From: a virus
Direction: 5' to 3' (one strand)
Length of the DNA stretch: 61,534 nucleotides
Virus record (IMG/VR): IMGVR_UViG_3300042539_001144
Span: 1-61,534 of that record
In this document: piece after piece, positions 1-61,534 of the stretch
Layout of the letters: the number at the start of each line of letters is the position of its first letter
Position numbering within the stretch: position 1 is the stretch's first letter
Notes under the pieces: model-generated
What the model was told of the DNA's origin: nothing
Databases searched by the model: none
Seen by the model: the letters and a program-made list of their open reading frames with translations, nothing else
Position numbers and translations under genes: made by a program

Positions 1-127
1 AGGGGCTGGCGCCGGGTCCTTGGCGGTCGGTCTGGAGCGGTATCGATTGGTCACATTCCGGACTTGGCCGCCGTGCCACGCCCGGCCGGTTCGCTGCCTA
101 GACCCCCATCGGTTCAGGGCCGCGGCA
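1..127. repeat. Terminal direct repeat, left copy
   Basis: These 127 bases are identical to 61408-61534. A repeat of exactly 127 nt equals a common maximum k-mer of de Bruijn assemblers, so the plain reading is that a circular or permuted molecule was cut open here. It is less likely to be a biological terminal repeat, because an intact gene crosses the junction. Confidence 0.97.
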
Positions 128-444
128 ATCCGCTCCGTGCTCCAGCCGTGCTCCCGGGCGAGCGTGGCGGCACGCACTACGGCCATCTCGGCCGGGACCT
201 CTTCGAGTTGCCCGTCACGGCGCACCGCGTACCCGTACGGCGGCCTGCCGACCCATACGCCTTCCTCCCGGCAGCGACTCATCCCCTGTCTGATGAGGGG
301 GCCCGGAGCCATGTTCCGGTTGGTGTGATGCGCCCTGCCGTGACACCGACCGCAGAGCGGCACCGTCTTCGTGCCACCGCGGGAGCGGGGGACGACGTGA
401 TGGTCGACCTCGGCGGGTGAGCCGCACTCGAAGCACTCGGGCAT
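1..444 (-). CDS. HNH nuclease fused to a Recombinase (serine-recombinase DNA-binding) domain; crosses the contig junction
   Basis: Read from ATG at 444 leftward; no stop is met before base 1. On the circle it continues at 61407 and stops with TAA at 61339, giving 170 residues. Residues 1-40 hold a zinc-bound HNH core: C4xxC7, DHH at 14-16, then C31xxC34H35. Residues from about 58 to 130 (GRPPYGY..., E-V-x-A-E-M, alternating hydrophobics, G-x-x-W near the end) look like the Recombinase domain that follows the catalytic domain in large serine recombinases. No resolvase catalytic domain is present. The gene is divergent from the early operon. Likely a DNA-binding endonuclease; whether it acts in mobility, packaging or recombination is not shown. 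Confidence 0.8.
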   Translation of the reverse strand, partial: MPECFECGSPAEVDHHVVPRSRGGTKTVPLCGRCHGRAHHTNRNMAPGPLIRQGMSRCREEGVWVGRPPYGYAVRRDGQLEEVPAEMAVVRAATLAREHGWSTERIAAALNRWGSRQRTGRAWHGGQVRNVTNRYRSRPTAKDPAPAP

Positions 445-518
445 GCGCCGAGTTCAGCGCGAGATGGCGAGGTCGCCAATGCGGTCTCGTTTAGGTGCGT
501 TGAGTGCGTGAGAAGATT

Positions 519-549
519 TTGCGAGTCAACTCGGGGAGGCACGTATATA
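519..549 (+). promoter_or_regulatory. Candidate early promoter (TTGCGA-19 nt-TATATA)
   Basis: TTGCGA at 519-524 and TATATA at 544-549 are separated by 19 nt, slightly longer than ideal, in an otherwise very GC-rich stretch. It faces the early operon starting at 894. Confidence 0.35.
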
Positions 550-813
550 TGGGGCCGTCGCCGCCGGGGGCCGGGGCCGGGGGCATGCCGCCGCCGCCGC
601 GGACGCCGCGGGCCGCGATTCGCAGGGCGGACGCTGTGCAACGAGGGAACCATGGTTGCACACCCCCAAAAACAGCCTTGATTTTGTAGCCGTTCCCTCC
701 CGCCCGCCATCCCTCCGCCCGCGTCGTCCGCATTCATCACGCCGCGTCGTCCGCATTCGTGGGCGATCTTCCCGCCGCGGCGGGCGGACCGCGTTTCCCC
801 CGGCGATATCGGC

Positions 814-832
814 GAGCGGCTGACTGTTCTGG
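814..832 (+). promoter_or_regulatory. Intergenic motif A, copy 1
   Basis: GAGCGGCTGACTGTTCTGG. First of eight copies of a 19-nt motif (consensus GATCGGCTGANTGTTYYGG) found ahead of genes in the rightward region. This copy lies upstream of the gene at 894 and does not follow a recognisable CDS. Confidence 0.6.
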
Positions 833-893
833 AGGGACGACCAACACACCGCGACCGCTCCCCTCCGGTGGTCGTGACGATGGAGGATGAACG

Positions 894-1133
894 ATGGACG
901 CGATCCGCACTCGGCAACTCTCGGTGGCCCTCTCTGGCGACGACGCCACGTTGGTCGTCGCGGCACTCGCCGCGTTCCGGGTGGAGATGGAGACCGCCAT
1001 CTTCAACACGGAGCACACCACGGACCACGACGACGACGACGCGAACGATTCCATGGCGATCAACCGCCGCCGGATCGCACAGTGCCAGCGGTTGTGCGAC
1101 CAGATCGTTTCGGCCCTCGTCTTCGCCCGCTGA
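894..1133 (+). CDS. Small acidic hypothetical protein
   Basis: 79 residues, not recognised. The start is supported by GGAGG about 8 nt upstream of ATG. The N-terminal half is hydrophobic and helical (residues 8-35). It is followed by an acidic His/Asp stretch with five Asp in a row near residue 46, then a basic helix ending in an alternating L/V tail. It is the first gene of the rightward operon, right after motif A copy 1, so it is probably early. No transmembrane segment or known domain is visible. Confidence 0.7.
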   Translation: MDAIRTRQLSVALSGDDATLVVAALAAFRVEMETAIFNTEHTTDHDDDDANDSMAINRRRIAQCQRLCDQIVSALVFAR

Positions 1134-1138
1134 TCGCT

Positions 1139-1157
1139 GATCGGCTGATTGTTTCGG
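1139..1157 (+). promoter_or_regulatory. Intergenic motif A, copy 2
   Basis: GATCGGCTGATTGTTTCGG, 6 nt after the stop of the preceding gene and 14 nt before the hairpin at 1171. Confidence 0.65.
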
Positions 1158-1170
1158 ACACACCACCACG

Positions 1171-1206
1171 ACGGCCCGCACGGGAGCGTTTCCCGCTGCG
1201 GGCCGT
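1171..1206 (+). terminator. GC-rich hairpin with GCGTT loop, copy 1
   Basis: Outer 10-bp perfect stem (1171-1180 with 1197-1206), inner 5-bp stem CGGGA/TCCCG, loop GCGTT, one bulged base at 1196. It is followed by ATTTCAGGAG, which contains the ribosome binding site of the next gene. It could be a weak terminator/attenuator or an mRNA-stabilising or processing element. Confidence 0.7.
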
Positions 1207-1229
1207 TCGCATTTCAGGAGACCCCATCG

Positions 1230-2126
1230 ATGATCGCGTGCAACACCACCACCGGCCCGGTTCCCCTGATCGAACCGGCGGGCGAAGAGTTTCAGGTCGG
1301 CGAGATTCTCACGACGAACGCCAAACTGGAGAAGGCCCCCGACGGCGACGAGATCATGGTCCGCGGCGTCAGCATGGCACCGGCGAAGCGTAGCGGCGTC
1401 GGCAACGTCTGCCTGTTCGCGACCCGGGCCTGCATCATGGCGTGCGTGCTCTGGTTCGGCGGTCGCACCGTCACCGAGTCCGTGCGGCACGCTGCCATCG
1501 CCCGGACGCTGCTGTTCTTCCTGCACCCCGGCGTGTTCTTCGCCCGCCTCGACCGCGAACTGCGGAAGTGGCTGCGGGCGGCTGAGAAGGCTGGCGTGCG
1601 GTTGTACGTCCGCCTCAACACGGCGTCGGACATCACCTACGCCCCGTGGTTCATGCGGCAGTACCCCGGCTGCACGTTCTACGACTACACGAAGGACTAC
1701 GACCGGGCCTTGGCGTACGGTCGCGGGCTGCTGGCCGACAACTACCACGTCTCGTTCAGCGTGAGCGAATCCACGACGTGGGAGCAGGTCGCCACGCTCC
1801 ACGCCCTCGGCGTCAACCTTGTCGTGCCCGTGTCGTCGCACTACGTGCCGCAGGAGCACCAGTACGGCTACCTGCCCGAGCAGATCGTGTTCGTCGGCCC
1901 CTGCGGCGAGCGGATCACCACCGTCTGCCGCGACGGCGACAAGAGCGATCCCCGCGTGCCGGAGTACGACGGCCGCGGCGTGAGCGTGGGCCTGCGTGGC
2001 AAGGGAACCAACGCCGCGAAGGCTGCCGCGAACGAGCACGAGTTCTTCCGCCCCTTCGGCCTCGGCGACCAGTACTTCGCCGAGTTCCGCCAGAAGGGCA
2101 CCTGCATCGTGCGGCTCGCCGCCTGA
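1230..2126 (+). CDS. Cys-motif phage protein (GP88/DUF7227-like)
   Basis: 298 residues from ATG 1230, placed 9 nt after CAGGAG; the upstream part of the open frame contains the hairpin and is rejected. A C-x6-C-x3-C cluster (VCLFATRACIMAC) is followed by GGR, a conserved 'RHAAIART' type helix, 'VRLNTASD' and 'FYDYTK'. I recall this arrangement from a phage/plasmid family of about 300 aa (Gene product 88 / DUF7227 type), whose function is unknown to me. The three close cysteines could bind metal or an Fe-S cluster, but this is not a canonical radical-SAM CxxxCxxC. The gene lies between a hairpin and motif A copy 3 in the early operon. Confidence 0.75.
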   Translation: MIACNTTTGPVPLIEPAGEEFQVGEILTTNAKLEKAPDGDEIMVRGVSMAPAKRSGVGNVCLFATRACIMACVLWFGGRTVTESVRHAAIARTLLFFLHPGVFFARLDRELRKWLRAAEKAGVRLYVRLNTASDITYAPWFMRQYPGCTFYDYTKDYDRALAYGRGLLADNYHVSFSVSESTTWEQVATLHALGVNLVVPVSSHYVPQEHQYGYLPEQIVFVGPCGERITTVCRDGDKSDPRVPEYDGRGVSVGLRGKGTNAAKAAANEHEFFRPFGLGDQYFAEFRQKGTCIVRLAA

Positions 2127-2143
2127 TCGGCTGACTGTTTCGG
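2125..2143 (+). promoter_or_regulatory. Intergenic motif A, copy 3
   Basis: GATCGGCTGACTGTTTCGG, overlapping the last two bases of the upstream stop codon. There is no strong hairpin in this spacer. Confidence 0.65.
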
Positions 2144-2180
2144 AGTACTGATTCCCCAACCCTCAACGGAGACCCTGACC

Positions 2181-2534
2181 ATGTCCTGCGTCGGCTACAA
2201 ACTCTGCCGCTGCCGTCACTCCACGCCGCACCTTCGCGGCATGGTGGCTTCGTGCCGCCACTCCGGTGCCACCGTGTACCGCATCCGCGTCTGGTTCGGC
2301 GGGCTAACGCCCACCACCGAGAAGCGGGCCACGAAGTGGTCGGCATCCCGGCTGCTGTCCGACGTCATGCGTCGATACCCGCAGGCCGTGCGGATCGACA
2401 TCGACTGCGACACATCGCGTCCCTGCACCGAGGACTCACCCAAGGGCGTCATGTGGGTGGCCGCGAAGCCGCAGACGGTCGAGTGGGAGCGTGACCGCGA
2501 CTGCTACGAGATCAACGACGAGTACCGTTCCTGA
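2181..2534 (+). CDS. Hypothetical protein with Cys-rich N-terminus
   Basis: 117 residues, not recognised. ATG follows GGAGACCCTGACC; the same leader precedes the next gene, which supports both starts. The N-terminus carries several Cys/His (C3, C9, C11, H13, H17, C25), possibly a metal site. Residues 30-75 look like an alpha/beta fold, and the C-terminus is acidic. It lies in the early operon between motif A copy 3 and a GTG-start gene. No domain name can be given. Confidence 0.65.
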   Translation: MSCVGYKLCRCRHSTPHLRGMVASCRHSGATVYRIRVWFGGLTPTTEKRATKWSASRLLSDVMRRYPQAVRIDIDCDTSRPCTEDSPKGVMWVAAKPQTVEWERDRDCYEINDEYRS

Positions 2535-2562
2535 CCCCAACCCCAACCCGGAGACCCTGACC

Positions 2563-2847
2563 GTGAACGTCCACCTCAATGCCGATGCCCCCAACGCCAA
2601 CGATGTGCCGACGCTGCACAACCTGACCTACATGACGCTCGCGGAGTACTGCCGGGTCGGCGGCTTCGACGAGGAGGTCATCCGCGAGACGCTCGCCCTC
2701 TGCGAGGTGACTTGGGGATCGCCTGCCACGGAGACATTCCTCCGTGCGTCCGACGTTGCCCTCGCCTGCGAGTTGCACTGCGTCGATTCTGCGGGGGCTG
2801 TGCCTGCTGGCATCTCCCCCGACCTGTTCGTGCGGCTCGACGCCTGA
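2563..2847 (+). CDS. Small hypothetical protein, GTG start
   Basis: 94 residues if read from GTG 2563, chosen because the 14-nt leader CGGAGACCCTGACC is identical to that of the gene at 2181. The sequence is acidic and helical (for example EEVIRETLALCEV), ending in a short 'GISPDLFVRLDA' tail. No known domain is visible. It overlaps nothing and is followed by the strong hairpin at 2871. Probably an early phage-specific protein. Confidence 0.65.
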   Translation: MNVHLNADAPNANDVPTLHNLTYMTLAEYCRVGGFDEEVIRETLALCEVTWGSPATETFLRASDVALACELHCVDSAGAVPAGISPDLFVRLDA

Positions 2848-2870
2848 CCACACACCCACAACCCAGTACT

Positions 2871-2906
2871 GCGGCCCCGCCGGGAGCGTTTCCCGAGCGG
2901 GGCCGC
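2871..2906 (+). terminator. GC-rich hairpin with GCGTT loop, copy 2
   Basis: Outer 10-bp perfect stem (2871-2880 with 2897-2906), inner CGGGA/TCCCG, loop GCGTT, single bulge at 2896: the same architecture as copy 1 with a different outer stem sequence, so the pairing is compensatory. It is followed by GTCGTTTCAGGAGGAG, which holds the next ribosome binding site. Confidence 0.75.
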
Positions 2907-2930
2907 GGTCGTTTCAGGAGGAGAGTTCCC

Positions 2931-3311
2931 ATGATCCGCGTTCGATTCCACCTCGGTGCCGGTGCCCACTTCATGCACTGGCAGATCACGCACCACGACG
3001 GCAGCGTGACCTACCACGACCCCGACGCCTGCACCCTCACCATCTGGCAGGGCAGGCTCCGCAACCAGCCCGCCGCTGCGGCCCGCATCCACGCCGGTGC
3101 CAACAAGACCGTGTGTGCGTGGATCGAAGCCGAGCGGGTGGACGTTGACCCGGGCGTGTCGGGCGTGATGGGCGGTGCCCACGCTTCCTACAACCCGCGG
3201 GTCGCACCTCACTGGGTGATCAACGGACAGAACTCGGACGGTCGCAGGTTCCCGGTGCTCACCACCGCAGGGAGCCGCGTGTTCGTGCCCGAGATGCAGG
3301 CGATCGGCTGA
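2931..3311 (+). CDS. Hypothetical protein, His-rich
   Basis: 126 residues from ATG 2931, preceded by CAGGAGGAG; longer open sequence upstream covers the hairpin and is not used. It is rich in His, Trp and aromatic residues in a beta pattern (FHLGAGAHFMHWQITHHDG, YHDPDACTLTIWQG), which resembles small phage beta-sandwich proteins, but I cannot name a family. The stop codon lies inside motif A copy 4. Confidence 0.65.
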   Translation: MIRVRFHLGAGAHFMHWQITHHDGSVTYHDPDACTLTIWQGRLRNQPAAAARIHAGANKTVCAWIEAERVDVDPGVSGVMGGAHASYNPRVAPHWVINGQNSDGRRFPVLTTAGSRVFVPEMQAIG

Positions 3312-3320
3312 TAGTTCTGG
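3302..3320 (+). promoter_or_regulatory. Intergenic motif A, copy 4
   Basis: GATCGGCTGATAGTTCTGG. The first ten bases encode the last residues (I-G) and the TGA stop of the upstream gene. Confidence 0.65.
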
Positions 3321-3351
3321 ATCGACAACCTCAACACGAAAGGACGATGCG

Positions 3352-3756
3352 ATGACCATGCGATTTGAAGGCAAGTTCCAGTGCAACCCGCAGCCCGGCG
3401 ACTTCCTGACCCTGAACGTCGGCAGCGTCGAGGTGCGGGCCACCATCAAGCACGACGGCCACTCCCGGCCATCGGACTACGAGTGCTACACGCCAGCCGA
3501 CTGCGAGTCGTGGAGGCGGGGCGAGTGGTACTTCTGCGGCGTCGTGATCTCCGTGCGTGCCAACGGCCGCTCGGTGGACGAGCACCACGAATCCCTGTGG
3601 GGCATCGACGTCAACAACTCGGGCGACTACGTCACCGAGATCGCCAACGACATGGCGAAGCGTGTCGATCTGACCGAAATCGCACTGCGTCTCGGCGAGT
3701 GCTCGCGATCCCTGCGTAACGCACGGGACTCGATGCTGCTCGGCTCGCCCGTCTGA
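3352..3756 (+). CDS. Hypothetical early protein
   Basis: 134 residues, not recognised; ATG 3352 follows AAAGGACGATGCG. The N-terminal half is a beta-rich segment (FEGKFQCNPQPGDFLTLNVG) with a W-R-R-G-E-W core near residue 55. The C-terminal half is helical (residues 93-125) and Arg-rich. No catalytic motif is apparent. It sits between motif A copy 4 and the hairpin at 3772. Confidence 0.65.
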   Translation: MTMRFEGKFQCNPQPGDFLTLNVGSVEVRATIKHDGHSRPSDYECYTPADCESWRRGEWYFCGVVISVRANGRSVDEHHESLWGIDVNNSGDYVTEIANDMAKRVDLTEIALRLGECSRSLRNARDSMLLGSPV

Positions 3757-3771
3757 CCCCGGCCCGTGGTC

Positions 3772-3797
3772 GGCAGCCCTCCGCGTGGCGGGCTGCC
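3772..3797 (+). terminator. GC-rich hairpin, short member of the family
   Basis: GGCAGCCC (3772-3779) pairs with GGGCTGCC (3790-3797); an inner CC/GG closes a GCGT loop. It lies between the genes at 3352 and 3842. Confidence 0.6.
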
Positions 3798-3841
3798 ATC
3801 CGTGGATCGTGGATCGCTTGAACCTACCGGAGTACTGAATC

Positions 3842-4297
3842 ATGGCTGACGTGAAGTGGTCGGTGAGCAATGACCGCGAAGACGACGAGGCGTATATCGA
3901 GAACGAGCGTGGCGTGGAGTGCGTCCAGATTCAACGCACAAACGGCCCAGCCCTGACCCGGGGCGAGTTCGACGTGATCGTCGACCTCATCGCTGCCGCA
4001 CCGGAGATGCTCGCCGCACTGCGTGACCTGCGTGCCACGCTGGAGGCGTTGACGGGGTGGCGTGAACTCGACGGCACGCAGATCGATCAACTCATCGCCA
4101 GCGATGGGCTGCACTACCTCGACAAGGTCATCGCCAAGGCCGAGCCGGTTCGCGAGGTTCGCCGGAAGGTGGAAGTCACGGTCGAGGTCACACTCGACGT
4201 GCAGGCGGGCACCGATGACGCCACCCTCGCCATGATCGCGGTCGATGCGGTGCGTGACGGCGGCGGCGCTGTCACTGCCCACAAGGTGATCGGCTGA
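3842..4297 (+). CDS. Hypothetical protein with phage 'LIAAAPEML' helix
   Basis: 151 residues; ATG preceded by GGAG. Residues 40-70 carry the helix 'IVDLIAAAPEMLAALRDL', a pattern I associate with many small phage proteins of unknown role. The C-terminal half is beta-rich (KVEVTVEVTLDVQAG) with a small alpha/beta end. The stop codon is embedded in motif A copy 5. Function unknown. Confidence 0.65.
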   Translation: MADVKWSVSNDREDDEAYIENERGVECVQIQRTNGPALTRGEFDVIVDLIAAAPEMLAALRDLRATLEALTGWRELDGTQIDQLIASDGLHYLDKVIAKAEPVREVRRKVEVTVEVTLDVQAGTDDATLAMIAVDAVRDGGGAVTAHKVIG

Positions 4298-4306
4298 TAG
4301 TTCCAG
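4288..4306 (+). promoter_or_regulatory. Intergenic motif A, copy 5
   Basis: GATCGGCTGATAGTTCCAG, overlapping the stop codon of the preceding gene. The hairpin at 4315 follows within 9 nt. Confidence 0.6.
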
Positions 4307-4314
4307 ACACACAG

Positions 4315-4356
4315 ACCACGACCCCGGCAGGTGCGTTGCCTGACCGGGGTCGTGGT
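4315..4356 (+). terminator. GC-rich hairpin with GCGTT loop, copy 3
   Basis: 13-bp perfect outer stem (4315-4327 with 4344-4356), inner CAGGT/GCCTG including a T-G pair, loop GCGTT at 4333-4337, one bulge at 4343. It is followed by GTTTCAGGAGG, the next ribosome binding site. Confidence 0.75.
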
Positions 4357-4370
4357 GTTTCAGGAGGTGC

Positions 4371-4718
4371 ATGATGAATCGGTATCAGTTCACGAACGCG
4401 GCGGGCTTTCGCCTCGTCGAGCGGTGCCTCAAGTTCAACACCGCGATGACGCTCGGCGAGGTGCCGTGCCTTGAGGTGGAGGGGTGGCTCGCGGTGGAGG
4501 GGTATCGCGGCGAGTTCGCCATGCACGAGTTCGTGCAGTGGCTCAAGGCCAACGCCCCGTCGTCCACGTCCGCAGCCAAGGTGCTCGGGCTGGTGGCGAT
4601 GGGCATGGCATCGGAGATGGTTCGCGACCGGGAGTTCATCGACAAGGTGGAAGCGTTCCACTCTGCGATGACCCGGCGGTTCGGTGTGGACAAGAGCGAC
4701 GTGAAAGGGGGCGAGTGA
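4371..4718 (+). CDS. Hypothetical helical protein
   Basis: 115 residues; ATG (or the ATG 3 nt later) follows CAGGAGGTGC, a strong ribosome binding site. The sequence is mostly helical: a conserved-looking 'EFVQWLKANAPSST' centre, a small hydrophobic patch (VLGLVAMGMA) too short and polar-flanked to be a clear membrane span, and a charged C-terminus. It ends in a TGATG overlap with the next gene, so translation is probably coupled. Confidence 0.65.
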   Translation: MMNRYQFTNAAGFRLVERCLKFNTAMTLGEVPCLEVEGWLAVEGYRGEFAMHEFVQWLKANAPSSTSAAKVLGLVAMGMASEMVRDREFIDKVEAFHSAMTRRFGVDKSDVKGGE

Positions 4719-5047
4719 TGCGACGAGGCACCAACGTCATGCGGCTCCGCGATGAGCGGGCCAAGGACATGAAGGCGGAGCGGTGGTCGAGGGTCAACGT
4801 GCGGGGCATCAACCCGTACACCATCGACCGGGTGGTCGGCACCTTCACCACGGAGTTCTCTCGCACTGGGCGGAGCCTGCCCATCGGCGAGTACTCCACC
4901 GTGGAGGTGCGGGCGTACGACGTGCGGTGCCCGGACGGCACCACGTTCCGGTTCGCCCGACTGAAGGACGCGAAGACGTTCATCGTGTACGAGAGCAACG
5001 GCCTCCTCATCCCGGCAGCCCTCGCTGCTGGCCTGAAGGTGGGCTGA
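4718..5047 (+). CDS. Hypothetical basic protein
   Basis: 109 residues from ATG 4718 in the ATGA overlap with the upstream stop. The Arg/Lys-rich N-terminus (residues 1-30) is followed by a beta-rich core (VVGTFTTEFSRTGRSLP, STVEVRAYDVRCPDGTTFRF). No family recognised. It is coupled to the genes on both sides by 4-nt overlaps and is part of a tight five-gene run from 4371 to 5962. Confidence 0.65.
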   Translation: MRRGTNVMRLRDERAKDMKAERWSRVNVRGINPYTIDRVVGTFTTEFSRTGRSLPIGEYSTVEVRAYDVRCPDGTTFRFARLKDAKTFIVYESNGLLIPAALAAGLKVG

Positions 5048-5355
5048 TGCGAACCGTCACGGAGGACGAGTACCGGGTGAGCAAGCGAGTCGTGCTCACG
5101 CCCGGCGTGAAGTTCAGGGCAGGCGGCGGGCCGTACTACCGCCTGTCCGATGGCACGAAGGTGAGCCTCGCTGCGGCGGGCCCCTTCACTTTCGTCCGCT
5201 GCCACAGGCGGGGGAAGTACGTGCTGATCGAAGCACTCGACAGGAATGGGTGCTTCGCTCCGCTCCATGTGGCAGGCCGACGGGCAAGGATCACGCCCGC
5301 ACTCGTGCCTCGTCCCTACGTGATCCGTTCCACGGTGAGGAGGAAGGAATCGTGA
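5047..5355 (+). CDS. Hypothetical basic beta-rich protein
   Basis: 102 residues from ATG 5047 (ATGA overlap). The translation is beta-rich with many Arg/Lys, 'GGGPYYRLSDGTKVSL' and 'FTFVRCHRRGKYVLIEALD', resembling a small SH3/OB-like barrel, but no confident match. It ends in GTGA, where the next gene starts at GTG. Confidence 0.6.
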   Translation: MRTVTEDEYRVSKRVVLTPGVKFRAGGGPYYRLSDGTKVSLAAAGPFTFVRCHRRGKYVLIEALDRNGCFAPLHVAGRRARITPALVPRPYVIRSTVRRKES

Positions 5356-5762
5356 AGACCGCGAAGCGAGTGGATCTCCGCCCCATCCGGGCTGCGTTCC
5401 GTGAGTTGATGAAGTACGGCATCCTCTGTGAGGGTGGCCGGTGGACGTGCTGCCAGTCGTGCGGACAGCACGACATGCAGTTGCGGTGGGACAAGGCGGC
5501 CGAGGGCGAGAAGCCTCTCGGCTACGCCTTCTGGCACGCACAGGACGACGACCTGCTGCGTGAGACCGGCGAACTGTGGCTGGCGTTCAATGCCTTCGAT
5601 CAGGTCGACTCCCGGTTCGTGGGCAACCTCGTCGTCGGCGTGCTGAAGAAGCACGGCGTGCGGGCACGGTGGAAGGGCGACGTCCGCACCCGGATCGAGT
5701 GCATCCTCGGGTGGCGCGAAGTGGGCGTGCGATTCGTCACGAAGAAGGGAGGTGCGAAGTGA
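5352..5762 (+). CDS. DUF6891-like protein
   Basis: 136 residues starting at GTG 5352 in a GTGA overlap, with AGGAGGAAGG just upstream. 'CCQSCG' near residue 35 and 'GYAFWHAQDDD' near residue 60 match the two hallmark patterns I recall for DUF6891 (a CCxxCG pair and a G-Y-x-F-x-H-x-Q-D block). The cysteines suggest a structural zinc site. Function unknown. It ends in KGGAK, whose codons double as the ribosome binding site of the next gene. Confidence 0.7.
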   Translation: MKTAKRVDLRPIRAAFRELMKYGILCEGGRWTCCQSCGQHDMQLRWDKAAEGEKPLGYAFWHAQDDDLLRETGELWLAFNAFDQVDSRFVGNLVVGVLKKHGVRARWKGDVRTRIECILGWREVGVRFVTKKGGAK

Positions 5763-5962
5763 GTGGCGATGACGTGCGAGAGACGGTGGCTGGTTTCATG
5801 CGGGCGGCTGGACTGCACCCGTCGCTGATCTACGCCTTCCGCAAGACGGGACTGTTGGTGGGGGAGGATACGCCCCACTCGGATGCAGAGCGGAAGGAGT
5901 TCGTCGATGCCGCCGATGAGTGGTGGAGCCAGAACGAAGTGGTGAAAGGAGGTGCGAAGTGA
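5759..5962 (+). CDS. Small phage protein (YAFRKTG family)
   Basis: 67 residues from GTG 5759. The last 16 nt around its own start (GGAGGTGCGAAGTGAG) recur exactly around its stop, so it has the same coupling signal at both ends. 'YAFRKTGLLV' followed by an acidic D/E-rich helix with a WW pair is a pattern seen in small phage proteins of unknown function. It ends in KGGAK like the preceding gene. Confidence 0.65.
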   Translation: MSGDDVRETVAGFMRAAGLHPSLIYAFRKTGLLVGEDTPHSDAERKEFVDAADEWWSQNEVVKGGAK

Positions 5963-6033
5963 GAGACGAGCAATGGATGCTCGTGATCGAGGTGATCCGC
6001 GTGATCATCGAGATCATCCGGCACGGAGGCTGA
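5959..6033 (+). CDS. 24-residue hydrophobic mini-protein
   Basis: GTG 5959 follows AAAGGAGGTGCGAA and overlaps the upstream stop (GTGA), the third use of this coupling module. The product is a short amphipathic helix of alternating V/I and E/R (LVIEVIRVIIEIIR), ending at TGA 6031-6033, which is immediately followed by motif A. Too short for family assignment. It could be a membrane-associated peptide or a translated leader. An in-frame ATG six codons in would shorten it. Confidence 0.45.
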   Translation: MRDEQWMLVIEVIRVIIEIIRHGG

Positions 6034-6050
6034 TCGGCTGAGTGTTTTGA
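6032..6050 (+). promoter_or_regulatory. Intergenic motif A, copy 6
   Basis: GATCGGCTGAGTGTTTTGA, overlapping the stop of the mini-gene; the hairpin at 6055 follows. Confidence 0.6.
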
Positions 6051-6054
6051 CGAG

Positions 6055-6098
6055 GCACGGCAGGCCACGGGGGAGCGTTTCCCTCGTGGCCGCCGTGC
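6055..6098 (+). terminator. GC-rich hairpin with GCGTT loop, copy 4
   Basis: GCACGGC and GGCCACG (separated by one bulged A at 6062) pair with CGTGGCC and GCCGTGC, giving 14 outer pairs. The inner GGGA/TCCC closes the GCGTT loop at 6075-6079. TTTACGGGGGTGG follows. Confidence 0.7.
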
Positions 6099-6170
6099 TT
6101 TACGGGGGTGGACGGACTCATTGACGGCACCCGGATGATGAACGAGTACTCAATCACAAAGGACTGACAG

Positions 6171-7052
6171 ATGATCGCAACCAATCTCCCCTCGGCTGCC
6201 GAGGGTGCTCTCGTTTGGGTGAACCACGCCGGGCGTGTCCGGGTCAACGTGGTTCGCTCCGTGTTCTCGAACCTCGGGCTGGCGAAGTGCCTGCCCCGCA
6301 AGGAAAAGCGGGCCATCGCCCTGCGGCTGGCGATCAAGGCGTGGCTGATCGCACGGTACGGGAGGAAGGACGCCCGCACCATGCGTCTGTACCCGCTCGA
6401 CCGCCGGGTGCTCGGGTTCGAGGTGCGTCGGAAGGTGGATGGCACCGAGCAGAACGATCACCCGTACGTCTGCACCGTGAAGGCCGACGACCACGGGGCG
6501 TACGTCACGTACGCCGGTGCGGCTGGCCCGCAGCAGGAGACCGACGACGTGACCCGCATCTACCTCGACCGCGTCGAGTGGTACTGCGGCACGACGGTCG
6601 GCTCGCTGATCAAGCGTGCCATCACCGAGAAGTGGATGGGCACCTCGCTCAAGAGCAACGGCGGCCTGTACTTCCTGCCCGGCCAGTACCTGCCCAACTA
6701 CCGGGCGCTGGCCGACGGCATGGAGCGGAGCCCGTCCAACCCGGACTCCGAGTTGGTGATGACCGTCGCCACGTTCGACGTCCGCAACAACCCGAGCGTG
6801 GCCCGTGACGCGATGCTCTCGCTGCGGCAGGAGATCAAGGCGGCGACCGACGAGATCAACGCAGACCTCGTCGGTGCCCACGAGATGACCGAGTCGGGCA
6901 TCGCCAACCGCAAGGCCCGGCTGGCACGGCTGCTCGCACAGGCGGCGGAGTACTCCGCCCTGTTCGAGGCCAGCATCGACGACCTGAAGGGCATGGTCGA
7001 GGGCACGCAGAGCGCCCTTGCCATGGCCGAGTTGGCCGAGGCTTCCGCCTGA
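6171..7052 (+). CDS. DUF6744-like protein preceding the MoxR/VWA pair
   Basis: 293 residues; ATG 6171 lies about 70 nt after the hairpin. No catalytic motif is visible. The middle (residues 120-200) contains 'VEWYCGTTVGSLIKRAI' and 'GGLYFLPGQYLPNYRAL', which resembles proteins I know as DUF6744 from phage and plasmid loci. The C-terminal 90 residues are a long Ala-rich helix, probably coiled coil. It shares the same intergenic cassettes as the AAA ATPase and metallopeptidase/VWA genes downstream and may act with them (inference). Confidence 0.6.
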   Translation: MIATNLPSAAEGALVWVNHAGRVRVNVVRSVFSNLGLAKCLPRKEKRAIALRLAIKAWLIARYGRKDARTMRLYPLDRRVLGFEVRRKVDGTEQNDHPYVCTVKADDHGAYVTYAGAAGPQQETDDVTRIYLDRVEWYCGTTVGSLIKRAITEKWMGTSLKSNGGLYFLPGQYLPNYRALADGMERSPSNPDSELVMTVATFDVRNNPSVARDAMLSLRQEIKAATDEINADLVGAHEMTESGIANRKARLARLLAQAAEYSALFEASIDDLKGMVEGTQSALAMAELAEASA

Positions 7053-7069
7053 TCGGCTGTGTGTTCTGA
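7051..7069 (+). promoter_or_regulatory. Intergenic motif A, copy 7
   Basis: GATCGGCTGTGTGTTCTGA, beginning inside the upstream stop codon; the hairpin at 7081 follows. Confidence 0.55.
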
Positions 7070-7080
7070 GCGATCTCGAT

Positions 7081-7111
7081 GCGGGCGGCGGGCACTGTGC
7101 TCGCCGCCCGC
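7081..7111 (+). terminator. GC-rich hairpin, variant loop
   Basis: GCGGGCGGCG (7081-7090) pairs with CGCCGCCCGC (7102-7111); an inner GGCA/TGCT continues the stem to a CTG loop. CCTGTTTCACCC follows. Confidence 0.7.
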
Positions 7112-7143
7112 CCTGTTTCACCCCCGAGTTGGAGGACTCTTTG

Positions 7144-8262
7144 ATGTTCAGTCACCCCATGTGGTTCGCGTTCGTTGTCATGCAGACCATGATCCCCACC
7201 CTGCTGATCGGCCCGCCGGGCTGCGGCAAGACGGCCTCGATCATGGCTCTCTCCCACGCCATCAAGCGGCGGTTCGTTCCGCTGATCGGCAGCCAGTGCT
7301 CGCCCGAGGACGTGTCCGGCCTGCCCGTGCCGGACATGGTGAAGTTCCTGTGCCGCATGATGCCCATGTCGTGGGTCGAGGCACTGCTCACCCCGGGCGG
7401 GCTGCTCGCCCTCGACGAGTTCGGCAACACGCCCCCGTCGGTGCATGCCTCGCTGCTCACCGTGATTCAGGACAAGAGGGTCGGCGACCTGACCCTCGAT
7501 CTGGACACGATGATCGTGGCGATGATGAACCCGCCGGAGCAGTCGCCCAACGGCACGCCGCTGTCGCTGCCCACTGCCAATCGGTTCTTCATCACCGAGT
7601 GGAAGAACGACACGGCAGCGTGGATCGACGGGCTCGCAGCCGGGTGCGAGTGGGCTGCCCCGCAGATGCCCATCCTGCCTGACGACTGGAAGACTCGCGT
7701 CCCCCGGTGGGGTGCGCTGCTCGCCACCTATCACCGCCGGTTCCCCGGCCGTGACAACGTGCTGCCGAAGGACGACACGATCCTCCGCTACCCGACCGAG
7801 CGGTCGTGGAGGAACGCCGTTCACTGCCTCGCTGCTGGCGAGGCTGCGGGTGCGGACATGTGGACCGACCAGTCCAACGTCCGGCTCATGGCAGCCGGGT
7901 GCGTCGGTGATCAGGCGGCCGACGAGTTCTGCGAGTGGAAGAGCACGTTCGACATGGCCGATCCGCTCGACATCCTCGACGGCAAGGTGACGTTCAAGCA
8001 CCGCGACGAGCGGCCGGACATCACGATGACCGTGCTCGCTGCTCTCGCCTCGGCGGTGAGCACCGAGTCCACGTTCACGCCGGACCGCTGGGATGCGGCG
8101 GCCATGATCTTCGGTGAGGTTGGCAAGACCAGCCACCCGGAGATGGCGCTCCGCTACACGCGGCTGCTGCTCGATGCGACGGCGAAGTTCAAGCACGCCC
8201 CGTCGGCGAAGGTGCTCAAGCCCCTCGTCGAAATGAACGCGGCGATGAAGGTGGGCGGCTGA
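7144..8262 (+). CDS. MoxR-type AAA+ ATPase
   Basis: 372 residues from ATG 7144 after TTGGAGGACTCTTTG. Walker A GPPGCGKT is at residues 23-30 and Walker B LLALDE at 87-92, with 'NPPEQSPNG' and 'LPTANRF' further on as expected for the sensor and arginine-finger region of the AAA_5/MoxR family. MoxR ATPases act as chaperones that remodel partners carrying VWA domains. Here the next gene encodes exactly such a protein (metallopeptidase plus VWA), so the two probably form one system. The target is unknown. The stop codon lies in motif A copy 8. Confidence 0.88.
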   Translation: MFSHPMWFAFVVMQTMIPTLLIGPPGCGKTASIMALSHAIKRRFVPLIGSQCSPEDVSGLPVPDMVKFLCRMMPMSWVEALLTPGGLLALDEFGNTPPSVHASLLTVIQDKRVGDLTLDLDTMIVAMMNPPEQSPNGTPLSLPTANRFFITEWKNDTAAWIDGLAAGCEWAAPQMPILPDDWKTRVPRWGALLATYHRRFPGRDNVLPKDDTILRYPTERSWRNAVHCLAAGEAAGADMWTDQSNVRLMAAGCVGDQAADEFCEWKSTFDMADPLDILDGKVTFKHRDERPDITMTVLAALASAVSTESTFTPDRWDAAAMIFGEVGKTSHPEMALRYTRLLLDATAKFKHAPSAKVLKPLVEMNAAMKVGG

Positions 8263-8271
8263 TTGTTTCGG
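8253..8271 (+). promoter_or_regulatory. Intergenic motif A, copy 8
   Basis: GGGCGGCTGATTGTTTCGG, overlapping the stop of the ATPase gene. Confidence 0.6.
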
Positions 8272-8273
8272 GA

Positions 8274-8304
8274 GGGGCGGCTCGTCACGGTGGCGGGCCG
8301 CCCC
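8274..8304 (+). terminator. GC-rich hairpin, variant loop
   Basis: GGGGCGGC (8274-8281) pairs with GCCGCCCC (8297-8304); CGTCA/TGGCG extends the stem to a CGG loop. It lies just ahead of the VWA gene. Confidence 0.65.
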
Positions 8305-8333
8305 ATCCCGACCAACACACAAGGGACACAGCG

Positions 8334-9914
8334 ATGGACGCGATGCGAGCGAAGGTTGCCCAGTTCAGGACGGCGGTGAAGAAGATTCTCCCGTACTTCA
8401 CGGGCGAGGTCTACGGCATGATCGCCATCGAGGAGAAGCGCGTCGGCACGATGGCGGTCGACGAGCAGGGGCGGATGTACTACGCCCCCGAGTTCGTGCG
8501 TCGGTGCTCGATCGAGCAGGGCCGGTTCACTGTCTGCCACGAGACGCTGCACGTTGCGCTCGGCCATGCTCGGCTGGCCCGCAAGATTCTCGGCGACAAC
8601 CCGACGCAGTCCATGCTCAAGGCGTGGAACTACGCCGCCGACTGCGTGGTCAACCAGATTCTCGGTGCGTACCTGCACGAGGCGCCGGGCGAGGACGTGC
8701 TCGGCCCGGGTGCCACGATCGTGACGCACCAGACGCTCGGCCTGCCGCCGCGGCTGACCATCACGCAGTACTACGACCTGCTCATGCAGCAGCAGCAGGA
8801 GCAGCCGCAGAACCCGGGCCAGCGTGGCACGGGCAAGGACGATGACACGGAGGACGACGAAGATGAAGACATGGAAGGGGCCGGTGAAGGTGAGCCTGAT
8901 GATCGGGACGGCGAACCTGACGAGCAGGGAGGTGGTGATGGTGGGGAACAAGACGTTCCTCACGATCCTTCTGAAGGCGATGGCGAGGGTGGCGAAGAGG
9001 ACGAAGGCGACGACGACGGTGAAGGTGAGGGTGGCGCTCGTCCCGGCGAAGGAGGTGCCGAACGGGACGGTGGTGCTGATCGCCCGTCGCAAGATGGCGT
9101 CGAGGATTCGTCGGACGCTGAAGGCGAAGGGTGCGACGGCGACCCGGCCGACGACGGTGGGGACGGGTCGTGGTCTCCGACTGGCGGCAGCGGCGCTGAC
9201 GGAGTGCCTCGCGGATACGAGGCCGAGCGAGACCCCTCGTGGGTCGACCGCGAGTACTCGCTCGCCAAGCAACTCGAAGCCGCCATCGAGGAAGCCGAGC
9301 GATCGTCGCCGGGCTCCGTCCCGGGCGAGTTGAAGGCGGCGGTCGGCCTCCGGCTACGGCCACAGCCTGACCCGTACGACGCTCTGCGTGCGTCCGTGGC
9401 TCGGGCTGTGGCCTCGCCGGTCGGTGCCCCCGACTTCACGCTGAAGCGGTTCAGCCGCAGGCAGCAGCCGGGCATGCCGCGCCTGCGTGGCGTGAACAAA
9501 CTCACGCCCAACGTCGTGGTCCTGCTCGACACGAGCGGGTCGATGGGCTTCAGATGCCCGGGCTACGAGCGAGCGGAGCGTGCCCTCGACGTGATCGCGA
9601 AGGGCATACGGAAGTTGAAGTCCGTGCGTGTCATCTGCTGGGACACGCAGAAGCACAGTGCCCGCATGGTGCAGTCCATGCAGGGCTTCGAGGTGCAGGG
9701 TGGTGGCGGCACCGACATGGGGCAGGCCATCGAGACGATCGACAAGGAACTCCGGCCCGACGCCATCCTCATGGTGACGGACTTGGAGACCGGCTGGTGT
9801 GAGCGGAAGCCTAGGGCCCGTGTCGTGATCGCTGCGACCGAGGCGCCGAGCGAGTACTACCCCGTGCCGGGATGGGCGACTGTCGTGGACCTGACACGCG
9901 GAGGTGGGCAATGA
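8334..9914 (+). CDS. DUF2201-type putative metallopeptidase with C-terminal VWA domain
   Basis: 526 residues. The N-terminal domain (about 1-160) has the zinc-peptidase signature HETLH at 69-73 within 'VCHETLHVALGHA'. A very acidic, Gly-rich linker of about 140 residues (D/E runs, roughly 170-310) follows. The C-terminal VWA-like domain begins near 385, with the MIDAS motif DTSGS at 399-403. The order metallopeptidase, acidic linker, VWA matches the DUF2201 family that partners MoxR ATPases. Low-complexity codons in the linker create long open frames in other phases, which I regard as shadows. Its start is preceded by AGGGACACAGCG. The stop overlaps the start of the next gene (ATGA). Role in infection unknown. 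Confidence 0.87.
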   Translation: MDAMRAKVAQFRTAVKKILPYFTGEVYGMIAIEEKRVGTMAVDEQGRMYYAPEFVRRCSIEQGRFTVCHETLHVALGHARLARKILGDNPTQSMLKAWNYAADCVVNQILGAYLHEAPGEDVLGPGATIVTHQTLGLPPRLTITQYYDLLMQQQQEQPQNPGQRGTGKDDDTEDDEDEDMEGAGEGEPDDRDGEPDEQGGGDGGEQDVPHDPSEGDGEGGEEDEGDDDGEGEGGARPGEGGAERDGGADRPSQDGVEDSSDAEGEGCDGDPADDGGDGSWSPTGGSGADGVPRGYEAERDPSWVDREYSLAKQLEAAIEEAERSSPGSVPGELKAAVGLRLRPQPDPYDALRASVARAVASPVGAPDFTLKRFSRRQQPGMPRLRGVNKLTPNVVVLLDTSGSMGFRCPGYERAERALDVIAKGIRKLKSVRVICWDTQKHSARMVQSMQGFEVQGGGGTDMGQAIETIDKELRPDAILMVTDLETGWCERKPRARVVIAATEAPSEYYPVPGWATVVDLTRGGGQ

Positions 9915-10648
9915 CGTTCGACGAACAGGTGGCTGCGCTGCGTGGGAAGGTGGAGCCGAAGCAGTTCAGGGGCGGGAAAGGCGCTGCCACGCCAGAGCAG
10001 TGGGCCGCCCACCTTGACGACGCAGTGCTTTACAAGCGGGCGAGGGCAGAAAGCAGCCCCGAGTGGAGACATCGCTACCGAGAGGCCGACCGCACCTACA
10101 CGCGAGAGTGGAAAAGGAAGAACGCCGGGAGAGTGCGGGAGTACAAGGCAGCGCGGCGCAAGGCCGGGGCCGACGCAGTTCGAGAGCGCGAATACCGCGA
10201 GAAGAACCGGGGGAGGATTCGCGAACGGTACCGGTCGTGGTGTGCTCGTGCTCGCTCAACGGACGTCCACTACCGACTCGTCAAGTCCGTCCGCGGAAGG
10301 CTCCGCGTGGCCGTGAACGGTGGCTACCGATCTGGCTCCGCCGTCCGTGACCTCGGCTGCTCGATCGAGGAACTCAAGTCCCACATCGAACGGCAGTGGG
10401 TCGGCTGTATGTCTTGGGAGAACTGGGGCAGCGGGCCGGGGACTTGGCAGATCGACCACGTCTACCCGCTGGCACAGACAGACCTGACCGACCGGGCCCA
10501 ACTGCTGGCGGCCTGCAACTGGCGGAACCTTCAGCCGATGTGGTTTGAGGACAACGTACGCAAGGGCGATACCGTCACGCCCGAAGCGCAGCAACTGTTT
10601 GACGGGCTGGTCTCGGAGTTCACGGAGGTGCGTGATGAAGTTGCGTAA
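9911..10648 (+). CDS. HNH endonuclease
   Basis: 245 residues from ATG 9911, in an ATGA overlap with the VWA gene and preceded by GGAGGTGGGCA. The N-terminal 110 residues are very basic and helical, likely DNA binding. The C-terminal HNH core reads 'QIDHVYPL' then 'NWRNLQPMW' with 'DNVRKGD', the usual I-D-H / N-L-Q-P / D-N-x-x-K-G order of phage HNH nucleases. It may be a free-standing homing-type enzyme inserted in the operon. The 3' end overlaps the next gene. Confidence 0.85.
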   Translation: MTFDEQVAALRGKVEPKQFRGGKGAATPEQWAAHLDDAVLYKRARAESSPEWRHRYREADRTYTREWKRKNAGRVREYKAARRKAGADAVREREYREKNRGRIRERYRSWCARARSTDVHYRLVKSVRGRLRVAVNGGYRSGSAVRDLGCSIEELKSHIERQWVGCMSWENWGSGPGTWQIDHVYPLAQTDLTDRAQLLAACNWRNLQPMWFEDNVRKGDTVTPEAQQLFDGLVSEFTEVRDEVA

Positions 10649-11309
10649 GTCGCAGAAGGAGTCGTGGCTGATGCGGGTGCTGATGGATCGGAAGGCCCGG
10701 CCCCTGCCGTACGTCGGAGGCATAGACCTCATGCCCATGGGCCGCACGCTGCTGCGGAAGTGGGCCGACAGGTACTGCGGCGGGTACGGGAAACTCACGC
10801 CGGAACATGCGGTCCGACTGCACGATCGGCTTGTAGTTATGGCGAAGGACATCGACGGTGCGGTCGTCGAGTGCGGCATGGTTCGTGGCCCGGCGTGGCA
10901 GCCCGGATACCTGTGGGCCTACGGTGCCATCGCCGTGCTCGACGAGTACGGCCGGGCGACCAGCGGGTCGGTGCTGATCCCCGGTGCCTCGGCCGTGCCG
11001 TACTACGTGCGCCGCAGCCTGACCAGTCCGAGGCAGTACCACCGCAGCCTCCGCCTGTGGGATGACCTGTGCCCAGTGATCGAGGACATCGCGTCCCCGG
11101 AGACCGTCACCCTCAACCGGAATCAGGTCGCCCGCAAGGACGACGTGAGACCCGGCGACTGCTATCTCTACGACCTGACCCGGGCGCACTCGCCGCGGGT
11201 GGTCGTGGAGAACTTGTACTTCGGCCGGGCCTGTCGGTTCGGCCTGCTCGACGAGATGATTGATACGGCACGGTGCCGTATCGTGTTCGGTTCCCTCGCT
11301 AGTGCGTGA
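10635..11309 (+). CDS. Hypothetical early protein
   Basis: 224 residues from ATG 10635, preceded by GGAGGTGCGTG and overlapping the HNH gene by 14 nt. Not recognised. The basic N-terminus contains 'KSQKESWLMRVLMDRK'; a mixed alpha/beta body with many Arg and Tyr residues follows ('WQPGYLWAYGAIAVLDEYG'). No catalytic motif is visible. It is the last larger gene before two very small ones and the recombinase. Confidence 0.6.
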   Translation: MKLRKSQKESWLMRVLMDRKARPLPYVGGIDLMPMGRTLLRKWADRYCGGYGKLTPEHAVRLHDRLVVMAKDIDGAVVECGMVRGPAWQPGYLWAYGAIAVLDEYGRATSGSVLIPGASAVPYYVRRSLTSPRQYHRSLRLWDDLCPVIEDIASPETVTLNRNQVARKDDVRPGDCYLYDLTRAHSPRVVVENLYFGRACRFGLLDEMIDTARCRIVFGSLASA

Positions 11310-11317
11310 GGTGTGCG

Positions 11318-11413
11318 ATGAACTATCCGTCGGTCCTTGAGATCGTGCAGACGTGGTGCATCATTGTCTGCGTGTACTTCTTCCTCGTAGCCCATAACAG
11401 AATGAGGGTGTGA
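11318..11413 (+). CDS. 31-residue single-pass membrane peptide
   Basis: ATG 11318 after GAGGTGTGCG; TGA at 11411-11413, 1 nt before the next start. The peptide has one hydrophobic span (residues 13-25, WCIIVCVYFFLVA) flanked by a short polar N-terminus and a positively charged C-terminus (HNRMRV), so an N-out/C-in topology is likely. It could be a small inhibitor, holin-like or exclusion peptide; nothing in the sequence decides. CCCATAAC at 11391-11398 near its 3' end resembles motif B. Confidence 0.5.
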   Translation: MNYPSVLEIVQTWCIIVCVYFFLVAHNRMRV

Positions 11414-11414
11414 C

Positions 11415-11774
11415 ATGACTGGACGATACTGGATGGTCGTGCGGCCCGGCAGATGGTCGCCGGACGAAAAGCGGTTCCCCACCGGGGCCGATGCTCTTGA
11501 GTACGCGCTTCGCTTGGTTCGCCGGGCCAAGCGCAGCGCATTCGTGAAGCACAGGGAGCACTGCCCCGTGCGAGTCTTCGTGGTGACCATGTACGGCGAC
11601 ACCCCCGACGGCATCGCCTACGAGACGGCGATGTACGAGACCGGCGGGCGAGGGGATTACCCAAACTCCGGGCGGTCCATCGACACGGAGTTGCAGGCCG
11701 AGGTCGATGCATCGTGGCAGCACTACTTCATCCACAACCCTGACCAGAAAAGTCTTGAAGAGGAGGACGACTGA
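11415..11774 (+). CDS. Hypothetical protein upstream of the serine recombinase
   Basis: 119 residues; ATG 11415 follows GAGGGTGTGAC. 'YWMVVRPGRWSPDEKRF' at the N-terminus and an Arg-rich helix (EYALRLVRRAKRSAF) suggest nucleic-acid contact, but no family is recognised. The C-terminus is acidic (EEEDD), and the gene ends in TGATGG, where the recombinase starts, so the two are translationally coupled. Confidence 0.6.
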   Translation: MTGRYWMVVRPGRWSPDEKRFPTGADALEYALRLVRRAKRSAFVKHREHCPVRVFVVTMYGDTPDGIAYETAMYETGGRGDYPNSGRSIDTELQAEVDASWQHYFIHNPDQKSLEEEDD

Positions 11775-12556
11775 TGGCTACGTGCTACGGATACGGTCGA
11801 GCCAGCACCGACAAGCAGGAACTCACCGAGCAGGTGCAGTCCAAGTCGGTCAAGGAAAAGTACTCCGCCCTGCTCAAGCCCAAGGGCGTCAAGTGGGGCG
11901 GGTGGTACTACGACGCGGCGGTCTCGGGCAGCAAGCCGTTCACCGAGCGGCCCGCTGGCCTGCGCATGTGGATGAACCTCCAGCCCGGGGACTACGTGGT
12001 CACGCACCACAGCGACCGTGCGTTCCGTGACACGGCCGACGGCCTACGGACCTCGGCCCTGTTCCGGGCGAGGGGCGTCGTGCTTGTGATGCCTGACATC
12101 CCGCACGATCTGGAGACTGCGGACGGCGAGATGATGGCGACCATTCAGTTCGCATTGAATCTCCGCGAGCGCCGCAAGGTGGCGGAGCGTACCGCCGCTG
12201 CCATGCGCGTGCTGTCCGAGCGCGGCGTCCGGTTCGGCGGGGCCCGGCAGAGCACGCCAATCGGCTGGCGGTGGGGCGGCGCGGGCTACGTCGAGGACGC
12301 GGAGGAGCGGGCCCGCGTCGAGCAGATGGCCCAGTGGTACGAGTCCGGCCTGTCGCTGGAACGCATCGAGATGCGTGTGTCCTACCCGCCGTACCAGTGG
12401 AAGAGGCGCAGCACTAGCAGTCGCTTCGGAAACTGGTCTCGTCGGTACGTGGCGTTCGCTCTGGAGGCTCGTCGTCTTGGCTATCCGAAGGTCTTCCTGA
12501 ATGGTCGGAGACGCAAGACCGCAGCGCGTCCAGCGCATCAAGCATCCGCGACTTGA
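11774..12556 (+). CDS. Serine recombinase / resolvase-invertase family
   Basis: 260 residues. The catalytic N-terminus reads YGYGRASTDKQ with R9 and nucleophile S11; the second block SDRAFRDTADG has D81, R82 and R85, as in resolvases. After the long helix (to about 150), residues 155-230 form a compact region (GGARQSTPIGW..., E-R-A-R-V) resembling a short Recombinase domain. At 260 aa it is far smaller than large serine integrases, so it is probably a resolvase/invertase rather than the integrase; a tyrosine integrase is encoded at 20407. The last 143 nt are also read in the opposite direction by the sigma-like gene. Confidence 0.85.
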   Translation: MATCYGYGRASTDKQELTEQVQSKSVKEKYSALLKPKGVKWGGWYYDAAVSGSKPFTERPAGLRMWMNLQPGDYVVTHHSDRAFRDTADGLRTSALFRARGVVLVMPDIPHDLETADGEMMATIQFALNLRERRKVAERTAAAMRVLSERGVRFGGARQSTPIGWRWGGAGYVEDAEERARVEQMAQWYESGLSLERIEMRVSYPPYQWKRRSTSSRFGNWSRRYVAFALEARRLGYPKVFLNGRRRKTAARPAHQASAT

Positions 12557-13016
12557 TCGTCCGCCAGTCCCTGCCTCGGTCTCTTCCGATGGCGTTGAGG
12601 GACTTGCCCTCTAAGACGTGGGCCTCGATGAGTTCCCTGTCCTCCGGCGGCAGCAGGCGCAAGCATGCCATGGCCTGCTGCCGCTGGTCGGTGGCGAACG
12701 ATATGCCGAGGGCCTTGCCGAGATCGATGCGCTCGTTGGCCGCTTCCTTCGATCGCTGCACACGCTTCACTTCCTTGAGAAGGGCGTGGCGGATGGCCGA
12801 CCCGTAGTACGTGGTCGGCTTCGACTTCGACCGATCGTAGGTGAACGACGCCTCGACGACAGCCAACTCCGCTGCACCATTCAGGTCGCAGTGTCGAATC
12901 AGCCGGGCGTAGCACGGGTGCCGAGCGACGAACATTCGCACGGCAGCAGGCACGAGCCCGAGCGCTTCTTCCGCCATCGCCTTCTGCGATGACGACAGCC
13001 GACGCTTCTTCTTCAT
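12414..13016 (-). CDS. Sigma-70-like RNA polymerase sigma factor
   Basis: 200 residues from ATG 13016, preceded by GAGG. Region 2-like part: residues 30-90 ('FVARHP...', 'AAELAVVEASFTYDRSKSKPTTYYGSAIRHALL'), the pattern of core-binding/-10 recognition in small phage and ECF-type sigmas. Region 4-like part: residues 118-160 ('LPPEDRELIEAHVLEGKSLNAIG...DWRTIKSRMLDALDAL'), a clear HTH. The C-terminal 35 residues are disordered and overlap the recombinase gene tail to tail. It is a plausible specificity factor for the recurring CGCCATAAC elements (inference). Confidence 0.75.
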   Translation of the reverse strand: MKKKRRLSSSQKAMAEEALGLVPAAVRMFVARHPCYARLIRHCDLNGAAELAVVEASFTYDRSKSKPTTYYGSAIRHALLKEVKRVQRSKEAANERIDLGKALGISFATDQRQQAMACLRLLPPEDRELIEAHVLEGKSLNAIGRDRGRDWRTIKSRMLDALDALRSCVSDHSGRPSDSQDDEPPERTPRTDETSFRSDC

Positions 13017-13336
13017 CGCATCTGCCTCACCCACGAGTCGGCCCGCCACGTTCGGGCGCACGCCTTCTCATGGCAGCGCGGGCACAGCGTCGGCTCGCAC
13101 CGCAGGCCGTGGCTGTCCACGCCCACCGTCGCCGGGCGGGAGCCGCAGTCAGCGCAGTCGGGAGCGGAGCCTGTTGAGCACGCCGAGGGAGCGGGGTCGG
13201 CCGCCGCCTGCTTCCTCGGTGTACGATCCGTCGCTGACTGTCGACAGGGGCTCGTACTCGATCGCCCCGTTGGCTTGCCGGAGCGCTTCCTGCGCCTGCC
13301 GGGCCCTGTCCCTGAACTTGTAGACGGCACACCCAC
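13013..13336 (-). CDS. Zinc-ribbon protein, start uncertain
   Basis: The frame ends at TGA 13013 in an ATGA overlap with the sigma-like gene and encodes a C-terminal zinc ribbon, 'DCADCGS' (CxxC) then 'LCPRCHEKAC' (CxxCH). The most complete start I can find is GTG 13336, giving 107 residues, but that overlaps the membrane-protein gene at 13149-13493 by about 190 nt. GTG 13126 would drop the first CxxC. The N-terminal half is low complexity. A frameshift linking it to the membrane protein is an alternative. The C-terminal ribbon is well supported, the start is not. Confidence 0.4.
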   Translation of the reverse strand: MGVPSTSSGTGPGRRRKRSGKPTGRSSTSPCRQSATDRTPRKQAAADPAPSACSTGSAPDCADCGSRPATVGVDSHGLRCEPTLCPRCHEKACARTWRADSWVRQMR

Positions 13337-13493
13337 CTCCGGCAACGGCGCACCCAAGCAGCAGGGCGAGGGCCAGCACCGCAAGGACCAGCAGCCGCCC
13401 GCCACCCGATCCGTCGGGGGGCAGGCTGGCTGCGGAATCATGCACGGACCCCGAGAGGGGGTGCGTGTACGAACGAACAGTATGCATCGTCAT
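13149..13493 (-). CDS. Single-pass membrane protein
   Basis: 114 residues. A polar Gly/Ser/Pro N-terminus (1-32) precedes one strong membrane span (about 33-57, LLVLAVLALALLLGCAVAGGGCAV), then a basic/coiled segment (KFRDRARQAQEALRQAN) and an Arg-rich end. No good ribosome binding site is visible at the chosen ATG. A 7-bp inverted repeat (CGGCAGT at 13495-13501 and ACTGCCG at 13507-13513) and a motif-B-like CCATAAA element at 13545 lie upstream. Possibly a lysis accessory or exclusion protein; undetermined. Confidence 0.55.
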   Translation of the reverse strand: MTMHTVRSYTHPLSGSVHDSAASLPPDGSGGGRLLVLAVLALALLLGCAVAGGGCAVYKFRDRARQAQEALRQANGAIEYEPLSTVSDGSYTEEAGGGRPRSLGVLNRLRSRLR

Positions 13494-13518
13494 GCGGCAG
13501 TGCGCAACTGCCGTCCAT

Positions 13519-13893
13519 CTATGCGGCAGACCCGGGCTTCCCTGCTTTTATGGCTGCCTTCCGCCCAGCCGCGGCAGGGTTCCGCCATCTCCGGCCGAGG
13601 GTCATGTCCGGGTCGTTGGCGAACCGCTCCAGCGCATCCTGCACGCCGCCCTCTTCGAGCCCGAGGTGCTCGCACGCCTCGGAGAACGGGATCACTGCAT
13701 CGCCCCCGTACATCCACGACCGGGCTGCGTCCCGCTGCCGCCTGAGTTCCTGCCGGTAGAGCAGGGCGGACTTCTTCTCGTTCCGCCGCAGCCCCCGGTC
13801 GGCCAGCACGAACGCAGCCTGCCCGATCAGGGCAGCGCACAGCCTGCGGTACGCCCCGTCGATCTCCTGCCGCGAGAGGTGGTCGAACGTCAC
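13519..13893 (-). CDS. Hypothetical helical protein
   Basis: 124 residues from GTG 13893, a GTGA overlap with the upstream gene. Helical: 'EIDGAYRRLCAALIGQAAFVLADRGL', then a basic segment with 'LLYRQELRRQRDAARSWMYGGDAVIPF' and a small HTH-like part ('FSEACEHLGLEEGGVQDALERF'). This layout suggests a small DNA- or protein-binding regulator, but I do not recognise it. The C-terminus is basic and Gly/Ala-rich. Confidence 0.6.
   Translation of the reverse strand: MTFDHLSRQEIDGAYRRLCAALIGQAAFVLADRGLRRNEKKSALLYRQELRRQRDAARSWMYGGDAVIPFSEACEHLGLEEGGVQDALERFANDPDMTLGRRWRNPAAAGRKAAIKAGKPGSAA
13545..13558 (-). promoter_or_regulatory. Motif B-like element
   Basis: Minus strand reads GCCATAAAAGCAGGG, a variant of the CGCCATAAC motif, about 52 nt upstream of the membrane-protein start at 13493 and inside the preceding gene's 3' end. 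Confidence 0.35.
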
Positions 13894-14273
13894 TGCTGCA
13901 CCTCCACGTTGGCGGCCTTCGGCGGGCGGCAACCCGGCTGACGCAGGTCGTCGTTGAGTTGGGGCCACACTTCCTCCGAGTGGCAGGCGAACAGCAGGTT
14001 CCACGCGGCGTGCCCGAGGTGGTCCTCCGACCTGTCGCCTTCGAGGTACGAGTAGATGTGCGACAGGGCGTGGTTCAAGAACACGCTGATGGGCAAACCC
14101 CGCTCGACGTTGAACGCCCCGTACTTCTCCGCCCCCTCGTGGCTGGCCTGCGCCACACGCCGCAGCCCGACCGGCGTGAGCAACTCGAACCGCACGTCCT
14201 TCGCCGTGCGCTTGGCGCCCATGCCGTACGTCGCCACGCCGTCCTGCACCTTCGGCCGATCGAACAATCCCAT
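13890..14273 (-). CDS. dATP/dGTP diphosphohydrolase-like protein (DUF5664)
   Basis: 127 residues from ATG 14273. 'RFELLTPVGLRRVAQASHEGAEKYGAFNVERGLPISVFLNHALSHIY' and 'HLGHAAWNLLFACH' reproduce the pattern of the DUF5664 / dATP-dGTP diphosphohydrolase N-terminal family: R-x-x-L-x-P, E-G-A-x-K-Y-G, N-x-x-x-G, His-rich helix, then D-H-L-x-H. MazG-like all-helical hydrolases of this kind adjust nucleotide pools during phage growth. The gene sits in an overlapping run with the neighbouring small genes (GTGA at its end). Confidence 0.75.
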   Translation of the reverse strand: MGLFDRPKVQDGVATYGMGAKRTAKDVRFELLTPVGLRRVAQASHEGAEKYGAFNVERGLPISVFLNHALSHIYSYLEGDRSEDHLGHAAWNLLFACHSEEVWPQLNDDLRQPGCRPPKAANVEVQQ

Positions 14274-14761
14274 CACTGCACCCCCTCCGATATGAAGTCG
14301 GACATTGGCCGCAGCGCACGCTGCGGAACAAACCATGCCGACCTGTGTCCATGCGGGTCTTTGATCCACTGGTCTTGCTTTGCCTCGCCCCCGGGCAGCC
14401 AGCCCGCCAGCCTCACGCCAGTGCCCTCGACGATGGCGAGGACGTACCGACGGTCGTTGGCGTCGTTGTCTCTGACAATCAGGCTGCCGTCGGCGCGGTC
14501 GGTGGCCCGAACCTCTACGTCCTTGAGGAAGTCGGGGCGATTGTGGAATGTGTTGATGCTGGGCACGAACCACTTGTTGGTGGCCTTGCCGAGTGCGATC
14601 TCGCCGCACGCCCCGACCACCTCTTCCTTGAGGCGGGTGATCATGTCCCGCTTGTATGTCGAGGAGTGGTTCAGGCCCTGCGAATATGACGCCACGATCC
14701 GCATCATCGCAGTTGATACAGCAAGGTCGAACTCCGGAAGCGTCATCTGCACGGTACTCAT
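14273..14761 (-). CDS. Hypothetical phage protein with 'GEIALGK' core
   Basis: 162 residues from ATG 14761 (ATGA overlap with the nuclease upstream). 'VVGACGEIALGKATNKW' and 'DVEVRATDRADGSLIVRDNDAND' form a recurrent phage pattern I recognise without a name. The E...D-x-E-x-R spacing is reminiscent of a degenerate PD-(D/E)XK nuclease fold, but this is a guess. It ends with 'AWFVPQRALRPMSDFI'. Its position beside a resolvase-like nuclease and an HNH gene is consistent with a DNA-metabolism role. Confidence 0.6.
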   Translation of the reverse strand: MSTVQMTLPEFDLAVSTAMMRIVASYSQGLNHSSTYKRDMITRLKEEVVGACGEIALGKATNKWFVPSINTFHNRPDFLKDVEVRATDRADGSLIVRDNDANDRRYVLAIVEGTGVRLAGWLPGGEAKQDQWIKDPHGHRSAWFVPQRALRPMSDFISEGVQ

Positions 14762-15096
14762 GCGCGGCTCCTCGCGCCATGGACGTGGGCCGCGAAGACG
14801 TGCATGTCGGCGAGCCGCACGGTGATCATCCACTCGCCGCCGTTCTTGCGGTGGCACACCGCCGGGATCGCCCCAGCCTTGGCCGCGTCGGTGGACGCCT
14901 GCGCCATGGCGTTGTCGATGTTGAGCCGCTCGACGCGCTTGCACTCGAAGTGCAGGCCCGGCAGTTCGTCGACCACGACGTCGCTGTCACCGGCCGTGCC
15001 GCAGTACTGCTGCGTGCGGCGTGCCGTGTAGCCCATCGCACTGAACTGGGCGGCAAGTTCCCTCTCTCCGTTGGCACCCTTGGCACGACTGTTCAT
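14758..15096 (-). CDS. PD-(D/E)XK Holliday-junction-resolvase-like nuclease
   Basis: 112 residues from ATG 15096. 'NSRAKGANGERELAAQF' (E at 11-13), 'GTAGDSDVVVD' (D37-D39 region) and 'LHFECKRVE' (E51-C-K53) give the E-x(n)-D-x(n)-E-x-K order of Hjc-type resolvases and related phage nucleases. The size is typical. It would resolve branched DNA made by the Erf/exonuclease recombination module encoded upstream in the same operon. Tight overlaps on both sides. Confidence 0.8.
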   Translation of the reverse strand: MNSRAKGANGERELAAQFSAMGYTARRTQQYCGTAGDSDVVVDELPGLHFECKRVERLNIDNAMAQASTDAAKAGAIPAVCHRKNGGEWMITVRLADMHVFAAHVHGARSRA

Positions 15097-15476
15097 CACT
15101 TTCCGGCGTTCCGTCGCCGCTCCTGTTTCGCCCACTCTGGCAACTCGGTCGGGTCCTCCTTTAGGCCCGCCCTCCCCTTCAGCCCGGCAAGAAACTTCAG
15201 GTCGACCTCGCCGTCCTCTTCTTCCTTCGCCTTCAGGATGTGGCCCAGCGTCAGCGGCTTGCCCGAGATGCCTGCGTGGTATGCGCGGTGGCACTCCTCG
15301 CAGACGAGGATCAGGTTCCGATGGTGGTGCGGGTCACGCCCTCTCCTGCCGACGATGTGGTGCAGTTCGCACCGCTTGCCCGGGCGGTACTTCCGCCAGT
15401 AGCACACAGCACACCGCTCGCTTTGGAATGCGTACGCCTCCAGCCACTTGCGGTCGGGCTCCTTCTTACGAGCCAT
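15096..15476 (-). CDS. HNH endonuclease (recombination-associated type)
   Basis: 126 residues. Zinc pair 'CAVC' (C22, C25), 'CELHHIVGRRG' as the HNH strand, 'NLILVCEECHRAYHAG' with the second CxxC and the final His. This is a complete C4-type HNH fold, similar to small phage proteins encoded in recombination clusters. The C-terminus is charged and helical. It starts inside the 3' end of the HEGTH gene and ends in an ATGA overlap with the resolvase-like gene. Confidence 0.85.
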   Translation of the reverse strand: MARKKEPDRKWLEAYAFQSERCAVCYWRKYRPGKRCELHHIVGRRGRDPHHHRNLILVCEECHRAYHAGISGKPLTLGHILKAKEEEDGEVDLKFLAGLKGRAGLKEDPTELPEWAKQERRRNAGK

Positions 15477-16197
15477 CGGGTTCCTCCGCCTGCGTGAGGA
15501 GTTCCCTGCCGTCCTCGCCGAGCACGTCGGCGAAGGGCTGTGCCTCGAAGTTCTCGATCGCGAGCCGGGCCCGGGCTACCAGCAGGTCGTAGAGGGCGCG
15601 CAGTTCCTCCTTGGGGTATGAGTCGTCCTCCCTGCGGCACACCTGCTCGACGGCGTACTTCGAGTACACGAGCAACTCGATGCAGAATCGGTCGGTCTCT
15701 TGCCGTCGGTCCCACCCGAGTTCCCTGCGGGTGATGCACCCGGCGGTGTACGCAGCCGCCTCGTCGAGCGGGTAGATGGCAACGTCCTGCCAGTCCCGCT
15801 GCGCCTCGATCAGGTACGTCTTGTAGGTCTTGCCCCTGTGCTGGGCCGGGATCGCGTCGGCGACGTGAGCCAGTTTCGTCCTGCGTGGGATCGGCACCTG
15901 CCACGCCACGCCGTCGAGCAGGTAGAAGCCGCGCTGCTTCCCGTTGCTGTGCCGCGAGTTCACGAAGTGCGTCCCCTCGTGGGCCCACGTAATGAGACAG
16001 CCATCCCCAGCCCGGGCATGCTCGGCATCAGCGGCCGGGAGCCGGGAGAGAATGTCCGTCAACGCTGGGGGCAGCGTCTTGTCGGCACACTTGCGGATGG
16101 CCGGAGCGTCGACGTCGTCGCCGATTAGCAGCCCGCCGATCCACGCCACCACCACGAACAGCAGAAACACCCACCCGATATCACGAGTCCAGTTCAT
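15466..16197 (-). CDS. Membrane-anchored putative zinc metallopeptidase (HEGTH)
   Basis: 243 residues from ATG 16197, preceded by AAGGAGGCGGCG. A membrane span at residues 9-25 (WVFLLFVVVAWIGGLLI), with a basic residue before it and acidic after, predicts an exported C-terminal domain. 'TWAHEGTHFVNS' places an HExxH zinc motif at 73-77. 'YPLDEAAAYTAG' near 146 could supply the third ligand (Glu), as in gluzincin-type peptidases. Several paired cysteines (37, 67, about 154) fit an extracytoplasmic location. I know no named family. It could act in lysis, envelope processing or exclusion. Confidence 0.65.
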   Translation of the reverse strand: MNWTRDIGWVFLLFVVVAWIGGLLIGDDVDAPAIRKCADKTLPPALTDILSRLPAADAEHARAGDGCLITWAHEGTHFVNSRHSNGKQRGFYLLDGVAWQVPIPRRTKLAHVADAIPAQHRGKTYKTYLIEAQRDWQDVAIYPLDEAAAYTAGCITRRELGWDRRQETDRFCIELLVYSKYAVEQVCRREDDSYPKEELRALYDLLVARARLAIENFEAQPFADVLGEDGRELLTQAEEPDGS

Positions 16198-16337
16198 CGC
16201 CGCCTCCTTGCGTTGTCTCGCTCGATCTCCTCCATCAAGCCCCGCACCACCACGACCATGATCACCACCGCCGAGATCGCGAGGGTGACCAGCGACGTGG
16301 TGACGATCAGCAGCACGTCACGCAGCATCGGATTCAT
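16194..16337 (-). CDS. 47-residue single-pass membrane protein
   Basis: ATG 16337 to TGA 16194. The start lies within the 3' end of the upstream gene and the stop overlaps the HEGTH gene start (ATGA). One long hydrophobic segment, residues 8-31 (VLLIVTTSLVTLAISAVVIMVVVV), is followed by an acidic then strongly basic tail ending RRRR. The inside-positive rule predicts N-out/C-in. Its position directly before the membrane-anchored HEGTH protein suggests the two act together, perhaps as a lysis or exclusion pair (inference). Confidence 0.6.
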   Translation of the reverse strand: MNPMLRDVLLIVTTSLVTLAISAVVIMVVVVRGLMEEIERDNARRRR

Positions 16338-16662
16338 CGTCGTCTTCCTCCATGTCCAACATCTCCTCGGCCTGACGCATGGCAGTCGATGCGGCGATGA
16401 GCCACTTCGCCATGGCCTCCACCTGATCCGCGTTCTCCAGAATGCAGACGGCCTCCGTCTGCAAGGTGACGCACGGGCGGTCGACCGGAAACGACGCCGT
16501 CAGCAGGTGGCGCGGCGTCTCGCGGTACTCGTCCACGTTGCACATGTCCTTCGCCAGCATCGAGTTCGCCGAGCCGTTGCGGTACGCCAGCGTGACGGCC
16601 CATCGGCTGCCCTGCGTGACGATGCACAGCGACTCGTGGTCTTCGCTTGGCATCGTGTTCAT
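16318..16662 (-). CDS. Hypothetical acidic protein
   Basis: 114 residues from ATG 16662 (ATGA overlap with the helicase stop). A beta-rich N-terminal half ('ESLCIVTQGSRWAVTLAYRNG'), a helix 'NADQVEAMAKWLIAASTAMRQAEEML', and an acidic end (DMEEDDDESDAA). No domain recognised. Coupled to the helicase gene, so possibly an accessory to replication or recombination. Confidence 0.6.
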   Translation of the reverse strand: MNTMPSEDHESLCIVTQGSRWAVTLAYRNGSANSMLAKDMCNVDEYRETPRHLLTASFPVDRPCVTLQTEAVCILENADQVEAMAKWLIAASTAMRQAEEMLDMEEDDDESDAA

Positions 16663-18188
16663 GCGGGCACCTTCGACAGTTCCCTCTTGATCGCCCTGAC
16701 CAGCCACTCGTTGCCGGGGCTGCGGCGCATCGTCCGCAGAATCTTCTGGAGGTCCTGCCTCGGGATGGTCCGCACGGGCTGGCCCTTGTAGGGGCCCCAC
16801 AGCATCCGGGCTTCCCGTCGCTTCGGCGTCTCGACCGTGGGCTTGCCGGTCACGTCCACCGACTCGGAGTCGAACTGCACGCCGACGCGAATCTGCGCAC
16901 GCCGCTCCTTCTCCGCGGCCATCTCTGCGAGGGCACGCTCCTTGTCGAGCCGCTCCTGCTCCCGCAGTTCGGCCTCGACCTCGGCGAGTTCGACCTCCTC
17001 GTCCTCGGATCGCTTGAGAAGTTTCTCGCGGTACTTCTCCACCTTGGCGGGCGGCAGCACCACGTCGATGGCCGAGCACACGCGATGGAACTTCGTGTTG
17101 TCTTGGTAGTCGAGGATGCGGCAGTGAGGCTTCGGCCCCTGTGCGATGGCGAGCCGACGCAGGTACTCGGTCGGCTGCCCGTCCACGACGCCCTTGCCCG
17201 GGCGGAGGGCGCGGCCCACGATCTGGAGGTAGCGCTGGAGGCTGCGAGTCGGCATCAGCAGATGCAGTTCCTCGACGGCGGAGTCCCACCCCATGGTCAG
17301 GATGGAGATGTTCGCGATGAGGCTGGCCTCGCCCGACTCGTAGCGGTGCATCTCCTCCTGCCGCTGCGTAACGCTCATCCCCGAGTGGACGAGGGCGCAC
17401 TTCACGCCGTACCGCCCCTCGATCATGTCGCGGAACGCGATGGCGTGGGCGCGGTTGTAGCAGTAGACGGCGCCGCGCTTCTTGTGGTTCGCCGCCACGA
17501 GTGCGGCGTGCTCGTGGATCAGCGCCTCGTCCTTGAGGATGCGAGTCACGTCGTCGGCGGAGAAGTCACCGAGCCCGCCACGGATGGCGCTCGTGTCCAG
17601 CCCGCGGAGCACGACTCGCTTGGCCGAGATCGGCGTGAGCCAGCCGTGTGCAATGGCTGGCACCACGCCGTACTGGACAGGGCACCTTCCGTAGTACCGC
17701 ATCGCGGGGCTGCCGTGAGGGGTTGCTGTCAAGCCACACACTACGGCGCCCCGCGAGCGGTACAGGTCGAGCAGGTCCTTGGCTGGCCCGGTGCAGCCAT
17801 AGTGGGCCTCGTCCACGATGACGAGGTCCGGCGAGAACTTCGCACCCCGGTTCCCTGTGAGCAGCGACTGGAGCGAGGCCACGACGATCGGGGCGTCCGA
17901 GCGGGCGTACTTGTCAGCCTGCTCCACCTCGACGTCTCGGAGCCTGTACTCCTCGATGCCCTTGGCGATCTGCCCGCACAGCACCACGCGAGGATCGATC
18001 ACCAACGTCCGGCGGTAACGCTCGGACAGCATGGCGGCGACCAGCGTCTTTCCTGTCCCGGTGGCGAGTTCCCCGAGTGCGATCCCGTCCGAGCACATGG
18101 CACCATGCAGCGACTCGACGGAGTACTGCTGGTAGTCACGAGGCTTCGGCCGGGGGTCGACGAACAGGGTGCGAGCAGGGTGTTGCAT
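16659..18188 (-). CDS. SF2 DNA helicase (DEAH) with C-terminal DUF3820-like segment
   Basis: 509 residues from ATG 18188 (a GTG 3 nt earlier is possible); GGAGG lies 7 nt upstream. Helicase motif I ATGTGKT at 42-48, motif II DEAH at 126-129, motif III TATP at 154-157, motif VI 'QIVGRALRPGKG' near 330. This is the RecG/UvsW-like SF2 arrangement used by many phages for annealing, branch migration or origin opening. After a charged coiled segment (about 410-450) comes 'LWGPYKGQPVRTIPRQDLQKIL', like the DUF3820 domain often fused to phage helicases and nucleases. Confidence 0.9.
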   Translation of the reverse strand: MQHPARTLFVDPRPKPRDYQQYSVESLHGAMCSDGIALGELATGTGKTLVAAMLSERYRRTLVIDPRVVLCGQIAKGIEEYRLRDVEVEQADKYARSDAPIVVASLQSLLTGNRGAKFSPDLVIVDEAHYGCTGPAKDLLDLYRSRGAVVCGLTATPHGSPAMRYYGRCPVQYGVVPAIAHGWLTPISAKRVVLRGLDTSAIRGGLGDFSADDVTRILKDEALIHEHAALVAANHKKRGAVYCYNRAHAIAFRDMIEGRYGVKCALVHSGMSVTQRQEEMHRYESGEASLIANISILTMGWDSAVEELHLLMPTRSLQRYLQIVGRALRPGKGVVDGQPTEYLRRLAIAQGPKPHCRILDYQDNTKFHRVCSAIDVVLPPAKVEKYREKLLKRSEDEEVELAEVEAELREQERLDKERALAEMAAEKERRAQIRVGVQFDSESVDVTGKPTVETPKRREARMLWGPYKGQPVRTIPRQDLQKILRTMRRSPGNEWLVRAIKRELSKVPA

Positions 18189-18529
18189 CACGCTGCCTCC
18201 GTCGCGAGGCGGCGGCGAAGCGAGGCGTACATCCGCTGGAGCCGCTCGTTCCGGTAGTTGGCGCCCACGTAGCGGGTGGCCCGCTCACTCGGGCTCCAAC
18301 TCTCCCTGATGGCTGCGGCCCGCTCTTCGATCTCCTGCGGGGTAGGGTCCGTACGGTTCGGGAGACCCCTCCTCAACGGCGGGCGGCGTGTGTTCGTGAA
18401 CTTCAGGTAGGCGTAGAGCGACGTCTTCGAGATGCCGCACGCCATCGCCGACTTCATCACCGACACGCCCGACAGGTACATCTCCACCGCCTTCGACACC
18501 TGCATCGACCTCGACCCGATCCGATCCAT
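18188..18529 (-). CDS. Helix-turn-helix DNA-binding protein
   Basis: 113 residues from ATG 18529, preceded by AAGGAGGGATTCCAC. Residues 9-38 ('VSKAVEMYLSGVSVMKSAMACGISKTSLYAYLK') form a Hin/resolvase-type HTH. The remainder is basic with 'NERLQRMYASLRRRL'. It could be a small transcriptional regulator of the recombination operon. It ends in overlap with the helicase gene start. Confidence 0.7.
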   Translation of the reverse strand: MDRIGSRSMQVSKAVEMYLSGVSVMKSAMACGISKTSLYAYLKFTNTRRPPLRRGLPNRTDPTPQEIEERAAAIRESWSPSERATRYVGANYRNERLQRMYASLRRRLATEAA

Positions 18530-18695
18530 GTGGAATCCCTCCTTGAAGAAACGTGCGAACAAACAGGACTGACTGGAGTGCCCTGACCTCCTCGATGAGG
18601 CGTGGCACATCGACGTTGACGATCCTCGGCAGGACTTCGAGCGACAGGTTCTCGATCCGGTACTCGATCTCCTTGATCTCGCGGCTACTGAGCAC
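18285..18695 (-). CDS. Small helical protein; 3' part overlaps the HTH gene
   Basis: Starts at GTG 18695 (AAGGAGGTGGCGA upstream, inside the Erf gene's end). The first 45 residues look genuine ('REIKEIEYRIENLSLEVLPRIVNVDVPRLIEEVRAL'). The rest of this frame, to TGA 18285, is a Gly/Val/Glu/Pro-rich reading that overlaps the well-supported HTH gene by 245 nt and looks like a shadow. Either a long overlap is real or a frameshift removed the proper stop. Confidence 0.4.
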   Translation of the reverse strand: MLSSREIKEIEYRIENLSLEVLPRIVNVDVPRLIEEVRALQSVLFVRTFLQGGIPHGSDRVEVDAGVEGGGDVPVGRVGDEVGDGVRHLEDVALRLPEVHEHTPPAVEEGSPEPYGPYPAGDRRAGRSHQGELEPE

Positions 18696-19359
18696 TCGCC
18701 ACCTCCTTGGGTTTCGGGAGCGGCTTCATCGCCTCCCGGTCACGACGCAGGCCCATCAGTTCGTCCTCGGTCATGCGGCCAGCAGCCGCAGACAGGGCGG
18801 CCTTCGCGAGCACCGTGTCTCGGTCCTGCTCGGTGCGCGCTGCGACGAGTGCCTGTCTGGCGAGCGAGAGGGCCGCATTGCTTTTGGCCTTCGGCCCCTC
18901 CAGACCGGCACCGTCGAGGTCGGAATCCGCGGCCACCCCGCAGAGGCAGGCCGCGTGGTTGCGGCGGAAGTACGTCGTCTCCGACAGAATCTTCTGCGGC
19001 TGCTTCTCGGTGATCACCGACATGGCGCGCTCGAACTGGCCCGACGTGTGGCGGAGCGTCGTGACCAGCAGTTGCTGGTCGCCGATCACGACCGTCTTGC
19101 TGGCGAGGTCGAGGCCGTGCTTCGAGAGGGCCGGGGTGACGGCGTCGATCACCTCGTCGAGCGTGGCGTACATCCCGTAGTTGCCCTTGGCGTTCTTCTT
19201 GACGGGGGCAAACTCCGCCCGAGCACGGCACTTCGCCGCACACAGGACGTCGGTGAACTCCGACTCCATCGATGGGTAGTACGAGGTCTGCGGCTTGAGT
19301 CGGGAGTCGCGGCGGCACACGATGCCGTCGAGGTCGGTGGGTTCAGTCTGCTCGGTCAT
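18685..19359 (-). CDS. erf: Erf-family single-strand annealing protein
   Basis: 224 residues from ATG 19359 (ATGA overlap with the exonuclease). 'AEFAPVKKNAKGNYGMYATLDEVIDAVTPALSKHGL' is the hallmark N-terminal block of the ERF superfamily, followed by 'QQLLVTTLRHTSGQFER' and 'ETTYFRRNHAACLCGVAADSDLDG', corresponding to the R-Y-x-L-x-x-x-x-G block. Erf anneals complementary single strands, typically for circularisation or repair of phage DNA. It pairs with the exonuclease encoded immediately upstream. The C-terminal 40 residues are charged and linker-like, as usual. Confidence 0.88.
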   Translation of the reverse strand: MTEQTEPTDLDGIVCRRDSRLKPQTSYYPSMESEFTDVLCAAKCRARAEFAPVKKNAKGNYGMYATLDEVIDAVTPALSKHGLDLASKTVVIGDQQLLVTTLRHTSGQFERAMSVITEKQPQKILSETTYFRRNHAACLCGVAADSDLDGAGLEGPKAKSNAALSLARQALVAARTEQDRDTVLAKAALSAAAGRMTEDELMGLRRDREAMKPLPKPKEVASAQ

Positions 19360-20216
19360 CAGTCGATCTCCTTGAGGGACCACGCGGGGAACTTGAGTTC
19401 GTGGATGTGGCCGTACCCAGCGGGCAGCCAGTTGCCGGTCTCGCGCCGCACCTCGATCTCTTCGAGGTCGTCGGCGATCCACTGGACGCATCGCTCGACG
19501 AGCGCGTCAGGGAGATACACCACCTGCACTTCGTGCGGCGGGACTGTGGACATGGCGACGAACACCATGCCGCCGTGGCCTATGCCAGCGGCCTTGGCGA
19601 TCTCCCCGTAGAGGGCCGCCTGATAGTGGTAGCCGTGGTCGAGCACCGCCTTGTGGAAGTCATCGAGCGGACGCGGGGTGCGGCACGTCTTCCAATCGAG
19701 CACGGTGCCGAGGTGGGTGACCGCGTCGAAGCGGCAGCGGAGCAGGTGGCCGTCGTCGCGATGGTGGATCGCCGACAACTCGTGCCACGCGATCTGCTCG
19801 TACAGTTCGACGGCCTTCGAGTTCTTGAAGAACTGGTCGAGGATCGCCTCGCAGGTGGCGAGGTCGGCCGGGCTGGCGAGCGGCAGGTCCGGGTCCTGAT
19901 CGGCCGCCCACGCCTTGGCCGCCGCCGAGGAGGAGAGTCCACCGGAAGCGGTCAAGTACTCGGCCGGGATTTCCGAGAGGTGACCGCGGTATTTCCCGGG
20001 CCCGAACTCAAGGGCGGCATGAACCACCGACCCGAGTTGCAATGCCCCCGAAGAGAAGGGAGACTGGGATCGGGTGACGTAGCGCTGGTCGTACCAGACC
20101 GGGCCACGGTGCCTGAAGTCCCACAGCGGGGACTTCGAGGGGCATGGCAGCCCGTGGTAGACGCGGTTCGGGAGACCTTCGACGAGAAGTACCTGCCCGG
20201 CCGCCAATGTTTCCAT
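19359..20216 (-). CDS. RecE/exonuclease VIII-like PD-(D/E)XK nuclease (DUF3799)
   Basis: 285 residues from ATG 20216. Longer starts would translate the tRNA-like attP sequence and are rejected, although no clear ribosome binding site precedes this ATG. 'VYHGLPCPSKSPLWDF', 'ALQLGSVVHAALEF', 'CRFDAVTHLGTVLDWKT' (D...D-x-K) and 'YHYQAALYGEIAKA' match the PDDEXK exonuclease family related to the RecE C-terminus. It would resect double-stranded ends to feed the Erf protein. Its 5' end directly abuts attP, so prophage integration would place a host tRNA-Pro gene next to it. Confidence 0.83.
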   Translation of the reverse strand: METLAAGQVLLVEGLPNRVYHGLPCPSKSPLWDFRHRGPVWYDQRYVTRSQSPFSSGALQLGSVVHAALEFGPGKYRGHLSEIPAEYLTASGGLSSSAAAKAWAADQDPDLPLASPADLATCEAILDQFFKNSKAVELYEQIAWHELSAIHHRDDGHLLRCRFDAVTHLGTVLDWKTCRTPRPLDDFHKAVLDHGYHYQAALYGEIAKAAGIGHGGMVFVAMSTVPPHEVQVVYLPDALVERCVQWIADDLEEIEVRRETGNWLPAGYGHIHELKFPAWSLKEID

Positions 20217-20235
20217 GGCGGCCGGGAGGTCGGAG

Positions 20236-20285
20236 TCGGGGCGACACGATTCGAACGTGCGACCTCTACGTCCCGAACGTAGCGC
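20236..20285 (-). other. attP-like core: 3' half of a tRNA-Pro (CGG) gene
   Basis: On the minus strand this reads as anticodon stem-loop CTACG-TTCGGGA-CGTAG (20282-20266, anticodon CGG), 5-nt variable loop, T-arm GCACG-TTCGAAT-CGTGT (20260-20244) and the 3' acceptor strand CGCCCCG plus discriminator A at 20236. No matching 5' half (acceptor CGGGGCG, D-arm) is found upstream, so it is not a complete tRNA gene. Tyrosine integrases commonly use tRNA 3' ends, and the integrase gene starts about 120 nt away. Confidence 0.85.
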
Positions 20286-20344
20286 TTCCTCGCCGCCGTC
20301 ACCGTGAAAGGTGTCGGCCATGTCTTCATCAGTCAGTTGGGTGG

Positions 20345-20372
20345 TTGAGTCGCTGAACGTCATCGGTATTCT
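20345..20372 (+). promoter_or_regulatory. Integrase promoter candidate
   Basis: TTGAGT (20345-20350), 16-nt spacer, TATTCT (20367-20372): a good housekeeping-type promoter, about 35 nt before the integrase ATG. A direct repeat GTACAGG (20391 and 20399) follows, just ahead of the ATG. Confidence 0.55.
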
Positions 20373-20406
20373 GTCTGAAAAGGACGTAGTGTACAGGGGT
20401 ACAGGT

Positions 20407-21258
20407 ATGGGGTCAATGGGTGAGGTGGCTGGGAACTACCTGCTGGGAAGAGACGTCTCGCGGGGATACGCGGCGAACATCCGGAGGACGGCGGCGAAGA
20501 TGGATGCCGCTGGGATCACCCCTGCGAACATCGATGGCACGCGCGTCAACATCTGGCTCTCCTCCATGAGAACGTCTGGTCTGTCGCCGATCAGTATACG
20601 GTCTGAGCGCCGCAGCGCAATCACAATCTGGCGGCATGGGATCGAGATCGAGGTGATCAAGAATCCCATCCGCCATGTCGTCCAGCCGAAGGTCCCTCGC
20701 AGGGTCACTCGTGCCTTCCGACGCGACGATCTTACGGGTGCTGTCAATAGGTTCAGCGATCTCAATATCTCGGCGCGTTTTCGGGGTAGCGGCTGCCCGA
20801 AGGCGCTCTGGCTCACCGCGTGGACCATGTTCGTCTACGAAACCGGGGCCCGATTCTCCGACGCCTACTCCCTCCGTGGCGAAGCACTCGTTCACGGCGG
20901 GGTTGCGTGGACAGCCAGCAAGACGGGCCTGCCCGTGATCAAGCGGCTGTCGCAGAGTACCGCGGAACGCTTGCAGCAACTGCTGGCACTCTCGCCGGAC
21001 GGCACCGTGTTCCAGTGGGCCGTGTCGAGGCGCCACGCTTTCGCCGCGATCCGCGAGGCGTACGAGGCGGCGGGCCTGAAGGGCGGCCGGACGCAATGGC
21101 TGCGGCGAAGCGGGGCGACCCACGCAGAGATGGACCGGAAGGGGGCCGCGATGGAGTATCTGGCTCACGCCACGCCCGGGCTGGCCGAGACGAACTACCT
21201 CGACTACACGCAACTCCTCGACCGGATCGCAGCGCCACGGCCGCTGGACGCAGGGTGA
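20407..21258 (+). CDS. int: Tyrosine recombinase / phage integrase
   Basis: 283 residues from ATG 20407, chosen because a promoter covers the longer frame and ACAGGGG precedes this ATG. The N-terminal part (1-95) is a SAM-like core-binding domain. The catalytic domain has R149 in 'ETGARFSDAYSL', K172 in 'TASKTG', R233/R234 in 'WLRRSGATHAE', H254 in 'LAHATPGLAETNY' and nucleophile Tyr264 (or Tyr267). The usual first His of the HxxR motif appears replaced by Gln230 (Q-W-L-R). It presumably integrates at host tRNA-Pro(CGG) via the attP just upstream. Confidence 0.88.
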   Translation: MGSMGEVAGNYLLGRDVSRGYAANIRRTAAKMDAAGITPANIDGTRVNIWLSSMRTSGLSPISIRSERRSAITIWRHGIEIEVIKNPIRHVVQPKVPRRVTRAFRRDDLTGAVNRFSDLNISARFRGSGCPKALWLTAWTMFVYETGARFSDAYSLRGEALVHGGVAWTASKTGLPVIKRLSQSTAERLQQLLALSPDGTVFQWAVSRRHAFAAIREAYEAAGLKGGRTQWLRRSGATHAEMDRKGAAMEYLAHATPGLAETNYLDYTQLLDRIAAPRPLDAG

Positions 21259-21595
21259 CGGACGCATTGACCATGTCGCGGAACGCGCTAGGATCGATGC
21301 CGTCAACTTGAACGGCATCCATCGCAGCCGAGCGGCCGAGGCGAAAGCACAGCCCAATGCGATGGCCTCCTGCTGGAAGCAGGCATGGTGAGTGCCCGTC
21401 GGTTGTACGACTGTCCGGACGGGGCGTGTGACTCTCACCCGCAGTGCAGGGTCGAACGGCCGCGACTGCGTGACCAAAACCAGCGACCGAGTAGGGTGTG
21501 TCTCCGGCTCCAGCCGACTGACATTCCCACCGACTTCCTGCCGTGCGCAGGGAGTCGGTGTGCCCCCTCACCATCCGACTGCCGATGGTGTTCGG
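21259..21595. other. Convergent intergenic region between integrase and virion block
   Basis: 337 bp without a convincing gene. It holds three inverted repeats: GATGCCGT/ACGGCATC (21296-21303, 21312-21319), CCTGCT-GGA-AGCAGG (21369-21383) and CACCATC/GATGGTG (21569-21575, 21584-21590). The last one lies just past the stop of the 1240-aa gene. None has a clear T-run, so they may be bidirectional or Rho-assisted stops. A tRNA-like stretch near 21385-21480 does not fold into a proper cloverleaf. Confidence 0.6.
21569..21590 (-). terminator. Hairpin after the leftward virion operon
   Basis: 7-bp inverted repeat CACCATC...GATGGTG with an 8-nt loop, starting 6 nt beyond the last virion gene. No strong T-tail on the minus strand, so termination is only suggested. 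Confidence 0.35.
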
Positions 21596-24500
21596 CTACC
21601 CCGCCTGCTGCGGCTGCCTCTTGGTGCGGGTCGAGCGGAACCTCTTGGCCCGTCCCTCGGGAGTCTTGACCGACTTGGCCTCGGTCCGCATCTCTTTCTC
21701 GATCTGCTTCTTGCGGGCGACCAGCGCTTGGAACTCCGGCGGCAGGGTGGCGACGACCTCGTCCGGCAGCGTGGTCTTGCTGAAGGTTCGGTTGCCCGGG
21801 ACGCGAGAGATCATCTCGTCGATCACAGCGAGTTCGTCACGCCTCCGCTGGGAGTCGTCAACGAAGTTGCGCCGCACCGGCATGATCGCGTTCCATGCCG
21901 CCTGACCAGTTCGTTCGAGCGGGTCGAGCCGCGGGTCGAGTGCGGTGCCCACAAGGCCAGCCGACGGCCCGAGACCGGGCAGGCCGATGTCGAGTGCGTG
22001 CTTCGCGATGGCTGGCAGGCGGGCGTCCTTGTTGCCCGTCGCTCCGATGAGGACCTTGTCCCACTGCGTGGGCACGGCACCGATGGGTCGCTTCGTGTGC
22101 GAGTCGACGCCCGTCGCCGTCTCCGCCACGGCCTTCACGACCGGGGACATTTGCGACAGCATGTTCTGCGCGGTCGAGTTGGCGGATGCGGAGATGGAGT
22201 CGACGGCACCTGCTGCCGATGGCTTGTACGACAGCATGTTGAGGGCGCTCATGCCGGGGATGTCGACGCCGCTGAACACGGACGACATTCCCTCCGGCGC
22301 CGCTGCGAAGTTCAGCGCGTCGGGCACGCCCGCCGATCGGAGCGTGTCCTCGGCGATACCGAACGCTCCGCGCTCTCGGTAGGTCTGCGGCAGGTATGCC
22401 TCGTCGTCGTCGCCCTGCAAGCGGTCGAGACCCTTGATGACCTGCGCGTACGAGCCGCCCGGGTTGAGCATCTCTTTGGCGGCGTACTGGCCCGACCGCA
22501 GCGTGTATGCAAGGAAGGGCACGAACGTGTCGCGGAGTTGCTTCTCGTACTCGGTGAGGCTCTCGTAGTCGACGTGGACGTCCTTGAGTCTGCGGGCCGC
22601 CTCCTTCGGTGAGACGCCTTGGGCGAGCAGCGCGTTGTACCCCGACAGACGAGTGTGGGCGTCCGACCACTCTCCAGCGTCCTCGAACTTCTTGAAGATC
22701 GGGTTGTTCGTAGTGCGCCGCACGACCGCATCGGGCGCCGAGGACGTCACGCCAAGTGGGTCGGCGTAGGAGTCCTTGGCGTACTGGCCCCACGTCCTCG
22801 GCCGGTTGCCGATCGACACACCCTTGACGCCGAAGAGGTCGAGGGAGTTCTTGTCGGTGACGATGTCGGTGACGGTCTGCGCGTTGGGGATCGGCACGTT
22901 GAGCGGCGTGGACCCGGGCAGCACTTCGAGCAGCGCCTTGCCGGTGCGGTCGCCGATCTCTCGCTCGACTCCACCCATCCCCTTGAGCACACCGGCCTCG
23001 GCAAGGTCCGACAGGTACGCCTTGAGCGTGGCCTCGTCGCCGCCGACGTTGGCGTACGCTGGCATCCCCCGGATGAACCCGATGGCCCTGTCGTAGTTGC
23101 CGTCGAGCAGAGACTGCGAGTGCCACATGCTCTGGACGAGGGGCCGCGGATCGCCGACGGTGATGAAGTTGCCGATGATGCCACTGAGCCAGTCGCGCGT
23201 GATGCGGGCGGGCCGTGCAAGGGCCTGCGCCTTGAAGGCGCGGTTCATCTCGCGGATCAGATTGCCGAACGGCCCGGACTCCTTGGGGGCGGACACAAGG
23301 TTCTGTGCCTTGGTCAGCCGATCGATGAAGGACTCCGGCACGAAGTACGACGAGAGGTCCACGTCGTCGGCCCGGACCTGCCTGCCCTGCTGTTGCAACT
23401 TCTCGGCGATGGCCTCTCGCGCCCGGGCCGCAGCACCGCCCGCCAGTTGCGAGCCCGCCGTCCGCTGGGACTTGAGCCCGACTCTGGCAAGGGCGTCACG
23501 CAGCGACACAGCCTTGCCGCCCGGGTTCGCGCCCGCGGAACCGGCGACTGCCCGGCTGATCACGGAGTCCGCGAGTGCCTCGCCGGTTGCGATGGCACGC
23601 ATGCGCCCGGTGGTGTACCGCGCCACGGCCTCCGCGGGGTGGTTGCCGAACACGACCGGGTCGGCGGGGTCGAGTTGGTTGAGGAACTTGGCGATCTGTC
23701 GAGTCTGCCCCTTGGTCACCATCGGCGTCTGGAGGTCGGGGCCGAGAACCCCGACAGTGTTGCGCTGCTTCTTGGTGAGCCCCTTCGCGGCGGCGGCGCG
23801 GGCCGGGTACAGCGCCGCCTCGCTGCCCTGCACGGTGCTGTAGTACTCGCCCGTCGGGTTGTTGATGTCCGACACGAGCCAGTTGGCGACCTCGTCGTCG
23901 GTCCATCGCTGGCCCGTGGCGGGGTTGATGTCCCGGCCCCCGAGGAACTCCTTCTTCTTGGCGTAGTACCGCAGTTGGTCGATGCCGCCCGGGAGTTGCA
24001 GGAACTTCTTGCGGCGGATCATGTCCCCGGTGGACAGATCGAAGTAGCCGCCCTTGCTGGCGCCCTGCTGGAGGATCTCCCTGTCCAGCGCGGTCGTCAT
24101 CATGTACGGGCGGTATGCCGCACCGAACTTGTGCCTCAACTGGTGGGCGTTGATGCCAGCCGTCTTGCTCTTGTCGAGGAGGTCCGAGCGCATGACGCCC
24201 CACTTCTCCACGAACTCGCGAATCTTCGGGGTGTTCTCGACGAAGTCGATGTCGCGGGGCGTGGCAGCGACACCTTCGAGGTAGCGGTCGATGGCCTCGG
24301 CTGCGTCCACCCCCTTGGCGTCACTGATGCCGGTCCTCCTCGCTACGGCGTCCGGCACCTCGGCGAACTGGATGAGTTGCGCAACGTCGCCAGCCTCGCG
24401 TGCGCCTGCCGAAGCACCTGCGTTGCCTGCTGTGTTGATCTCCGTGGCTGCCGCCTGCGAGATCGGGTCGAGCGTCCCGCCCGTGAGTTTGTTGCTGACC

Positions 24501-25318
24501 TTGTGCGCAAGCCTGCCGACAGGGGACCAGCGTACGGACTCGCCGACTGCATCGAAGAAGCGAGCCGAAGCATCGCCCACAGTCGCACCAAGCGGATCAC
24601 CGACAAGACCGCCGAACCCCCACGAGCCCGAGAGGGGCGTGTCCGCGATGTCTCCATACGTCAGCCTCTTCTTGGAGAGGTAGCCCTGAAGGTGCTGCTG
24701 GAGCCGGGCTGCCTGATCGGGGTCCTTCACTCGATCGACGAGTTGCCGTAGCGTGACCTGCCTCTGCGCCGCACGCTGGCCTACGAGCGGGCGGGCCGAG
24801 TGCTCGGTGAAGTTGTCGATCGAGTCGCGGCCGAGCGCCCGGAGCGTCCGCTTCGCCCGCCCGGGCAGATCAGTCACCATCCCTCTCGCTGCCCGGTCCT
24901 GAAGTTGGCGGCTCGCCACTTCGGCAGCGTCGTCCAGCAGGCCAGCCGCCCGTGCCGCCTTGCCAGCCGGGGTCAGGGCCTTGAGCGGGCCAGCGAGGTA
25001 GGTGAGCGGGTCGGTGGCTACGCCGACGGCCGTGCCCAGCACGAACTTGCCGACGGGGTTCGAGACTCCGAAGGCTCGCTCGGCGATGTCATCCGGGCTG
25101 ACGCGCTGTGCCGCGTCGAGCGGGTTGTTCCACTGCCCATCCATCCCGTAGTCGATGGCGGACCGGACGACCGCACCGGGCGTGTCGAGATACCACAGGG
25201 CGTTGCTGACGCCGCGGAGGGTGCGGCCGACGAGCCCCGGCTGGGACGGGTCAGCCCCGGCCGCCGTGCGCTGCGCTGCGGCGCGCAGGTCGTCCGCAGT
25301 GTCGTACGCCAGACCCAT
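21596..25318 (-). CDS. Giant internal virion / ejection-type protein
   Basis: 1240 residues, the last gene of the virion block. The N-terminus has hydrophobic Gly/Ala patches ('GKFVLGTAVGVATDPLTYLAGPLKALTPAGKAARAAG'). The body is helical with many charged segments. 'VDYESLTEYEKQLRDTFVPFLAYTLRS' near residue 925 matches a motif I know from large phage ejection/polyvalent proteins (D-Y-x-x-L-T-x-x-E-x...PF-x-x-x-x-R). Hydrophobic clusters near residues 690-730 (LSGIIGNFITVG) may insert in membranes. Probably forms an ejection conduit, as T7 internal proteins do. No polymerase or lysozyme motif was found. Confidence 0.75.
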   Translation of the reverse strand: MGLAYDTADDLRAAAQRTAAGADPSQPGLVGRTLRGVSNALWYLDTPGAVVRSAIDYGMDGQWNNPLDAAQRVSPDDIAERAFGVSNPVGKFVLGTAVGVATDPLTYLAGPLKALTPAGKAARAAGLLDDAAEVASRQLQDRAARGMVTDLPGRAKRTLRALGRDSIDNFTEHSARPLVGQRAAQRQVTLRQLVDRVKDPDQAARLQQHLQGYLSKKRLTYGDIADTPLSGSWGFGGLVGDPLGATVGDASARFFDAVGESVRWSPVGRLAHKVSNKLTGGTLDPISQAAATEINTAGNAGASAGAREAGDVAQLIQFAEVPDAVARRTGISDAKGVDAAEAIDRYLEGVAATPRDIDFVENTPKIREFVEKWGVMRSDLLDKSKTAGINAHQLRHKFGAAYRPYMMTTALDREILQQGASKGGYFDLSTGDMIRRKKFLQLPGGIDQLRYYAKKKEFLGGRDINPATGQRWTDDEVANWLVSDINNPTGEYYSTVQGSEAALYPARAAAAKGLTKKQRNTVGVLGPDLQTPMVTKGQTRQIAKFLNQLDPADPVVFGNHPAEAVARYTTGRMRAIATGEALADSVISRAVAGSAGANPGGKAVSLRDALARVGLKSQRTAGSQLAGGAAARAREAIAEKLQQQGRQVRADDVDLSSYFVPESFIDRLTKAQNLVSAPKESGPFGNLIREMNRAFKAQALARPARITRDWLSGIIGNFITVGDPRPLVQSMWHSQSLLDGNYDRAIGFIRGMPAYANVGGDEATLKAYLSDLAEAGVLKGMGGVEREIGDRTGKALLEVLPGSTPLNVPIPNAQTVTDIVTDKNSLDLFGVKGVSIGNRPRTWGQYAKDSYADPLGVTSSAPDAVVRRTTNNPIFKKFEDAGEWSDAHTRLSGYNALLAQGVSPKEAARRLKDVHVDYESLTEYEKQLRDTFVPFLAYTLRSGQYAAKEMLNPGGSYAQVIKGLDRLQGDDDEAYLPQTYRERGAFGIAEDTLRSAGVPDALNFAAAPEGMSSVFSGVDIPGMSALNMLSYKPSAAGAVDSISASANSTAQNMLSQMSPVVKAVAETATGVDSHTKRPIGAVPTQWDKVLIGATGNKDARLPAIAKHALDIGLPGLGPSAGLVGTALDPRLDPLERTGQAAWNAIMPVRRNFVDDSQRRRDELAVIDEMISRVPGNRTFSKTTLPDEVVATLPPEFQALVARKKQIEKEMRTEAKSVKTPEGRAKRFRSTRTKRQPQQAG

Positions 25319-25321
25319 CGG

Positions 25322-27805
25322 TCACTCCACTGCTGCGGAGTCGTCTGAGCCCACGCCACCAGCAGCGGGCGGCCTCGTGCCTCGGAATCGGTGATACCAC
25401 TTGGCTGCGTATGCTCTGTCCTTGATGCCGTGCTGGCGCGCCAGATCAATGAACTCTCTCTCGGAGAGCGGCGGCGGAGCAGGCTTGCCAGCCGCAGTCG
25501 CGGCCTCCACCTCCTGCTGCTTCCCGATCACCATCTTCCAGAAGAAGAACGCTTCGGCAGAGCCCGACGAGACGCTGCCGCTGGCGAGCCGCGACCACGC
25601 ACGGTCTCCGAGCACGCTTCGCACTCGATCCTTCGCGTCGACCTCGCCCATGCCCTGCGCCTCAAGCGCGTGCTGGGCGGCGGCCACCATCGTGTCGAAT
25701 GACGATCCCGGCGGCAGCGAATCGACTGCGTCGTGGACCGTGACGGCGAGCGGGTCTGGCTCCTTCTCTTCCGCCGGAGCCCGACCGCCGCTTGCGTTCG
25801 CCTCCGCCTCGGCCTTGTGACGGGCAGACTCCACCGTGGCGTGGGCGGCCAGTTCGGCCTGCGCCATGGCGGGCTGGCCCATCATGGTGTAGGCGTGAGC
25901 CCGCTGCTGCGGCGTGGAGTTGGGGTCGTCGATGACCTTCCGGGCCGAAGCGGCCATCGCTGCCGGGTGCATGTTGGATTCGCGGTGCCGGTTCGCCGTC
26001 TCGCGCTGGCGGTTGTTGTGCTCCGTGACCGAGTGGATCATGTTCTGCCCGGCCTCGTACACCTCGGGCGACACCATCCCCGTGTCAACGCCCATCTGCT
26101 GGGCGAACGTGTCGAGGTCGATGTTGCGTGCCCGGTACTTGGCCTCGTGGAGCCGATACTTCGCAGCGGCGGCCTTGAACTTGCGGTCCATCATGTCGGC
26201 CGCTTCCTGCGGCGGAGGCCCCTTCGCGCCCGACTCCAAGTGCTCGGCGAGCGCGGCCTCACCAGCGGCGTCGGCAGCGGCACGATCCGCCACGTTGCGA
26301 CGACCGGCGGCGAGATGAGCGGGCTCGGCGGGCGGAGGAGCCTTGGCCTCGGCATCCTTGGCCGCGAATGCTGCGAGGAGGGCCACATCCTCCGCGGCAG
26401 CCTTGGCCGCGGGCGGGATGTCGGCCACAGGCGCGGGCTCCGGGTTCACGCCCATCGCGATGTTGTGGGCATCGACGGCGCTCTGGCGGGCAGCGTCACG
26501 ATCCTTGCCGCGTCGAGCAGCGAGCCGTGCTCCGCCCATGCCGTCAGGGCCGCGGTGCTCGGGGAAGGCCATCTCGGGGGCGAAGCGGTTCTCGTACGCG
26601 CCGACGCCGTGCTTCTTCGCGAAGTCTTCCTTCTCGTCCTCGAAGTCGACCTTCTCGTTGTGCTCGGCAACGCGGCCCTCGAACTTCTTCTTCGAGTCGT
26701 CGTCGAGGTACGTGTACTCGATCGAGACCTTGTGGCCCGTCGCGGTCTGAATCTTGACCGTGCCGGTCTCCGGATCGTAGGAGTGAATCTGGCCGTCGAA
26801 CGCATGGGCGCCGTCGCGGGTGGCGAACCGCTCGAACCCGGGGACCGGGGGCTTCCGAGGATCAACTCGCGGAGCCGGTCCCTTCGGGGGTGGCGGCGGG
26901 ATGCGGCCGGGCCGACCGTTACCGGCCGCAGGTGCCGGAGGCAGCCCCGGCTCGACCGGCCGCTGGGGGCCTCGCGCCGGAGTCTTCATGCCGATCGTCG
27001 GATTCGGCACCATGGCGAGGGGCGTCTCCGTACCGGCGACGGCCGCGGGCATGACGCGGTTCGCGGGCTTCTGGCCCTCGACGCCACCTGCGAACCTGCC
27101 GCCGCCGGGCACGGCCCACCGGGCCGCCGGGGTGTTTTGCAGGGCTTCCACCGCAAGCGGATGTGCCTTCGAGTTGGGGTCGTTCGCGACGATGATCCGG
27201 AGTTGCTCGCCAGCCCACGCCAAAGGGTCGGGCATCCCGGCCGCGTCGGCTGCATCGACGAGTTTGGTGTAGAGCCAATCCTTGCCGATCACATGCATGT
27301 CTTGTCTGGTCCGCTCGCGCGGATCGTCGGGACGCGCTGCCTGCCGAGCGGGCGCTTGCCGAGGCGCAGGCGCGTTGGGCGCTGCCCTTGGAGGGGCGGG
27401 CTGCGCAGCAGGTGGCGGTGCGGCCGGTCTGGCGGCGGGCCGAGGGGAGTAGTTCGGCGCCCTCTTCGGATCGCCGCTCGTGTTCGGGTAGAGGTTGCGA
27501 CCGGCAGGGTTCGCGGCCATGTCGCCAGCCGTGTACTCGTCGATGCCGACGCCGCTCGGCAGCGGGATGGCGGGGTGCAGGCGCCCCATCGCCCCCGCGT
27601 TCGTGCCGCCGACGAGGGCGTACATGCGGTCGCTGTCGCCAGAGGTGGACGGGCTCCACGGTGCGGGTGCGGGCTTCGGCGCAGAGAGGTCCGTGACGGA
27701 GCCGTCCTCGTTGTAGGACAGCGTCCGGGGAGGCGGCGGGCCGCCCGGCTTCCCCTCACGCTCGGCCTTCATCCGGCGGATGCGATCTTCAGCGGTCTCG
27801 GCCAT
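25322..27805 (-). CDS. Large Ala/Pro-rich virion protein with SHD1-like domain
   Basis: 827 residues. The first 320 are disordered and rich in Ala, Pro and Arg with a few folded patches. Around residues 325-380, 'FATRDGAHAFDGQIHSYD...TVKIQTATGHKVSIEYTYLDDDSKKKFEG' follows the SLA1-homology-domain-1 pattern common in Planctomycetota (W/F-T-x-x-D-G, F-x-G, G-x-V-x-I, G-x-x-V-x-I-x-x-x-x-L). The C-terminal half is a long Ala/Glu helical region with 'KYRLHEAKYRARNIDLDTFAQQMG'. Its place among ejection proteins suggests an internal virion protein; the domain may interact with host surface or internal proteins (inference). Confidence 0.65.
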   Translation of the reverse strand: MAETAEDRIRRMKAEREGKPGGPPPPRTLSYNEDGSVTDLSAPKPAPAPWSPSTSGDSDRMYALVGGTNAGAMGRLHPAIPLPSGVGIDEYTAGDMAANPAGRNLYPNTSGDPKRAPNYSPRPAARPAAPPPAAQPAPPRAAPNAPAPRQAPARQAARPDDPRERTRQDMHVIGKDWLYTKLVDAADAAGMPDPLAWAGEQLRIIVANDPNSKAHPLAVEALQNTPAARWAVPGGGRFAGGVEGQKPANRVMPAAVAGTETPLAMVPNPTIGMKTPARGPQRPVEPGLPPAPAAGNGRPGRIPPPPPKGPAPRVDPRKPPVPGFERFATRDGAHAFDGQIHSYDPETGTVKIQTATGHKVSIEYTYLDDDSKKKFEGRVAEHNEKVDFEDEKEDFAKKHGVGAYENRFAPEMAFPEHRGPDGMGGARLAARRGKDRDAARQSAVDAHNIAMGVNPEPAPVADIPPAAKAAAEDVALLAAFAAKDAEAKAPPPAEPAHLAAGRRNVADRAAADAAGEAALAEHLESGAKGPPPQEAADMMDRKFKAAAAKYRLHEAKYRARNIDLDTFAQQMGVDTGMVSPEVYEAGQNMIHSVTEHNNRQRETANRHRESNMHPAAMAASARKVIDDPNSTPQQRAHAYTMMGQPAMAQAELAAHATVESARHKAEAEANASGGRAPAEEKEPDPLAVTVHDAVDSLPPGSSFDTMVAAAQHALEAQGMGEVDAKDRVRSVLGDRAWSRLASGSVSSGSAEAFFFWKMVIGKQQEVEAATAAGKPAPPPLSEREFIDLARQHGIKDRAYAAKWYHRFRGTRPPAAGGVGSDDSAAVE

Positions 27806-27812
27806 GCGTCAC

Positions 27813-30800
27813 CTAGTCGGAGTAGATCGAACCGGGCCTGCCGACGCGGGAGTTCTGCGCCCGCAACATGGCCGCGCGAGACCGCTGCGCCCTCGCCTCC
27901 CTTATGGCACGGAGGGCGTCAACCTCATTCATCATCGGGGCGGCTGCGGCCGGAACGTCGGGGGCCACCGCCGGGGCGTCCTCCTCCCAACTCGGCGGCG
28001 GGCCGAGCACGTCCGGAACGGTCGGGAACATGGCCCGATAAGCAAACGGAGCGGCAAGGCCAGTGGTCACGACGGCCCCGGTCGTCCACCTCCCGGGGTT
28101 CTCGGGGACGCTGCGGATGATTCCGCGGATGTTGTTCGCAGTCCTGTCCCAGCCCCGCTCCTCGAACACTGTCGACGGCACCGGCTGCTGCGGGGCGCGC
28201 GGATTCGGGGGCTGGAAGTTCGGGTCGAACGGGTTGTCGGACGGGGTCAGCGAGCCGGGGTTCAGACCCGGCAGCGGGTTCGGGTGCGGAGCGGGCCGCT
28301 GTGCCCGGGGCCGCTGCGGCACGAAGTTCGGGTCGAACGGATCGGCGGCGGGGAACAGCGATCCGGGGGCGAGCCCCGGCAGCGGGTCCTGATGAGGGGC
28401 GGGGCGAACCAACTGCTGCGGCGTGAGGCCGTGGTACTCCGGCCGCATCCCGGCCGTGGAGGACCACGGGTTGCCGGGCGACGGCGGCGGCGGGGCGTCC
28501 GGCCCGAGACGGTCCACGGGCGTGTGGTAGTCGTCGTACCCGATCCGGTTCAGGAAGTCCTCGAACGACTGGTCGGCAACGACGGGACGCTCCGGCCCGA
28601 ACATCGGGAACGGGCCGTAGTCACCTGCCGGTGCGGCGGCGCCACGGCGAGCGAACGGCCAGCGGTTCATGTCGTCGGCCGAGGCGATCACGCTGGCAGG
28701 CGGCTGCGACGGCGGCGGGGCGCTCGGCACAACAGGCGCGGCGGCCCGCCCCTTGCCAGCCCGGGGCGCGGGAGCCCCCTGACCGGCGTCCGGCGTCTTC
28801 TGCGGAGGCGCAGCGGGCGGGGCTCCGGCGGCAGGTGGCGGCTCGGCGGCGGGCGCAGCAGCCTTGCGGGGCTTGCGGGCCGCCTGCTCCCGGCGGACGG
28901 AGGCCGCGAGTTCGCTTTGCGGCGGAACGGCCGCGAGGGCCCCCGGGTCGTACCCGTTCGGGTCGATGCCCATGAGGTCCGCATCGGTCGGCCCGGCGTT
29001 GTCCGTGCCGCGGAGTTCGTCCGCGAACTGGCTCATGCCGACGTCACGGTCGGTGCCGCGGAGGGCGCGCTCCTCGGGGGACCAGCCGCCACGCACCGCC
29101 TCTTGGCGGGACTCAACGGTGGTTCCATCGTCGCGACCTGCCGCCGCCTTCATCTCGGACTTCGGCGGCTGCACGGCGGGCTGGCCGGGGCGGCGCTGGC
29201 GACCCGTGGGAGGCGGAACCGGAGCCAGTTCGGCGTTGGGGTCGCGGATCACCTCATCCCCGTCCCCGTCGGCGGGGGCGGTGGTCACCTTCGTGCGCGG
29301 CGGCTTGCGGCCACCGCCAGACGTTTGGGTGCGAGCAGGCGCAGTGGTGATCGGCGGAAGCGGTTTGGTGACCGGAGCCTCGGTCGATCCGACGCTGGCG
29401 CTGGCCCCTTCGAGCGGCTGCACGGTCCCCTTGTCGACTGACGACGACGGCGAGGACTCGCGGAGCGGGAACTCGTCGCCCGGCTGCGACACGGTGGCGC
29501 CCTGCTTCGGGCCCGGCCGGGCCTTCAGGCGCTGGTCGGCGCGCGACCGAGCGCGATCTCGGAGGAAGTCTTGCAGCGACGGGCTCGGGCCGGGCTCGAC
29601 GGGCGGCCTGCTCACGGGGGTGCGGTCCGAGTCGCCGCGGATTGCCGCCACGTCGGCGTCCTCGACGTACTGCGGCATCTTGTTCGGCGTGCGTCGACCG
29701 TAGCCAGCCACGAGCGCCTGCGCCACTCCATGGACGGCGTCGTTGTTCGCGGTTCGTGAGACCTTGGGGCCAGCGAGGTCTCGGTCAGCGATGGCCTCGC
29801 CGATCCGGTACGCAATCTCGTACGCCTCTTCGTCAGAGTCGGCGGCGGAAATGGCCTGAAGGAAGGACTCGCCCTCCTTGGGGTACACCTTCACGGTCGC
29901 CTGCTGGGCTGCGGCGAACCGATCGGTCGGCGACTGCGTGCTGCTGCCCCCGGTCCGGTTGTACGTCTTGCCGTGATCGATCCGGGCCTCTTCGACCTCG
30001 TCCGGCGAGAGCCGCTTCGCAGACTCGGCGGCGTTGGGATTGAACCCCGCGGCATCGGCTGCGGTGTTCATGCGGCGAACGGAATCGGGGACGGCGTTCC
30101 TGATCTGCTCCTTGGTGCCCGGGACGATCCCCTTCGGCAGGAGGTTGTCGTCGTCGCCGTAGACGCGGCGGCGCCCGGTCCCGTCCACGTTGGCGGCCTG
30201 CTCTGCGGCCCGCACCTTTTTGCGGTCGTAGAGCCCGTCCTTGGTCGTGTCGTTCTTGAAGAGGTCCGGGTCGTCCTTCAGCAACTGCCGGACCTGCGCG
30301 GACGTCATCTTGTCGCCCGCCTTGACCTCGACGGCGCCGTTCTTTCCCCGGAACGTGAAGTCGTACGGGGCGGCTGTGCCTCGTCGCTCATCGATCACCA
30401 AGTTGGTGATGCGCGACAGGTAGCCGTCGGACTGCGGGCCGCCGATCTTGCCGATGCGCGAGTCTCGGGCTCGCGTCTCGGGCTTCAGGGACGTCTCGCT
30501 GATCGGACGCAGCGGAACGGGTCGGTCGATCGTGATCGTGCGGGCCTTGGTCTTCGGCGGATCGAGGTCGTTGGCGTCGATCTCCGGCTCTCGGAGGATC
30601 ACCTCATCGTCCGGGGTGCCGATCTCCGTGGTGCGGGGTGCGACCGGGAGTGCCTTGCTGCCGTCGTCTCCGCCAGCGATCACCTCACTGCCACGGGTCT
30701 CCCTGCCGGTGCCTCGCCAGCCGCCCCGATCGAGCGGCGGGTTGATGTCGAGAGGGCCAGCGCCAGCGGGCCCGGGGTTGCGGCGAGTGCGTCGGTTGAT

Positions 30801-31379
30801 GTCGCCGGGCCGCGTCTTACCCTCGGCTCGGCGCCGGGCGTCGGTCACGTTTTCGAGAGCCCGGCCGGTCTTCGCGACGTCGCGCTTCTCGTTCTTCTCG
30901 CCCTCGACCTCGACCTTCTTGCGCACCGACTCCATGGCCCGGTCGGGCATGTCGTACTCGTCGTTGCCTCCGCGCTTGCCCGGCTCCTCCGGGGCGGTCG
31001 TGGCCTTCGGGGCATCCTTGGCGGGGTCGAAGTCCTTGGGCTTCACGCCGAAGGCGACGTGGTCGAACTGCTGCCCCCACAGTTTGTTCTGCTCGTACAG
31101 GCGGCGGCGTATGACGCCCTTGGTCTTGGCTTGCATGCCGCGGAACTTCTCCTGACCGTCCACGGTCTGAAGCATCTCGTGCAGTTCTTCAGCGGCAGTG
31201 TTCTCCCAGTCGTCGGGCCGGACAGGCTCGGACACGGGCTTGCGTGCGCGCCCACGGCCCTCCGTGCCCGGGGCACGGGGGCTCTTCTTGCCGATCTCGT
31301 CTGCCTTGGCGGCAGCCGCGAGGTTGTCCTCGACGTACCGCTGGATGTTGGTCGCTGCGCCGCGAAGCCCGCCTGCCAT
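27813..31379 (-). CDS. Giant Pro/Ala/Arg-rich internal virion protein
   Basis: 1188 residues, mostly low-complexity and hydrophilic, with folded-looking segments near 290-350 ('DGYLSRITNLVIDERRGTAAPYDFTFRGKNGAVEVKAGDKM') and 480-560. Near the C-terminus a tandem repeat 'DPLPGLAPGSL...DPFDPNF' / 'NPLPGLNPGSL...NPFDPNF' (two copies about 35 residues apart) precedes a hydrophobic segment 'WTTGAVVTTGLAAPFAYRAMF' that could be membrane-active. Together with its two neighbours it makes a trio of large proteins at the end of the virion operon, the position of ejection proteins in podoviruses. No enzymatic motif seen. Confidence 0.65.
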   Translation of the reverse strand: MAGGLRGAATNIQRYVEDNLAAAAKADEIGKKSPRAPGTEGRGRARKPVSEPVRPDDWENTAAEELHEMLQTVDGQEKFRGMQAKTKGVIRRRLYEQNKLWGQQFDHVAFGVKPKDFDPAKDAPKATTAPEEPGKRGGNDEYDMPDRAMESVRKKVEVEGEKNEKRDVAKTGRALENVTDARRRAEGKTRPGDINRRTRRNPGPAGAGPLDINPPLDRGGWRGTGRETRGSEVIAGGDDGSKALPVAPRTTEIGTPDDEVILREPEIDANDLDPPKTKARTITIDRPVPLRPISETSLKPETRARDSRIGKIGGPQSDGYLSRITNLVIDERRGTAAPYDFTFRGKNGAVEVKAGDKMTSAQVRQLLKDDPDLFKNDTTKDGLYDRKKVRAAEQAANVDGTGRRRVYGDDDNLLPKGIVPGTKEQIRNAVPDSVRRMNTAADAAGFNPNAAESAKRLSPDEVEEARIDHGKTYNRTGGSSTQSPTDRFAAAQQATVKVYPKEGESFLQAISAADSDEEAYEIAYRIGEAIADRDLAGPKVSRTANNDAVHGVAQALVAGYGRRTPNKMPQYVEDADVAAIRGDSDRTPVSRPPVEPGPSPSLQDFLRDRARSRADQRLKARPGPKQGATVSQPGDEFPLRESSPSSSVDKGTVQPLEGASASVGSTEAPVTKPLPPITTAPARTQTSGGGRKPPRTKVTTAPADGDGDEVIRDPNAELAPVPPPTGRQRRPGQPAVQPPKSEMKAAAGRDDGTTVESRQEAVRGGWSPEERALRGTDRDVGMSQFADELRGTDNAGPTDADLMGIDPNGYDPGALAAVPPQSELAASVRREQAARKPRKAAAPAAEPPPAAGAPPAAPPQKTPDAGQGAPAPRAGKGRAAAPVVPSAPPPSQPPASVIASADDMNRWPFARRGAAAPAGDYGPFPMFGPERPVVADQSFEDFLNRIGYDDYHTPVDRLGPDAPPPPSPGNPWSSTAGMRPEYHGLTPQQLVRPAPHQDPLPGLAPGSLFPAADPFDPNFVPQRPRAQRPAPHPNPLPGLNPGSLTPSDNPFDPNFQPPNPRAPQQPVPSTVFEERGWDRTANNIRGIIRSVPENPGRWTTGAVVTTGLAAPFAYRAMFPTVPDVLGPPPSWEEDAPAVAPDVPAAAAPMMNEVDALRAIREARAQRSRAAMLRAQNSRVGRPGSIYSD

Positions 31380-31382
31380 GTG

Positions 31383-31706
31383 TCAGTCCTTCTTCTTCTT
31401 GAACGGGAACGGCTTCTTGCCCTTCTTGAACGGCGGGGCCTTGCCCTTCTTATTGGGCTCGTCCTCTTCCTCTTCGTCGTCGGCGGCACGCTTGAGGTCT
31501 TCGGGCAGGTCGTCGCTCTCGACCTTCGGAGCCTTCGACCCGCCCTTCTGCTCTTCGTGCAGATCGGCGAGGTCTTCCTTCTCCTTGTCGTCAGCGTCGG
31601 CGTCCTTCTCCTTGACCTTCTCGCTCTTGCCCTCCTTGAGCAGGGCCTGACGGAGAAGGCGCTTGAGCACCGAAGGCTTCAGGTCATCGATGTCGATCGA
31701 GTCCAT
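31383..31706 (-). CDS. Small charged coiled protein
   Basis: 107 residues from ATG 31706. Highly charged: an N-terminal 'DSIDIDDLKPSVLKRLLRQALLKEG' helix, then K/E/D-rich heptads, an acidic block (DDEEEEDEP) and a lysine-rich tail (KKGKAPPFKKGKKPFPFKKKK). No domain. It sits between ejection-type genes with 3-8 nt gaps, so it is probably a minor virion or assembly protein. Confidence 0.6.
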   Translation of the reverse strand: MDSIDIDDLKPSVLKRLLRQALLKEGKSEKVKEKDADADDKEKEDLADLHEEQKGGSKAPKVESDDLPEDLKRAADDEEEEDEPNKKGKAPPFKKGKKPFPFKKKKD

Positions 31707-31714
31707 GGCGTCCC

Positions 31715-32293
31715 CTAGTTGAAGAGTCCTTGCAGCATTCCCATCTGCTGGTTCATCAGCGCTTTCCGGATGGACTCGGCAGCCTGCGCACCGGCGAACT
31801 GCTGGCCCCAACCGGCCTGCGACATGGCGTGCTGCACCATCGCGAGAGCCTGCGCCTCACGCTCGCGGCCGAACTGGAAGTCCAGCCGCGCCTTCGCGTT
31901 GTTCATCTGGTCCTGCGCGGCGATCCCCGCGGAGTCAGCGCGACCCTGCGAGAGCGCCTGCTGCTGGCCGATCTGCGAGAGGTATCCGGTGCCGCGAGAC
32001 GACCCGAGCCCGTTGCGGGCGGCTTGCTTCTGGAACACCCGCTGGTCGCCCATCATGTGGGCCTGACCCATGCGGTTGTTGATCGCGCTCTGCGTGGAGT
32101 CGGCGGAGATGTACTTGGGAGCAGCCTGCGTCGACTGACCGCCGTACGCGCCGTTGCCGGTCTGCGGCGGCTTCGGGGCCGGGACTCCGATCCGGCCCGG
32201 CGACGGCCCGCCGGGGTATCCGGCCTGCGGCGGCTCCGCCGGGCCGCCGTGGTATCGGGTGGTGCTCGCTCCTTGGTTCTGCGATGCGATCAC
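31715..32293 (-). CDS. Gln/Gly-rich virion-associated protein
   Basis: 192 residues from ATG 32293 (4-nt overlap with the next upstream gene). The N-terminal 60 residues are Pro/Gly-rich and disordered. The remainder is a Gln/Ala/Met-rich helix set ('QDQMNNAKARLDFQFGREREAQALAMVQHAMSQAGWG', ending 'MNQQMGMLQGLF'). The composition resembles the gene at 32290-33027 and that at 51574, so these may be related assembly or internal proteins of the tail/ejection complex. Confidence 0.6.
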   Translation of the reverse strand: MIASQNQGASTTRYHGGPAEPPQAGYPGGPSPGRIGVPAPKPPQTGNGAYGGQSTQAAPKYISADSTQSAINNRMGQAHMMGDQRVFQKQAARNGLGSSRGTGYLSQIGQQQALSQGRADSAGIAAQDQMNNAKARLDFQFGREREAQALAMVQHAMSQAGWGQQFAGAQAAESIRKALMNQQMGMLQGLFN

Positions 32294-33027
32294 GACATGC
32301 CCCTCATGCCCATGGAGGCGAGGCCCCCGGCGAAGCCGAGGTTGTTCTTGAGGATGTCCGAGGCCAGACCGATCTGAGCGATGCCGCGCTCGGCGTAGTC
32401 GCCGTAGATTTGGGCGAGGTTGCTCGCGCCCTGCGTGGTGGACTCGGCACGCTTGGCCTGCTGGTCCATAAACAGTTGCTGGTTCTGCGCGTCCACGGCG
32501 CGGCCAATCTGCGAGGCGTCGTTCCGCGACGTGGCCCGCATGAAGGCTGACACGTTGGGGTTCGAGGAACTGCCGGTGTCGAGCAGGCCAGCGAGCACTC
32601 CGCCCTTGCCGATGCCGCCGCCGACGTTGATGCTGCTCTGATAGGAGCCGGTCTGCGGGGTCTGCGGAGTCTTGCCCCCGAGCCCGCCACCGAGACCGGC
32701 GGACCGGCCGCCGTCGGGCCGACCGAGTTTGCGGTTGATGGCTGACTGGGCCTCTTTGTCGCGCCTCTGCTGCTCCTGCCGGATGATGTTCGTCCGGTTC
32801 ATCTGGCTGTCTTGGAGGCGCTTGGCATCTCCAGACGGATGCCCCCAGCCCGAGTGCCGGATGAGTTTGCCGTTTCCGGGCTTGCCGTCCGTCTGCCAGA
32901 CGACGCCGTCGGGGCCCCGAGCGCCCACCAACTTTTCGATCTTCGACAGGTTACGCCACCAGTCCGGCGCTTCCTTTCGGTCGACGGTCGTTCGATGGCC
33001 CCATGGGCCAGTTGCTGCGCCCGACAT
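32290..33027 (-). CDS. Gly/Gln-rich virion-associated protein
   Basis: 245 residues from ATG 33027, preceded by AGGAGGCGGT. A folded-looking start ('APDWWRNLSKIEKLVGARGPDGVVW'), a central Gly-rich spacer, and an Ala/Gln helical C-terminus ('AQNQQLFMDQQAKRAESTTQGASNLAQIYGDYAERG', ending 'GGLASMGMRGMS'). No known domain. It is preceded by a motif B copy at 33058, so it may head a transcript running to 21596. Confidence 0.6.
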   Translation of the reverse strand: MSGAATGPWGHRTTVDRKEAPDWWRNLSKIEKLVGARGPDGVVWQTDGKPGNGKLIRHSGWGHPSGDAKRLQDSQMNRTNIIRQEQQRRDKEAQSAINRKLGRPDGGRSAGLGGGLGGKTPQTPQTGSYQSSINVGGGIGKGGVLAGLLDTGSSSNPNVSAFMRATSRNDASQIGRAVDAQNQQLFMDQQAKRAESTTQGASNLAQIYGDYAERGIAQIGLASDILKNNLGFAGGLASMGMRGMS

Positions 33028-33057
33028 ACCGCCTCCTGCTATCGTGCTGCTCCGCCC

Positions 33058-33070
33058 TGTTTATGGGGCG
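33058..33070 (-). promoter_or_regulatory. Motif B copy (CCCATAAACAGGGCG)
   Basis: Minus strand GCCCCATAAACAGGGCGGAGCA, about 31 nt upstream of the ATG at 33027. Nearly identical over 18 nt to the copy at 46252, including the downstream GGGCGnAGCA. Confidence 0.55.
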
Positions 33071-33081
33071 GGGCACGGCAT

Positions 33082-33504
33082 TCACGGCAGGGCGCCGGGG
33101 TAGCGGGAGCCGCGGCGAATAGCCAGCGCAATCACCGCTTTCCCCGCGGCGTTTGCGTAGGGGAGTTTCCTCTTGCCAGCCTCCTCGGCCAGCCACGAGG
33201 AGATCAGGTCGACGTTGTCCCGGCACCACTGGATGCCGCGCTGGTCCATTTCTTTGGCCCTGCGGTTGCACTTGCAGCCCGGCTTCGACGTGATCCCGAT
33301 CATCTTCAGCAGGCCCTTGAGGGCGGTCCCTGCTCCCGGCGGAGGCTCGGCCTTCGGGGGCCTGACCCGCGGGTAGGCGGGGTGGGTCTCATCGACAGTC
33401 CAGAGGTCCCCGTGCCGGGCGACGACGCAGGGCTCGACCTCCTGCCATCGGTAGCCACGCTCCTTGCATCGAGCGATGAACAGGTCTCGGTGTCCTGTGA
33501 TCAC
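33082..33504 (-). CDS. Cys-containing small protein of a planctomycete-type family
   Basis: 140 residues. The C-terminal 80 carry 'GTALKGLLKMIGI...PGCKCNRRAKEMDQRGIQWCRDNVDLISSWLAEEAGKRKLPYANAAGKAVIALAIRR'-type features: a CxC, an M-D-x-x-G-x-x-W-C block and a final basic helix (quoted in parts; key residues C77, C79, C94 region). I associate this pattern with proteins from Planctomycetota genomes and their prophages. The function is not known to me. It overlaps the Cys-rich gene upstream by 4 nt. Confidence 0.6.
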   Translation of the reverse strand: MITGHRDLFIARCKERGYRWQEVEPCVVARHGDLWTVDETHPAYPRVRPPKAEPPPGAGTALKGLLKMIGITSKPGCKCNRRAKEMDQRGIQWCRDNVDLISSWLAEEAGKRKLPYANAAGKAVIALAIRRGSRYPGALP

Positions 33505-36164
33505 GGGAAGGGGTTCTCGGGTGGTGGCGTGCAGATCATGCCGGGCTCAAGCGGGTCGATGTATTCGGGGTCCGACGGCACGCCCTGCGCACCGCCTAGA
33601 CCCTGCCAGTAGTACTCCATCTCTGTGCGCTTCAGGAGGCATTCGGAAACGTCTTTCCACTCATTCGCCGCGCAGTCGTATACGAGCGCTCGGTAGCGAG
33701 TCCGCGTGGAGTATGTGTCGGCGAGGCCGCCCTCTGCGTTTCCCGCGCACCCGGTCCCAGCCACAAGCGTTGTCCGAGAGGTGGTGGCCGTCGTGCGCAA
33801 TATCCCTATGCGGACTCCGGCCGCCTCGTACCGGAGCGCAGCCTTGTAGTCAGCCCAGTTGCAGTCGCAGCCGTCGCCCTCGCAGTCGTCGACCGGCAGC
33901 GGTATTTGCTTGTAGTCGACAGTAAAGCCTCCGTCGGGGAAGATCGTGAGGGACGTCAGATCGGGCACCCGATTGTATGCGCCGATGAAGGGCGAGTTGC
34001 ACGGCTTGAAGTGTATTGACCCTTCCAGCCAGTCGCCGTCCTGCCGGTCGCTGTTCTGGGCAAAGAGGCACACCGAGGCGCTGCCGGTGTCGACGGGCTT
34101 GTATGTGTTGAATGAAAAGCAGTTCGAGATGCTGATCTGCCAGCCGTTCGTGTCGCCTCCGCCCGCCTCGCTGTTCGCGAACTGGAGTTCGTCGTTCAGC
34201 GTGTGGCAGTTCGAGCATGGACCGCAGCAAGCCATCGCGCACAGGTCGGTCGGGACCGTGAACCCCGAAACGTCCGCGCCGTAGGGGTGGCAGGAGTAGT
34301 CGTTGGGGTATTCGTAGGAGCAGATGGACTTACTGCACCCCTCCTCGCATTCCTCCTTGGTATTCCAGAAATCCTCGCCCTGCGGCGCGTAGGTCTCCTC
34401 GCACCTGTACGTCGGGATATCGCACGGGGAGCCCGGGTTCGCCTCGCCCTTGCACACCCAAACGAAACATGTGCAGACGACGTCGTCGCACTTCGCCCCG
34501 CCCGTCCATGTGTACGCGGCGCCGACTCTCGCGGCCTCTTCCCGGCACTGCTCCTCGGTGTATCCGTCGTTGCAGACGGCGTCCTGATATACACCGCGAC
34601 ACTTCTCAAGCGAGAAGCCGATCACCTTCCACCCGTCCCTGTTGTCCGGGCACACCTCCACGAAGGGCTCGCCGCCCAGCGCGCCCGTGTCGCTCGTGGA
34701 ATAAACGTCGCAGCCGTCAGTGATCCATATCTCCTCGTCGTCGGAGGTTTCCTTCACGACGCCGATGCACCCCGCGCCGTTGGGCGGTTCGTAGAAGTAG
34801 ACATGCGTCTGCACGCAGGGCCCGGGCGAGCAGTCGCAGTCCCGAATGCAGCAGGCCCCGACCTCCGGATCGCACTCCCGGTTGCACTCGTCAAGCGTGC
34901 CGTGCCACGAGAGGACCAGTCCCGGGTCCACGATGTCCTCGCGCGGGACGCATTCGTATGTGTCGGTGGTCGTGAGCACGCAGCCGTACCGGCTACAGTC
35001 GCACGAGATGTCCTCGCACTTTTCTCCGGCGCTCCACCTGTGATTGACCGCCCGGCGCTCTGCCTCCTCCTCGCACTCGATCTCCGTGTAGCCATCGAGG
35101 CACTCGTAGTACTCCTCCTCGACGCGCTCGCAGTTCTCCTTGGAGGAGCCGACGAGAGACCACCGCCAGTCGCTGCTTTCGATGTCGTCGCACAGCGAGA
35201 TGTCGGCGTTGATGTCGCTGTTCTTCCAAACCTCGCAGCCGTTCGAGGCCCAAATCTCCTCGCTGTCGCTGGTCTCCTTGGTGACTTCGACGCACGCGCC
35301 GGTTGAGTCCTTCTCCCAGTACGACCACACCTGCGCGCAGGGCGTCTTCGTGCAGTTGTACTCGCACTTGTACAGGCAGCAGGCGCCGGTTTCGTCCACG
35401 CAGGCATACTCGCACTCCCCGAGCGAGTTGTGCTCGGACAGAACGATCAGCGTCGGGTCATCGTCGGTGGCCTTGTAGCACGCCCGGCCCTTGGCGGGGT
35501 CCTCTGACTTGTAGGCGCAGACGTACTTGCCCTCGTAGCAGAACTCCTCGCACTCTTTGAGCGAGCCGTGCTCCGTCAGGGTCACGAACGATGGGTCGCC
35601 GTCGTCCTTCCGGCAGGCCCGGTCGGCGTCTGAACCGTCAACAGGGTATGCGCAGACGTACCCCTCGTCGCAGTTGTCTTCGCACTGCTTGAGGCTGTCG
35701 TACTCGGCGAGCACGATCAGTTCCGGGTCAACGGGGTCCGTCTTCTTCGAGCAGAAGCGACCCTTGGCCGGATCGATGGACCTGTACGCGCAGACGTAGG
35801 TGGCCTCGCAATCCTCTTCGCACTCCTTCTTCGTGTCGTGCTCGGAAAGCACGATGAGGTTCGGGTCGTCGTCCGTGGACGGATAGCACTCACGCTCCGC
35901 AGGGGTCTCCGAATCGCGGTACGCGCAGACGTACTGCGTCTCGCAGTATTTCAGGCACTCCTTCTCGGAGTCGTACTCTCCGAGGACCGACCCCGGCTCC
36001 GTGCCCTTCGGGTAGCAGTCCTGCCCCTCGTCCGGGTCGTCGACCGGGGATCGGTACGCGCAGACGTACTTCGTGCAGCACTTGTTGATGCACTCCATCG
36101 CCGCCGCCATGGCGATCTTGCCACCGCGCATAACGAGTGCGCCGTACTTCTGGAGGAGGCTCAT
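33501..36164 (-). CDS. Cysteine-rich tandem-repeat tail/virion protein
   Basis: 887 residues with 77 cysteines by my count (about 9%). Residues 33-255 hold five units of 45-46 residues, each with YVCAY (at 33, 78, 123, 169, 214), a 'GR.CY' turn, 'DDDP..IVLSEHDS' and 'KECEE.C', so four Cys per repeat. Residues 255-620 contain two longer related units starting GACC..., with 'ETSD.EEIW...GC.V' and 'DGYTE..C.EEA'. The last 200 residues are a different beta-rich domain. The Cys density implies disulfide-stapled knots outside the cell. It lies directly after the nozzle genes, a likely distal-tail or receptor-binding position. Confidence 0.7.
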   Translation of the reverse strand: MSLLQKYGALVMRGGKIAMAAAMECINKCCTKYVCAYRSPVDDPDEGQDCYPKGTEPGSVLGEYDSEKECLKYCETQYVCAYRDSETPAERECYPSTDDDPNLIVLSEHDTKKECEEDCEATYVCAYRSIDPAKGRFCSKKTDPVDPELIVLAEYDSLKQCEDNCDEGYVCAYPVDGSDADRACRKDDGDPSFVTLTEHGSLKECEEFCYEGKYVCAYKSEDPAKGRACYKATDDDPTLIVLSEHNSLGECEYACVDETGACCLYKCEYNCTKTPCAQVWSYWEKDSTGACVEVTKETSDSEEIWASNGCEVWKNSDINADISLCDDIESSDWRWSLVGSSKENCERVEEEYYECLDGYTEIECEEEAERRAVNHRWSAGEKCEDISCDCSRYGCVLTTTDTYECVPREDIVDPGLVLSWHGTLDECNRECDPEVGACCIRDCDCSPGPCVQTHVYFYEPPNGAGCIGVVKETSDDEEIWITDGCDVYSTSDTGALGGEPFVEVCPDNRDGWKVIGFSLEKCRGVYQDAVCNDGYTEEQCREEAARVGAAYTWTGGAKCDDVVCTCFVWVCKGEANPGSPCDIPTYRCEETYAPQGEDFWNTKEECEEGCSKSICSYEYPNDYSCHPYGADVSGFTVPTDLCAMACCGPCSNCHTLNDELQFANSEAGGGDTNGWQISISNCFSFNTYKPVDTGSASVCLFAQNSDRQDGDWLEGSIHFKPCNSPFIGAYNRVPDLTSLTIFPDGGFTVDYKQIPLPVDDCEGDGCDCNWADYKAALRYEAAGVRIGILRTTATTSRTTLVAGTGCAGNAEGGLADTYSTRTRYRALVYDCAANEWKDVSECLLKRTEMEYYWQGLGGAQGVPSDPEYIDPLEPGMICTPPPENPFP

Positions 36165-36988
36165 GCGATGACGTCGGCGCAGTCAGTGAGCGGCAGGCTG
36201 ACGACGTCGGCGTCACGGTCGTCTCCCGCCAGCACGTACGTCTCGCGGCGCTGGAAGTCGATCGACGACGACCCCATCTCCGCGTTGGTCAGGTACACGA
36301 TCTTCTTGAGGTCGACGGTGAGATCGTCTGCGTCCTTCGAGCCAAGGAGGAACCCGGACTTGCGGGTGCAGATGACCTGCGAGTCGTCGACCTTGATGTC
36401 GGTGATGACCTCGACCTCTTCACCGATGGGCTGCAAGAAGTATTGGAGCGAACCGGCCGTGTACCTGACGCGGAGCAGGTCCGACCTCTGCGACAGAATC
36501 TGGAGAGGCCGACCGTCCAGCCGGTTGTTCCCGAAGACCGCCACGAACCCCGGAGAGCCGTACCCGCGCAAGCCAACTCGTGCCGTCGTGGGGCCGACCG
36601 CGCTCACGTCGATGTACGGGCCGGGGACGATCGAGGTGATCTCGTCCCACGAGCCCTCGCGCCGGGTGGGCCGGAACTGCTTGCGGGGCTGCTGCGGCTC
36701 AACCTCCTCGGGCTGGTTCCTCTTCCGCTTCTTCTCCTCCTTCTCCTCCTCGCGCTTCGGCGGCTTCCGGCGCACGTCCGGAGGGTCCATCCGCGGGAAC
36801 CTGTACTTCCGCAGCGGCGGAGTGACGAAGCGGTAGTCGGGCGGTGTGTAGTCGAACGACACGGGGCCGCGATGCACGAGCGGGGCCGCGCAGTTGGCGA
36901 TGGCGTGCATCGTGTCGTTGGCGGACAGTGGCGACTGCCCGCCCTCGATGAGCGACTGCTCGATGCGACCGGACTGCTTGGTGAACAT
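36161..36988 (-). CDS. Hypothetical tail protein with charged hinge
   Basis: 275 residues from ATG 36988, which overlaps the nozzle gene stop (ATGA). The N-terminus (1-60) is followed by a highly charged hinge rich in K/E/R (about 75-95, KREEEKEEKKRKRNQPEE). The C-terminal 170 residues are beta-rich ('VGLRGYGSPGFVAVFGNNRLDG', 'VEVITDIKVDDSQVICTRKSGFLLG'). No family recognised. The operon position between nozzle and Cys-rich protein suggests a virion component. Confidence 0.6.
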   Translation of the reverse strand: MFTKQSGRIEQSLIEGGQSPLSANDTMHAIANCAAPLVHRGPVSFDYTPPDYRFVTPPLRKYRFPRMDPPDVRRKPPKREEEKEEKKRKRNQPEEVEPQQPRKQFRPTRREGSWDEITSIVPGPYIDVSAVGPTTARVGLRGYGSPGFVAVFGNNRLDGRPLQILSQRSDLLRVRYTAGSLQYFLQPIGEEVEVITDIKVDDSQVICTRKSGFLLGSKDADDLTVDLKKIVYLTNAEMGSSSIDFQRRETYVLAGDDRDADVVSLPLTDCADVIA

Positions 36989-39441
36989 CAGGCGACCCCG
37001 TACACGTCGAGCGCGTGGATGACGAATGGCCCCGAGTCGGTGCGGTCCGCCGACAACTCCACGGCGACATGCCGGTCGTTCCCTCGGAAGTCGTCGATGG
37101 TCTGCGAGGTGAACAGGGCGCGGCACACGCCGGAGGAGACGCGGTCGGGGAGCAGGCTGGCGTCCATATCGATGGCGGTGACGGGCTCCTGCGTCTCGTA
37201 GCGCTCGCCCGTGCCACGATCCCGGGCGGCCACGTTGATCCGCGGGTACGGCGAGTTGTTGTAGAACAGCCTCAACTTCATGGGGCACGGCCCCTGCGTC
37301 GGCGTGAACAGCATGGCGACGTTGCGGTGCGTGTCCCGCTGCTCGACGGGCATGGAGTCGTGCGGGTACTCCATGTTGCCGGTGCGGACCCAGCACGGCA
37401 CCGGGGTCTTCCCGTCAGCGGCCCGGCATGTGCCGGTGGCCTGCTCGCCGGACTCGGGAGGCTCGATCTCGATCTCGGGGTCGGTGTATCCGTACCCGCC
37501 GCAGCGCACGTACAGCCCGAGCAGCGACCCGTCCGTCCCGACGGCCGCCTCGACCACGGCGCCTGCGCCGTCCCCGGTGACGGTCACCTTGGGCGGTCGG
37601 CGGTATCCGCTGCCCGGCTCGATCAACTTGGCCTCGACGATCGTGCCGTCGGCCCGGTCGAAGTCGCCGGTGCCCAGCGCGAGGATGTCCCCATCGCTCG
37701 TGCCGTAGACGCACTGGACCGAGCCCGACTCGTCCCGCATGTTCGCTCCGCCCACGAGCGGGGATGCGTAGCGCTCCTCCCACCAGCCTTGGAACTCGAA
37801 CGAGTAGCAGTACTGCCGCGTGGGGTAGTCGCCGGGCGAATCGCCCTTGAGGCGCACCGAGATTCGCAGGCACCGGGCCGAGCGGTCGGCGACGACGGAG
37901 AACCACTGCGACTTGGAGAAGTCGATGTCCTCTTGGAAGAGCGTGTTCATCACCGTCGAGATCGGGCGCACGTCCCCCGACAGGTCCATGGCGTACACGC
38001 CCTCGTTGTCCATGCAGAAGATCGTGCCCTGATACTCGTCCCAGCAGCGCTGGTTCAGGCAGCCCCGGTATGCGGCGATCTGCACGTTGGCGTCGATGAT
38101 CGGCTGAGACACGTACGAGAGCCGGTGGGCGTGACGCGACTGCATGATCCCGAGCGAGGCGCCGTACGGGATCAGTGCCGTGATGTGGTCGTGCCCTCGC
38201 ACGTTGGTCTGAAGCACCAACTCGTTGATGTCCGGACAGGACTCGGGCTCGTTGTACTCGGAGAACCGCAGCACGTTCGGCTCGCTTCCGCTGGTGTCGA
38301 CGGCCATCCAGAGGCGGTCCTGATACACGACTGCCACCGCCTTGTCGGACGGCGGCACGCCGAATCGGTTGGCGTTGAGTTCGCCGTTCGGCAGGAGGAT
38401 CGGCATGGCCGCGTACCCGTCCCGCTCGTAGTCCGTCAACTCCATGTCCGTCATGTCCTCGACGAACGAGGTGGCGTCTGGCGGAAGAGTGGCGACCCGG
38501 TAGGCAGTATACGCCTGATCACTCGTGGTGCGCCAGAGTTCGATCGCGACGGCCCGGGGCGAGACGACCGGCGGCAGGCCCCATTCCAGTTGTCCAACGC
38601 CGTCCCCGGCATCGATGGTGGCGACCGGGGAGAGGTTCGAGGGCAGGGGGCCGCCGCGGCTCTCCGGCGTGTCGTCGATGACCCGGTAGTAGCAGTCGTA
38701 CTTGCCGCGGATGTGGGCGCGCATGATCGCGTTGGCGATGGCGCCGCCCGTCATGGCCTCCGCTTTCGGCGGGTCAGTGAAGCCACCGCCATCGGGAACC
38801 TTCGGGTCCCCGACTCCGCCGCCCGGTAGCGGCTTCACCGTCACCCGGCCGCCGCCGCCGTTGCCGCCGTACAGCCTGACCTCGGGCGGCACCGTGTAGC
38901 CGCTGCCGCCCACCACGGTAACGGACTCGACCGGATAGTAGTACCGCCTGTCCGGCGTCTGCGTGATCGGCCTGTCGTAGCCGATCGGGATCGGGCTCAA
39001 GATGGGCGTGATCGTGGCGCCGTCGCCGTGCGTGGCGCCGAGTTTCACGATCGGCGTGTCCGTGTACCCGCGCCCGTAGTCGACGACGTCGATGCTGCCG
39101 ACGGCCGAGCCTTCGAGGAAAGCCCGCAGGGTTGCGGCGCGCGCTGGCGGCTTCGTGCCGTGATCGAGAGTGACGTCCGGCGCCTTGTTGTACCCGGCTC
39201 CACCCTCGATGACGTCCACCCGGGCGACGTAGTACTTCGGCGCGCCCGACATAGTGACGGTGGGCGCGGACGCCGGGGCATCGACCCCCATGTCCACGAC
39301 CATGTCAGCCGTCACCGAGCCGGTGCCGGAGATGTCTACGCGGACAGGGCGGTTCCCGTTCCCTTGGAACAGGTAGCCCCACTGCCTCGGTCCGACGGCC
39401 AGCGTGGCTGGCGTGTTGCTGGCGACAGTGCGCAGTAGCAT
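36988..39441 (-). CDS. Tail nozzle protein (tail tubular protein B-like)
   Basis: 817 residues from ATG 39441, 7 nt after the short gene upstream. The middle (about 300-560) is a beta-propeller-like stretch with 'YQDRLWMAVDTSG', 'NVLRFSEYNEPE' and 'LIPYGASLGIMQSRHAHRLSY', the style I know from T7 gp12-like nozzles. Interspersed are five G-x-G-Y-x-x-x-P-x-V repeats (near 95, 120, 190, 650, 690), small beta domains often grafted onto phage tails. The C-terminal 120 residues are a beta-sandwich ending 'VIHALDVYGVA'. The gene order adaptor, 91-aa protein, this gene fits a podoviral tail. Confidence 0.75.
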   Translation of the reverse strand: MLLRTVASNTPATLAVGPRQWGYLFQGNGNRPVRVDISGTGSVTADMVVDMGVDAPASAPTVTMSGAPKYYVARVDVIEGGAGYNKAPDVTLDHGTKPPARAATLRAFLEGSAVGSIDVVDYGRGYTDTPIVKLGATHGDGATITPILSPIPIGYDRPITQTPDRRYYYPVESVTVVGGSGYTVPPEVRLYGGNGGGGRVTVKPLPGGGVGDPKVPDGGGFTDPPKAEAMTGGAIANAIMRAHIRGKYDCYYRVIDDTPESRGGPLPSNLSPVATIDAGDGVGQLEWGLPPVVSPRAVAIELWRTTSDQAYTAYRVATLPPDATSFVEDMTDMELTDYERDGYAAMPILLPNGELNANRFGVPPSDKAVAVVYQDRLWMAVDTSGSEPNVLRFSEYNEPESCPDINELVLQTNVRGHDHITALIPYGASLGIMQSRHAHRLSYVSQPIIDANVQIAAYRGCLNQRCWDEYQGTIFCMDNEGVYAMDLSGDVRPISTVMNTLFQEDIDFSKSQWFSVVADRSARCLRISVRLKGDSPGDYPTRQYCYSFEFQGWWEERYASPLVGGANMRDESGSVQCVYGTSDGDILALGTGDFDRADGTIVEAKLIEPGSGYRRPPKVTVTGDGAGAVVEAAVGTDGSLLGLYVRCGGYGYTDPEIEIEPPESGEQATGTCRAADGKTPVPCWVRTGNMEYPHDSMPVEQRDTHRNVAMLFTPTQGPCPMKLRLFYNNSPYPRINVAARDRGTGERYETQEPVTAIDMDASLLPDRVSSGVCRALFTSQTIDDFRGNDRHVAVELSADRTDSGPFVIHALDVYGVA

Positions 39442-39448
39442 GTATCCC

Positions 39449-39724
39449 TCACACCGTGACCCCGTCCACGATCGCCAGATTCCCCTCGGCATCCATCACG
39501 AGGGCCCTGTCCGGCTTGCCGATCCCGCCGGAGAAAGGGAACACCTGCTCGACCACGCCCTCCAGCCCTGACTTGTCGTACTTCACCGGGGCCGACCCGC
39601 GGCGGCTCGTGAGTTGCCCGGGGATGGCGAGCGTCATGTTGACCTGCTGCTGCATCCCACCCGGCGGAATGGCGTACGGGCTGGCAGCGAGCACCAGTCC
39701 GCCGAACTTTGAGATGCGCAGCAC
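39449..39724 (-). CDS. Small tail-associated protein
   Basis: 91 residues. 'LRISKFGGLVLAASPYAIPPGGMQQQVNMTLAIPGQLTSRRG' looks like the N-terminal strand of tail tubular protein B homologues ('...G.n...p...lp.g....n......G.l..R.G'). It may be a nozzle N-terminal domain encoded separately, split from the 817-aa gene 7 nt downstream. Fusion could have been lost by a stop or frameshift; the clean ribosome binding site of the second gene argues for two proteins. Confidence 0.65.
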   Translation of the reverse strand: MLRISKFGGLVLAASPYAIPPGGMQQQVNMTLAIPGQLTSRRGSAPVKYDKSGLEGVVEQVFPFSGGIGKPDRALVMDAEGNLAIVDGVTV

Positions 39725-39726
39725 GG

Positions 39727-40686
39727 TCAGGCCCCGCCGTCAGGGCCGAGCGGTGCGGTGTACACGCCAGCGTACGGCGCCTGCGTGGCATCGGGCACCC
39801 GATCGTACGGCGCTCGGCGGCCGGAGATGGGCGCGATGACGTCTTGCTCCATGGCGAGTTTCAGGTCGCGGGTGTACAGCGCGACCGCGGCGTCGATGGG
39901 CTTGCCGGTCATGCGGGCGACCCACACCTCGGCGCCGGTGAGGACCGCCGTGAACATCCCCGGCGACACGTCGAGGAGGTCGGAGATCACGAAGCGGCAG
40001 TCCGCGTGCGTGGCGTCCATGGGGTTCTCAAGCGTCAGGCTCGCGGGCCCGCCACGCAGTTCGATGCGGCTCTGCTCCGCGTACGGGTAGAAACCCGACA
40101 GCGGCTCGGGATGGTTCTGCGGCGTGCCGACACGGAGCACCGCGCCGACGCAGCGCCCCGGGAAGTTCGTGTTGGTGCCCGTCACCGAGGTGCCGTTGAC
40201 CGTGACGAAGCCGGTGCGGACCTGCGTCTCGTAGCCCATCAGCGTCAGGGGCTTCGGGCGGCGGCGGTACGTGTACCGCAGCGTCATGCCCGCGGGCAGT
40301 CGGCCGCCGATCTTCAACTCCCAGCGGTCGAAGTTCTTCGGGTCCGTGGACTTGGTGATCGTCCAGTACAGGGCCTCGCCGAGCGTCCACGAGTCCTGCT
40401 CGCGGCGCACCCACTCGGCGGGGGTGATGTACGCGGTGATCGTCGTGCGGTCCTGCGGGATCAGCGCGTCGATGTTCACGCAGTCGACGGGCAGCAGGTA
40501 CGTGTTCTGGTTGGCGTCGATCGTGACCTCGGACTCCGAGACGTACCACAGCCAGTCCTTGGCGTGGGCCACGTCGCGGTAGGAGTGATGCACGGCAGCG
40601 CGCAGGACGCGGTGCTCTTGGTCTTGGGCGCCGCCGCCCACGGACTGCATCAGGTAGTCGATCGCGTCTTGCGCGCAGTAGTACAT
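39727..40686 (-). CDS. Tail adaptor protein (tail tubular protein A-like)
   Basis: 319 residues. The N-terminal helices ('AQDAIDYLMQSVGG...RVLRAAVHHSYRDVAHAKDWLWY') followed by beta segments ('ESEVTIDANQNTYLLPVDCVNIDALIP') are the typical arrangement of adaptor/gatekeeper proteins that bind the portal in short-tailed phages. An inserted beta domain (about 150-250) and a C-terminal helix ('ALYTRDLKLAMEQDV') follow. It sits 2 nt before the nozzle genes. Confidence 0.75.
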   Translation of the reverse strand: MYYCAQDAIDYLMQSVGGGAQDQEHRVLRAAVHHSYRDVAHAKDWLWYVSESEVTIDANQNTYLLPVDCVNIDALIPQDRTTITAYITPAEWVRREQDSWTLGEALYWTITKSTDPKNFDRWELKIGGRLPAGMTLRYTYRRRPKPLTLMGYETQVRTGFVTVNGTSVTGTNTNFPGRCVGAVLRVGTPQNHPEPLSGFYPYAEQSRIELRGGPASLTLENPMDATHADCRFVISDLLDVSPGMFTAVLTGAEVWVARMTGKPIDAAVALYTRDLKLAMEQDVIAPISGRRAPYDRVPDATQAPYAGVYTAPLGPDGGA

Positions 40687-40687
40687 G

Positions 40688-40894
40688 TCAGCCTTCCTTC
40701 GGTCGAGAACCGGCCAGACGATCCTTGGCGAACTGGATCACTTCGGGCGTCCAGTGCTTGGCGGCCATGTCCTTCACGGCTTGCGGGGCGTCATCGGGGA
40801 GCGGGCGGGCGGGGTGGTAGTTGCGAGCCCACAGGCTGCCGCCACGATCCTCGATCACGCCGATGGTCATGTTCTTTTGGAGGGTGACGTTCAT
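40688..40894 (-). CDS. Small virion-operon protein
   Basis: 68 residues: 'NVTLQKNMTIGVIEDRGGSLWARNYHPARPLPDDAPQAVKDMAAKHW' then a basic helical end. Not recognised. Its ATG overlaps the end of the upstream fibre-like gene by 4 nt and it ends 1 nt before the adaptor gene. Probably a minor tail or chaperone protein. Confidence 0.6.
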   Translation of the reverse strand: MNVTLQKNMTIGVIEDRGGSLWARNYHPARPLPDDAPQAVKDMAAKHWTPEVIQFAKDRLAGSRPKEG

Positions 40895-41400
40895 CCGATC
40901 CTCGCATCGTCGGTGAGGTAGGTGATGTTGATGCAGGCTGTAGTATCACCCGTCGCAGCAGTTATCATCACACTTACTTCGTCGCCCGAGGAACCATTCA
41001 TAGAGGCCGAACCAATCACGCCGTCCTTCTCCGCTGCTGACACTACGGGCGCGCCAAAAAGGGCGGACAACGCAGAAAGATTGTCGTCGTAGAACTCCGC
41101 AACAGAAAACGGCAGGCCGCCTATCCCGTAACGGTCCGGCGCATCGCCCTCGTCCCTATACCTGACGCCGAGCGAAATCGTGAGCGTCACCGCACGGCCC
41201 GCCCGCGTCCAGTAGCCGTCCGCGTCGGCGTCGCAAAGAGGCGTCCACGACCCGCTGAACTGCGTGTCGCCCTTCAGCATCAGCAGCCCATCGCTGCCGA
41301 CCGTGATGGTGTTGCCCGCGTCTTTGCTTGGCTCCGACGGGCCGGGTGGTCCCTTGAGGGATTGCCACCCGGCCCCGTCATGGATGTAGGCGTTCTTCAC
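40891..41400 (-). CDS. Fibre-like protein with short collagen-like start
   Basis: 169 residues. It begins 'NAYIHDGAGWQSLKGPPGPSEPSK', with one G-x-y turn like the two collagen-containing neighbours. A beta-rich domain follows ('GSWTPLCDADADGYWTRAGRAVTLTISLGVRYRD') resembling the C-terminal domains of the fibres at 42263 and 43590 ('W...I...RM..GFIELKG.L...'). Likely a tail fibre or tip protein. It has fewer third-position G/C bases than its neighbours, which may mark recent acquisition. Confidence 0.65.
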   Translation of the reverse strand: MKNAYIHDGAGWQSLKGPPGPSEPSKDAGNTITVGSDGLLMLKGDTQFSGSWTPLCDADADGYWTRAGRAVTLTISLGVRYRDEGDAPDRYGIGGLPFSVAEFYDDNLSALSALFGAPVVSAAEKDGVIGSASMNGSSGDEVSVMITAATGDTTACINITYLTDDARIG

Positions 41401-41404
41401 CGGG

Positions 41405-42052
41405 TCACTCCTCGATCCAGAAGTCCCCGATGGCAGCCGTGGCGGGCTGGGTCGGGCTCTTGGTCACGTTCACCGAACGGCCATCGGCACCGTCGGCACC
41501 AGTTGCACCATCGGCTCCATCCGCTCCGTCGGTGCCCTTCTTGGCGATCAGTTTCAGGTCGCCGGGGCTGACGAGACCGGCCCGGGTCAGGCCAGAGACG
41601 ACGTAGGTCTCGCCGCCGAACGTGACCACATCGTTGTTGTCGTACTCGGCCCCGGGGTCGTACTCGCCCTTGAAGGTCAGGCCGACGCCGTCAGCACCCG
41701 CAGGCCCATCGGCACCATCGGCACCGGCAGCACCGTCCTGACCCGGAGCCCCGTCAGCACCGGGGGCACCGTCCGCGCCCTTGGGACCACGGATGCCGCC
41801 GACGTTGTTCCACGCCGTGCCGCTCCAGACGAGGCCGTCGCCGGGGTTCGTGCCAGCCGGAAAGCCAGCCGGAACCGGGTCGGGGACGAGCCACATATCG
41901 CCCGTGGTCGGAGCAGCATCCGGCGGGTAGGCGGCGGCGGTGCCCTTGATGGTGACGCCCGAACCGTCCTTGCCGTCCACGCCGTCCTTGCCCGGGGGGC
42001 CGACGATCGAGACCCACGCGCTACCGTCGAAGATGCTGACGTTCTTAGCCAT
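41405..42052 (-). CDS. Collagen-like tail fibre protein
   Basis: 215 residues. Starts 'VSIFDGSAWVSIVGPPGKDGVDGKDG' and contains three Gly-x-y blocks (near 19-30, 86-122 and 170-192: GADGAPG, GPAGADG, GADGADG types) alternating with globular parts that share 'YPPDAAPTTGDMWLVPDP' style modules. Collagen-like triple helices are common trimeric shafts in phage fibres. It ends with 'QPATAAIGDFWIEE', a module repeated in the next upstream gene ('QPATAKAGDVWISN'). Confidence 0.8.
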   Translation of the reverse strand: MAKNVSIFDGSAWVSIVGPPGKDGVDGKDGSGVTIKGTAAAYPPDAAPTTGDMWLVPDPVPAGFPAGTNPGDGLVWSGTAWNNVGGIRGPKGADGAPGADGAPGQDGAAGADGADGPAGADGVGLTFKGEYDPGAEYDNNDVVTFGGETYVVSGLTRAGLVSPGDLKLIAKKGTDGADGADGATGADGADGRSVNVTKSPTQPATAAIGDFWIEE

Positions 42053-42063
42053 TGCTCTTTACC

Positions 42064-42261
42064 TCAAGGGGTGTTGCTGATCCATACGTCGCCAGCCTTT
42101 GCCGTCGCGGGCTGGGTGTTCTGCACGTTGACTGCGACCGACTCACCGGGGTCGCCTTTGTCGCCCTTGTCCCCCTTGGGTCCGGGCGTACCTCCACCGC
42201 TCCCACTGCTTATGGGCCGCCACTTTCCGGTCGCGGCGTCGAAGAAGTAGATCGTCGCCAT
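42064..42261 (-). CDS. Small collagen-like fibre protein
   Basis: 65 residues from ATG 42261 in overlap with the upstream fibre stop. 'ATIYFFDAATGKWRPISSG', then Gly-x-y repeats GPKGDKGDKGDPGES, and a C-terminal 'QNTQPATAKAGDVWISNTP' module that is nearly repeated at the end of the 215-aa neighbour. Probably a short accessory fibre or a modular piece available for recombination between fibres. Confidence 0.7.
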   Translation of the reverse strand: MATIYFFDAATGKWRPISSGSGGGTPGPKGDKGDKGDPGESVAVNVQNTQPATAKAGDVWISNTP

Positions 42262-42262
42262 G

Positions 42263-43600
42263 TCAGTAGGCTGCCTTCCAGCGGATGCCCGAGAAGTTCG
42301 CCTCGCTCGACCGCGCGCCGGGACTACAAGATATGTCACGGCTCTTGCTGCTCACCGAGCAGTAGCCGTAGGTCACGGCAGAGCCGACGAGCCGCATCGC
42401 CAGCGGGTAGTTGGCGTCGATCTCCGCAAGGGGGAACTGTGGTGGAAGCCGGAGGGGGACCCACGCACCGCTGCCAGCACCGAATGACAGGGTGCCCTTG
42501 AGTTCGATGAACCCGCCGATCATCCTCGCCTGAATCTCGGTAGAGACAGACTCCTTCGCCCCATCCATGCGAACCATCCATGTCCAATCAATGTCGGGCG
42601 GCGGCATCTTCGTGCCACCGACGAGCATCAACTTCACCTCGTCAAGGACGGACTTCTTGAACTCAACAAGGGCAGGGTCATTGATCGACGGGGAGCCAAG
42701 CGGACTGATCGCGGTCAGTTTGTCATCGACCTGCTTGCGCGAGTACAGCATCAACGCCATCTGGTTGTCGAAGTCAGCCTTGCTGAAGGCGTCGGTGATC
42801 CGCATGAAGCGGTCATCGGCCTGCTTCTGCGTGTAGACATCAGCCTTGAGGGGGTAGCGGAAGTCCGCTTCAGCCCGCGTGTAGATCGAGTCGAAGATCG
42901 TCTGGACTTGATTGCGGAGAAGGTCGAGGGCTTCAAGCCTGCCGTACCGGGTGTCGGCGGTTGCGAGCGTGACGTACGGGGCGAGGTCAATGACCGGAGC
43001 GGCCTTGCTCTCCAGCGTCTCGATGCGGGGCAGGAGGGCGTTGAGCGGTTCGAGGTCAGACTTGTAGACGAGGAACTCGTTGTCCACGCCGACGTTCAGG
43101 ACGAGCCGCGCCCCGTAGCCTTCTCCCGTGTCCGTGTACCCGAGAGCGACAGGTGGCAGCAACGTGTCGCCAAACCCGTAAGCCTGCGACACGACGGTCT
43201 TGGCGAGGAGCGGCTGCTCCTTGTCCTGCTTGCGGGCGTAACGGTCATCCGCCTCTGGACGGGTGTAGATCGAGTCGAACACCGCCTGCAACTGCGTGGT
43301 GATGAACGTCGTGGTCGAGAGCGGGGCGAACTTGCCGTCTACTTCCACCTTCGTGTAGGTGTCAGCCTTGTCGGCCTTGAGGTCGATCCTCTCCTGCAAC
43401 TGCCGTGCGGTCTCGGTGACGGCGAACAGCACTTGGTTCTGCACGGCGTCGAGGTCGAGGGCACCCTCGTCCCGAGACGCCTTGATCGCGGCGTCAGTCT
43501 GGACAATGGTGTAGTAGCCGTCGAGCGCGCCGGGCGAGCCGACCACTTCCTGCCACTGACCGTTGCTGTAGACGTTGAGGGTCTTCGTGTTAGTAGGCAT
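42263..43600 (-). CDS. Tail fibre protein with repeated Y-x-(K/R)-x-x-x-D turns
   Basis: 445 residues. From about 75 to 305 the sequence repeats a 'YT(K/R).E.D..(F/Y)' unit: TYTKVEVDGKF, YTRPEADDRY, YTRAEADFRY, YTQKQADDRF, FSKADFDNQM, YSRKQVDDKL, a pattern of trimeric tail-fibre shafts. The C-terminal 130 residues ('DIDWTWMVRMDG...GGFIELKGTLSF', then 'RLPPQFP') form a domain shared with the fibre encoded upstream. It would contact host receptors. Confidence 0.8.
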   Translation of the reverse strand: MPTNTKTLNVYSNGQWQEVVGSPGALDGYYTIVQTDAAIKASRDEGALDLDAVQNQVLFAVTETARQLQERIDLKADKADTYTKVEVDGKFAPLSTTTFITTQLQAVFDSIYTRPEADDRYARKQDKEQPLLAKTVVSQAYGFGDTLLPPVALGYTDTGEGYGARLVLNVGVDNEFLVYKSDLEPLNALLPRIETLESKAAPVIDLAPYVTLATADTRYGRLEALDLLRNQVQTIFDSIYTRAEADFRYPLKADVYTQKQADDRFMRITDAFSKADFDNQMALMLYSRKQVDDKLTAISPLGSPSINDPALVEFKKSVLDEVKLMLVGGTKMPPPDIDWTWMVRMDGAKESVSTEIQARMIGGFIELKGTLSFGAGSGAWVPLRLPPQFPLAEIDANYPLAMRLVGSAVTYGYCSVSSKSRDISCSPGARSSEANFSGIRWKAAY

Positions 43601-44804
43601 ATGCGGTAGCCCCCGTCAGTTCAGTGCCGGTGATCTTGCCGTCCCCAACCACGCCGACGCCGCCGTCCGGGTAGAACCGAACGAACACGCGGCGGTAAGA
43701 CACGCCAGTGTCGTAGCCGAACGCCACGACGGTTTGTTCGCGGGGTGGCTTCGGGAAGTTCGCTGGCAGTCGCTGCGCTACCGTGAACGTGCCTGTGGCG
43801 GTGACGGTGAGGGTCAGTTCTCCACGCAGTTGGATCATGCCGTTCAGGACACGGGCCTCGATCAGGCCAGAGCCCGCTACCTTCGTGCATGGCGTCCAAT
43901 CAATGTCTGCCGGGACGGTCTTTCCGCCCGAGATCATCTTCCGCACCTCGTCCATGACGCTCTGGCGGAACGCAGCACATGCGGGATCGGAGAGACTGAG
44001 CGTTGCGAGTTGCTTGGCAGCGACTGAAGTGGTTGCGGGGGCCAGCCACAGGTCGCCGTCCTTGAGGTCGCCAGCCGGAGCAGTGGGGCTTTCGTAGACA
44101 GCAGGTCGCTCGCCTTCTGCTCCGGCAGGGAGATTGAACAGGTCAACCACGCCTACGGGAGCAAAGGGCTTGTCGAGTTCGTCGGACGCAAGCCGCAGCC
44201 ACTGACCGCCGTCGTTCTGCGTCAGCGTCGAGGGGTTCTGCGGAGTCGGCAGGCCAGCCTCTGACTTGACGATCTTCGTGACCGAACGCACGGAGCCGTT
44301 GATCACGATGGTGGTCTGGTACTGCTGCCGCTGGATTGCGACGAGGGCACCGGAGCCATCGAAGTAGTGCAGGCCGTCAGCGTAGTCCTTGAAGGCGTCT
44401 TCGAGCCCTTGAGGCGTGGCGGCAGTCGGCTGTGGGGTTGTGCCCGCATGGCCGGTGATCGGCCCGTCGAGGCTGGCCGGAGGAATGGCCGCAATGGCGT
44501 CCGTGACGAACTGCTCGGTGGCGTAGCCGTTTAGGTCAACAGTCCCGCCCGTGACAACCCCGGCGATGGCCGCCGTAATGGCCGCATCCACTTCGGCCTT
44601 GGAGTACAGCGTGGCGATCTGACCGTCCACATAGGCGGTCGTGGCGTAGGCCGACAGGTCCACGGTCTGGAGCCCGCCGCCAGCGGGCAGCGCAGCCAGC
44701 AGGGCATCCACCTCGGCATCGGAATAGTAGCCGACGATCCCCTTGGCCGGGTTGATCGCGCTGGCGAAGTTCTGGTGCGGAGTCGGCCGGTCAGGTGCGG
44801 GCAT
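43590..44804 (-). CDS. Tail fibre protein, paralogue of the downstream fibre
   Basis: 404 residues. The N-terminus has 'YYSDAEVDALLAALP', 'ATTAYVDGQI', 'LYSKAEVDAAI', the same Y-S-x-A-E-V-D units as the next fibre. A central domain carries 'AVYESPTAPAGDLKDGDLWLAP'. The C-terminus, 'DIDWTPCTKVAGSGLIEARVLNGMIQLRGELTLTV' then 'RLPANFP', aligns with that of the 445-aa fibre. It overlaps that gene by 11 nt. The tandem duplication suggests fibre diversification for host range. Confidence 0.8.
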   Translation of the reverse strand: MPAPDRPTPHQNFASAINPAKGIVGYYSDAEVDALLAALPAGGGLQTVDLSAYATTAYVDGQIATLYSKAEVDAAITAAIAGVVTGGTVDLNGYATEQFVTDAIAAIPPASLDGPITGHAGTTPQPTAATPQGLEDAFKDYADGLHYFDGSGALVAIQRQQYQTTIVINGSVRSVTKIVKSEAGLPTPQNPSTLTQNDGGQWLRLASDELDKPFAPVGVVDLFNLPAGAEGERPAVYESPTAPAGDLKDGDLWLAPATTSVAAKQLATLSLSDPACAAFRQSVMDEVRKMISGGKTVPADIDWTPCTKVAGSGLIEARVLNGMIQLRGELTLTVTATGTFTVAQRLPANFPKPPREQTVVAFGYDTGVSYRRVFVRFYPDGGVGVVGDGKITGTELTGATAYAY

Positions 44805-44807
44805 GGT

Positions 44808-45740
44808 TCACTCTGCGATGAGGGGCAGGAGGTAGCGCTTGCCGTTCACGATGATCGGAATGCCGCCAACGATGTCGGGCTGGTAGAAGTTCAGCCCGTC
44901 CGGCGCAAGGCCAATCGGCTGGCCGCTTGACTGCACCGTCGTGATGTCGTCGGCAAACGTGAGCACCGGGTCGCGCAGAGCGGCTGCCGCTGGCGACTCG
45001 ATCAGCGGCAGCATGTACGTCTTGCCGTTCACCCGGATCGGCACAGCGCCGACGATGTCCGGCTGATGGAAGGTGAGGCCGTCCGGCGAGAGACCGATCG
45101 GCAGGCCGTTGGCCTGCTCGGTCAGCATCGAGTCGGAGTACACGGGCGGGTTCGCGTTCGTGTACTCGCCCGTGACGGGCGGCACGGGGTCGCCGGTCGG
45201 GTCCACCCAAATGGCGTTGCCGCCAGTTGGGGCAGGTGGCTCGGTGTCTGAGATCAGCACGGGCTCGGCGAAGTACCAGCCGGTGGCCGGATCGAGGTCG
45301 GACCGCAGGTAGCCGTCGCCCGTCGGGGTCGGCATCTGGTAGCCCGGGCTGGTCATCTTGCCGTCGCGGGCAAGAAGGACGCCGTACCACAGTTCTCCGA
45401 ACGCGCCGCCGTTGGCGATGACGTTGCCGTTGCCGAACACGTCGCCGGGGTTCCAGTCGGGCGAGGTGGCCTGCACCCGGGCGAACGTGACGTCGGTGTC
45501 CTTGAAGGCTGCCTTGAGGACCATCTGCTCCGCCCAAGTCTGGACGGGCATCGCGGGGTCCTCGGGCAATCCGACGGGGTTGCCGACCGTGTTGATCGTG
45601 CCGCTCGGCACGTTTGCCAGCGCGAGGTCGACGAGTTGCTTGACCGTCACTCGCTGCGTGGTGCCGCCGTTGACGACCGGGATGAGGCCGGTCGGCTGGG
45701 CGGTGCCCGCGGGCAGTGCGGAGATTTTGACGTCGGCCAT
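44808..45740 (-). CDS. Tail fibre / tail tip protein with internal duplication
   Basis: 310 residues. 'MADVKISALPAGTAQPTGLIPVVNGGTTQRVTVKQLVDL' is the standard N-terminal attachment strand of many phage fibres (quoted key parts: DVKISAL, G-x-T-x-x-V-x-x-x-x-L). The C-terminal 110 residues hold two tandem copies of 'G-x-P-I-G-L-(S/A)-P-D-G-L-x-F-x-Q-P-D-I-V-G', each followed by 'I-x-V-N-G-K-x-Y-x-L-P-L-I'. Head of the fibre cluster. Confidence 0.75.
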   Translation of the reverse strand: MADVKISALPAGTAQPTGLIPVVNGGTTQRVTVKQLVDLALANVPSGTINTVGNPVGLPEDPAMPVQTWAEQMVLKAAFKDTDVTFARVQATSPDWNPGDVFGNGNVIANGGAFGELWYGVLLARDGKMTSPGYQMPTPTGDGYLRSDLDPATGWYFAEPVLISDTEPPAPTGGNAIWVDPTGDPVPPVTGEYTNANPPVYSDSMLTEQANGLPIGLSPDGLTFHQPDIVGAVPIRVNGKTYMLPLIESPAAAALRDPVLTFADDITTVQSSGQPIGLAPDGLNFYQPDIVGGIPIIVNGKRYLLPLIAE

Positions 45741-45742
45741 CG

Positions 45743-45904
45743 CTACGGGTTGTTCTGTTCGGTTCGGAGTTTGTCAGCCTTCTCGGTGTTGATCACCTCG
45801 CCCGTCTCGGCGAGGATGCGGTGCGTCTCGATGACTGGCGGCGGTGGCGGAACGTAGCCCCCCTTGCTGCGGTCCTGACACGGCGCAAGGAAGAGGTCGG
45901 CCAT
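45743..45904 (-). CDS. 53-residue small protein
   Basis: ATG 45904 to TAG 45743, filling the space between two virion genes with 2-3 nt gaps. 'ADLFLAPCQDRSKGGYVPPPPPVIETHRI' then 'LAETGEVINTEKADKLRTEQ'. A five-proline run separates a short N-terminal tail from a charged helix. It could be a minor structural or linker protein. No ribosome binding site stronger than GGGGTGAT is visible upstream. Confidence 0.5.
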   Translation of the reverse strand: MADLFLAPCQDRSKGGYVPPPPPVIETHRILAETGEVINTEKADKLRTEQNNP

Positions 45905-45907
45905 GCA

Positions 45908-46222
45908 TCACCCCTTGACCATGAGAGTCCCCTTGACGTCGGCGCCACGGACAACGAGGTACGTCGCGGCGTAGACGCCGTGGGGGAACTCGTAGGCGCT
46001 GCCCTCGGCCACCGTGAGGGTGCAGGGCTGCGCCTCCTGATTGATCAGAGGCGACGGCTCGTCGCCGGGCTTCGCGACCACGCAGAGTTCGAGCGTGCCG
46101 CCACCTTCCTCGACCAGAAGGATCGCACCCGAGACGGCGGCGAACTGCACGACAGTGCCGGAGCCGTCGGCCTTGAAGTCGACCGGGTACGATCCGCCGC
46201 CGCGCTTTACTACAGGGGGCAT
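45908..46222 (-). CDS. Small beta-rich virion protein
   Basis: 104 residues from ATG 46222, after GGAGAGGCTGGC. The sequence is an almost continuous series of beta strands ('GTVVQFAAVSGAILLVEEGGGTLELCVVA', 'YEFPHGVYAATYLVVRGADVKGTLMVKG'), suggesting a jelly-roll-like decoration or tail-hub protein. It is preceded by a copy of motif B and probably heads the tail-fibre transcript. Confidence 0.65.
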   Translation of the reverse strand: MPPVVKRGGGSYPVDFKADGSGTVVQFAAVSGAILLVEEGGGTLELCVVAKPGDEPSPLINQEAQPCTLTVAEGSAYEFPHGVYAATYLVVRGADVKGTLMVKG

Positions 46223-46251
46223 GCCAGCCTCTCCGTGGGTGCTTCGCCCTT

Positions 46252-46260
46252 GTTATGGCG
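46252..46260 (-). promoter_or_regulatory. Motif B copy (CGCCATAAC)
   Basis: Minus strand GACGCCATAACAAGGGCGAAGCA, 30 nt upstream of the ATG at 46222, in the gap after the 182-aa gene. Shares TGCCGTG further upstream and GGGCGnAGCA downstream with the copy at 33058. Confidence 0.6.
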
Positions 46261-46281
46261 TCGGCCACGGCAGGCCCAGCA

Positions 46282-46830
46282 TCACTTGCCCTTGCGCTTC
46301 CAGTGCGGCGTGTGCTTGTCCCGAACGCGCTGCTCCGCGGCCGTTCTCGTCAGGCCGGGCTCGGCTGCCATCTCTTTCCGGGCCAGTTCGCGGACGAGTT
46401 TCGGGTTGAGCCCAGCGGCGCGCTGGGGCGGGGCAACGCCCTCGGGCGGCGTGTAGTTCACCTGACCGCGGACCTCCAGCCGACGCTTCTTGGCGACCCG
46501 GAGGAGATCGTCCTTGCCGCTGATCCATGCCTGCGGATCGAGGTGCGCCCGGGAGTCCGCGATCCCGCCGTGGTAGTAGCGGCCCTCGGTCGAGATGCCA
46601 GCCTTCTTGGCTTCCCGCAGCATCCACTGGGCCTGCCGCTTGGGAATCTTGTCGAGCCACTCGGCGTTCTTGCGGCCCTGCATGAACGAGTCGTCCGTGC
46701 CGTGGACGCCCGGCGCGATCTGGAGCGCGCACATCTCGGCGAACCGCGGCGTCTGGCCGTCGGCGATCATCTTCCGGTAGTGCGCCTGCGCCTCGGGCGA
46801 AGCGGACGCGATCTCAAACGGGAGGTCCAT
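46282..46830 (-). CDS. Hypothetical virion-operon protein
   Basis: 182 residues; ATG 46830 lies in the 3' end of the portal gene. 'AHYRKMIADGQTPRFAEMCALQIAPGVHGTDDSFMQGR', 'LDKIPKRQAQWMLREAKKAGIS' and 'GRYYHGGIADSRAHLDPQAWISGKDDLLRVAKKR' look like a conserved phage protein placed after portal genes, basic and probably nucleic-acid or portal associated. I cannot name the family. The C-terminus ends in a run of Lys/Arg. Confidence 0.6.
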   Translation of the reverse strand: MDLPFEIASASPEAQAHYRKMIADGQTPRFAEMCALQIAPGVHGTDDSFMQGRKNAEWLDKIPKRQAQWMLREAKKAGISTEGRYYHGGIADSRAHLDPQAWISGKDDLLRVAKKRRLEVRGQVNYTPPEGVAPPQRAAGLNPKLVRELARKEMAAEPGLTRTAAEQRVRDKHTPHWKRKGK

Positions 46831-48904
46831 TCATCGGCTCCTCGGGGTTGGTCGTGGCCTCCCCGCCGCCTTCAACGCCATCCGGTGGAGGGGGGCCGGG
46901 AACTGGCGGAGGCGGCGGGGGAGGCGGGATCAGGAAGGGAGTGGCGTCGAGATCGTTGGCCTTGGCCCAAGCGTCGATCAGTGCGTTCATCGGACCGACG
47001 ACCCCGGCGCCCACCAGCGGCTGGAGCAGCGGGCCAAGGGTCTGGAACGCCATCGCCATGCGGTCCATCTCCGCCTGCTTGTTGAGGCGACGGGCCGAGC
47101 CGCTCGCGATGGTGTACTCGTACTCGCGCGTGATGGACGAGAAGTTCATCCCATCCTTGGGCGTGACGTGCATGGCCCACGCCTCGGCGCCGAGCGGACC
47201 GAGCACCGGGGACACGTCCTGCGGGCGCAGCAGCCATCGGGCGGCCATCGCCTCCTTGCGGGCCACCCGGGACATGAAGTCCTCGAAGTTCTGCGCCATG
47301 TCGTCGGGCCGGATCGACAGGTTGTCCTGCTTGACCTGCGCCTCACTGGCCGAGCGCATCTGGTTCCGCGTGGAGCCGTACACGAGTTCGGTGAGGCCGA
47401 CTCGTTTGTCGAACTGCTCCGCCACGGCGGCCAAAATGTCCCACATGTCCCGCGTCACGCCGGGGACGGCGAAGACCGATACGATGTCGCTGACCGATCG
47501 GCCGAGCGACTCGCTGATCTCCAGCAGTTTGAAGCCGTTCTCCGACGGGGCGAGGAGTTGGCCCTTGATGTCCGAGTCCGCCGCCTTAGACACGCCGATG
47601 ATCGTCTCGCACGACGTGGCGATGCGAGTCATCAGGAAGGACATTCCCCAGTTCAAGAATCGAAGTTCCCCGATCCCCGGGCGGATGTGGCTCACGGGCC
47701 AGAGCGCGTTCGGCTTTCGGTGGGGCGCGAACATCTCGAACGGCCAGCCGCCGTTGTCAGCCCACAGCGGAATGGGCCACGAGGTCCGGATGCGCAGGGA
47801 CTGCGGCATGCCCTCCTCGTCGAGTTCCTCATCCAGAGCAGATGGCGGGACGTTGAGCGGGTAGTCCACGCCCTCGGCGACCACGATGTAGCAGTTGTCG
47901 CCCAGCGGATCGAACACGCCGCGGTCGCTCTTCTTGGCGTCCTTGAGGCGGTCGCCGAAGCCGCACTTGCTCCAGACCTTGTAGAAGGTCACGAGGTCGT
48001 TCGTCTTCCCGGTGCGCTTCTTGCCCGACCGGGAGTCGCCCGTCTTTTCGTCGGTGTGTCGGGACGTCGAGTCGTACGACTCCAAGTTCGCCTTGAGGTC
48101 CGCTCGCTGGAGGCCGAACATGCGAGCCGCCTGATCGATCGGGAGCACGCACTTCTTGGCGCACCATGTGATCTCCTCGATCACCTGCGCGTCCGGGTCC
48201 AGAAGCAGGTTGTCGACCGAGTCGAAGAACGATCCGATGACGAGGGTCGGCTCGGCGGGCGGAATGTTCTGCTGCTCGACGGCCTCGGTCCACAGCACGC
48301 CGCCGCCCTTGATGAGGGCCTCGTCCACCACCTGACGCCCATGGGAGATCAGGTTGTTCTCGATGGGCGTCCAGTTCAGGTACGCCTGCATCAACTCAGC
48401 GACCATGCGCTTCGTCTGGTCCGCTGCGTCGATCGCCTGCGAAGCCTCGATGAACTGCATGACCCGTGGGTCCGGCATCGACTGCCCGGTCATCGGGTCG
48501 ACTTGGTACGCCTCCGGGTCGACGCCCACCATCTGCGGCGGGATCACCGGGAACTTCCGCGGGGTCACAGTGCGGACCGGGTTGCGGTTGTAGATGACCG
48601 CGCCGATGAGTTTCACGACCTCCCACACGCGGTTCACGGTGAGGCGAAACGCGGGCGCCGGGGTGGGGCGCGACATGAGGGTGAGGCCGCGGTTGCTGTT
48701 CTCGAAGAACCACCGTGGCCCGCCGTCGAAGAAGTGCATCGCCTCCTTCGCGTCCGAGTCGAACGCCGACTTGGCCTTCTTCGCAGACGAGATTTTCTTC
48801 AGCCACGCCTGCGCGATCGGCTTCAGTGGCGAGGCAGGGTTCAGGGGAGCCTGCTTGAGGTCCTCCCCGTCGCCCCTGTCCTCCTTGAGATCGTCTTCCG
48901 CCAT
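46814..48904 (-). CDS. Portal protein
   Basis: 696 residues, long as in short-tailed phages. The N-terminal 'AWLKKISSAKKAKSAFDSDAKEAMHFFDGGPRWFF' is followed by 'FRLTVNRVWEVVKLIGAVIYNRNP', the usual portal wing/clip start. The middle has 'VDEALIKGGGVLWTEAV' and 'FYKVWSKCGFGDRLKDAK'; the stem/crown part includes 'DKRVGLTELVYGSTRNQMRSASEAQVKQDN'. It ends in a Pro-rich tail (eight Pro near 660). The ring forms the DNA gate for packaging with the terminase two genes upstream. Motif B lies 17 nt before the ATG. Confidence 0.85.
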   Translation of the reverse strand: MAEDDLKEDRGDGEDLKQAPLNPASPLKPIAQAWLKKISSAKKAKSAFDSDAKEAMHFFDGGPRWFFENSNRGLTLMSRPTPAPAFRLTVNRVWEVVKLIGAVIYNRNPVRTVTPRKFPVIPPQMVGVDPEAYQVDPMTGQSMPDPRVMQFIEASQAIDAADQTKRMVAELMQAYLNWTPIENNLISHGRQVVDEALIKGGGVLWTEAVEQQNIPPAEPTLVIGSFFDSVDNLLLDPDAQVIEEITWCAKKCVLPIDQAARMFGLQRADLKANLESYDSTSRHTDEKTGDSRSGKKRTGKTNDLVTFYKVWSKCGFGDRLKDAKKSDRGVFDPLGDNCYIVVAEGVDYPLNVPPSALDEELDEEGMPQSLRIRTSWPIPLWADNGGWPFEMFAPHRKPNALWPVSHIRPGIGELRFLNWGMSFLMTRIATSCETIIGVSKAADSDIKGQLLAPSENGFKLLEISESLGRSVSDIVSVFAVPGVTRDMWDILAAVAEQFDKRVGLTELVYGSTRNQMRSASEAQVKQDNLSIRPDDMAQNFEDFMSRVARKEAMAARWLLRPQDVSPVLGPLGAEAWAMHVTPKDGMNFSSITREYEYTIASGSARRLNKQAEMDRMAMAFQTLGPLLQPLVGAGVVGPMNALIDAWAKANDLDATPFLIPPPPPPPPVPGPPPPDGVEGGGEATTNPEEPMNGPPV

Positions 48905-48921
48905 CCGTGGCCTCCACCCTC

Positions 48922-48930
48922 GTTATGGCG
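48922..48930 (-). promoter_or_regulatory. Motif B copy upstream of portal
   Basis: Minus strand TGACGCCATAACGAGGGTGGAGG; CATAAC lies only 17 nt before the portal ATG, with the ribosome binding site (GGTGGAGG) in between. If it is a -10 element, the transcript would have almost no leader. Confidence 0.6.
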
Positions 48931-49287
48931 TCACTCGGCCTTCTTGCTGCTCTGCTGGTTCCGGGCCAGCACGGAGACGACCTGCGGCATCATGGTCCGC
49001 AGTTTCTTCAGCGTCTCCGTTGCCGGGTGGAAGCGCCAGCAGCCCCACTGCCGCCACGCGGAGTTGTCCACGAGACCCGGATCGTCCGCGTGACGCACCG
49101 ACGGCTTCTCGACGAACCCCTCGTCGGGAGAGAAGGTCAGGATGAACACCGTGTTCACGCCCGGGCGACGGGAGACCCAGCCGATCACCGGGTCCTTCTG
49201 GTTCAGGACGTTGCTGTAGAACAGCACCATGTCCCCGAGTTCCACCGTCTGCGTCGGGAAGTCAGACCCATTCGTACTGCTCGACAT
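48931..49287 (-). CDS. Hypothetical protein between terminase and portal
   Basis: 118 residues from ATG 49287, overlapping the terminase 3' end by 26 nt. 'VELGDMVLFYSNVLNQKDPVIGWVSRRPGVNTVFILTFSPDEGF' suggests a small beta-barrel, and 'DNSAWRQWGCWRFHPATETLKKLRTMMPQV' a C-terminal helix. This pattern is common in proteins between terL and portal in podoviruses, with no known role to me. Confidence 0.65.
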   Translation of the reverse strand: MSSSTNGSDFPTQTVELGDMVLFYSNVLNQKDPVIGWVSRRPGVNTVFILTFSPDEGFVEKPSVRHADDPGLVDNSAWRQWGCWRFHPATETLKKLRTMMPQVVSVLARNQQSSKKAE

Positions 49288-50965
49288 TCGTCGCCTCCTC
49301 GCTTGACGCCTTGGCGTCGGACTCCGGGCCCAAATAGACGCACGCACCCGCCCGGTTCTTGGTCTTGCGCGCGATGTAGTTGATTATCCACTCGGGGGTC
49401 GTATCAGACTCGTCCTTTTTCGGAGGCGATCGGTACTTCGGCTCCGTCGCTGCCAAGTACTCCATGCACTGGCATGCATGCACCTCGCCGCGGGTGTTCG
49501 GCTCGTCGCTCACCACGGACAGCCCGTTGATGAAGTGGGTCTTCTTCCGGTAGCGCCGCAGTTCCCGCTCAAGGTTCGGGCAGGCCCCGCGCAGCACCCG
49601 GAGGCGCGGCTTGCCGTCTGGCCGGATGTGGAGCGCCGTGCGGACCGCGGAGGTCCGGGCCTGAATGTCATCGCAGCCCGCCAAGAACCCCGCCCCCGTC
49701 GTCAGGGAGCGCAGTTTGAACAGGCGCATCTGCTCCATGTACTGCTCGACCACGGCCCGGCCGGAGCCGATGTCCGTGATCCGGCCGCCGTGCATGTCGA
49801 TGATCCACTGGTAGAAGGTCTGGCCCTGCGCCTTCTCCGCGAACTTGGCGCCGAAGATCGCGGCAGAGCACTGCCGGATGTACAGTTCGTCGTAGATCAG
49901 CATCATCGAGTTGTCGGGCGGGACGGCTGCGAACAGGGCGGCGGTCACTGAGTGCCCCGGGTCGATGGCGACGTAGCGGGTCCAGTCCGCGGGAACCTGC
50001 GAGTCCGGCAGGTCCTCGCGCAGGAGCCCGTGGACCGACATGGCGAAGTTGGGGTAGACGAGGACGGAGTCCGTGATGAACTCGCCCTCGGCGCGCATCC
50101 GGAGCACGTCCTCGCCCTGCGCCGCCCACCGCTCCAGCATCTTGGACTTCTCGGTCGAGTCGATCCAAGCGTTGTCGAGAAAGCGCAGCGTGAACTTCTT
50201 GATGGTGGTCTCGGCGGTGCCTGCCTCCTCCGCGCGGTCGGCGCGCTCGGACAGGGACAGCAGCGACTCCGACTTCGAGTGGGGCATGGCCGACCAGACC
50301 AGCCGCCCCTTCTTGTCGGCGAGCCGGGCCTGCGCCTCGGGGAGGATGTTGTCGTTCCCGACGTCCTCGTCGATGTGGATCAGTGAGGCGGCGTAGCCTT
50401 GGGCAGGTTCCCCTTCGGCGCTGAAGAACTGAATCTTCCAGCCGTTGTGGAGTTCGATGCTGTTGCAGTAGTTGCTGGACTTCAGCACCCACGAGATGGT
50501 CTTGATCATCCGCGGCGGGATCAGCGGCGGCGCGGGCTTCGCGAGGTGCTTGCGGGCCTCATCCGTGGTCGGGTTGAAGGCCCTCCACTTGTTGGTCTGC
50601 TCGTCGCGGATGATCTTGAACGCCCCGGCCTTCAGGAGGTAGGGTACTGCCACGAGCCCGATGTGGGTCCAGTTCCGGCCGATGATCACCAGCAGCCCGT
50701 CCTTCTCGGGGTACTTGCCGTAGGGGTCCTGCCCCGTGGCGGCGCGAGCGTCCTCGACGAACGTGCAGAGTGACTTTCCGGACCGATTCCCCCCGATCAC
50801 GAGCGCTTCGCTGGCGCGGCATTTGTGGAACTCGTCCTGCATCGGCGAGGGCGTGTAGAGTTTCAGCGCCTCGATCCGCCGCTCGTTGATCTCGGCCTGT
50901 AGTTCCCGCAGGCGATCCTGCGCGAACTTGGACGGCTTACCCGGCGGCTTCGGTAGCGGTTGCAT
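49262..50965 (-). CDS. terL: Terminase large subunit
   Basis: 567 residues. The ATPase domain has Walker A GGNRSGKS at 58-65 and Walker B LIHIDED at 195-201. 'WSAMPHSKSESLLSLSERA' gives the coupling region. The C-terminal RNase H-like nuclease starts with 'YVAIDPGHS' (D335) and has 'WIIDMHGGRITDIGSG' as the second acidic strand. It packages DNA through the portal. The GGNRSGKS form is typical of podoviral and GTA-like terminases. The ATG lies inside the preceding small gene, which may be the small subunit. Confidence 0.93.
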   Translation of the reverse strand: MQPLPKPPGKPSKFAQDRLRELQAEINERRIEALKLYTPSPMQDEFHKCRASEALVIGGNRSGKSLCTFVEDARAATGQDPYGKYPEKDGLLVIIGRNWTHIGLVAVPYLLKAGAFKIIRDEQTNKWRAFNPTTDEARKHLAKPAPPLIPPRMIKTISWVLKSSNYCNSIELHNGWKIQFFSAEGEPAQGYAASLIHIDEDVGNDNILPEAQARLADKKGRLVWSAMPHSKSESLLSLSERADRAEEAGTAETTIKKFTLRFLDNAWIDSTEKSKMLERWAAQGEDVLRMRAEGEFITDSVLVYPNFAMSVHGLLREDLPDSQVPADWTRYVAIDPGHSVTAALFAAVPPDNSMMLIYDELYIRQCSAAIFGAKFAEKAQGQTFYQWIIDMHGGRITDIGSGRAVVEQYMEQMRLFKLRSLTTGAGFLAGCDDIQARTSAVRTALHIRPDGKPRLRVLRGACPNLERELRRYRKKTHFINGLSVVSDEPNTRGEVHACQCMEYLAATEPKYRSPPKKDESDTTPEWIINYIARKTKNRAGACVYLGPESDAKASSEEATNVEQYEWV

Positions 50966-51491
50966 CGACCACCTCCAGTGCTGGGACAGCGGGCGCCGGG
51001 AGGCTGATCGAGGCCGCGGCGTCGATCAGTCGTTGCTCGATCTCGGAGTTCAACTCGTCTTCGGTCCAGAACGTGAGGGGCTTCTTCGATCCGCCCTGCT
51101 CGGCATTGGTCGTCACGAGTCGGGTCACCATCTCAAGCAGTTTGGTGCGGGCGGCGCTGCCGGGCTTCGCGTCGAAGTACTGCTTCAGCAGCATGCTGGA
51201 GAACCCAGCCACGCCGCCGAAGTAGTCCATCAACTGCTCAAGCAACTCCGCCGAGTGAGGCACCGTGGCGCCGCCGGACCGGGCCGAGGCGATGAGGGTG
51301 TCGACGGCCTTCCCCTCGATCCGCGCCATCTTGCGGGCGCGGGTCTCGTTCCTCTGCTCCCGGGCGACCTTGCGCTTCTTGGCAACGCAGGCGAGGCACA
51401 TCGTCCTCTGCTTGCGGTACACCGGGAACATGACGTCGTCGTCAGGACGAACGTCACCGCACTCGACGCAGCACTTCTCGCCGGGCCCCAC
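50937..51491 (-). CDS. Possible terminase small subunit, N-terminal zinc ribbon
   Basis: 184 residues from GTG 51491 after GAGGAGGTGCCCT. 'CCVECG...' and 'CLACVAKK' form a four-Cys zinc ribbon (C7/C8-x2-C11 and C32-x2-C35). A basic helix and helical body follow ('RNETRARKMARIEGKAVDTLIASARSGG'), with 'LLEQLMDYFGGVAGFSSMLLKQYFDA', a pattern also seen in small terminases. Directly upstream of terL with overlap. A GC-rich hairpin sits just before its ribosome binding site. Confidence 0.6.
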   Translation of the reverse strand: MGPGEKCCVECGDVRPDDDVMFPVYRKQRTMCLACVAKKRKVAREQRNETRARKMARIEGKAVDTLIASARSGGATVPHSAELLEQLMDYFGGVAGFSSMLLKQYFDAKPGSAARTKLLEMVTRLVTTNAEQGGSKKPLTFWTEDELNSEIEQRLIDAAASISLPAPAVPALEVVDATATEAAG

Positions 51492-51514
51492 AGGGCACCT
51501 CCTCGCGATGGAAA

Positions 51515-51542
51515 CCCGATCGGGAGCGTCCTCCCGACCGGG
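51515..51542 (-). terminator. GC-rich hairpin before the putative small terminase gene
   Basis: TCGGGA/TCCCGA (6 bp) plus CCCG/CGGG around an a-c mismatch, 6-nt loop. Read on the minus strand it is followed by TTTCCATCGCGAGGAGG, i.e. hairpin, short T-run, ribosome binding site, the same layout as the rightward hairpins. A second hairpin, GTCCGGCG/CGCCGGAC, lies at 51551-51568. Confidence 0.55.
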
Positions 51543-51573
51543 CCCCGAGCGTCCGGCGAGCGCCGGACTTGTC

Positions 51574-52149
51574 CTACCCGAGCAGGCCCGACAGCGGGCT
51601 CTTGCCCGGGCTGAATCCCCCGCCCCCGATCCGCTGGCCGCCCGCCCCGTACAGGTTCATGCCGGGCGTGTTCTGTGCGCCACCAGCCAGATTGCCCATC
51701 ACGGAGGCCATCGAGTTGGTCGCGTTGTTCATCGCACCCGTGACGTTCTTCGAGTGCTCCCGCTTCGTGTCCTCGGCGTACATCCCGAGTTGGCGCTGCG
51801 TGCCGGAGTCGAACTTCCGGCGGGCAGCCTCCTCTTGGATGGCCTTCTTCTCGAACTGCTGCTGGCGACGGGCGTCGTCGTACGCCCGGCGGCTGGCGGC
51901 CTGCTGCGCCTCCCACGCCTCTCGGGCGGCGTACTTCTCCGCCTCACGGTTGGGACCGTACATGCCGGTCATCATCTGACTGGCCGAGAGCATCTGCCCG
52001 GTGCCGCGGGTGTCGGTATTGGCGCCGCGGGCGTGCATGGCCGCCTCGTACGCCTGCCGCTCCTGCGCCTGCTGCTGGCGGGCGTAGTAGTCGTCGTACG
52101 ACTCGTCCCAGTCGGACTCGTAGGCGTCGGACTCGTAGGTGTCGGCCAT
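51574..52149 (-). CDS. Gln/Ala-rich helical virion-operon protein
   Basis: 191 residues: an acidic N-terminus (many Asp/Tyr), a long Gln/Ala/Arg helix ('AREAWEAQQAASRRAYDDARRQQQFEKKAIQEEAARRKF') and a Gly-rich tail ending 'GKSPLSGLLG'. Composition and ending resemble the proteins at 31715 and 32290. No domain recognised; probably a head or internal assembly protein. Confidence 0.6.
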   Translation of the reverse strand: MADTYESDAYESDWDESYDDYYARQQQAQERQAYEAAMHARGANTDTRGTGQMLSASQMMTGMYGPNREAEKYAAREAWEAQQAASRRAYDDARRQQQFEKKAIQEEAARRKFDSGTQRQLGMYAEDTKREHSKNVTGAMNNATNSMASVMGNLAGGAQNTPGMNLYGAGGQRIGGGGFSPGKSPLSGLLG

Positions 52150-52151
52150 GG

Positions 52152-52532
52152 CTATGCCTGCTCCTTCTTGTTCGGGTCGTGGTACGAGGCGACTCCGCCG
52201 CGAGAGACGCTGCCGCTGGACGAACTGCTCTCGCTGTCGATGCGGGTGCCCGGGAGGACCATCTTGCCTTTGTAGAGGCCGCCTTGGCCGCCGGTCGCGG
52301 CGAAGCCGTCGAGGTAGTCCTTGAGTTCGGCGATGCGCCTGCCGGTCGCGAGCGAGCCCTCGATGTCCCCTCGGTGGAGGTTGGACAACTGCGATGCCTG
52401 TAGGGAGGCCGCTTCGTCGCCGACCTTGTAGGCGGCGTCCTGACCGGAGTGGTCGTAGTTGACGGAGCGAGAGCCGCTTGAGGAAACCTCGCCCCGGCTG
52501 CTCAACTCGTTGACGGGTCCGTACTGAAGCAT
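52152..52532 (-). CDS. Small Ser/Gly-rich virion-operon protein
   Basis: 126 residues from ATG 52532 (AGGTGAGCCGC upstream; a GTG nine nt earlier is possible). 'NELSSRGEVSSSGSRSVNYDHSGQDAAYKVGDEAASLQASQL', a helical middle, and a Ser-rich end ('SESSSSSGSVSRGGVASYHDPNKK'). Not recognised. It lies between capsid and terminase genes. Confidence 0.6.
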   Translation of the reverse strand: MLQYGPVNELSSRGEVSSSGSRSVNYDHSGQDAAYKVGDEAASLQASQLSNLHRGDIEGSLATGRRIAELKDYLDGFAATGGQGGLYKGKMVLPGTRIDSESSSSSGSVSRGGVASYHDPNKKEQA

Positions 52533-52618
52533 GCGGCTCACCTATGAGAACGGGCGACGGGGCGGCCTCCTGCCATCCCGCCGCCCGCGAGGTCAGTCAG
52601 GCCCGGGCCCGACCGAGA

Positions 52619-52879
52619 TCACTTTTCCGTCGGGGTGTCCTTGTTGGCCTTCTCCAGCGCACGGTCCTCGGTGCGGAGAGCCTTGGCGCGCTCCTCGTAC
52701 TTGGAGGCGTAGAACCGGGCCCGCGCGGCCCGCCGCTCCCGCCGCATCTCCTGCTTCGACTGCTTGATCTGGTGACCAAGTTCGAGGCGGTCGCGGGCGT
52801 CGGTGTGCTCCACCGTGTCACCAGCGAACGCCATCGGGGCGAAGGCCAGCAGCAGGGCGCCGATCAGGAATCGCTTCAT
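52619..52879 (-). CDS. Exported small basic coiled-coil protein
   Basis: 86 residues from ATG 52879 (AAGGTGACCCCC upstream). A clear Sec signal peptide: K2R3, hydrophobic core FLIGALLLAFAPM, cleavage site AFA-GD near residue 20. The mature part is a strongly charged helix (QSKQEMRRERRAARARFYASKYEERAKALR), probably coiled coil. An exported protein in the capsid operon is unusual; it could act in lysis (spanin-like, though no lipobox Cys) or be a periplasmic chaperone. Confidence 0.65.
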   Translation of the reverse strand: MKRFLIGALLLAFAPMAFAGDTVEHTDARDRLELGHQIKQSKQEMRRERRAARARFYASKYEERAKALRTEDRALEKANKDTPTEK

Positions 52880-52894
52880 GGGGGTCACCTTGGG

Positions 52895-53419
52895 TCAGGG
52901 GATCGTCGGGGTCGTCGTGGTCGCGTCGGTGTCGGCGGCCGGGTCGACGACCACCTCGACCTCTTCCTCGGTGCCGTCGGCGAGGAGTCGCGTGACGGGC
53001 GCCGCGGTGCCGTTGACGACGTTGATCCGCTGCCGCTTGTTCGTGGCCGGGTCCGTGTACGGACCCTGAATCACGAGCCAGCAGACCTCACCGGGCTCGC
53101 AGCCGCCGAGGGCGTCCGCGCCGGTGCCGGTCACCTTCGGCAGGTACTCGTCGACCACGCCCTTGTAGCCCGCCACCGTCTTGGCCGCGCCGGGCGCCCA
53201 CGGGGTCGTGCCCGGGGCGTCGGGGTTGCGGACGGCGAGGCAGGTCACGATCTCGGGCGACAGGACGGCGCCCGTCTTCGCGTGGACGTCGGTGAACTCC
53301 TTCGTGGTCAGCACGACGGAGGCACCCGTGACGGTCGGGTCGGTCTTCTCGATGGGGTGATTCCACCGAGCACCGAGGACGTGGCCGCGACCGAAGCCGG
53401 GATCGAACGTGTAGGACAT
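52895..53419 (-). CDS. Capsid decoration / head-associated protein
   Basis: 174 residues from ATG 53419 (GGAAAGGTTCGCCTC upstream). 'FDPGFGRGHVLGARWNHPIEKTDPTVTGASVVLTTKEFTDVHAKTGAVLSPEIVTCLAVRN' is a beta-rich body with a Cys pair (CEPGEVC) in 'GGCEPGEVCWLVIQGPY'. The C-terminus is acidic and Thr-rich. Directly downstream of the major capsid gene, the usual site for decoration proteins. Confidence 0.6.
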   Translation of the reverse strand: MSYTFDPGFGRGHVLGARWNHPIEKTDPTVTGASVVLTTKEFTDVHAKTGAVLSPEIVTCLAVRNPDAPGTTPWAPGAAKTVAGYKGVVDEYLPKVTGTGADALGGCEPGEVCWLVIQGPYTDPATNKRQRINVVNGTAAPVTRLLADGTEEEVEVVVDPAADTDATTTTPTIP

Positions 53420-53451
53420 GAGGCGAACCTTTCCTTGGGAGAGTGGGGGGG

Positions 53452-54573
53452 TCAGGCAGCCGCGACCAACTTGAAGAAGTTGCGCGGCGAGACGAAGCGC
53501 ATGTTGGCGAGGACGGACGCCACGTAGCGGTACGACTGGTTCGATTCCGAGTAGTACGGTCCCTCCGCCGTGATCAACTGTCCCTCCATGCAGTGGAGGT
53601 ACATGTTGGCGATCGACAGGCCGTAGCCGCAGCCCGTGGGCACCGCGTACTCCGTGCTGATCTCGACGCCGTCCTGCTCGAACACGTCCGAGAAGCCGTA
53701 GGACTTCAGGCCGTTCGTCCGCGTGACGATCGTGCGCTCCTTCGAGTCGAGCCGGTTCATGTAGTCGATGAACATGCGCCGGTCGAGCATCACGAGGTCG
53801 ATGGCCGACTCCTTCGTGTCGTTGCGCTTCGACTGGTGGACGCCCTCGCGGACGGCCTCGACGCACTGGTCCTTCCACGTCGGGGTCTCGCCCTTGAAGA
53901 ACGAGGACGTGTAGTTGACGATGATCGGGGAGTAGTAGTCATACTCCGGGTCGCACGCGACGTTCGGCCACGATCCCTTCTCCAACTGCGAACCGGCTTC
54001 GGCGCCGAGTTCGGTGGAGAGCGTGGCGTAGGTGTCCTTCGCCCAGCAGAACGGGTCCTCGGGGCGGGCAGTCTTCTCCTGCGCGCCGGTGTCGACGTTC
54101 ACCGTGCCTTCGTACTGGAACATGGAGTCGAGGCCGTTGAACCGCAACTCGTTCCCGACGGCGTCCCCGTTGACGTACACCTCACGCGCGAGGTGCTGCT
54201 CCATCGACTCCTGAAGACGCGAGGCCATCTTCCCGGCGACGTTGATGAGCGCCTGCTGGCCGCGGTTCTCCAGCATCTCCCGACGGTAGATCGCGTCCGT
54301 GACCTGATAGCCGCGCCAATCGAGTTTCGCGGTCTTCCAGAGGTTCTGGCGCGCGAAGGTCCGAGCCGTCGTGCCATCGTTTCCGCTCACCGGCTGGTTG
54401 CGGAATCTCACCTCCCACGAGAAGCCCCTGCCTGACTGATTGGTCAGCACGTTGCCCGAGCCTTCGAGCGCGGCGAACACGCGGAACTTGCGAAGGACGG
54501 CGATCTCCTCCTCGCGGAGGTAGTTGGTGATCGTCGTCCCGATCGCGCGTGCCCAATCAGTGGCCGATGCCAT
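53452..54573 (-). CDS. Major capsid protein
   Basis: 373 residues. 'TITNYLREEEIAVLRKFRVFAALEGSGNVLTN', 'GYQVTDAIYRREMLENRGQQALINVAGKMASRLQESMEQHLAREVYVNG' (long spine-helix type segment), and the P-domain-like 'AIDLVMLDRRMFIDYMNRLDSKERTIVTRTNG' fit an HK97-fold capsid protein of about the usual size. It is placed between a scaffold-like gene and a decoration-like gene. The C-terminus 'FVSPRNFFKLVAAA' is typical of the last strand. Confidence 0.85.
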   Translation of the reverse strand: MASATDWARAIGTTITNYLREEEIAVLRKFRVFAALEGSGNVLTNQSGRGFSWEVRFRNQPVSGNDGTTARTFARQNLWKTAKLDWRGYQVTDAIYRREMLENRGQQALINVAGKMASRLQESMEQHLAREVYVNGDAVGNELRFNGLDSMFQYEGTVNVDTGAQEKTARPEDPFCWAKDTYATLSTELGAEAGSQLEKGSWPNVACDPEYDYYSPIIVNYTSSFFKGETPTWKDQCVEAVREGVHQSKRNDTKESAIDLVMLDRRMFIDYMNRLDSKERTIVTRTNGLKSYGFSDVFEQDGVEISTEYAVPTGCGYGLSIANMYLHCMEGQLITAEGPYYSESNQSYRYVASVLANMRFVSPRNFFKLVAAA

Positions 54574-54595
54574 GCGTGCGTCCTTGTGTTGGGGG

Positions 54596-55675
54596 CTAGA
54601 TCAGCCCGTCGCCTTCGAGTGTCAGTCGCAGTCGTTCCTCGAACGATGTCCCGAGGCGCGCTGCCGCGGGACTGTTCGTTGTTGCCCCCGCCCGGTTGGC
54701 GGTCCGAGACGCGGCACGCCGCAGGTACTCCATGTTGGCCTCCGCGTGAGACTGCCTCGGGGTGGGCGACGGTGCCGCTTGCCGAGTGGTCTGCGGGAGG
54801 GCGCTCTGGAATGCCTGCTGCTGTGACTGTCTCGCCTGCGCGTCACGAGCCTGATACAGAAGGTCGCGCTCAACCATCTGTAGGGCGTAGTTCCATCGGG
54901 CCTCCGGTGAGGAGATGCCCATGGCCTTCGCCTGCTCGATGTAGTTTCTGGCTGCCTCGCCCTCCGGTGAGACATTCCCGCTCTGGTCGTACAGCCAGTC
55001 TCGGTTCGACTGTTCGAGCGTGGAGACGAACTGATGCCGCTCCATCTCGGCGAAACGAGACTGCACGATCTCCTGCGCCTGCTGCTGCGCGAGGCGCGCG
55101 ACCATGGGGGACAGCGCCTCCTCCGGGTTGGTCAGGAACTTCTCGGCGAAGTTCTGCCGGTACTGGAAGTACTCCGAGATCGCATGCCGGGCATCGATCG
55201 GTGCGTCCGGCGAGATGGCATCGCGGCCGTTCTCGTCCTTGACGATGTACCGCTTGTAGGCGTCACGGAGTTGCGGCGGGTTCCACCACGACTCCTGCTG
55301 GGGCGCCTGCTGCGGCGGAGCCTGCTGAGGCTGCGGCTGGCTGCGAGACGCCAGCCACTTCTCGTACTCGGGGCGGTCTTCGAGGTACTGCCGGGTGTGA
55401 GGCAGGAGTTGCTGGTACTGGGCCAGCGCATGGCTTGCCTGCTTCTCGCGCTCCATCGCCTGATAGAGGCGGACGGCGATCTCCCGGTCGTCGTCAACGC
55501 CTTGGAAGTCGGGCAGCGACCGGAAGGCAGAGAAGATACTCTGCTCCGGCGGCCCCTCGTCGGCTTGCGGCTCGGGATCGACCTCGGGCGCCTCCGGCTC
55601 GGGGGCCTCGTTCTCGATCTCCGGCAGGTTGTCATCCTCGACCGGACCGTCCGACATGACCTCTTCGTCGCTCAT
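54596..55675 (-). CDS. Scaffolding protein
   Basis: 359 residues. The first 50 are very acidic and Pro-rich, then alternating helical segments with 'DREIAVRLYQAMEREKQASHALAQYQQLL', a Gln/Pro linker, more helices and a Ser/Gln-rich tail ending 'FEERLRLTLEGDGLI'. Acidic N-terminus, helical middle and a basic/hydrophobic C-terminal clamp are usual for scaffolds acting with the capsid protein encoded immediately downstream. Confidence 0.75.
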   Translation of the reverse strand: MSDEEVMSDGPVEDDNLPEIENEAPEPEAPEVDPEPQADEGPPEQSIFSAFRSLPDFQGVDDDREIAVRLYQAMEREKQASHALAQYQQLLPHTRQYLEDRPEYEKWLASRSQPQPQQAPPQQAPQQESWWNPPQLRDAYKRYIVKDENGRDAISPDAPIDARHAISEYFQYRQNFAEKFLTNPEEALSPMVARLAQQQAQEIVQSRFAEMERHQFVSTLEQSNRDWLYDQSGNVSPEGEAARNYIEQAKAMGISSPEARWNYALQMVERDLLYQARDAQARQSQQQAFQSALPQTTRQAAPSPTPRQSHAEANMEYLRRAASRTANRAGATTNSPAAARLGTSFEERLRLTLEGDGLI

Positions 55676-55691
55676 GGGGTTCCCTCGGGGG

Positions 55692-56138
55692 TTACTTGAA
55701 GACCTGCGTGCCGTACGGCTGACCGTCGTTCGTCATCACCACGCCGACGCCGATCTCGCTGTAGTTCGGGTTCAGCATGTTGCGGCGGTGGCCCGGGCTC
55801 GCGTACCACGCCTCGACCATGGCCTCGGGCGACTTGTAGTTCCAGATGACGTTCTCGCCCCACCCGGCGGCGCCGCTGTGGTACATGCGCCGCTGTCTGG
55901 CCTGCGTGCCGCTCCAGCCGCGGGCGAACTTCATCGCCTTCTCGGTGACCTTCAGCGGACGCAGCCCGTGACGTCTCCGGATGGCGTTGGTCAGGTCGAC
56001 GACCTTGTACTCCCACGCACTGCCGACGGTGACTCGACGGCACACGCCGCCGTTGCACTCGGTCCTGATCAGCCTGTTCTCGGCGGTCGCTGCTTGGCAG
56101 AGTGCCAGAGCGACCAGCACGACGATTGCGTGCCGCAT
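55692..56138 (-). CDS. Secreted CAP/SCP-domain protein
   Basis: 148 residues from ATG 56138 (GGAGG 6 nt upstream). Signal peptide RHAIVVLVALALCQAATA-EN, then a CAP domain: 'VVDLTNAIRRRHGLRPL', 'FARGWSGTQARQRRMYHSG', 'GWGENVIWNYKSPEAMVEAWYASPGHRRNMLNPNYSEIGVGVVMTNDG'. These carry the conserved His (YHSG), the G-E-N, the W...SPGHR-x-x-x-L block and the final G-x-G-V strand. CAP domains of the YkwD type are secreted and sometimes linked to sporulation or virulence; a copy heading a phage virion operon is unusual. Motif B lies 30 nt upstream. Confidence 0.85.
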   Translation of the reverse strand: MRHAIVVLVALALCQAATAENRLIRTECNGGVCRRVTVGSAWEYKVVDLTNAIRRRHGLRPLKVTEKAMKFARGWSGTQARQRRMYHSGAAGWGENVIWNYKSPEAMVEAWYASPGHRRNMLNPNYSEIGVGVVMTNDGQPYGTQVFK

Positions 56139-56167
56139 GGTTGCCTCCTGCTCGATTGGGGCGCCTT

Positions 56168-56177
56168 GTTTATGGCG
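56168..56177 (-). promoter_or_regulatory. Motif B copy upstream of the CAP gene
   Basis: Minus strand CGTCGCCATAAACAAGGCGCC, 30 nt before the CAP start. The plus-strand gene at 56209 starts about 32 nt on the other side, so the 70-bp gap is a divergent promoter region. Confidence 0.55.
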
Positions 56178-56208
56178 ACGACCGAAGCGAGTGAGACATA
56201 AGGAGGTC

Positions 56209-57588
56209 ATGGGAAATCCGAACCAAGCACACGTCGACAGCGGGCTCGCCCTGACCCGCAAGCACCTGACCGATGTCGTGGGTCGATACCTGCCCGACGA
56301 GCCCGACCTCGGGCCAGACCAGATCGCATCCATCCTGCTCGGCGAGCCGGACCATCCGATGCGGGGCTACCTCGTTGAGGCCCTCGACGATGCGATGGTG
56401 GCGGCATCGCAGGGCCACTCGCCGGGCATCACCGCAGACGAGCGCGCAGCCGCGGGCGGCAACTCCGTGCTGCCCGACTACCTGCTCGGCGAGGGAGACC
56501 AGCGGCTCTACGGAGTGCTGCGGGACAGCAACCTTCTGAACGCCGTCGTCGGGCGCAAGCCGGTGGCGACGGCCCGTGATCTGGAGAAGGCCAACTACCG
56601 AACTGCCGAGGATGGCTCGGTAGTTCCCGATCGGCCTTGGAGCCCCCCTTGGTACGGCGTCGAGCCGTCCGCGGAGCAGCAGAAGTTTGCCGCCGACTAC
56701 CGCCTCGCGGAGGCAGGGCACAACTTCGAGCAGGCTTCGAGCATGCCGACCAAGCACTCGACGTTCTTCGGGTCACCGTACCCGCAGAACCAAGTCGTCG
56801 GCGAGCCCGAGACCCTCGCCAACTCTTGGACCAACAACGGCGACGGGGTGGTTGGGAATGCGATCACTCCGTTCGTGACGTGGCCCGAAGCGAGCCGCCG
56901 GGCGGTGCGACGGGACGAGCCGGACATTCTCCCGGGAGCAGAGAGCCTCCCGGGGCAGGTCATCAACGTCGCGGGGAAGTGGCTGAAGAACTTCCCCGGG
57001 GAGTTGGCGAACGCGGGCGTGCAGGGCTGGGGGCACACGGCCACCAACAGGGCCAGCCCGCTGGTGCCCCGCGGAGTGAAGGACCCCGAACTCCGTCAGG
57101 CGTCCATCGACAACGTGAAGCACTTCGCCGACTCGGCGCAGGCCCCCGACGTCCATGCGTACGGCGCGTCCAAGGGGATCGGGTACTCGCCCACGGCGGG
57201 GTGGCTGTACGACATGCTGCACGAGTTCGCCGACCCGACCACGCCCGCGATCGGGGTAGGCCGCGGCGCCTACGCAGCAGTGAAGGGCGGCATGCAGGCC
57301 GGGTACAGGGGAGTCCTCGGCGGGCTGCTCAAGGAGGTGCCGAAAGCAGTCGCGGGAGAAGGAGTGGAGGAGGCGTCGAGCCCGACCAACTACGCGGTCG
57401 GCGCCCTCTCGTACCCGTTCGCCGAAGTCGCAAGCAAGCCGACGTGGGGCAAGATGGTCGAGCACGCCCTTACTGCACCGGAGATCAGCCCAAGTCAGCA
57501 GGCGAAGGCGCAGCAGGAGATTGCCGAGCAGGGGCGGAAGAACGACAACGCTTTCCGCAGCCTCCGCGAGGTGCGCGGGGACTACTAG
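56209..57588 (+). CDS. Hypothetical virion-like protein on the plus strand
   Basis: 459 residues from ATG 56209 after AAGGAGGTC; the longer frame crosses the CAP gene and is not used. 'HVDSGLALTRKHLTDVVGRYLPDEPDLGPDQIASILLGEPDHPMRGYLVEALDDA' is helical. The middle has 'VINVAGKWLKNFPGELANAGVQGWGHTATNRASPL' and 'AAVKGGMQAGYRGVLGGLLKEVP', similar in style to the ejection-type proteins but oriented opposite. I do not recognise a domain. Tail-to-tail overlap (about 100 nt) with the gene at 57485. Confidence 0.6.
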   Translation: MGNPNQAHVDSGLALTRKHLTDVVGRYLPDEPDLGPDQIASILLGEPDHPMRGYLVEALDDAMVAASQGHSPGITADERAAAGGNSVLPDYLLGEGDQRLYGVLRDSNLLNAVVGRKPVATARDLEKANYRTAEDGSVVPDRPWSPPWYGVEPSAEQQKFAADYRLAEAGHNFEQASSMPTKHSTFFGSPYPQNQVVGEPETLANSWTNNGDGVVGNAITPFVTWPEASRRAVRRDEPDILPGAESLPGQVINVAGKWLKNFPGELANAGVQGWGHTATNRASPLVPRGVKDPELRQASIDNVKHFADSAQAPDVHAYGASKGIGYSPTAGWLYDMLHEFADPTTPAIGVGRGAYAAVKGGMQAGYRGVLGGLLKEVPKAVAGEGVEEASSPTNYAVGALSYPFAEVASKPTWGKMVEHALTAPEISPSQQAKAQQEIAEQGRKNDNAFRSLREVRGDY

Positions 57589-57853
57589 CCTTCAGGGCCT
57601 CGATCTCTTCGAGGGCCAGACGATACTTGGCGTTGAGGGCGTACAACTCCGCCCGCACCCCGTCGGCGATGCTGCGCCACTCGTCGGCCTCCCCTGTGAT
57701 GTGATCCGCCCGGGCCCGCTCGTACCTGTGCCCAAGGCGAAGGCGCTCGACCTCGTGCCGTAGGTCGGCGATCTCCGTGCGGGCGTCCTCGGCGGTGGCG
57801 TACAGCCGCGGGGTGTAGACCCAGTCGGCGAGACGTTCGAGGATGTCAGTCAC
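57485..57853 (-). CDS. Small coiled-coil protein
   Basis: 122 residues from GTG 57853 (GGCAGCAGTGA overlap with the upstream gene). 'ERLADWVYTPRLYATAEDARTEIADLRHEVERLRLGHRYERARADHITGEADEWRSIADGVRAELYALNAKYRLALEEIEALKA' is a long coiled-coil helix of a style common in small phage genes. The last 35 residues overlap the plus-strand gene tail and are low complexity. Confidence 0.55.
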   Translation of the reverse strand: MTDILERLADWVYTPRLYATAEDARTEIADLRHEVERLRLGHRYERARADHITGEADEWRSIADGVRAELYALNAKYRLALEEIEALKASSPRAPRGGCGKRCRSSAPARQSPAAPSPADLG

Positions 57854-58022
57854 TGCTGCCTCTCTCCTGAAGGTACAGGCGACCCTTGAGGTTGATCACC
57901 TCGACTCGGAGTCGGTCGGCTTCGGTGGCGTGGTGCTGGGCTCGGCCGATCCACCAGTCACGGGACTCACGGAGTTCTCGGACCTCGTCTTCGCAGTTCT
58001 CTCTCTCCACTCCTTCATCCAT
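57846..58022 (-). CDS. Small coiled-coil protein
   Basis: 58 residues from ATG 58022 after AAGGAGGTCGACGC. 'ENCEDEVRELRESRDWWIGRAQHHATEADRLRVEVINLKGRLYLQERG' is again a phage-type helix with W-W, then A...E.D.LR.E. It lies almost wholly inside the 3' part of the 57896-58222 gene in another frame (about 127 nt shared), yet both ribosome binding sites and translations look sound, so the overlap may be real. Confidence 0.5.
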   Translation of the reverse strand: MDEGVERENCEDEVRELRESRDWWIGRAQHHATEADRLRVEVINLKGRLYLQERGSSD

Positions 58023-58222
58023 GCGTCGACCTCCTTCTCGGAAAAGTACTCCGGCACACAAATCTCGAACGGCAGCGGGAAGTGGCGAAGGATGCCGCGG
58101 GCCTCGGCCCGTACCTCTCCGCGGATGCCCTTGATGCCGCCGGGCGAGTAGACGTACGCGATCCGCTCAAGGAGCCTGCGCGCCTCCATCACCGAGCGGG
58201 TCCGCTGCTCGGGTAGGGTCAT
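57896..58222 (-). CDS. Hypothetical protein with overlapping 3' end
   Basis: 108 residues from ATG 58222 (ATGA-type overlap with the upstream gene). 'LPEQRTRSVMEARRLLERIAYVYSPGGIKGIRGEVRAEARGILRHFPLP' is a helix-rich basic body; the C-terminal 35 residues are Ser/Pro/Thr-rich and coincide with the nested gene. Not recognised. Confidence 0.55.
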   Translation of the reverse strand: MTLPEQRTRSVMEARRLLERIAYVYSPGGIKGIRGEVRAEARGILRHFPLPFEICVPEYFSEKEVDAWMKEWRERTAKTRSENSVSPVTGGSAEPSTTPPKPTDSESR

Positions 58223-58875
58223 TTGGTCCTCTCCAGCAGGGAGCGGAGCGTGGCGGCAACCCGCAAGCCATCGACTCCTCCAGCCTGATGGCAGTTGAGG
58301 ATTGCCATGTCCACCGCCATCCGCTCCTCGTCGGTGAGCGTGAACGGCGTCAGGGAGCAGTACTGCGTCGTGCGTCCGACGACGTATGGGCACGCCCCCG
58401 CCCCGCCTACATCAGCGACCTCGGTGGCACCGAGGCTTTCGGCAGGGGCAGGGGCGGCCGCCTGATCTGTCGCAGTTTCGCCGTTCGTGCGACACGTCGC
58501 CGCGATCTGTCGCTGGCGAAGACATTCCCGCCAGAGGGCGTCAGCGGCAGCGGCGAGGGTCTTCCTCGCATCGTCGGAGCCGGAGGTGGCGGCGCGAACG
58601 CAGACGATCAGGTCTCTCTTCTTGCCTATCCCGTTCGCATTGACCGACACGGAGAGGTCAAACAAGAGCGACTGCGCGAGGTCCAGCGCATCGAGGACGG
58701 ACTGCTGCACAGGATCGCGCCCTCCCGGCGGGCAGGCCCTCGGCTCGTCTCGGATGGTGGCTTCGAGGCGCATCCTCTCGATCTCGTCCGCCGCCTCGTC
58801 CATGAGGTCTCCGCACGGGACTGCGTTGACCGAGACCGTCCACTTGCGCAGGCGATAAACGATGTCGTCAGTCAT
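58219..58875 (-). CDS. Hypothetical protein
   Basis: 218 residues from ATG 58875. Begins 'DDIVYRLRKWTVSVNAVPCGDLMDEAADEIERMR', a common start of small phage proteins. It has an internal helical domain ('VLDALDLAQSLLFDLSVSVNANGIGKKRDLIVCVRAATSG') and an Ala/Thr linker, then 'VDMAILNCHQAGGVDGLRVAATLRSLL'. No known enzyme signature. Confidence 0.6.
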   Translation of the reverse strand: MTDDIVYRLRKWTVSVNAVPCGDLMDEAADEIERMRLEATIRDEPRACPPGGRDPVQQSVLDALDLAQSLLFDLSVSVNANGIGKKRDLIVCVRAATSGSDDARKTLAAAADALWRECLRQRQIAATCRTNGETATDQAAAPAPAESLGATEVADVGGAGACPYVVGRTTQYCSLTPFTLTDEERMAVDMAILNCHQAGGVDGLRVAATLRSLLERTK

Positions 58876-59119
58876 GGTTCCACCTCACCGTGATGTAGGT
58901 GCCAAGGAACGCGCCGAGCACGAGCGGCACGATGTACAGGGGGTTGTGCGAGTACGTCAGGATGCCGTACGCCAGCAGCCCGTAGATCACGGAGGAGAGC
59001 GCCGCGGCCCGGAACGCCCGGCGGCGGCCGACCTCAAGGATGTAGGCGGCGTAGAGGATGTCGATCAGCACGTACGTCGCGAAGACGCAGATCGCGACGA
59101 ATGGGTCAAAATCGGTCAC
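58868..59119 (-). CDS. Multi-pass small membrane protein
   Basis: 83 residues from ATG 59119. Three hydrophobic segments: about 8-28 (VAICVFATYVLIDILYAAYIL), 38-56 (AALSSVIYGLLAYGILTY) and 60-78 (LYIVPLVLGAFLGTYITV), with Arg-rich and acidic loops. The final 'PLVLGAFLGTYITVRW' I have seen in small phage-encoded membrane proteins of unknown role. It could be holin-like (three-span class I size), but there is no endolysin beside it. Confidence 0.65.
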   Translation of the reverse strand: MTDFDPFVAICVFATYVLIDILYAAYILEVGRRRAFRAAALSSVIYGLLAYGILTYSHNPLYIVPLVLGAFLGTYITVRWNHD

Positions 59120-59304
59120 GGCTCCTCCTCCAACTGCCTCTTGTTGAGGTCGGCGTTGACGTCTCGCAGGGCGCCGATCAGCCGCCGCATGTTGAGGGCC
59201 TCGGACTTCAGCCGGTCCGATTCGATGTTGGCCTGTTGCAGGGCCTCCCGCAGGAAGTCGATCTCATGCTGGGCCCCGAGCAGGTTCATCAGCCACTGTC
59301 GCAT
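59116..59304 (-). CDS. Small coiled-coil protein
   Basis: 62 residues from ATG 59304 (GGAGGACGAGTG upstream; GTG 59307 also possible). 'LMNLLGAQHEIDFLREALQQANIESDRLKSEALNMRRLIGALRDVNADLNKRQLEEEP' is one long amphipathic helix. Overlaps the upstream gene's stop and the downstream membrane gene's start by 1-4 nt. Confidence 0.6.
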   Translation of the reverse strand: MRQWLMNLLGAQHEIDFLREALQQANIESDRLKSEALNMRRLIGALRDVNADLNKRQLEEEP

Positions 59305-59666
59305 CACTCGTCCTCCACCCGGATCAGTCCACGGGCCACCCCGCCCTGATCAACATCTCCCGCAGCCTCTCGATCTCCTTGCGGAGCCTGCGGTTCTCCT
59401 CCTTCAACGACGCCGATGGGTCGGATGAAGATGGGGGTGTGCTCGCCGACGAAGCAGCAGACGGTGTTGAACTCAAGGAAGTCGTCGGCGTCTTCATAGG
59501 TCATCCCGTCGCGCCGCATGAGGGCAGCGATGCACTTCTCGATGTCGTAGACCGCCACGGGGACGCGGTGCGTGTTCACGGTCAGGCCGATGTAGCCGTC
59601 CTCCAGCCCGTCGGCCAGCAGGATGTCGTCGTCGACCTCGGCGATGGCTTCCTTGTCGATGGGCAT
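59304..59666 (-). CDS. Hypothetical phage protein
   Basis: 120 residues from ATG 59666 (AAGGAGTTGCG upstream). 'EVDDDILLADGLEDGYIGLTVNTHRVPVAVYDIEKCIAALMRRDGMTYEDADDFLEFNTVCCFVGEHTPIFI' is a recognisable small phage family (YEDA-x-x-F-x-x-F-N-T-V ... G-E-x-T-P-I-F), function unknown to me. Relatives usually end soon after T-P-I-F; here 35 more low-complexity residues follow. A better coiled-coil reading exists in the next frame there, so a frameshift near 59420 is possible. Confidence 0.65.
   Translation of the reverse strand: MPIDKEAIAEVDDDILLADGLEDGYIGLTVNTHRVPVAVYDIEKCIAALMRRDGMTYEDADDFLEFNTVCCFVGEHTPIFIRPIGVVEGGEPQAPQGDREAAGDVDQGGVARGLIRVEDE
59324..59407 (-). CDS. Possible 27-residue coiled-coil ORF (overprinted)
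   Basis: Within the 3' end of the previous gene, +1 frame, TTG 59407 to TGA 59324 reads 'KEENRRLRKEIERLREMLIRAGWPVD', a convincing leucine-zipper-like helix ending like other small phage proteins. No good ribosome binding site is seen, so it may instead be the displaced C-terminus of the 59304-59666 gene. Confidence 0.3.
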   Translation of the reverse strand: MKEENRRLRKEIERLREMLIRAGWPVD

Positions 59667-59715
59667 CGCAACTCCTTCCGTGGCAGCGACTTGAGTCCGT
59701 TCTGGAAAATGGAAA

Positions 59716-59751
59716 CCAGCCGTCCCGGTTTCAGTGGCCCGGGACGGCTGG
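59716..59751 (-). terminator. Strong hairpin after SSB (terminator or attenuator)
   Basis: 13-bp perfect stem CCAGCCGTCCCGG / CCGGGACGGCTGG with a 10-nt loop; on the minus strand it is followed by TTTCCATTTTCC. Likely an intrinsic terminator or attenuator between ssb and the next leftward gene. Confidence 0.7.
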
Positions 59752-59772
59752 CCCCAACGACCCATCCTTGGG

Positions 59773-60147
59773 TCAGAACCCGCCCCAGTCCTCGGACGCG
59801 CTGGACGACTCGGACTTGGGCCCGCCGCCACGCTTGGGCCACCGCAGGGAGACGCCCACGTCGTCGGCCAAGACGGTGATCGAGGTGCGCTCGTTGCCGT
59901 CCTTGTCCTGATACTTCTCGACCTCCAGCCGCCCGACCACGATCACGCGGTCTCCCTGCTGGACCTTCTCGGAGACGAGGCTCGCCATCTCCTTGAAGCA
60001 CAGCACGTTGACCCACGAGGTCACCGGCTCCCGGCCTTCCTGCTTCCGGGTGCTGGCGACCGAGAAGCGGCACATGCTCTCGCCGCCCTTGGTCTGCTTG
60101 AGTTCGGGCTGCTTGCCCACGTTGCCGTCGATCTCGACACGAATCAT
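59773..60147 (-). CDS. ssb: Single-stranded DNA-binding protein
   Basis: 124 residues from ATG 60147 (CGGAGGACCCGCAG upstream). OB-fold SSB pattern: 'IRVEIDGNVGKQPELKQTKGGESMCRFSVAST', 'SWVNVLCFKEMASLVSEKVQQGDRVIVVGRLEVEKYQDKDGNERTSITVLADDVGVSLRW'. A short acidic/Ser tail ends WGGF rather than the usual (D)DIPF. It coats ssDNA during replication and recombination with the Erf/exonuclease set encoded elsewhere. Confidence 0.9.
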   Translation of the reverse strand: MIRVEIDGNVGKQPELKQTKGGESMCRFSVASTRKQEGREPVTSWVNVLCFKEMASLVSEKVQQGDRVIVVGRLEVEKYQDKDGNERTSITVLADDVGVSLRWPKRGGGPKSESSSASEDWGGF

Positions 60148-60265
60148 CTGCGGGTCCTCCGTTGGGGTGAGCGATCAAACCTCACGCATCGTACGGAGGT
60201 CGTCAATGCGTCCGCGCACATCGATATCTCGGCGCAAAACGTGATGCTCTCCGCGGAATCGCTCA

Positions 60266-60274
60266 CGCCATAAC
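60266..60274 (+). promoter_or_regulatory. Motif B copy on the plus strand
   Basis: CTCACGCCATAACGTCAG, 41 nt before the ATG at 60316. The only plus-strand motif B copy of good quality, in front of a rightward gene, which supports a directional promoter role. Confidence 0.55.
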
Positions 60275-60315
60275 GTCAGTGCCCCGAGCAGATCACACCC
60301 TCAAGGTGCCCGCCC

Positions 60316-61086
60316 ATGATCCGCTCTCTGCTCCAGACCGTTGCGTTCGCCATCTCACTCGTCGCCGCGGCCGTGGTTGGTCTCGTGCTGGCGATCGGCG
60401 GTGCCTCGTACGCGCTCGGCGGCACGATCACCGGCACGGCGGAGTACTACGATTCGCCCGTCCGGCTCATGGGCTCGGACGACTTCGCGGTGTGGGGCGG
60501 CCCCAGCCTCACGGCCAGTGCAGTCAAGGGGGCGGGCCTGATCCACTACACGCTCACGGGGGTCGGCGCTGGTGAGTCGTCGCTCGCCAGCGGCAACTAC
60601 GCGGCGGTGTTCGGGACCGGGACCTCGTGGACTCCGGGCGGCATTTACTGGACCGGCAACCAGAACGGCAAGGGCTTCACGCTCACGGTGCCGGGCGATG
60701 CCATGGAGGGAAGGACCCTCGGCGTGTGGGTCTTCACGAACGGCCCGGCGGGCGGCCGACTGATCGCCAGCGGGGTCGGGTTTGACGGGAGCCCCGTGGG
60801 GATGGCCCCGATCACGATCGAGCCGTACCGCCAGACGCTGCTGCTCCTCTCGGCCACCGGGCTGGAGTCAGGGTTGTCCGTCACCCTGACCAGCACGAGC
60901 AGCGTATCCAGCGCCTCGGGGCAGTTCGTCCTCGGCGCCGCAGCACTGACGCCGCTCGCCGTCCCCGAGCCGGAGTACTGGCTGGCGGGGCTGATCGTCC
61001 TGATGGGCATGCTGGCGTACTGGCTGTTCATGTCCACCGTGGGGCGGATCATCCGCGACGGCGACGGGGACCGGCGGGACCCGTAG
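60316..61086 (+). CDS. PEP-CTERM-like surface protein
   Basis: 256 residues from ATG 60316 (CTCAAGGTGCCCGCCC upstream). An N-terminal signal/anchor of about 30 residues (LLQTVAFAISLVAAAVVGLVLAIGG) leads into a beta-rich, Gly/Ser/Thr-rich body. Near the end come VPEPEYW, a 19-residue hydrophobic span (LAGLIVLMGMLAYWLFMS) and 'RIIRDGDGDRRDP'. V-P-E-P plus span plus Arg resembles a PEP-CTERM exosortase sorting signal, but the tail after the span is longer than usual. A phage-encoded surface protein, likely a lysogenic-conversion gene (inference). Confidence 0.6.
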   Translation: MIRSLLQTVAFAISLVAAAVVGLVLAIGGASYALGGTITGTAEYYDSPVRLMGSDDFAVWGGPSLTASAVKGAGLIHYTLTGVGAGESSLASGNYAAVFGTGTSWTPGGIYWTGNQNGKGFTLTVPGDAMEGRTLGVWVFTNGPAGGRLIASGVGFDGSPVGMAPITIEPYRQTLLLLSATGLESGLSVTLTSTSSVSSASGQFVLGAAALTPLAVPEPEYWLAGLIVLMGMLAYWLFMSTVGRIIRDGDGDRRDP

Positions 61087-61092
61087 CGCCCC

Positions 61093-61188
61093 TCACGCCG
61101 GGCCGTCGATGAACTCGATCATGGCGTCGAGCAGCGCGAGCATCTCTGCATCGCAGTCCTCGTCAGAGATTTGTTCCCAGCCCGCCAT
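61093..61188 (-). CDS. 31-residue acidic mini-protein
   Basis: ATG 61188 to TGA 61093, preceded by GAGGTGGACTC and a motif B copy 18 nt away. Sequence 'AGWEQISDEDCDAEMLALLDAMIEFIDGPA': acidic amphipathic helix. Convergent with the PEP-CTERM-like gene (6-nt gap). Too short to classify; the promoter-like element and ribosome binding site make expression plausible. Confidence 0.5.
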   Translation of the reverse strand: MAGWEQISDEDCDAEMLALLDAMIEFIDGPA

Positions 61189-61204
61189 GAGTCCACCTCG
61201 TGGT

Positions 61205-61216
61205 GGTTATGGCGGG
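61205..61216 (-). promoter_or_regulatory. Motif B copy upstream of the mini-gene
   Basis: Minus strand TCCCGCCATAACCACC, 18 nt from the ATG at 61188. Confidence 0.55.
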
Positions 61217-61221
61217 ACCAT

Positions 61222-61245
61222 TTTCGTGATTCTCGAATCGCGAAA
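61222..61245. promoter_or_regulatory. Operator-like inverted repeat
   Basis: TTTCGTGATTC-tc-GAATCGCGAAA: 11-bp arms with one mismatch and a 2-nt centre, just upstream (minus sense) of the motif B copy. A dimeric repressor could bind it; AT-rich for this genome. Confidence 0.5.
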
Positions 61246-61338
61246 CGTCACCAGACGCAATAGGAGGCGATCTCCCGGCCGATCAGCCTCCGGGGGTGTC
61301 AGGGCAGCCTGAACACCCGTACAGGCCCGGAGAAGTGA

Positions 61339-61534
61339 TTATAGAGCCTCGACGATGGGCAGGGTCTTCTGGCCCGGGAGAAAGCGCTGGTCTGCTACGG
61401 GCGGGGGAGGGGCTGGCGCCGGGTCCTTGGCGGTCGGTCTGGAGCGGTATCGATTGGTCACATTCCGGACTTGGCCGCCGTGCCACGCCCGGCCGGTTCG
61501 CTGCCTAGACCCCCATCGGTTCAGGGCCGCGGCA
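61339..61534 (-). CDS. C-terminal part of the junction-spanning HNH/Recombinase gene
   Basis: Bases 61339-61407 encode the last 22 residues (PPPVADQRFLPGQKTLPIVEAL, given in parts as PPPVAD...IVEAL) and the TAA stop of the HNH/Recombinase protein whose ATG is at 444. Bases 61408-61534 repeat the start of the window, where the same frame is already read. Together they restore an uninterrupted 170-residue gene across the assembly junction. Confidence 0.75.
   Translation of the reverse strand, partial: AAALNRWGSRQRTGRAWHGGQVRNVTNRYRSRPTAKDPAPAPPPPVADQRFLPGQKTLPIVEAL
61408..61534. repeat. Terminal direct repeat, right copy
   Basis: Identical to bases 1-127. Removing one copy gives a 61,407-bp circle. 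Confidence 0.97.

Follow-up and report, generated by a model that had tools for sequence, protein, structure and literature searches.

The window, by which we mean the whole stretch of DNA analysed here, is an uncultured virus record of 61,534 bp. It carries an exact direct terminal repeat of 127 bp, at 1-127 and 61408-61534, and is therefore probably a complete or circularly closed phage genome. The plus-strand genes from 894 to 12556 constitute an early or accessory block ('early' being a label taken from position and gene content), with GP88-family, L5 gp82-like, DUF6744-like, MoxR-like ATPase, VWA/metallopeptidase-like and serine recombinase products. Helicase, ERF and SSB genes lie on the minus strand, together with the structural genes, portal and terminase among them. 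The phage may be temperate, as a tyrosine-integrase-like gene at 20500 suggests. No close relative of the window was present among the annotated phages searched, and no relative of its MoxR protein among bacterial genomes. Protein and DNA queries did, however, find four related genomes:

G001: 57.5 kb, MoxR 99% identical to that of the window
G002: 62.6 kb, MoxR 64% identical
G003: 61.4 kb, MoxR 50% identical
G004: 62.8 kb, MoxR 42% identical

The MoxR-like ATPase adjoins a VWA/DUF2201 metallopeptidase-like protein (window 7144-9914), and the pair is adjacent in G001 and, by alignment, in G003 too. G004, the most distant relative, shows a run of canonical T-tracted terminators between small genes (L047 2822, 2993, 3327 and 3800).

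Short gaps of the early block in the window hold four hairpins with a common loop, three of them trailed by a similar short sequence:

1169-1209, plus strand: H1, GCGTT hairpin with a 3' bulged C, upstream of the GP88-family gene 1230-2126
1212-1220, plus strand: TTTCAGGAG behind H1
2866-2910, plus strand: H2, GCGTT hairpin with a 3' bulged A, without motif A (defined below), upstream of the L5 gp82-like gene 2931-3311
2912-2921, plus strand: TTTCAGGAGG behind H2
4315-4356, plus strand: H3, GCGTT hairpin with closing pair T-G and a 3' bulged A
4358-4367, plus strand: TTTCAGGAGG behind H3
6055-6098, plus strand: H4, GCGTT hairpin that lacks the 3' bulge and lies 72 nt ahead of the gene 6171-7052

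Sequence reading combined with folding places the loop GCGTT on a 5-bp inner stem at 1186, 2886, 4333 and 6075. A preliminary description of this DNA had reported the loop in hairpins at 1171, 2871, 4315 and 6055, with outer stems that differ in sequence between the copies and yet pair; direct reading and folding bear out both statements. Its finer details need adjustment. The inner stem, given as 4-5 bp, is kept, but its length is 5 bp and its last pair in the 4315 copy is T-G. The single bulge, described as kept, is found on the 3' side in three of the four copies, whereas the 6055 copy has a G-U pair instead. Likewise, the TTTCAGGAG(G) said to follow the hairpin is there in three copies (1212, 2912 and 4358), but in the 6055 copy TTTACGG comes next and the start codon is 72 nt away. 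A short TTT lies behind most hairpin copies.

Further hairpins occupy comparable places in the early block:

850-876, plus strand: a weaker hairpin, located in the first early gene's leader; in G001 its letters are changed and re-paired
3772-3797, plus strand: variant hairpin with loop GCGT, without motif A, upstream of the gene 3842-4297; kept in G001 and G002
7081-7111, plus strand: slot hairpin with a different loop, upstream of the MoxR-like ATPase gene
8268-8311, plus strand: slot hairpin upstream of the VWA/metallopeptidase-like gene

The last three had been taken for variants of the family (as 3772, 7081 and 8274). They are real hairpins that share slot and arrangement with H1-H4, and the MoxR slot carries a hairpin in all five phages, but the covariance model described below finds none of the three, and they are not members of it. 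With a purpose-written scan, seven stem-loops reached the threshold in the window, as compared with a mean of 1.0 and a maximum of 4 in 30 first-order-Markov resamplings. Six of these seven strongest stem-loops, namely H1-H4 and those at 7081-7111 and 8268-8311, fall within 934 nt of early intergenic gaps. In addition, the leaders each fold 3.2-5.1 SD better than dinucleotide shuffles.

A covariance model was built on 16 copies, four each from the window, G001, G002 and G003. It finds exactly four copies in each of these genomes, all in the early block and scoring 46-71 bits; the next-best matches are the same places on the opposite strand, there is no further copy elsewhere in the four genomes, and G004 yielded none. 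Because the sixteen copies trained the model, their scores are not independent; the information lies in the lack of further copies and in the pair statistics. The pair count was redone on a MAFFT alignment. Double, pair-preserving changes occur in 14 of 18 pairs, with 50 double-change cells and arms that differ between copies. Cells are paired in 89.9% of cases, against 41-52% with the partners slid by 1-3 columns. None of 500 shuffles reached any of the five measures, a count that is not a probability given that the copies are interrelated. G-U cells outnumber A-C cells by 16 to 4 in 15 distinct rows (cells that are not independent), a balance that speaks for coding-strand RNA rather than for DNA or the antisense strand; model scores are also far higher for the coding strand. 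The covariation is of the RNA type, and it is the sense strand that is preferred. Individual changes can be followed between close relatives: in G001 the ortholog of H1 shows an A-T pair replaced by C-G, a compensatory change, and that of H4 a paired G/C insertion. While the stems change, the loop is GCGTT in 14 of the 16 copies (in H4 of G002 it is TCGGT); most copies have the 5-bp upper stem with a 3' bulge, the bulge being missing in several. In 13 of the 16 copies, 14-21 nt separate the end of the hairpin from the start codon downstream.

These data strongly support the view that the GCGTT hairpins are a selected RNA structure. The preliminary description had proposed as much, to be given up should relatives hold no members; the model search found them in G001, G002 and G003, and together with the pair statistics they sustain the proposal. 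A chance origin was rejected, the resamplings, the leader-fold shuffles and the pair shuffles all being against it. A DNA-level site, such as a cruciform or an integron attC-like element, was discarded as well, since the excess of G-U over A-C cells and the far higher coding-strand scores indicate sense RNA.

The family is a so far undescribed control element. No Rfam covariance model matched at any of the hairpins up to E = 1, which removes the known RNA families as candidates; the H3 header found no match in annotated phages, and the exact H3 core none in bacterial genomes. What emerges is an RNA family outside Rfam that is defined by covariation across four uncultured phages. Other candidate members and models were set aside. 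Those relatives of the GP88 gene that were searched with the model (among L007-L022) contained no family member. Phage contigs with the exact GGGAGCGTTTCCC core (L026-L041 except L035) have stems that are mostly short or differently built, and two of them, L029 and L032, are terminator-like. N4-type hairpin promoters for a virion RNA polymerase do not fit either, the stems being far longer here and the scanned proteins including no RNA polymerase family.

The second half of the hairpin module, absent from the preliminary description, is motif A, CGGCT-NN-TNGTTYYGGA, a repeat that occurs in one orientation in the early block. Its sites in the window are:

814-833, plus strand: motif A of the first early gene, with no co-directional gene close upstream
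1139-1158, plus strand: motif A upstream of H1
2125-2144, plus strand: motif A ahead of gene 2181, whose C/A-rich leader is unstructured
3302-3321, plus strand: motif A ahead of gene 3352, whose C/A-rich leader is unstructured
4288-4307, plus strand: motif A upstream of H3
6032-6051, plus strand: motif A upstream of H4
7051-7070, plus strand: motif A upstream of the 7081 hairpin
8253-8272, plus strand: motif A overlapping the 8268 hairpin

Each phage has about 7-10 sites on the early coding strand, and the opposite strand holds no motif A of the phage-specific form. By the folded boundaries, motif A lies 4-20 nt upstream of the hairpin in 13 of 16 copies, at a spacing that varies. The two NN positions are GA at seven of the eight sites in the window, TG in G001 (one site excepted), AG at most sites in G002 and GA in G003. 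Such a coordinated shift between phages suggests that the site is recognised by a reader acting in trans. A search for sigma-70-like promoters (-35/-10 hexamers at 16-18 nt spacing) gave one match in 700-12600 and none at motif A. Motif A is most likely a promoter or promoter/operator for early transcription, recognised with the help of a phage-specific factor. If a phage factor does read it, the four genomes would be natural specificity variants for finding that factor. The RNA family is coupled to a DNA motif of which the specificity has changed concertedly among close relatives. A motif-like 15-mer of the G001 type, GATCGGCTTGTAGTT, at window 10824-10838 falls within a coding gene, and does so in G001 too; being intragenic and conserved together with its gene, it was left out of the count. 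G004 has a comparable repeat, TTG-N6-CGTTCGGCAGG with a GATTGTG-like box after it, in five copies, each followed by an inverted repeat in the leader, which is the same arrangement as that of motif A and hairpin.

The hairpins recur in the same position, and their conservation is independent of the gene behind them. H3 is 81-100% identical over aligned columns in the window, G001, G002 and G003, yet BLASTP finds no match among the four genes that it precedes; an H2-like hairpin in G003 precedes another gene. Since one hairpin heads unrelated genes in different phages, it is a general header rather than a gene-specific switch, and an autogenous operator was rejected on the same grounds. The earlier suggestion that the hairpins control each early gene is accordingly only partly right, as some early genes have unstructured leaders. 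Upstream of gene 6171, nucleotide alignments between the window and G003 comprise mainly headers, or motif A with an unstructured leader; the block of motif A, hairpin and ribosome-binding site, about 80-100 nt, aligns at 79-82% for H1 and H3. Between the window and G001, gene gain or loss falls at these header gaps, and the headers may double as recombination joints. This bears on how phages can exchange early genes without giving up their expression, a constant header being followed by a different gene. Where the otherwise ~95% identical phages differ by the gain or loss of small early genes (window 2127-2850 and 4371-4718, and the G001 counterparts), the joints lie at headers.

The nearest described system is that of the SAS and ESAS of cluster K mycobacteriophages, a fixed 13-mer and a 17-bp inverted repeat with a consensus, respectively (Pope 2011, PMC3203893; PMC12699233). 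Like the window hairpins, these are repeated in one orientation directly upstream of the start codons of non-structural genes; in both systems there are inverted repeats, the consensus varies by phage group and function is unproven. Unlike them, the arms here change freely with pairing kept, and only the loop is fixed. The window family has neither of the two sequence features tested: the SAS consensus GGGATAGGAGCCC is not enriched near start codons in the window (one match with two mismatches, at 41115, against 1.9 expected), and instead of 17-bp arms of conserved sequence there are arms that differ, as the double-change cells attest. We place the family among the start-associated leader elements that phages carry in repeated form, with the difference that the RNA structure covaries here. 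Motif A in turn resembles the stoperators of cluster A mycobacteriophages (L5; PMC9283540), which are short, asymmetric and transcription-oriented, lie in short intergenic gaps and differ in specificity between relatives. Motif A is itself an asymmetric, intergenic site of one orientation. Stoperators, however, come without a hairpin and have a different sequence, motif A is confined to the early block, and no repressor for it was identified.

We tentatively favour, as the most probable of the readings considered, a portable early-gene header made up of a motif A promoter/operator, a 5'-leader hairpin that would stabilise or insulate the start of the mRNA, and the ribosome-binding site. Thus, motif A, a short asymmetric DNA element, would act as early promoter or promoter/operator; some 4-20 nt further on would come a strong RNA stem-loop, then GTTTC.GGAGG and the start codon. 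The stem-loop would form close to where each early mRNA begins (in the case of H2, at 2866, at a cistron boundary), leave the ribosome-binding site free and single-stranded, and shield or insulate the start of the message against decay and upstream sequence. That transcription would start at motif A, and that the hairpin would be stabilising or insulating, we infer. The reading is supported by the presence of motif A ahead of the first early gene, where no co-directional transcript lies nearby that could be terminated, by the distance of most hairpins from the start codon (13 of 16 ending 14-21 nt before it), by a membership of exactly four in every one of the four phages, with no further copy in their genomes, by the near-invariance of H3 ahead of four unrelated genes, and by the five G004 repeats, with a TTG box upstream, that precede leader inverted repeats. 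Against it count the lack of a sigma-70-like promoter at motif A, the H2 and 3772 hairpins that have no motif A, the variable spacing between motif A and hairpin, a near-invariant GCGTT loop that exceeds the needs of a pure stability element, and the canonical terminator in the H4 slot of G003. Moreover, the early genes at which motif A is followed by an unstructured leader imply that the hairpin is not required for expression.

That terminator leads to a possible, if less probable, alternative: the hairpins would act as attenuators in the leaders, or as terminators between cistrons, whose U-tract has degenerated; they would halt part of the RNA polymerases ahead of each early gene and perhaps be relieved later in infection. 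We rank it close behind the header because of the T-tracted terminators in the G004 gaps and the G003 H4 slot. The latter reads GGGATGCACC..GGTGCGTCCC followed by TTTTTT, the former are canonical hairpin-plus-T-tract terminators in the same kind of gap, the MoxR slot of G002 has a CCCCCTCTTTGTTT tail, and most copies have the short TTT behind. The early hairpins are GC-rich, as canonical intrinsic terminators are, but no early hairpin of the window has five T within eight nucleotides behind it, a tail that some relatives' slots do possess. Most members in the window group have three T only, with the ribosome-binding site immediately after, and the terminator scan detects none of the window's family hairpins. 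Where a terminator is wanted, these phages can make a T-rich one. The U-poor terminators in the early region of actinophage phiC31, reportedly described by Ingham in 1995, offer a precedent; these too are GC-rich hairpins that lack a long T-run and lie between the early genes of a phage with high GC content. They are not known to share a loop or to form a covariation family, and attenuation leaves the conserved loop of the window hairpins unexplained. A full terminator between promoter and gene would also require an antitermination factor, and none was identified. Such a factor is at the centre of a proposal made by analogy with AlpA and lambda Q, which load at DNA elements (PMC9371919). In such distributed antitermination, a phage-specific factor would load on RNA polymerase at motif A and carry it past the hairpin downstream, each early unit comprising a loading site and an attenuator, and motif A and factor would co-diverge between related phages. 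We regard this as unlikely.

A further reading is an RNA operator, in which a phage or host protein would bind the GCGUU loop, the 5-bp upper stem and the bulge, so that the early genes are co-regulated together at the level of translation. Besides the loop, kept in 14 of 16 copies despite stem changes, the upper stem and 3' bulge of most copies and the location directly upstream of the ribosome-binding site agree with this, and the gene 43 operator of T4 is a precedent, in which gp43 binds a hairpin that lies upstream of the ribosome-binding site and start of its gene and has a loop conserved among relatives (PMC3014915). That operator, however, serves one autoregulated gene, whereas the window has four copies ahead of unrelated genes, so the control would not be autogenous; several copies have no bulge, the H4 loop of G002 is TCGGT, and no candidate binding protein was found. 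We consider this reading rather doubtful, though somewhat less so than distributed antitermination. Improbable, and the least likely of all, are RNase III-like processing sites, at which a polycistronic early RNA would be cut to leave hairpin-protected ends. The long, nearly perfect intercistronic duplexes, including H2 and 3772 with no motif A, would suit such sites, but each unit apparently has a motif A of its own, and the internal loop or cut-site features that processing predicts contrast with a conservation restricted to the terminal loop.

Far from the early block, at window 58392-58457 on the minus strand, there is an Rfam match to the DUF3800-VIII RNA (RF03075) of 58.9 bits, above the gathering score. 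Parts of the region around 58312-58400 align at 81-96% with G001 and G002.

Follow-up and report, generated by a model that had tools for sequence, protein, structure and literature searches.

The viral DNA analysed here, a stretch of 61,534 nucleotides referred to as the window (IMG/VR record IMGVR_UViG_3300042539_001144), carries at 60316-61086 on the plus strand a genuine, conserved gene whose product, as judged from its sequence, is PEP-CTERM-like and probably exported. Tentatively, we read it as a PEP-CTERM-type protein that is made late, exported and active at the surface to which the tail fibres bind, where it may mask the receptor. An earlier note on the same DNA was mostly right in what it observed and half right in how it interpreted it, since a part in the late programme and a link to host recognition are more likely than the lysogen moron proposed there.

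Identical stretches of 127 nt at its two ends, together with a junction that is contiguous in the relative L002, show the window to be a circular phage contig. Genes for terminase, portal and major head protein are present, which bears out the phage origin claimed before. The gene, its parts and its two neighbours are as follows.

60316-61086, plus strand: PEP-CTERM-like protein of 256 aa, predicted to be exported (ATG ORF)
60316-60420, plus strand: hydrophobic signal or anchor, residues 1-35 (hydropathy)
60421-60960, plus strand: Cys-free body, residues 36-215, a beta-sandwich in the model
60961-60972, plus strand: VPEP, residues 216-219
60973-61083, plus strand: hydrophobic span and mixed-charge tail, residues 220-256, fast-evolving
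59773-60147, minus strand: single-strand DNA-binding protein (SSB) gene, the divergent neighbour, used as locus marker in relatives
61093-61188, minus strand: convergent 31-aa acidic ORF (MAGW...FIDGPA) with its own CCATAA at 61207-61212, conserved in L002, L014 and L016

The ORF has a GC3 of 0.92, and its protein is 99% identical to that of L001 and 90% identical to that of L002, with dN of 0.061 and dS of 0.131 against the latter. As the earlier note had stated, it is oriented against its neighbours, with minus-strand genes on both sides (SSB to the left and the 31-aa ORF to the right). The placing of plus-strand genes immediately past the circular junction proved wrong, the next ones, a small ORF and an ORF extending over the junction, both lying on the minus strand. 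The second of these reaches from 61339 over the junction to about 444; by eye, its start is HNH-like and its C-terminal part recombinase-like. Elsewhere, the plus strand holds a resolvase gene (11774-12556) and a tyrosine-recombinase-like gene (20311-21258) marginally below the Pfam cut-off. Plus-strand repeats close to GATCGGCTGATAGTT (at most 2 mismatches) are found at 1139, 2125, 3302, 4288, 6032 and 10824, within the region 814-10838; they seemingly lie 5' of plus-strand genes and are possibly an early-gene element. GGGAGCGTTTCCC occurs there in three exact plus-strand copies, at 1182, 2882 and 6071.

A scan with the head protein yielded 42 related viral loci. Combining tblastn and profile searches, members of the family were located next to the SSB gene in L002, L010, L014, L016, L033 and L021, and one more on a separate contig, L051. 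A diverged member lies elsewhere in the L022 phage and was retrieved via the PEP-CTERM model TIGR02595; a profile built without it gives this copy an unsupported 9.2 bits (E 0.34), and it is counted as a member because of its IPEP tail and its leader. The family thus comprises ten phage contigs, window and L001 included, while L001, which nearly duplicates the window, is excluded from the nine-member alignment. All nine aligned sequences show [VI]PEP followed by a hydrophobic span and a tail (VPEP in eight, IPEP in the ninth), and the hydrophobic N-terminus and Cys-free body are present in all 8 members examined, a set that leaves out the L022 copy.

Searches outside this set gave little. Of 13 related records, 6 were matched by the family profile. 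The seven without a match include several fragments and the L022 phage, so that absences, for example from G006 and G014, are not firm, the profile having missed that phage's diverged copy. When pieces of G006 and G014 were examined by local profile search, nothing below E 0.1 emerged. In L031 and L032 the place of the family gene at the SSB locus is taken by a small ORF and a gene that looks HNH-like by eye, and in L039 the SSB gene is in view on a contig that ends too soon to judge. No match was obtained by tblastn with three members against 50,697 deposited phage records, nor by a PHROG search with four homologues of the ORF protein, and the PHROG and Pfam matches of the protein itself are weak and uninformative.

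Concerning the pattern of conservation, the C-terminal anchor, and often the signal, changes much faster than the body in several pairs while PEP stays invariant, as would be expected if the two ends are sorting signals. Between L010 and L051 identities are 4/19 in the signal, 136/180 in the body, 4/4 in VPEP and 1/18 in the tail; for L010 and L016 they are 143/177 (body) and 16/42 (tail), and for L016 and L033 166/177 (body) and 30/50 (tail). The window and L002 share 35/35 residues of the signal, 172/180 of the body and 19/37 of the tail, with dN of 0.40 and dS of 0.38 over residues 221-256 versus 0.017 and 0.10 over residues 1-220; the elevated dS of the tail leaves room for recombination. 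Little contrast is seen when the window is compared with the members 40% identical to it (body 39-43%, tail 16-38%), L014 and L016 are similar throughout the protein, and the L021 and L022 bodies display only 17-26% identity to other members.

The earlier note had described a signal or anchor, a beta-rich body, VPEP, a hydrophobic span and an Arg tail. Every element is found except the last: the window tail is mixed, with 4 K/R and 4 D/E after the span. The Kyte-Doolittle maximum is 2.16 over 17 residues, beginning 3 residues after PEP. Shuffling the window protein 200000 times produced a PEP with a hydrophobic span near the C-terminus in 44 cases, and one of the window's 348 stop-to-stop frames of 100 aa or more has this combination. 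The body contains no Cys, 10.6% Ser, 11.7% Thr, few basic residues and 2.2% Asn, a composition that resembles the PEP-CTERM description in an excerpt of Haft et al. 2006 (PMC1569441), except that Asn is raised there.

Profile support is found in the family rather than in the window copy. No PEP-CTERM model of Pfam or NCBIfam matched the window or L002 proteins, while the same-locus relative L021 passes the 16-bit cut-off of TIGR02595 with 18.2 bits by protein and 20.9 bits in the genome search (its protein has no Pfam match). Near-misses were recorded for the L022-phage copy (14.7 bits) and for L014 and L016 (14.4). The claim of a PEP-CTERM-like protein therefore survives for a family with one qualifying member and others just below the cut-off. 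The window copy has neither HMM support nor a plain Arg tail and is not filed as a member of the PEP-CTERM class. A basic C-terminal cluster free of acidic residues is seen in L021 alone of the 8 members examined. Six members extend 37-51 residues beyond PEP, against 19-32 residues in six PEP-CTERM proteins from metagenome-assembled genomes (MAGs); L021 has 27 and L051 30 (the L014, L016 and L033 rows miss the last residue). The N-terminus of L051 is short and, by eye, resembles a cleavable Sec signal.

An AlphaFold2 model based on a seven-member alignment (mean pLDDT 61) shows a helix at residues 2-33, a beta-sandwich and a second helix at 221-248. Its fold matches are carbohydrate-binding modules (CBMs) and other beta-sandwiches, with a best Z of 8.4 for a GOLD domain and values of about 7-8, which are middling scores, for several CBM-like domains. 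The predicted fold is thus compatible with sugar binding by the body.

As to expression, the earlier note placed the gene under its own promoter element, a "motif B" that it left undefined and that we take as CCATAA plus context. The relevant copies and genes are listed below.

60268-60273, plus strand: CCATAA, 48 nt 5' of the ATG of the family gene, followed by a conserved CCGAG
48923-48928, minus strand: CCATAA 5' of the portal gene (46814-48904)
46253-46258, minus strand: CCATAA 5' of a 104-aa gene between the portal gene and the tail-fibre region
55692-56138, minus strand: CAP-domain protein with a signal-like N-terminus (by eye), whose leader has CCATAA and CGAG like that of the ORF

A copy upstream of the ORF does exist, and in all but one (L051) of nine family members, L001 not counted, CCATAA is located 47-55 nt 5' of the start. 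Six of the 12 CCATAA copies in the window lie at most 60 nt 5' of a ribosome-binding site with ATG, whereas 59 permuted hexamers averaged 0.64 such cases each. Among these controls, ATCAAC had the highest count (6 of its 42 copies) and CATAAC, which overlaps CCATAA, the highest fraction (4/7). The motif also stands 5' of both the CAP gene and the portal-position gene in L010, L014, L016, L022, L027, L033, L034 and L036, where the portal was assigned from its N-terminus; L031 and L032 show no copy 5' of either. Nor is the copy at the ORF the only plus-strand one, as had been said, since another precedes a gene at 11392 (+). Being found 5' of portal, CAP and other virion-region genes too, the motif is not special to the ORF and looks like a late-gene element.

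Some further features of the leaders should be mentioned. Those of CAP (56138-56175) and of the ORF (60268-60315) share CCATAA and, later, CGAG, which the listed portal-position leaders lack; this was noticed post hoc, is partly a length effect and holds for a few other leaders as well, and so is not used as proof. A short hairpin of the GAGCACCT...AGGTGCTC type lies at 60280-60312, just 5' of the start codon and overlapping the likely ribosome-binding site, and is also present in the leaders of L010, L014, L016, L021 and L033, with compensatory changes in L033 only. This start-site hairpin has 8 pairs with 82% of cells paired, and 9 of 500 shuffles scored equally high; being weak in the window itself, it was set aside. 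A simple scan revealed neither a sigma-70-like promoter nor a terminator, which says little because the values for shuffles were themselves as low as 0.2 and 0.4.

L051 supplies the principal argument for a receptor role. This 34-kb record has a mostly unrelated backbone, and its family gene is embedded in a run of tail-fibre genes, overlapping both neighbours by ATGA. The upstream neighbour has as best PHROG match phrog_1084, of unknown function (E 2e-15), and as second phrog_3304, tail-fibre assembly (E 9e-9), while the downstream one matches the tail-fibre family phrog_3904 (E 4e-8). From the 65 genes predicted in the window by a crude gene caller, only the ORF, 15466-16197 and four genes of one region match L051 at E of at most 0.001.

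41405-45740, minus strand: tail-fibre region, four genes matching L051 (best identities 40-72%)

Within this region, 41405-42052 has strong tail-fibre PHROG matches (its L051 match covers 38 residues at 61%), 42263-43600 has weak virion matches in PHROG, and the remaining two genes, with no PHROG match, are named by position. The product of 15466-16197 is peptidase-like by eye and has no Pfam match. L051 also contains a CAP-like gene (by eye); the CAP gene of the window is not among the 65. This arrangement, seen in one contig, suggests that the family gene moves between phages that otherwise differ, in company with genes probably involved in receptor binding.

The virus probably infects planctomycete bacteria. 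When genomes were scanned with the alignment of the head protein, relatives turned up in two MAGs of planctomycetes, L064 (Pirellulaceae) and L065 (Planctomycetia). The first has the look of a phage contig and the second appears chimeric, so that the host link is only suggestive. Both MAGs encode exosortase (PF09721), with 13 PEP-CTERM protein matches in the L064 MAG and one in the L065 MAG, and exosortase occurs in 71 of 99 sampled genomes of the family of the L064 MAG. None of seven phage records encodes it. The earlier note had named missing HMM support combined with hosts lacking exosortase as the outcome that would speak against it: the first half applies to the window protein, but exosortase is present in both MAGs holding capsid relatives. 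A host source for the body was also sought and set aside, as the scan of genome contigs gave no relatives and 241 genomes gave one weak, stop-bearing partial match.

Taken in sequence, the proposed mechanism would run as follows. The gene would be transcribed alongside the late virion genes via the phage-specific CCATAA element, and the infected cell would export a protein made of an N-terminal signal, a Cys-free beta-sandwich resembling a carbohydrate-binding module, VPEP and a disposable membrane anchor. Exosortase of the host, probably a planctomycete, would cleave at PEP and deliver the body to the outer surface or the exopolysaccharide, where it would act on the surface structure recognised by the tail fibres. 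Masking of that receptor would keep progeny from re-adsorbing to infected cells and debris. The more specific version, in which this late phage protein is cleaved by host exosortase and, displayed in the exopolysaccharide layer, masks the glycan to which the linked fibres bind or competes with it, is possible if somewhat unlikely.

Three other explanations were weighed against receptor masking by an exported late protein. An unlikely one is that the product is a late envelope protein derived from former PEP-CTERM cargo that, in the clade of the window, is no exosortase substrate but stays in the inner membrane, anchored through its C-terminal and perhaps also its N-terminal helix, and serves lysis or envelope remodelling. 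The failure of the window and L002 proteins to reach TIGR02595, the extended mixed or acidic tails past the span and the long helix modelled at residues 2-33 all agree with it. Yet VPEP is invariant and the residues that follow diverge with their hydrophobicity kept, which is what a discarded anchor would show, and the L051 signal is short and, by eye, cleavable-looking. Improbable, in our judgement, is the proposal of the earlier note, an independently expressed cargo gene altering the surface of the lysogen. A single gene opposing its neighbours with its own CCATAA copy would suit a moron, as would the match of the family profile to just 6 of 13 related records (several being fragments), the presence of integrase-like and resolvase genes, and the case of L033, whose SSB is only 34% identical to that of the window yet whose ORF body is 93-94% identical to those of L014 and L016. 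The recombinase genes make lysogeny possible, but nothing found ties the ORF to it.

Two observations led us to set aside a lysogen-only moron: the motif upstream is common to portal and other virion-region genes, and the L051 copy sits among tail-fibre genes; the lack of a sigma-70-like promoter or terminator in the simple scan points the same way but, given the shuffles, counts for little. The L051 position, together with the shared fibre-region genes, would fit a virion component, that is, a tail-fibre accessory reaching the particle and using its signal-like ends for membrane or fibre attachment, and the model has a weak structural match to the phage tailspike domain 5w6h (Foldseek E 2e-4, Z 6.5). 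This is nevertheless the least probable of the readings considered, because a hydrophobic N-terminus and a PEP with hydrophobic span suggest export, and in the phage group of the window the gene adjoins SSB, away from the virion genes.

The known substrates of exosortase are surface proteins of bacteria. With the cargo of the PEP-CTERM/EpsH (exosortase) system (TIGR02595, PF07589) the family shares the hydrophobic N-terminus, a Cys-poor, Ser/Thr-rich body of low homology, the PEP, the hydrophobic span and the single-gene arrangement; it differs in being phage-encoded, in a long tail of mixed charge where the cargo has a short basic end and in an upstream motif common to virion-region genes, and the window protein scores below the model cut-offs. 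No phage-encoded exosortase substrate appears in the titles and abstract openings among the matches listed for PEP-CTERM or exosortase with phage, although full texts may mention one. Carbohydrate-binding modules (CBM4, 16, 22 and others) have a beta-sandwich arrangement similar to the model, but the structural scores are middling and there is no sequence match.

The receptor role is proposed by analogy to T5 Llp. Like Llp and the Cor superinfection-exclusion lipoproteins, the family consists of phage proteins, here predicted to be exported, that are linked to receptor-binding genes, in this case in L051 only; an excerpt of PMC9586334 places the T5 llp gene adjacent to and downstream of pb5. 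Llp acts on a protein receptor and is a small lipoprotein of the periplasm, whereas the family protein is larger, with a modelled beta-sandwich and a PEP-type C-terminus. Should the cleavage and display by host exosortase outlined above be true, the family would represent a viral superinfection-exclusion or progeny-release device resting on PEP-CTERM sorting, and if phages do exploit the exosortase pathway, it would offer a handle on how they meet the planctomycete surface.
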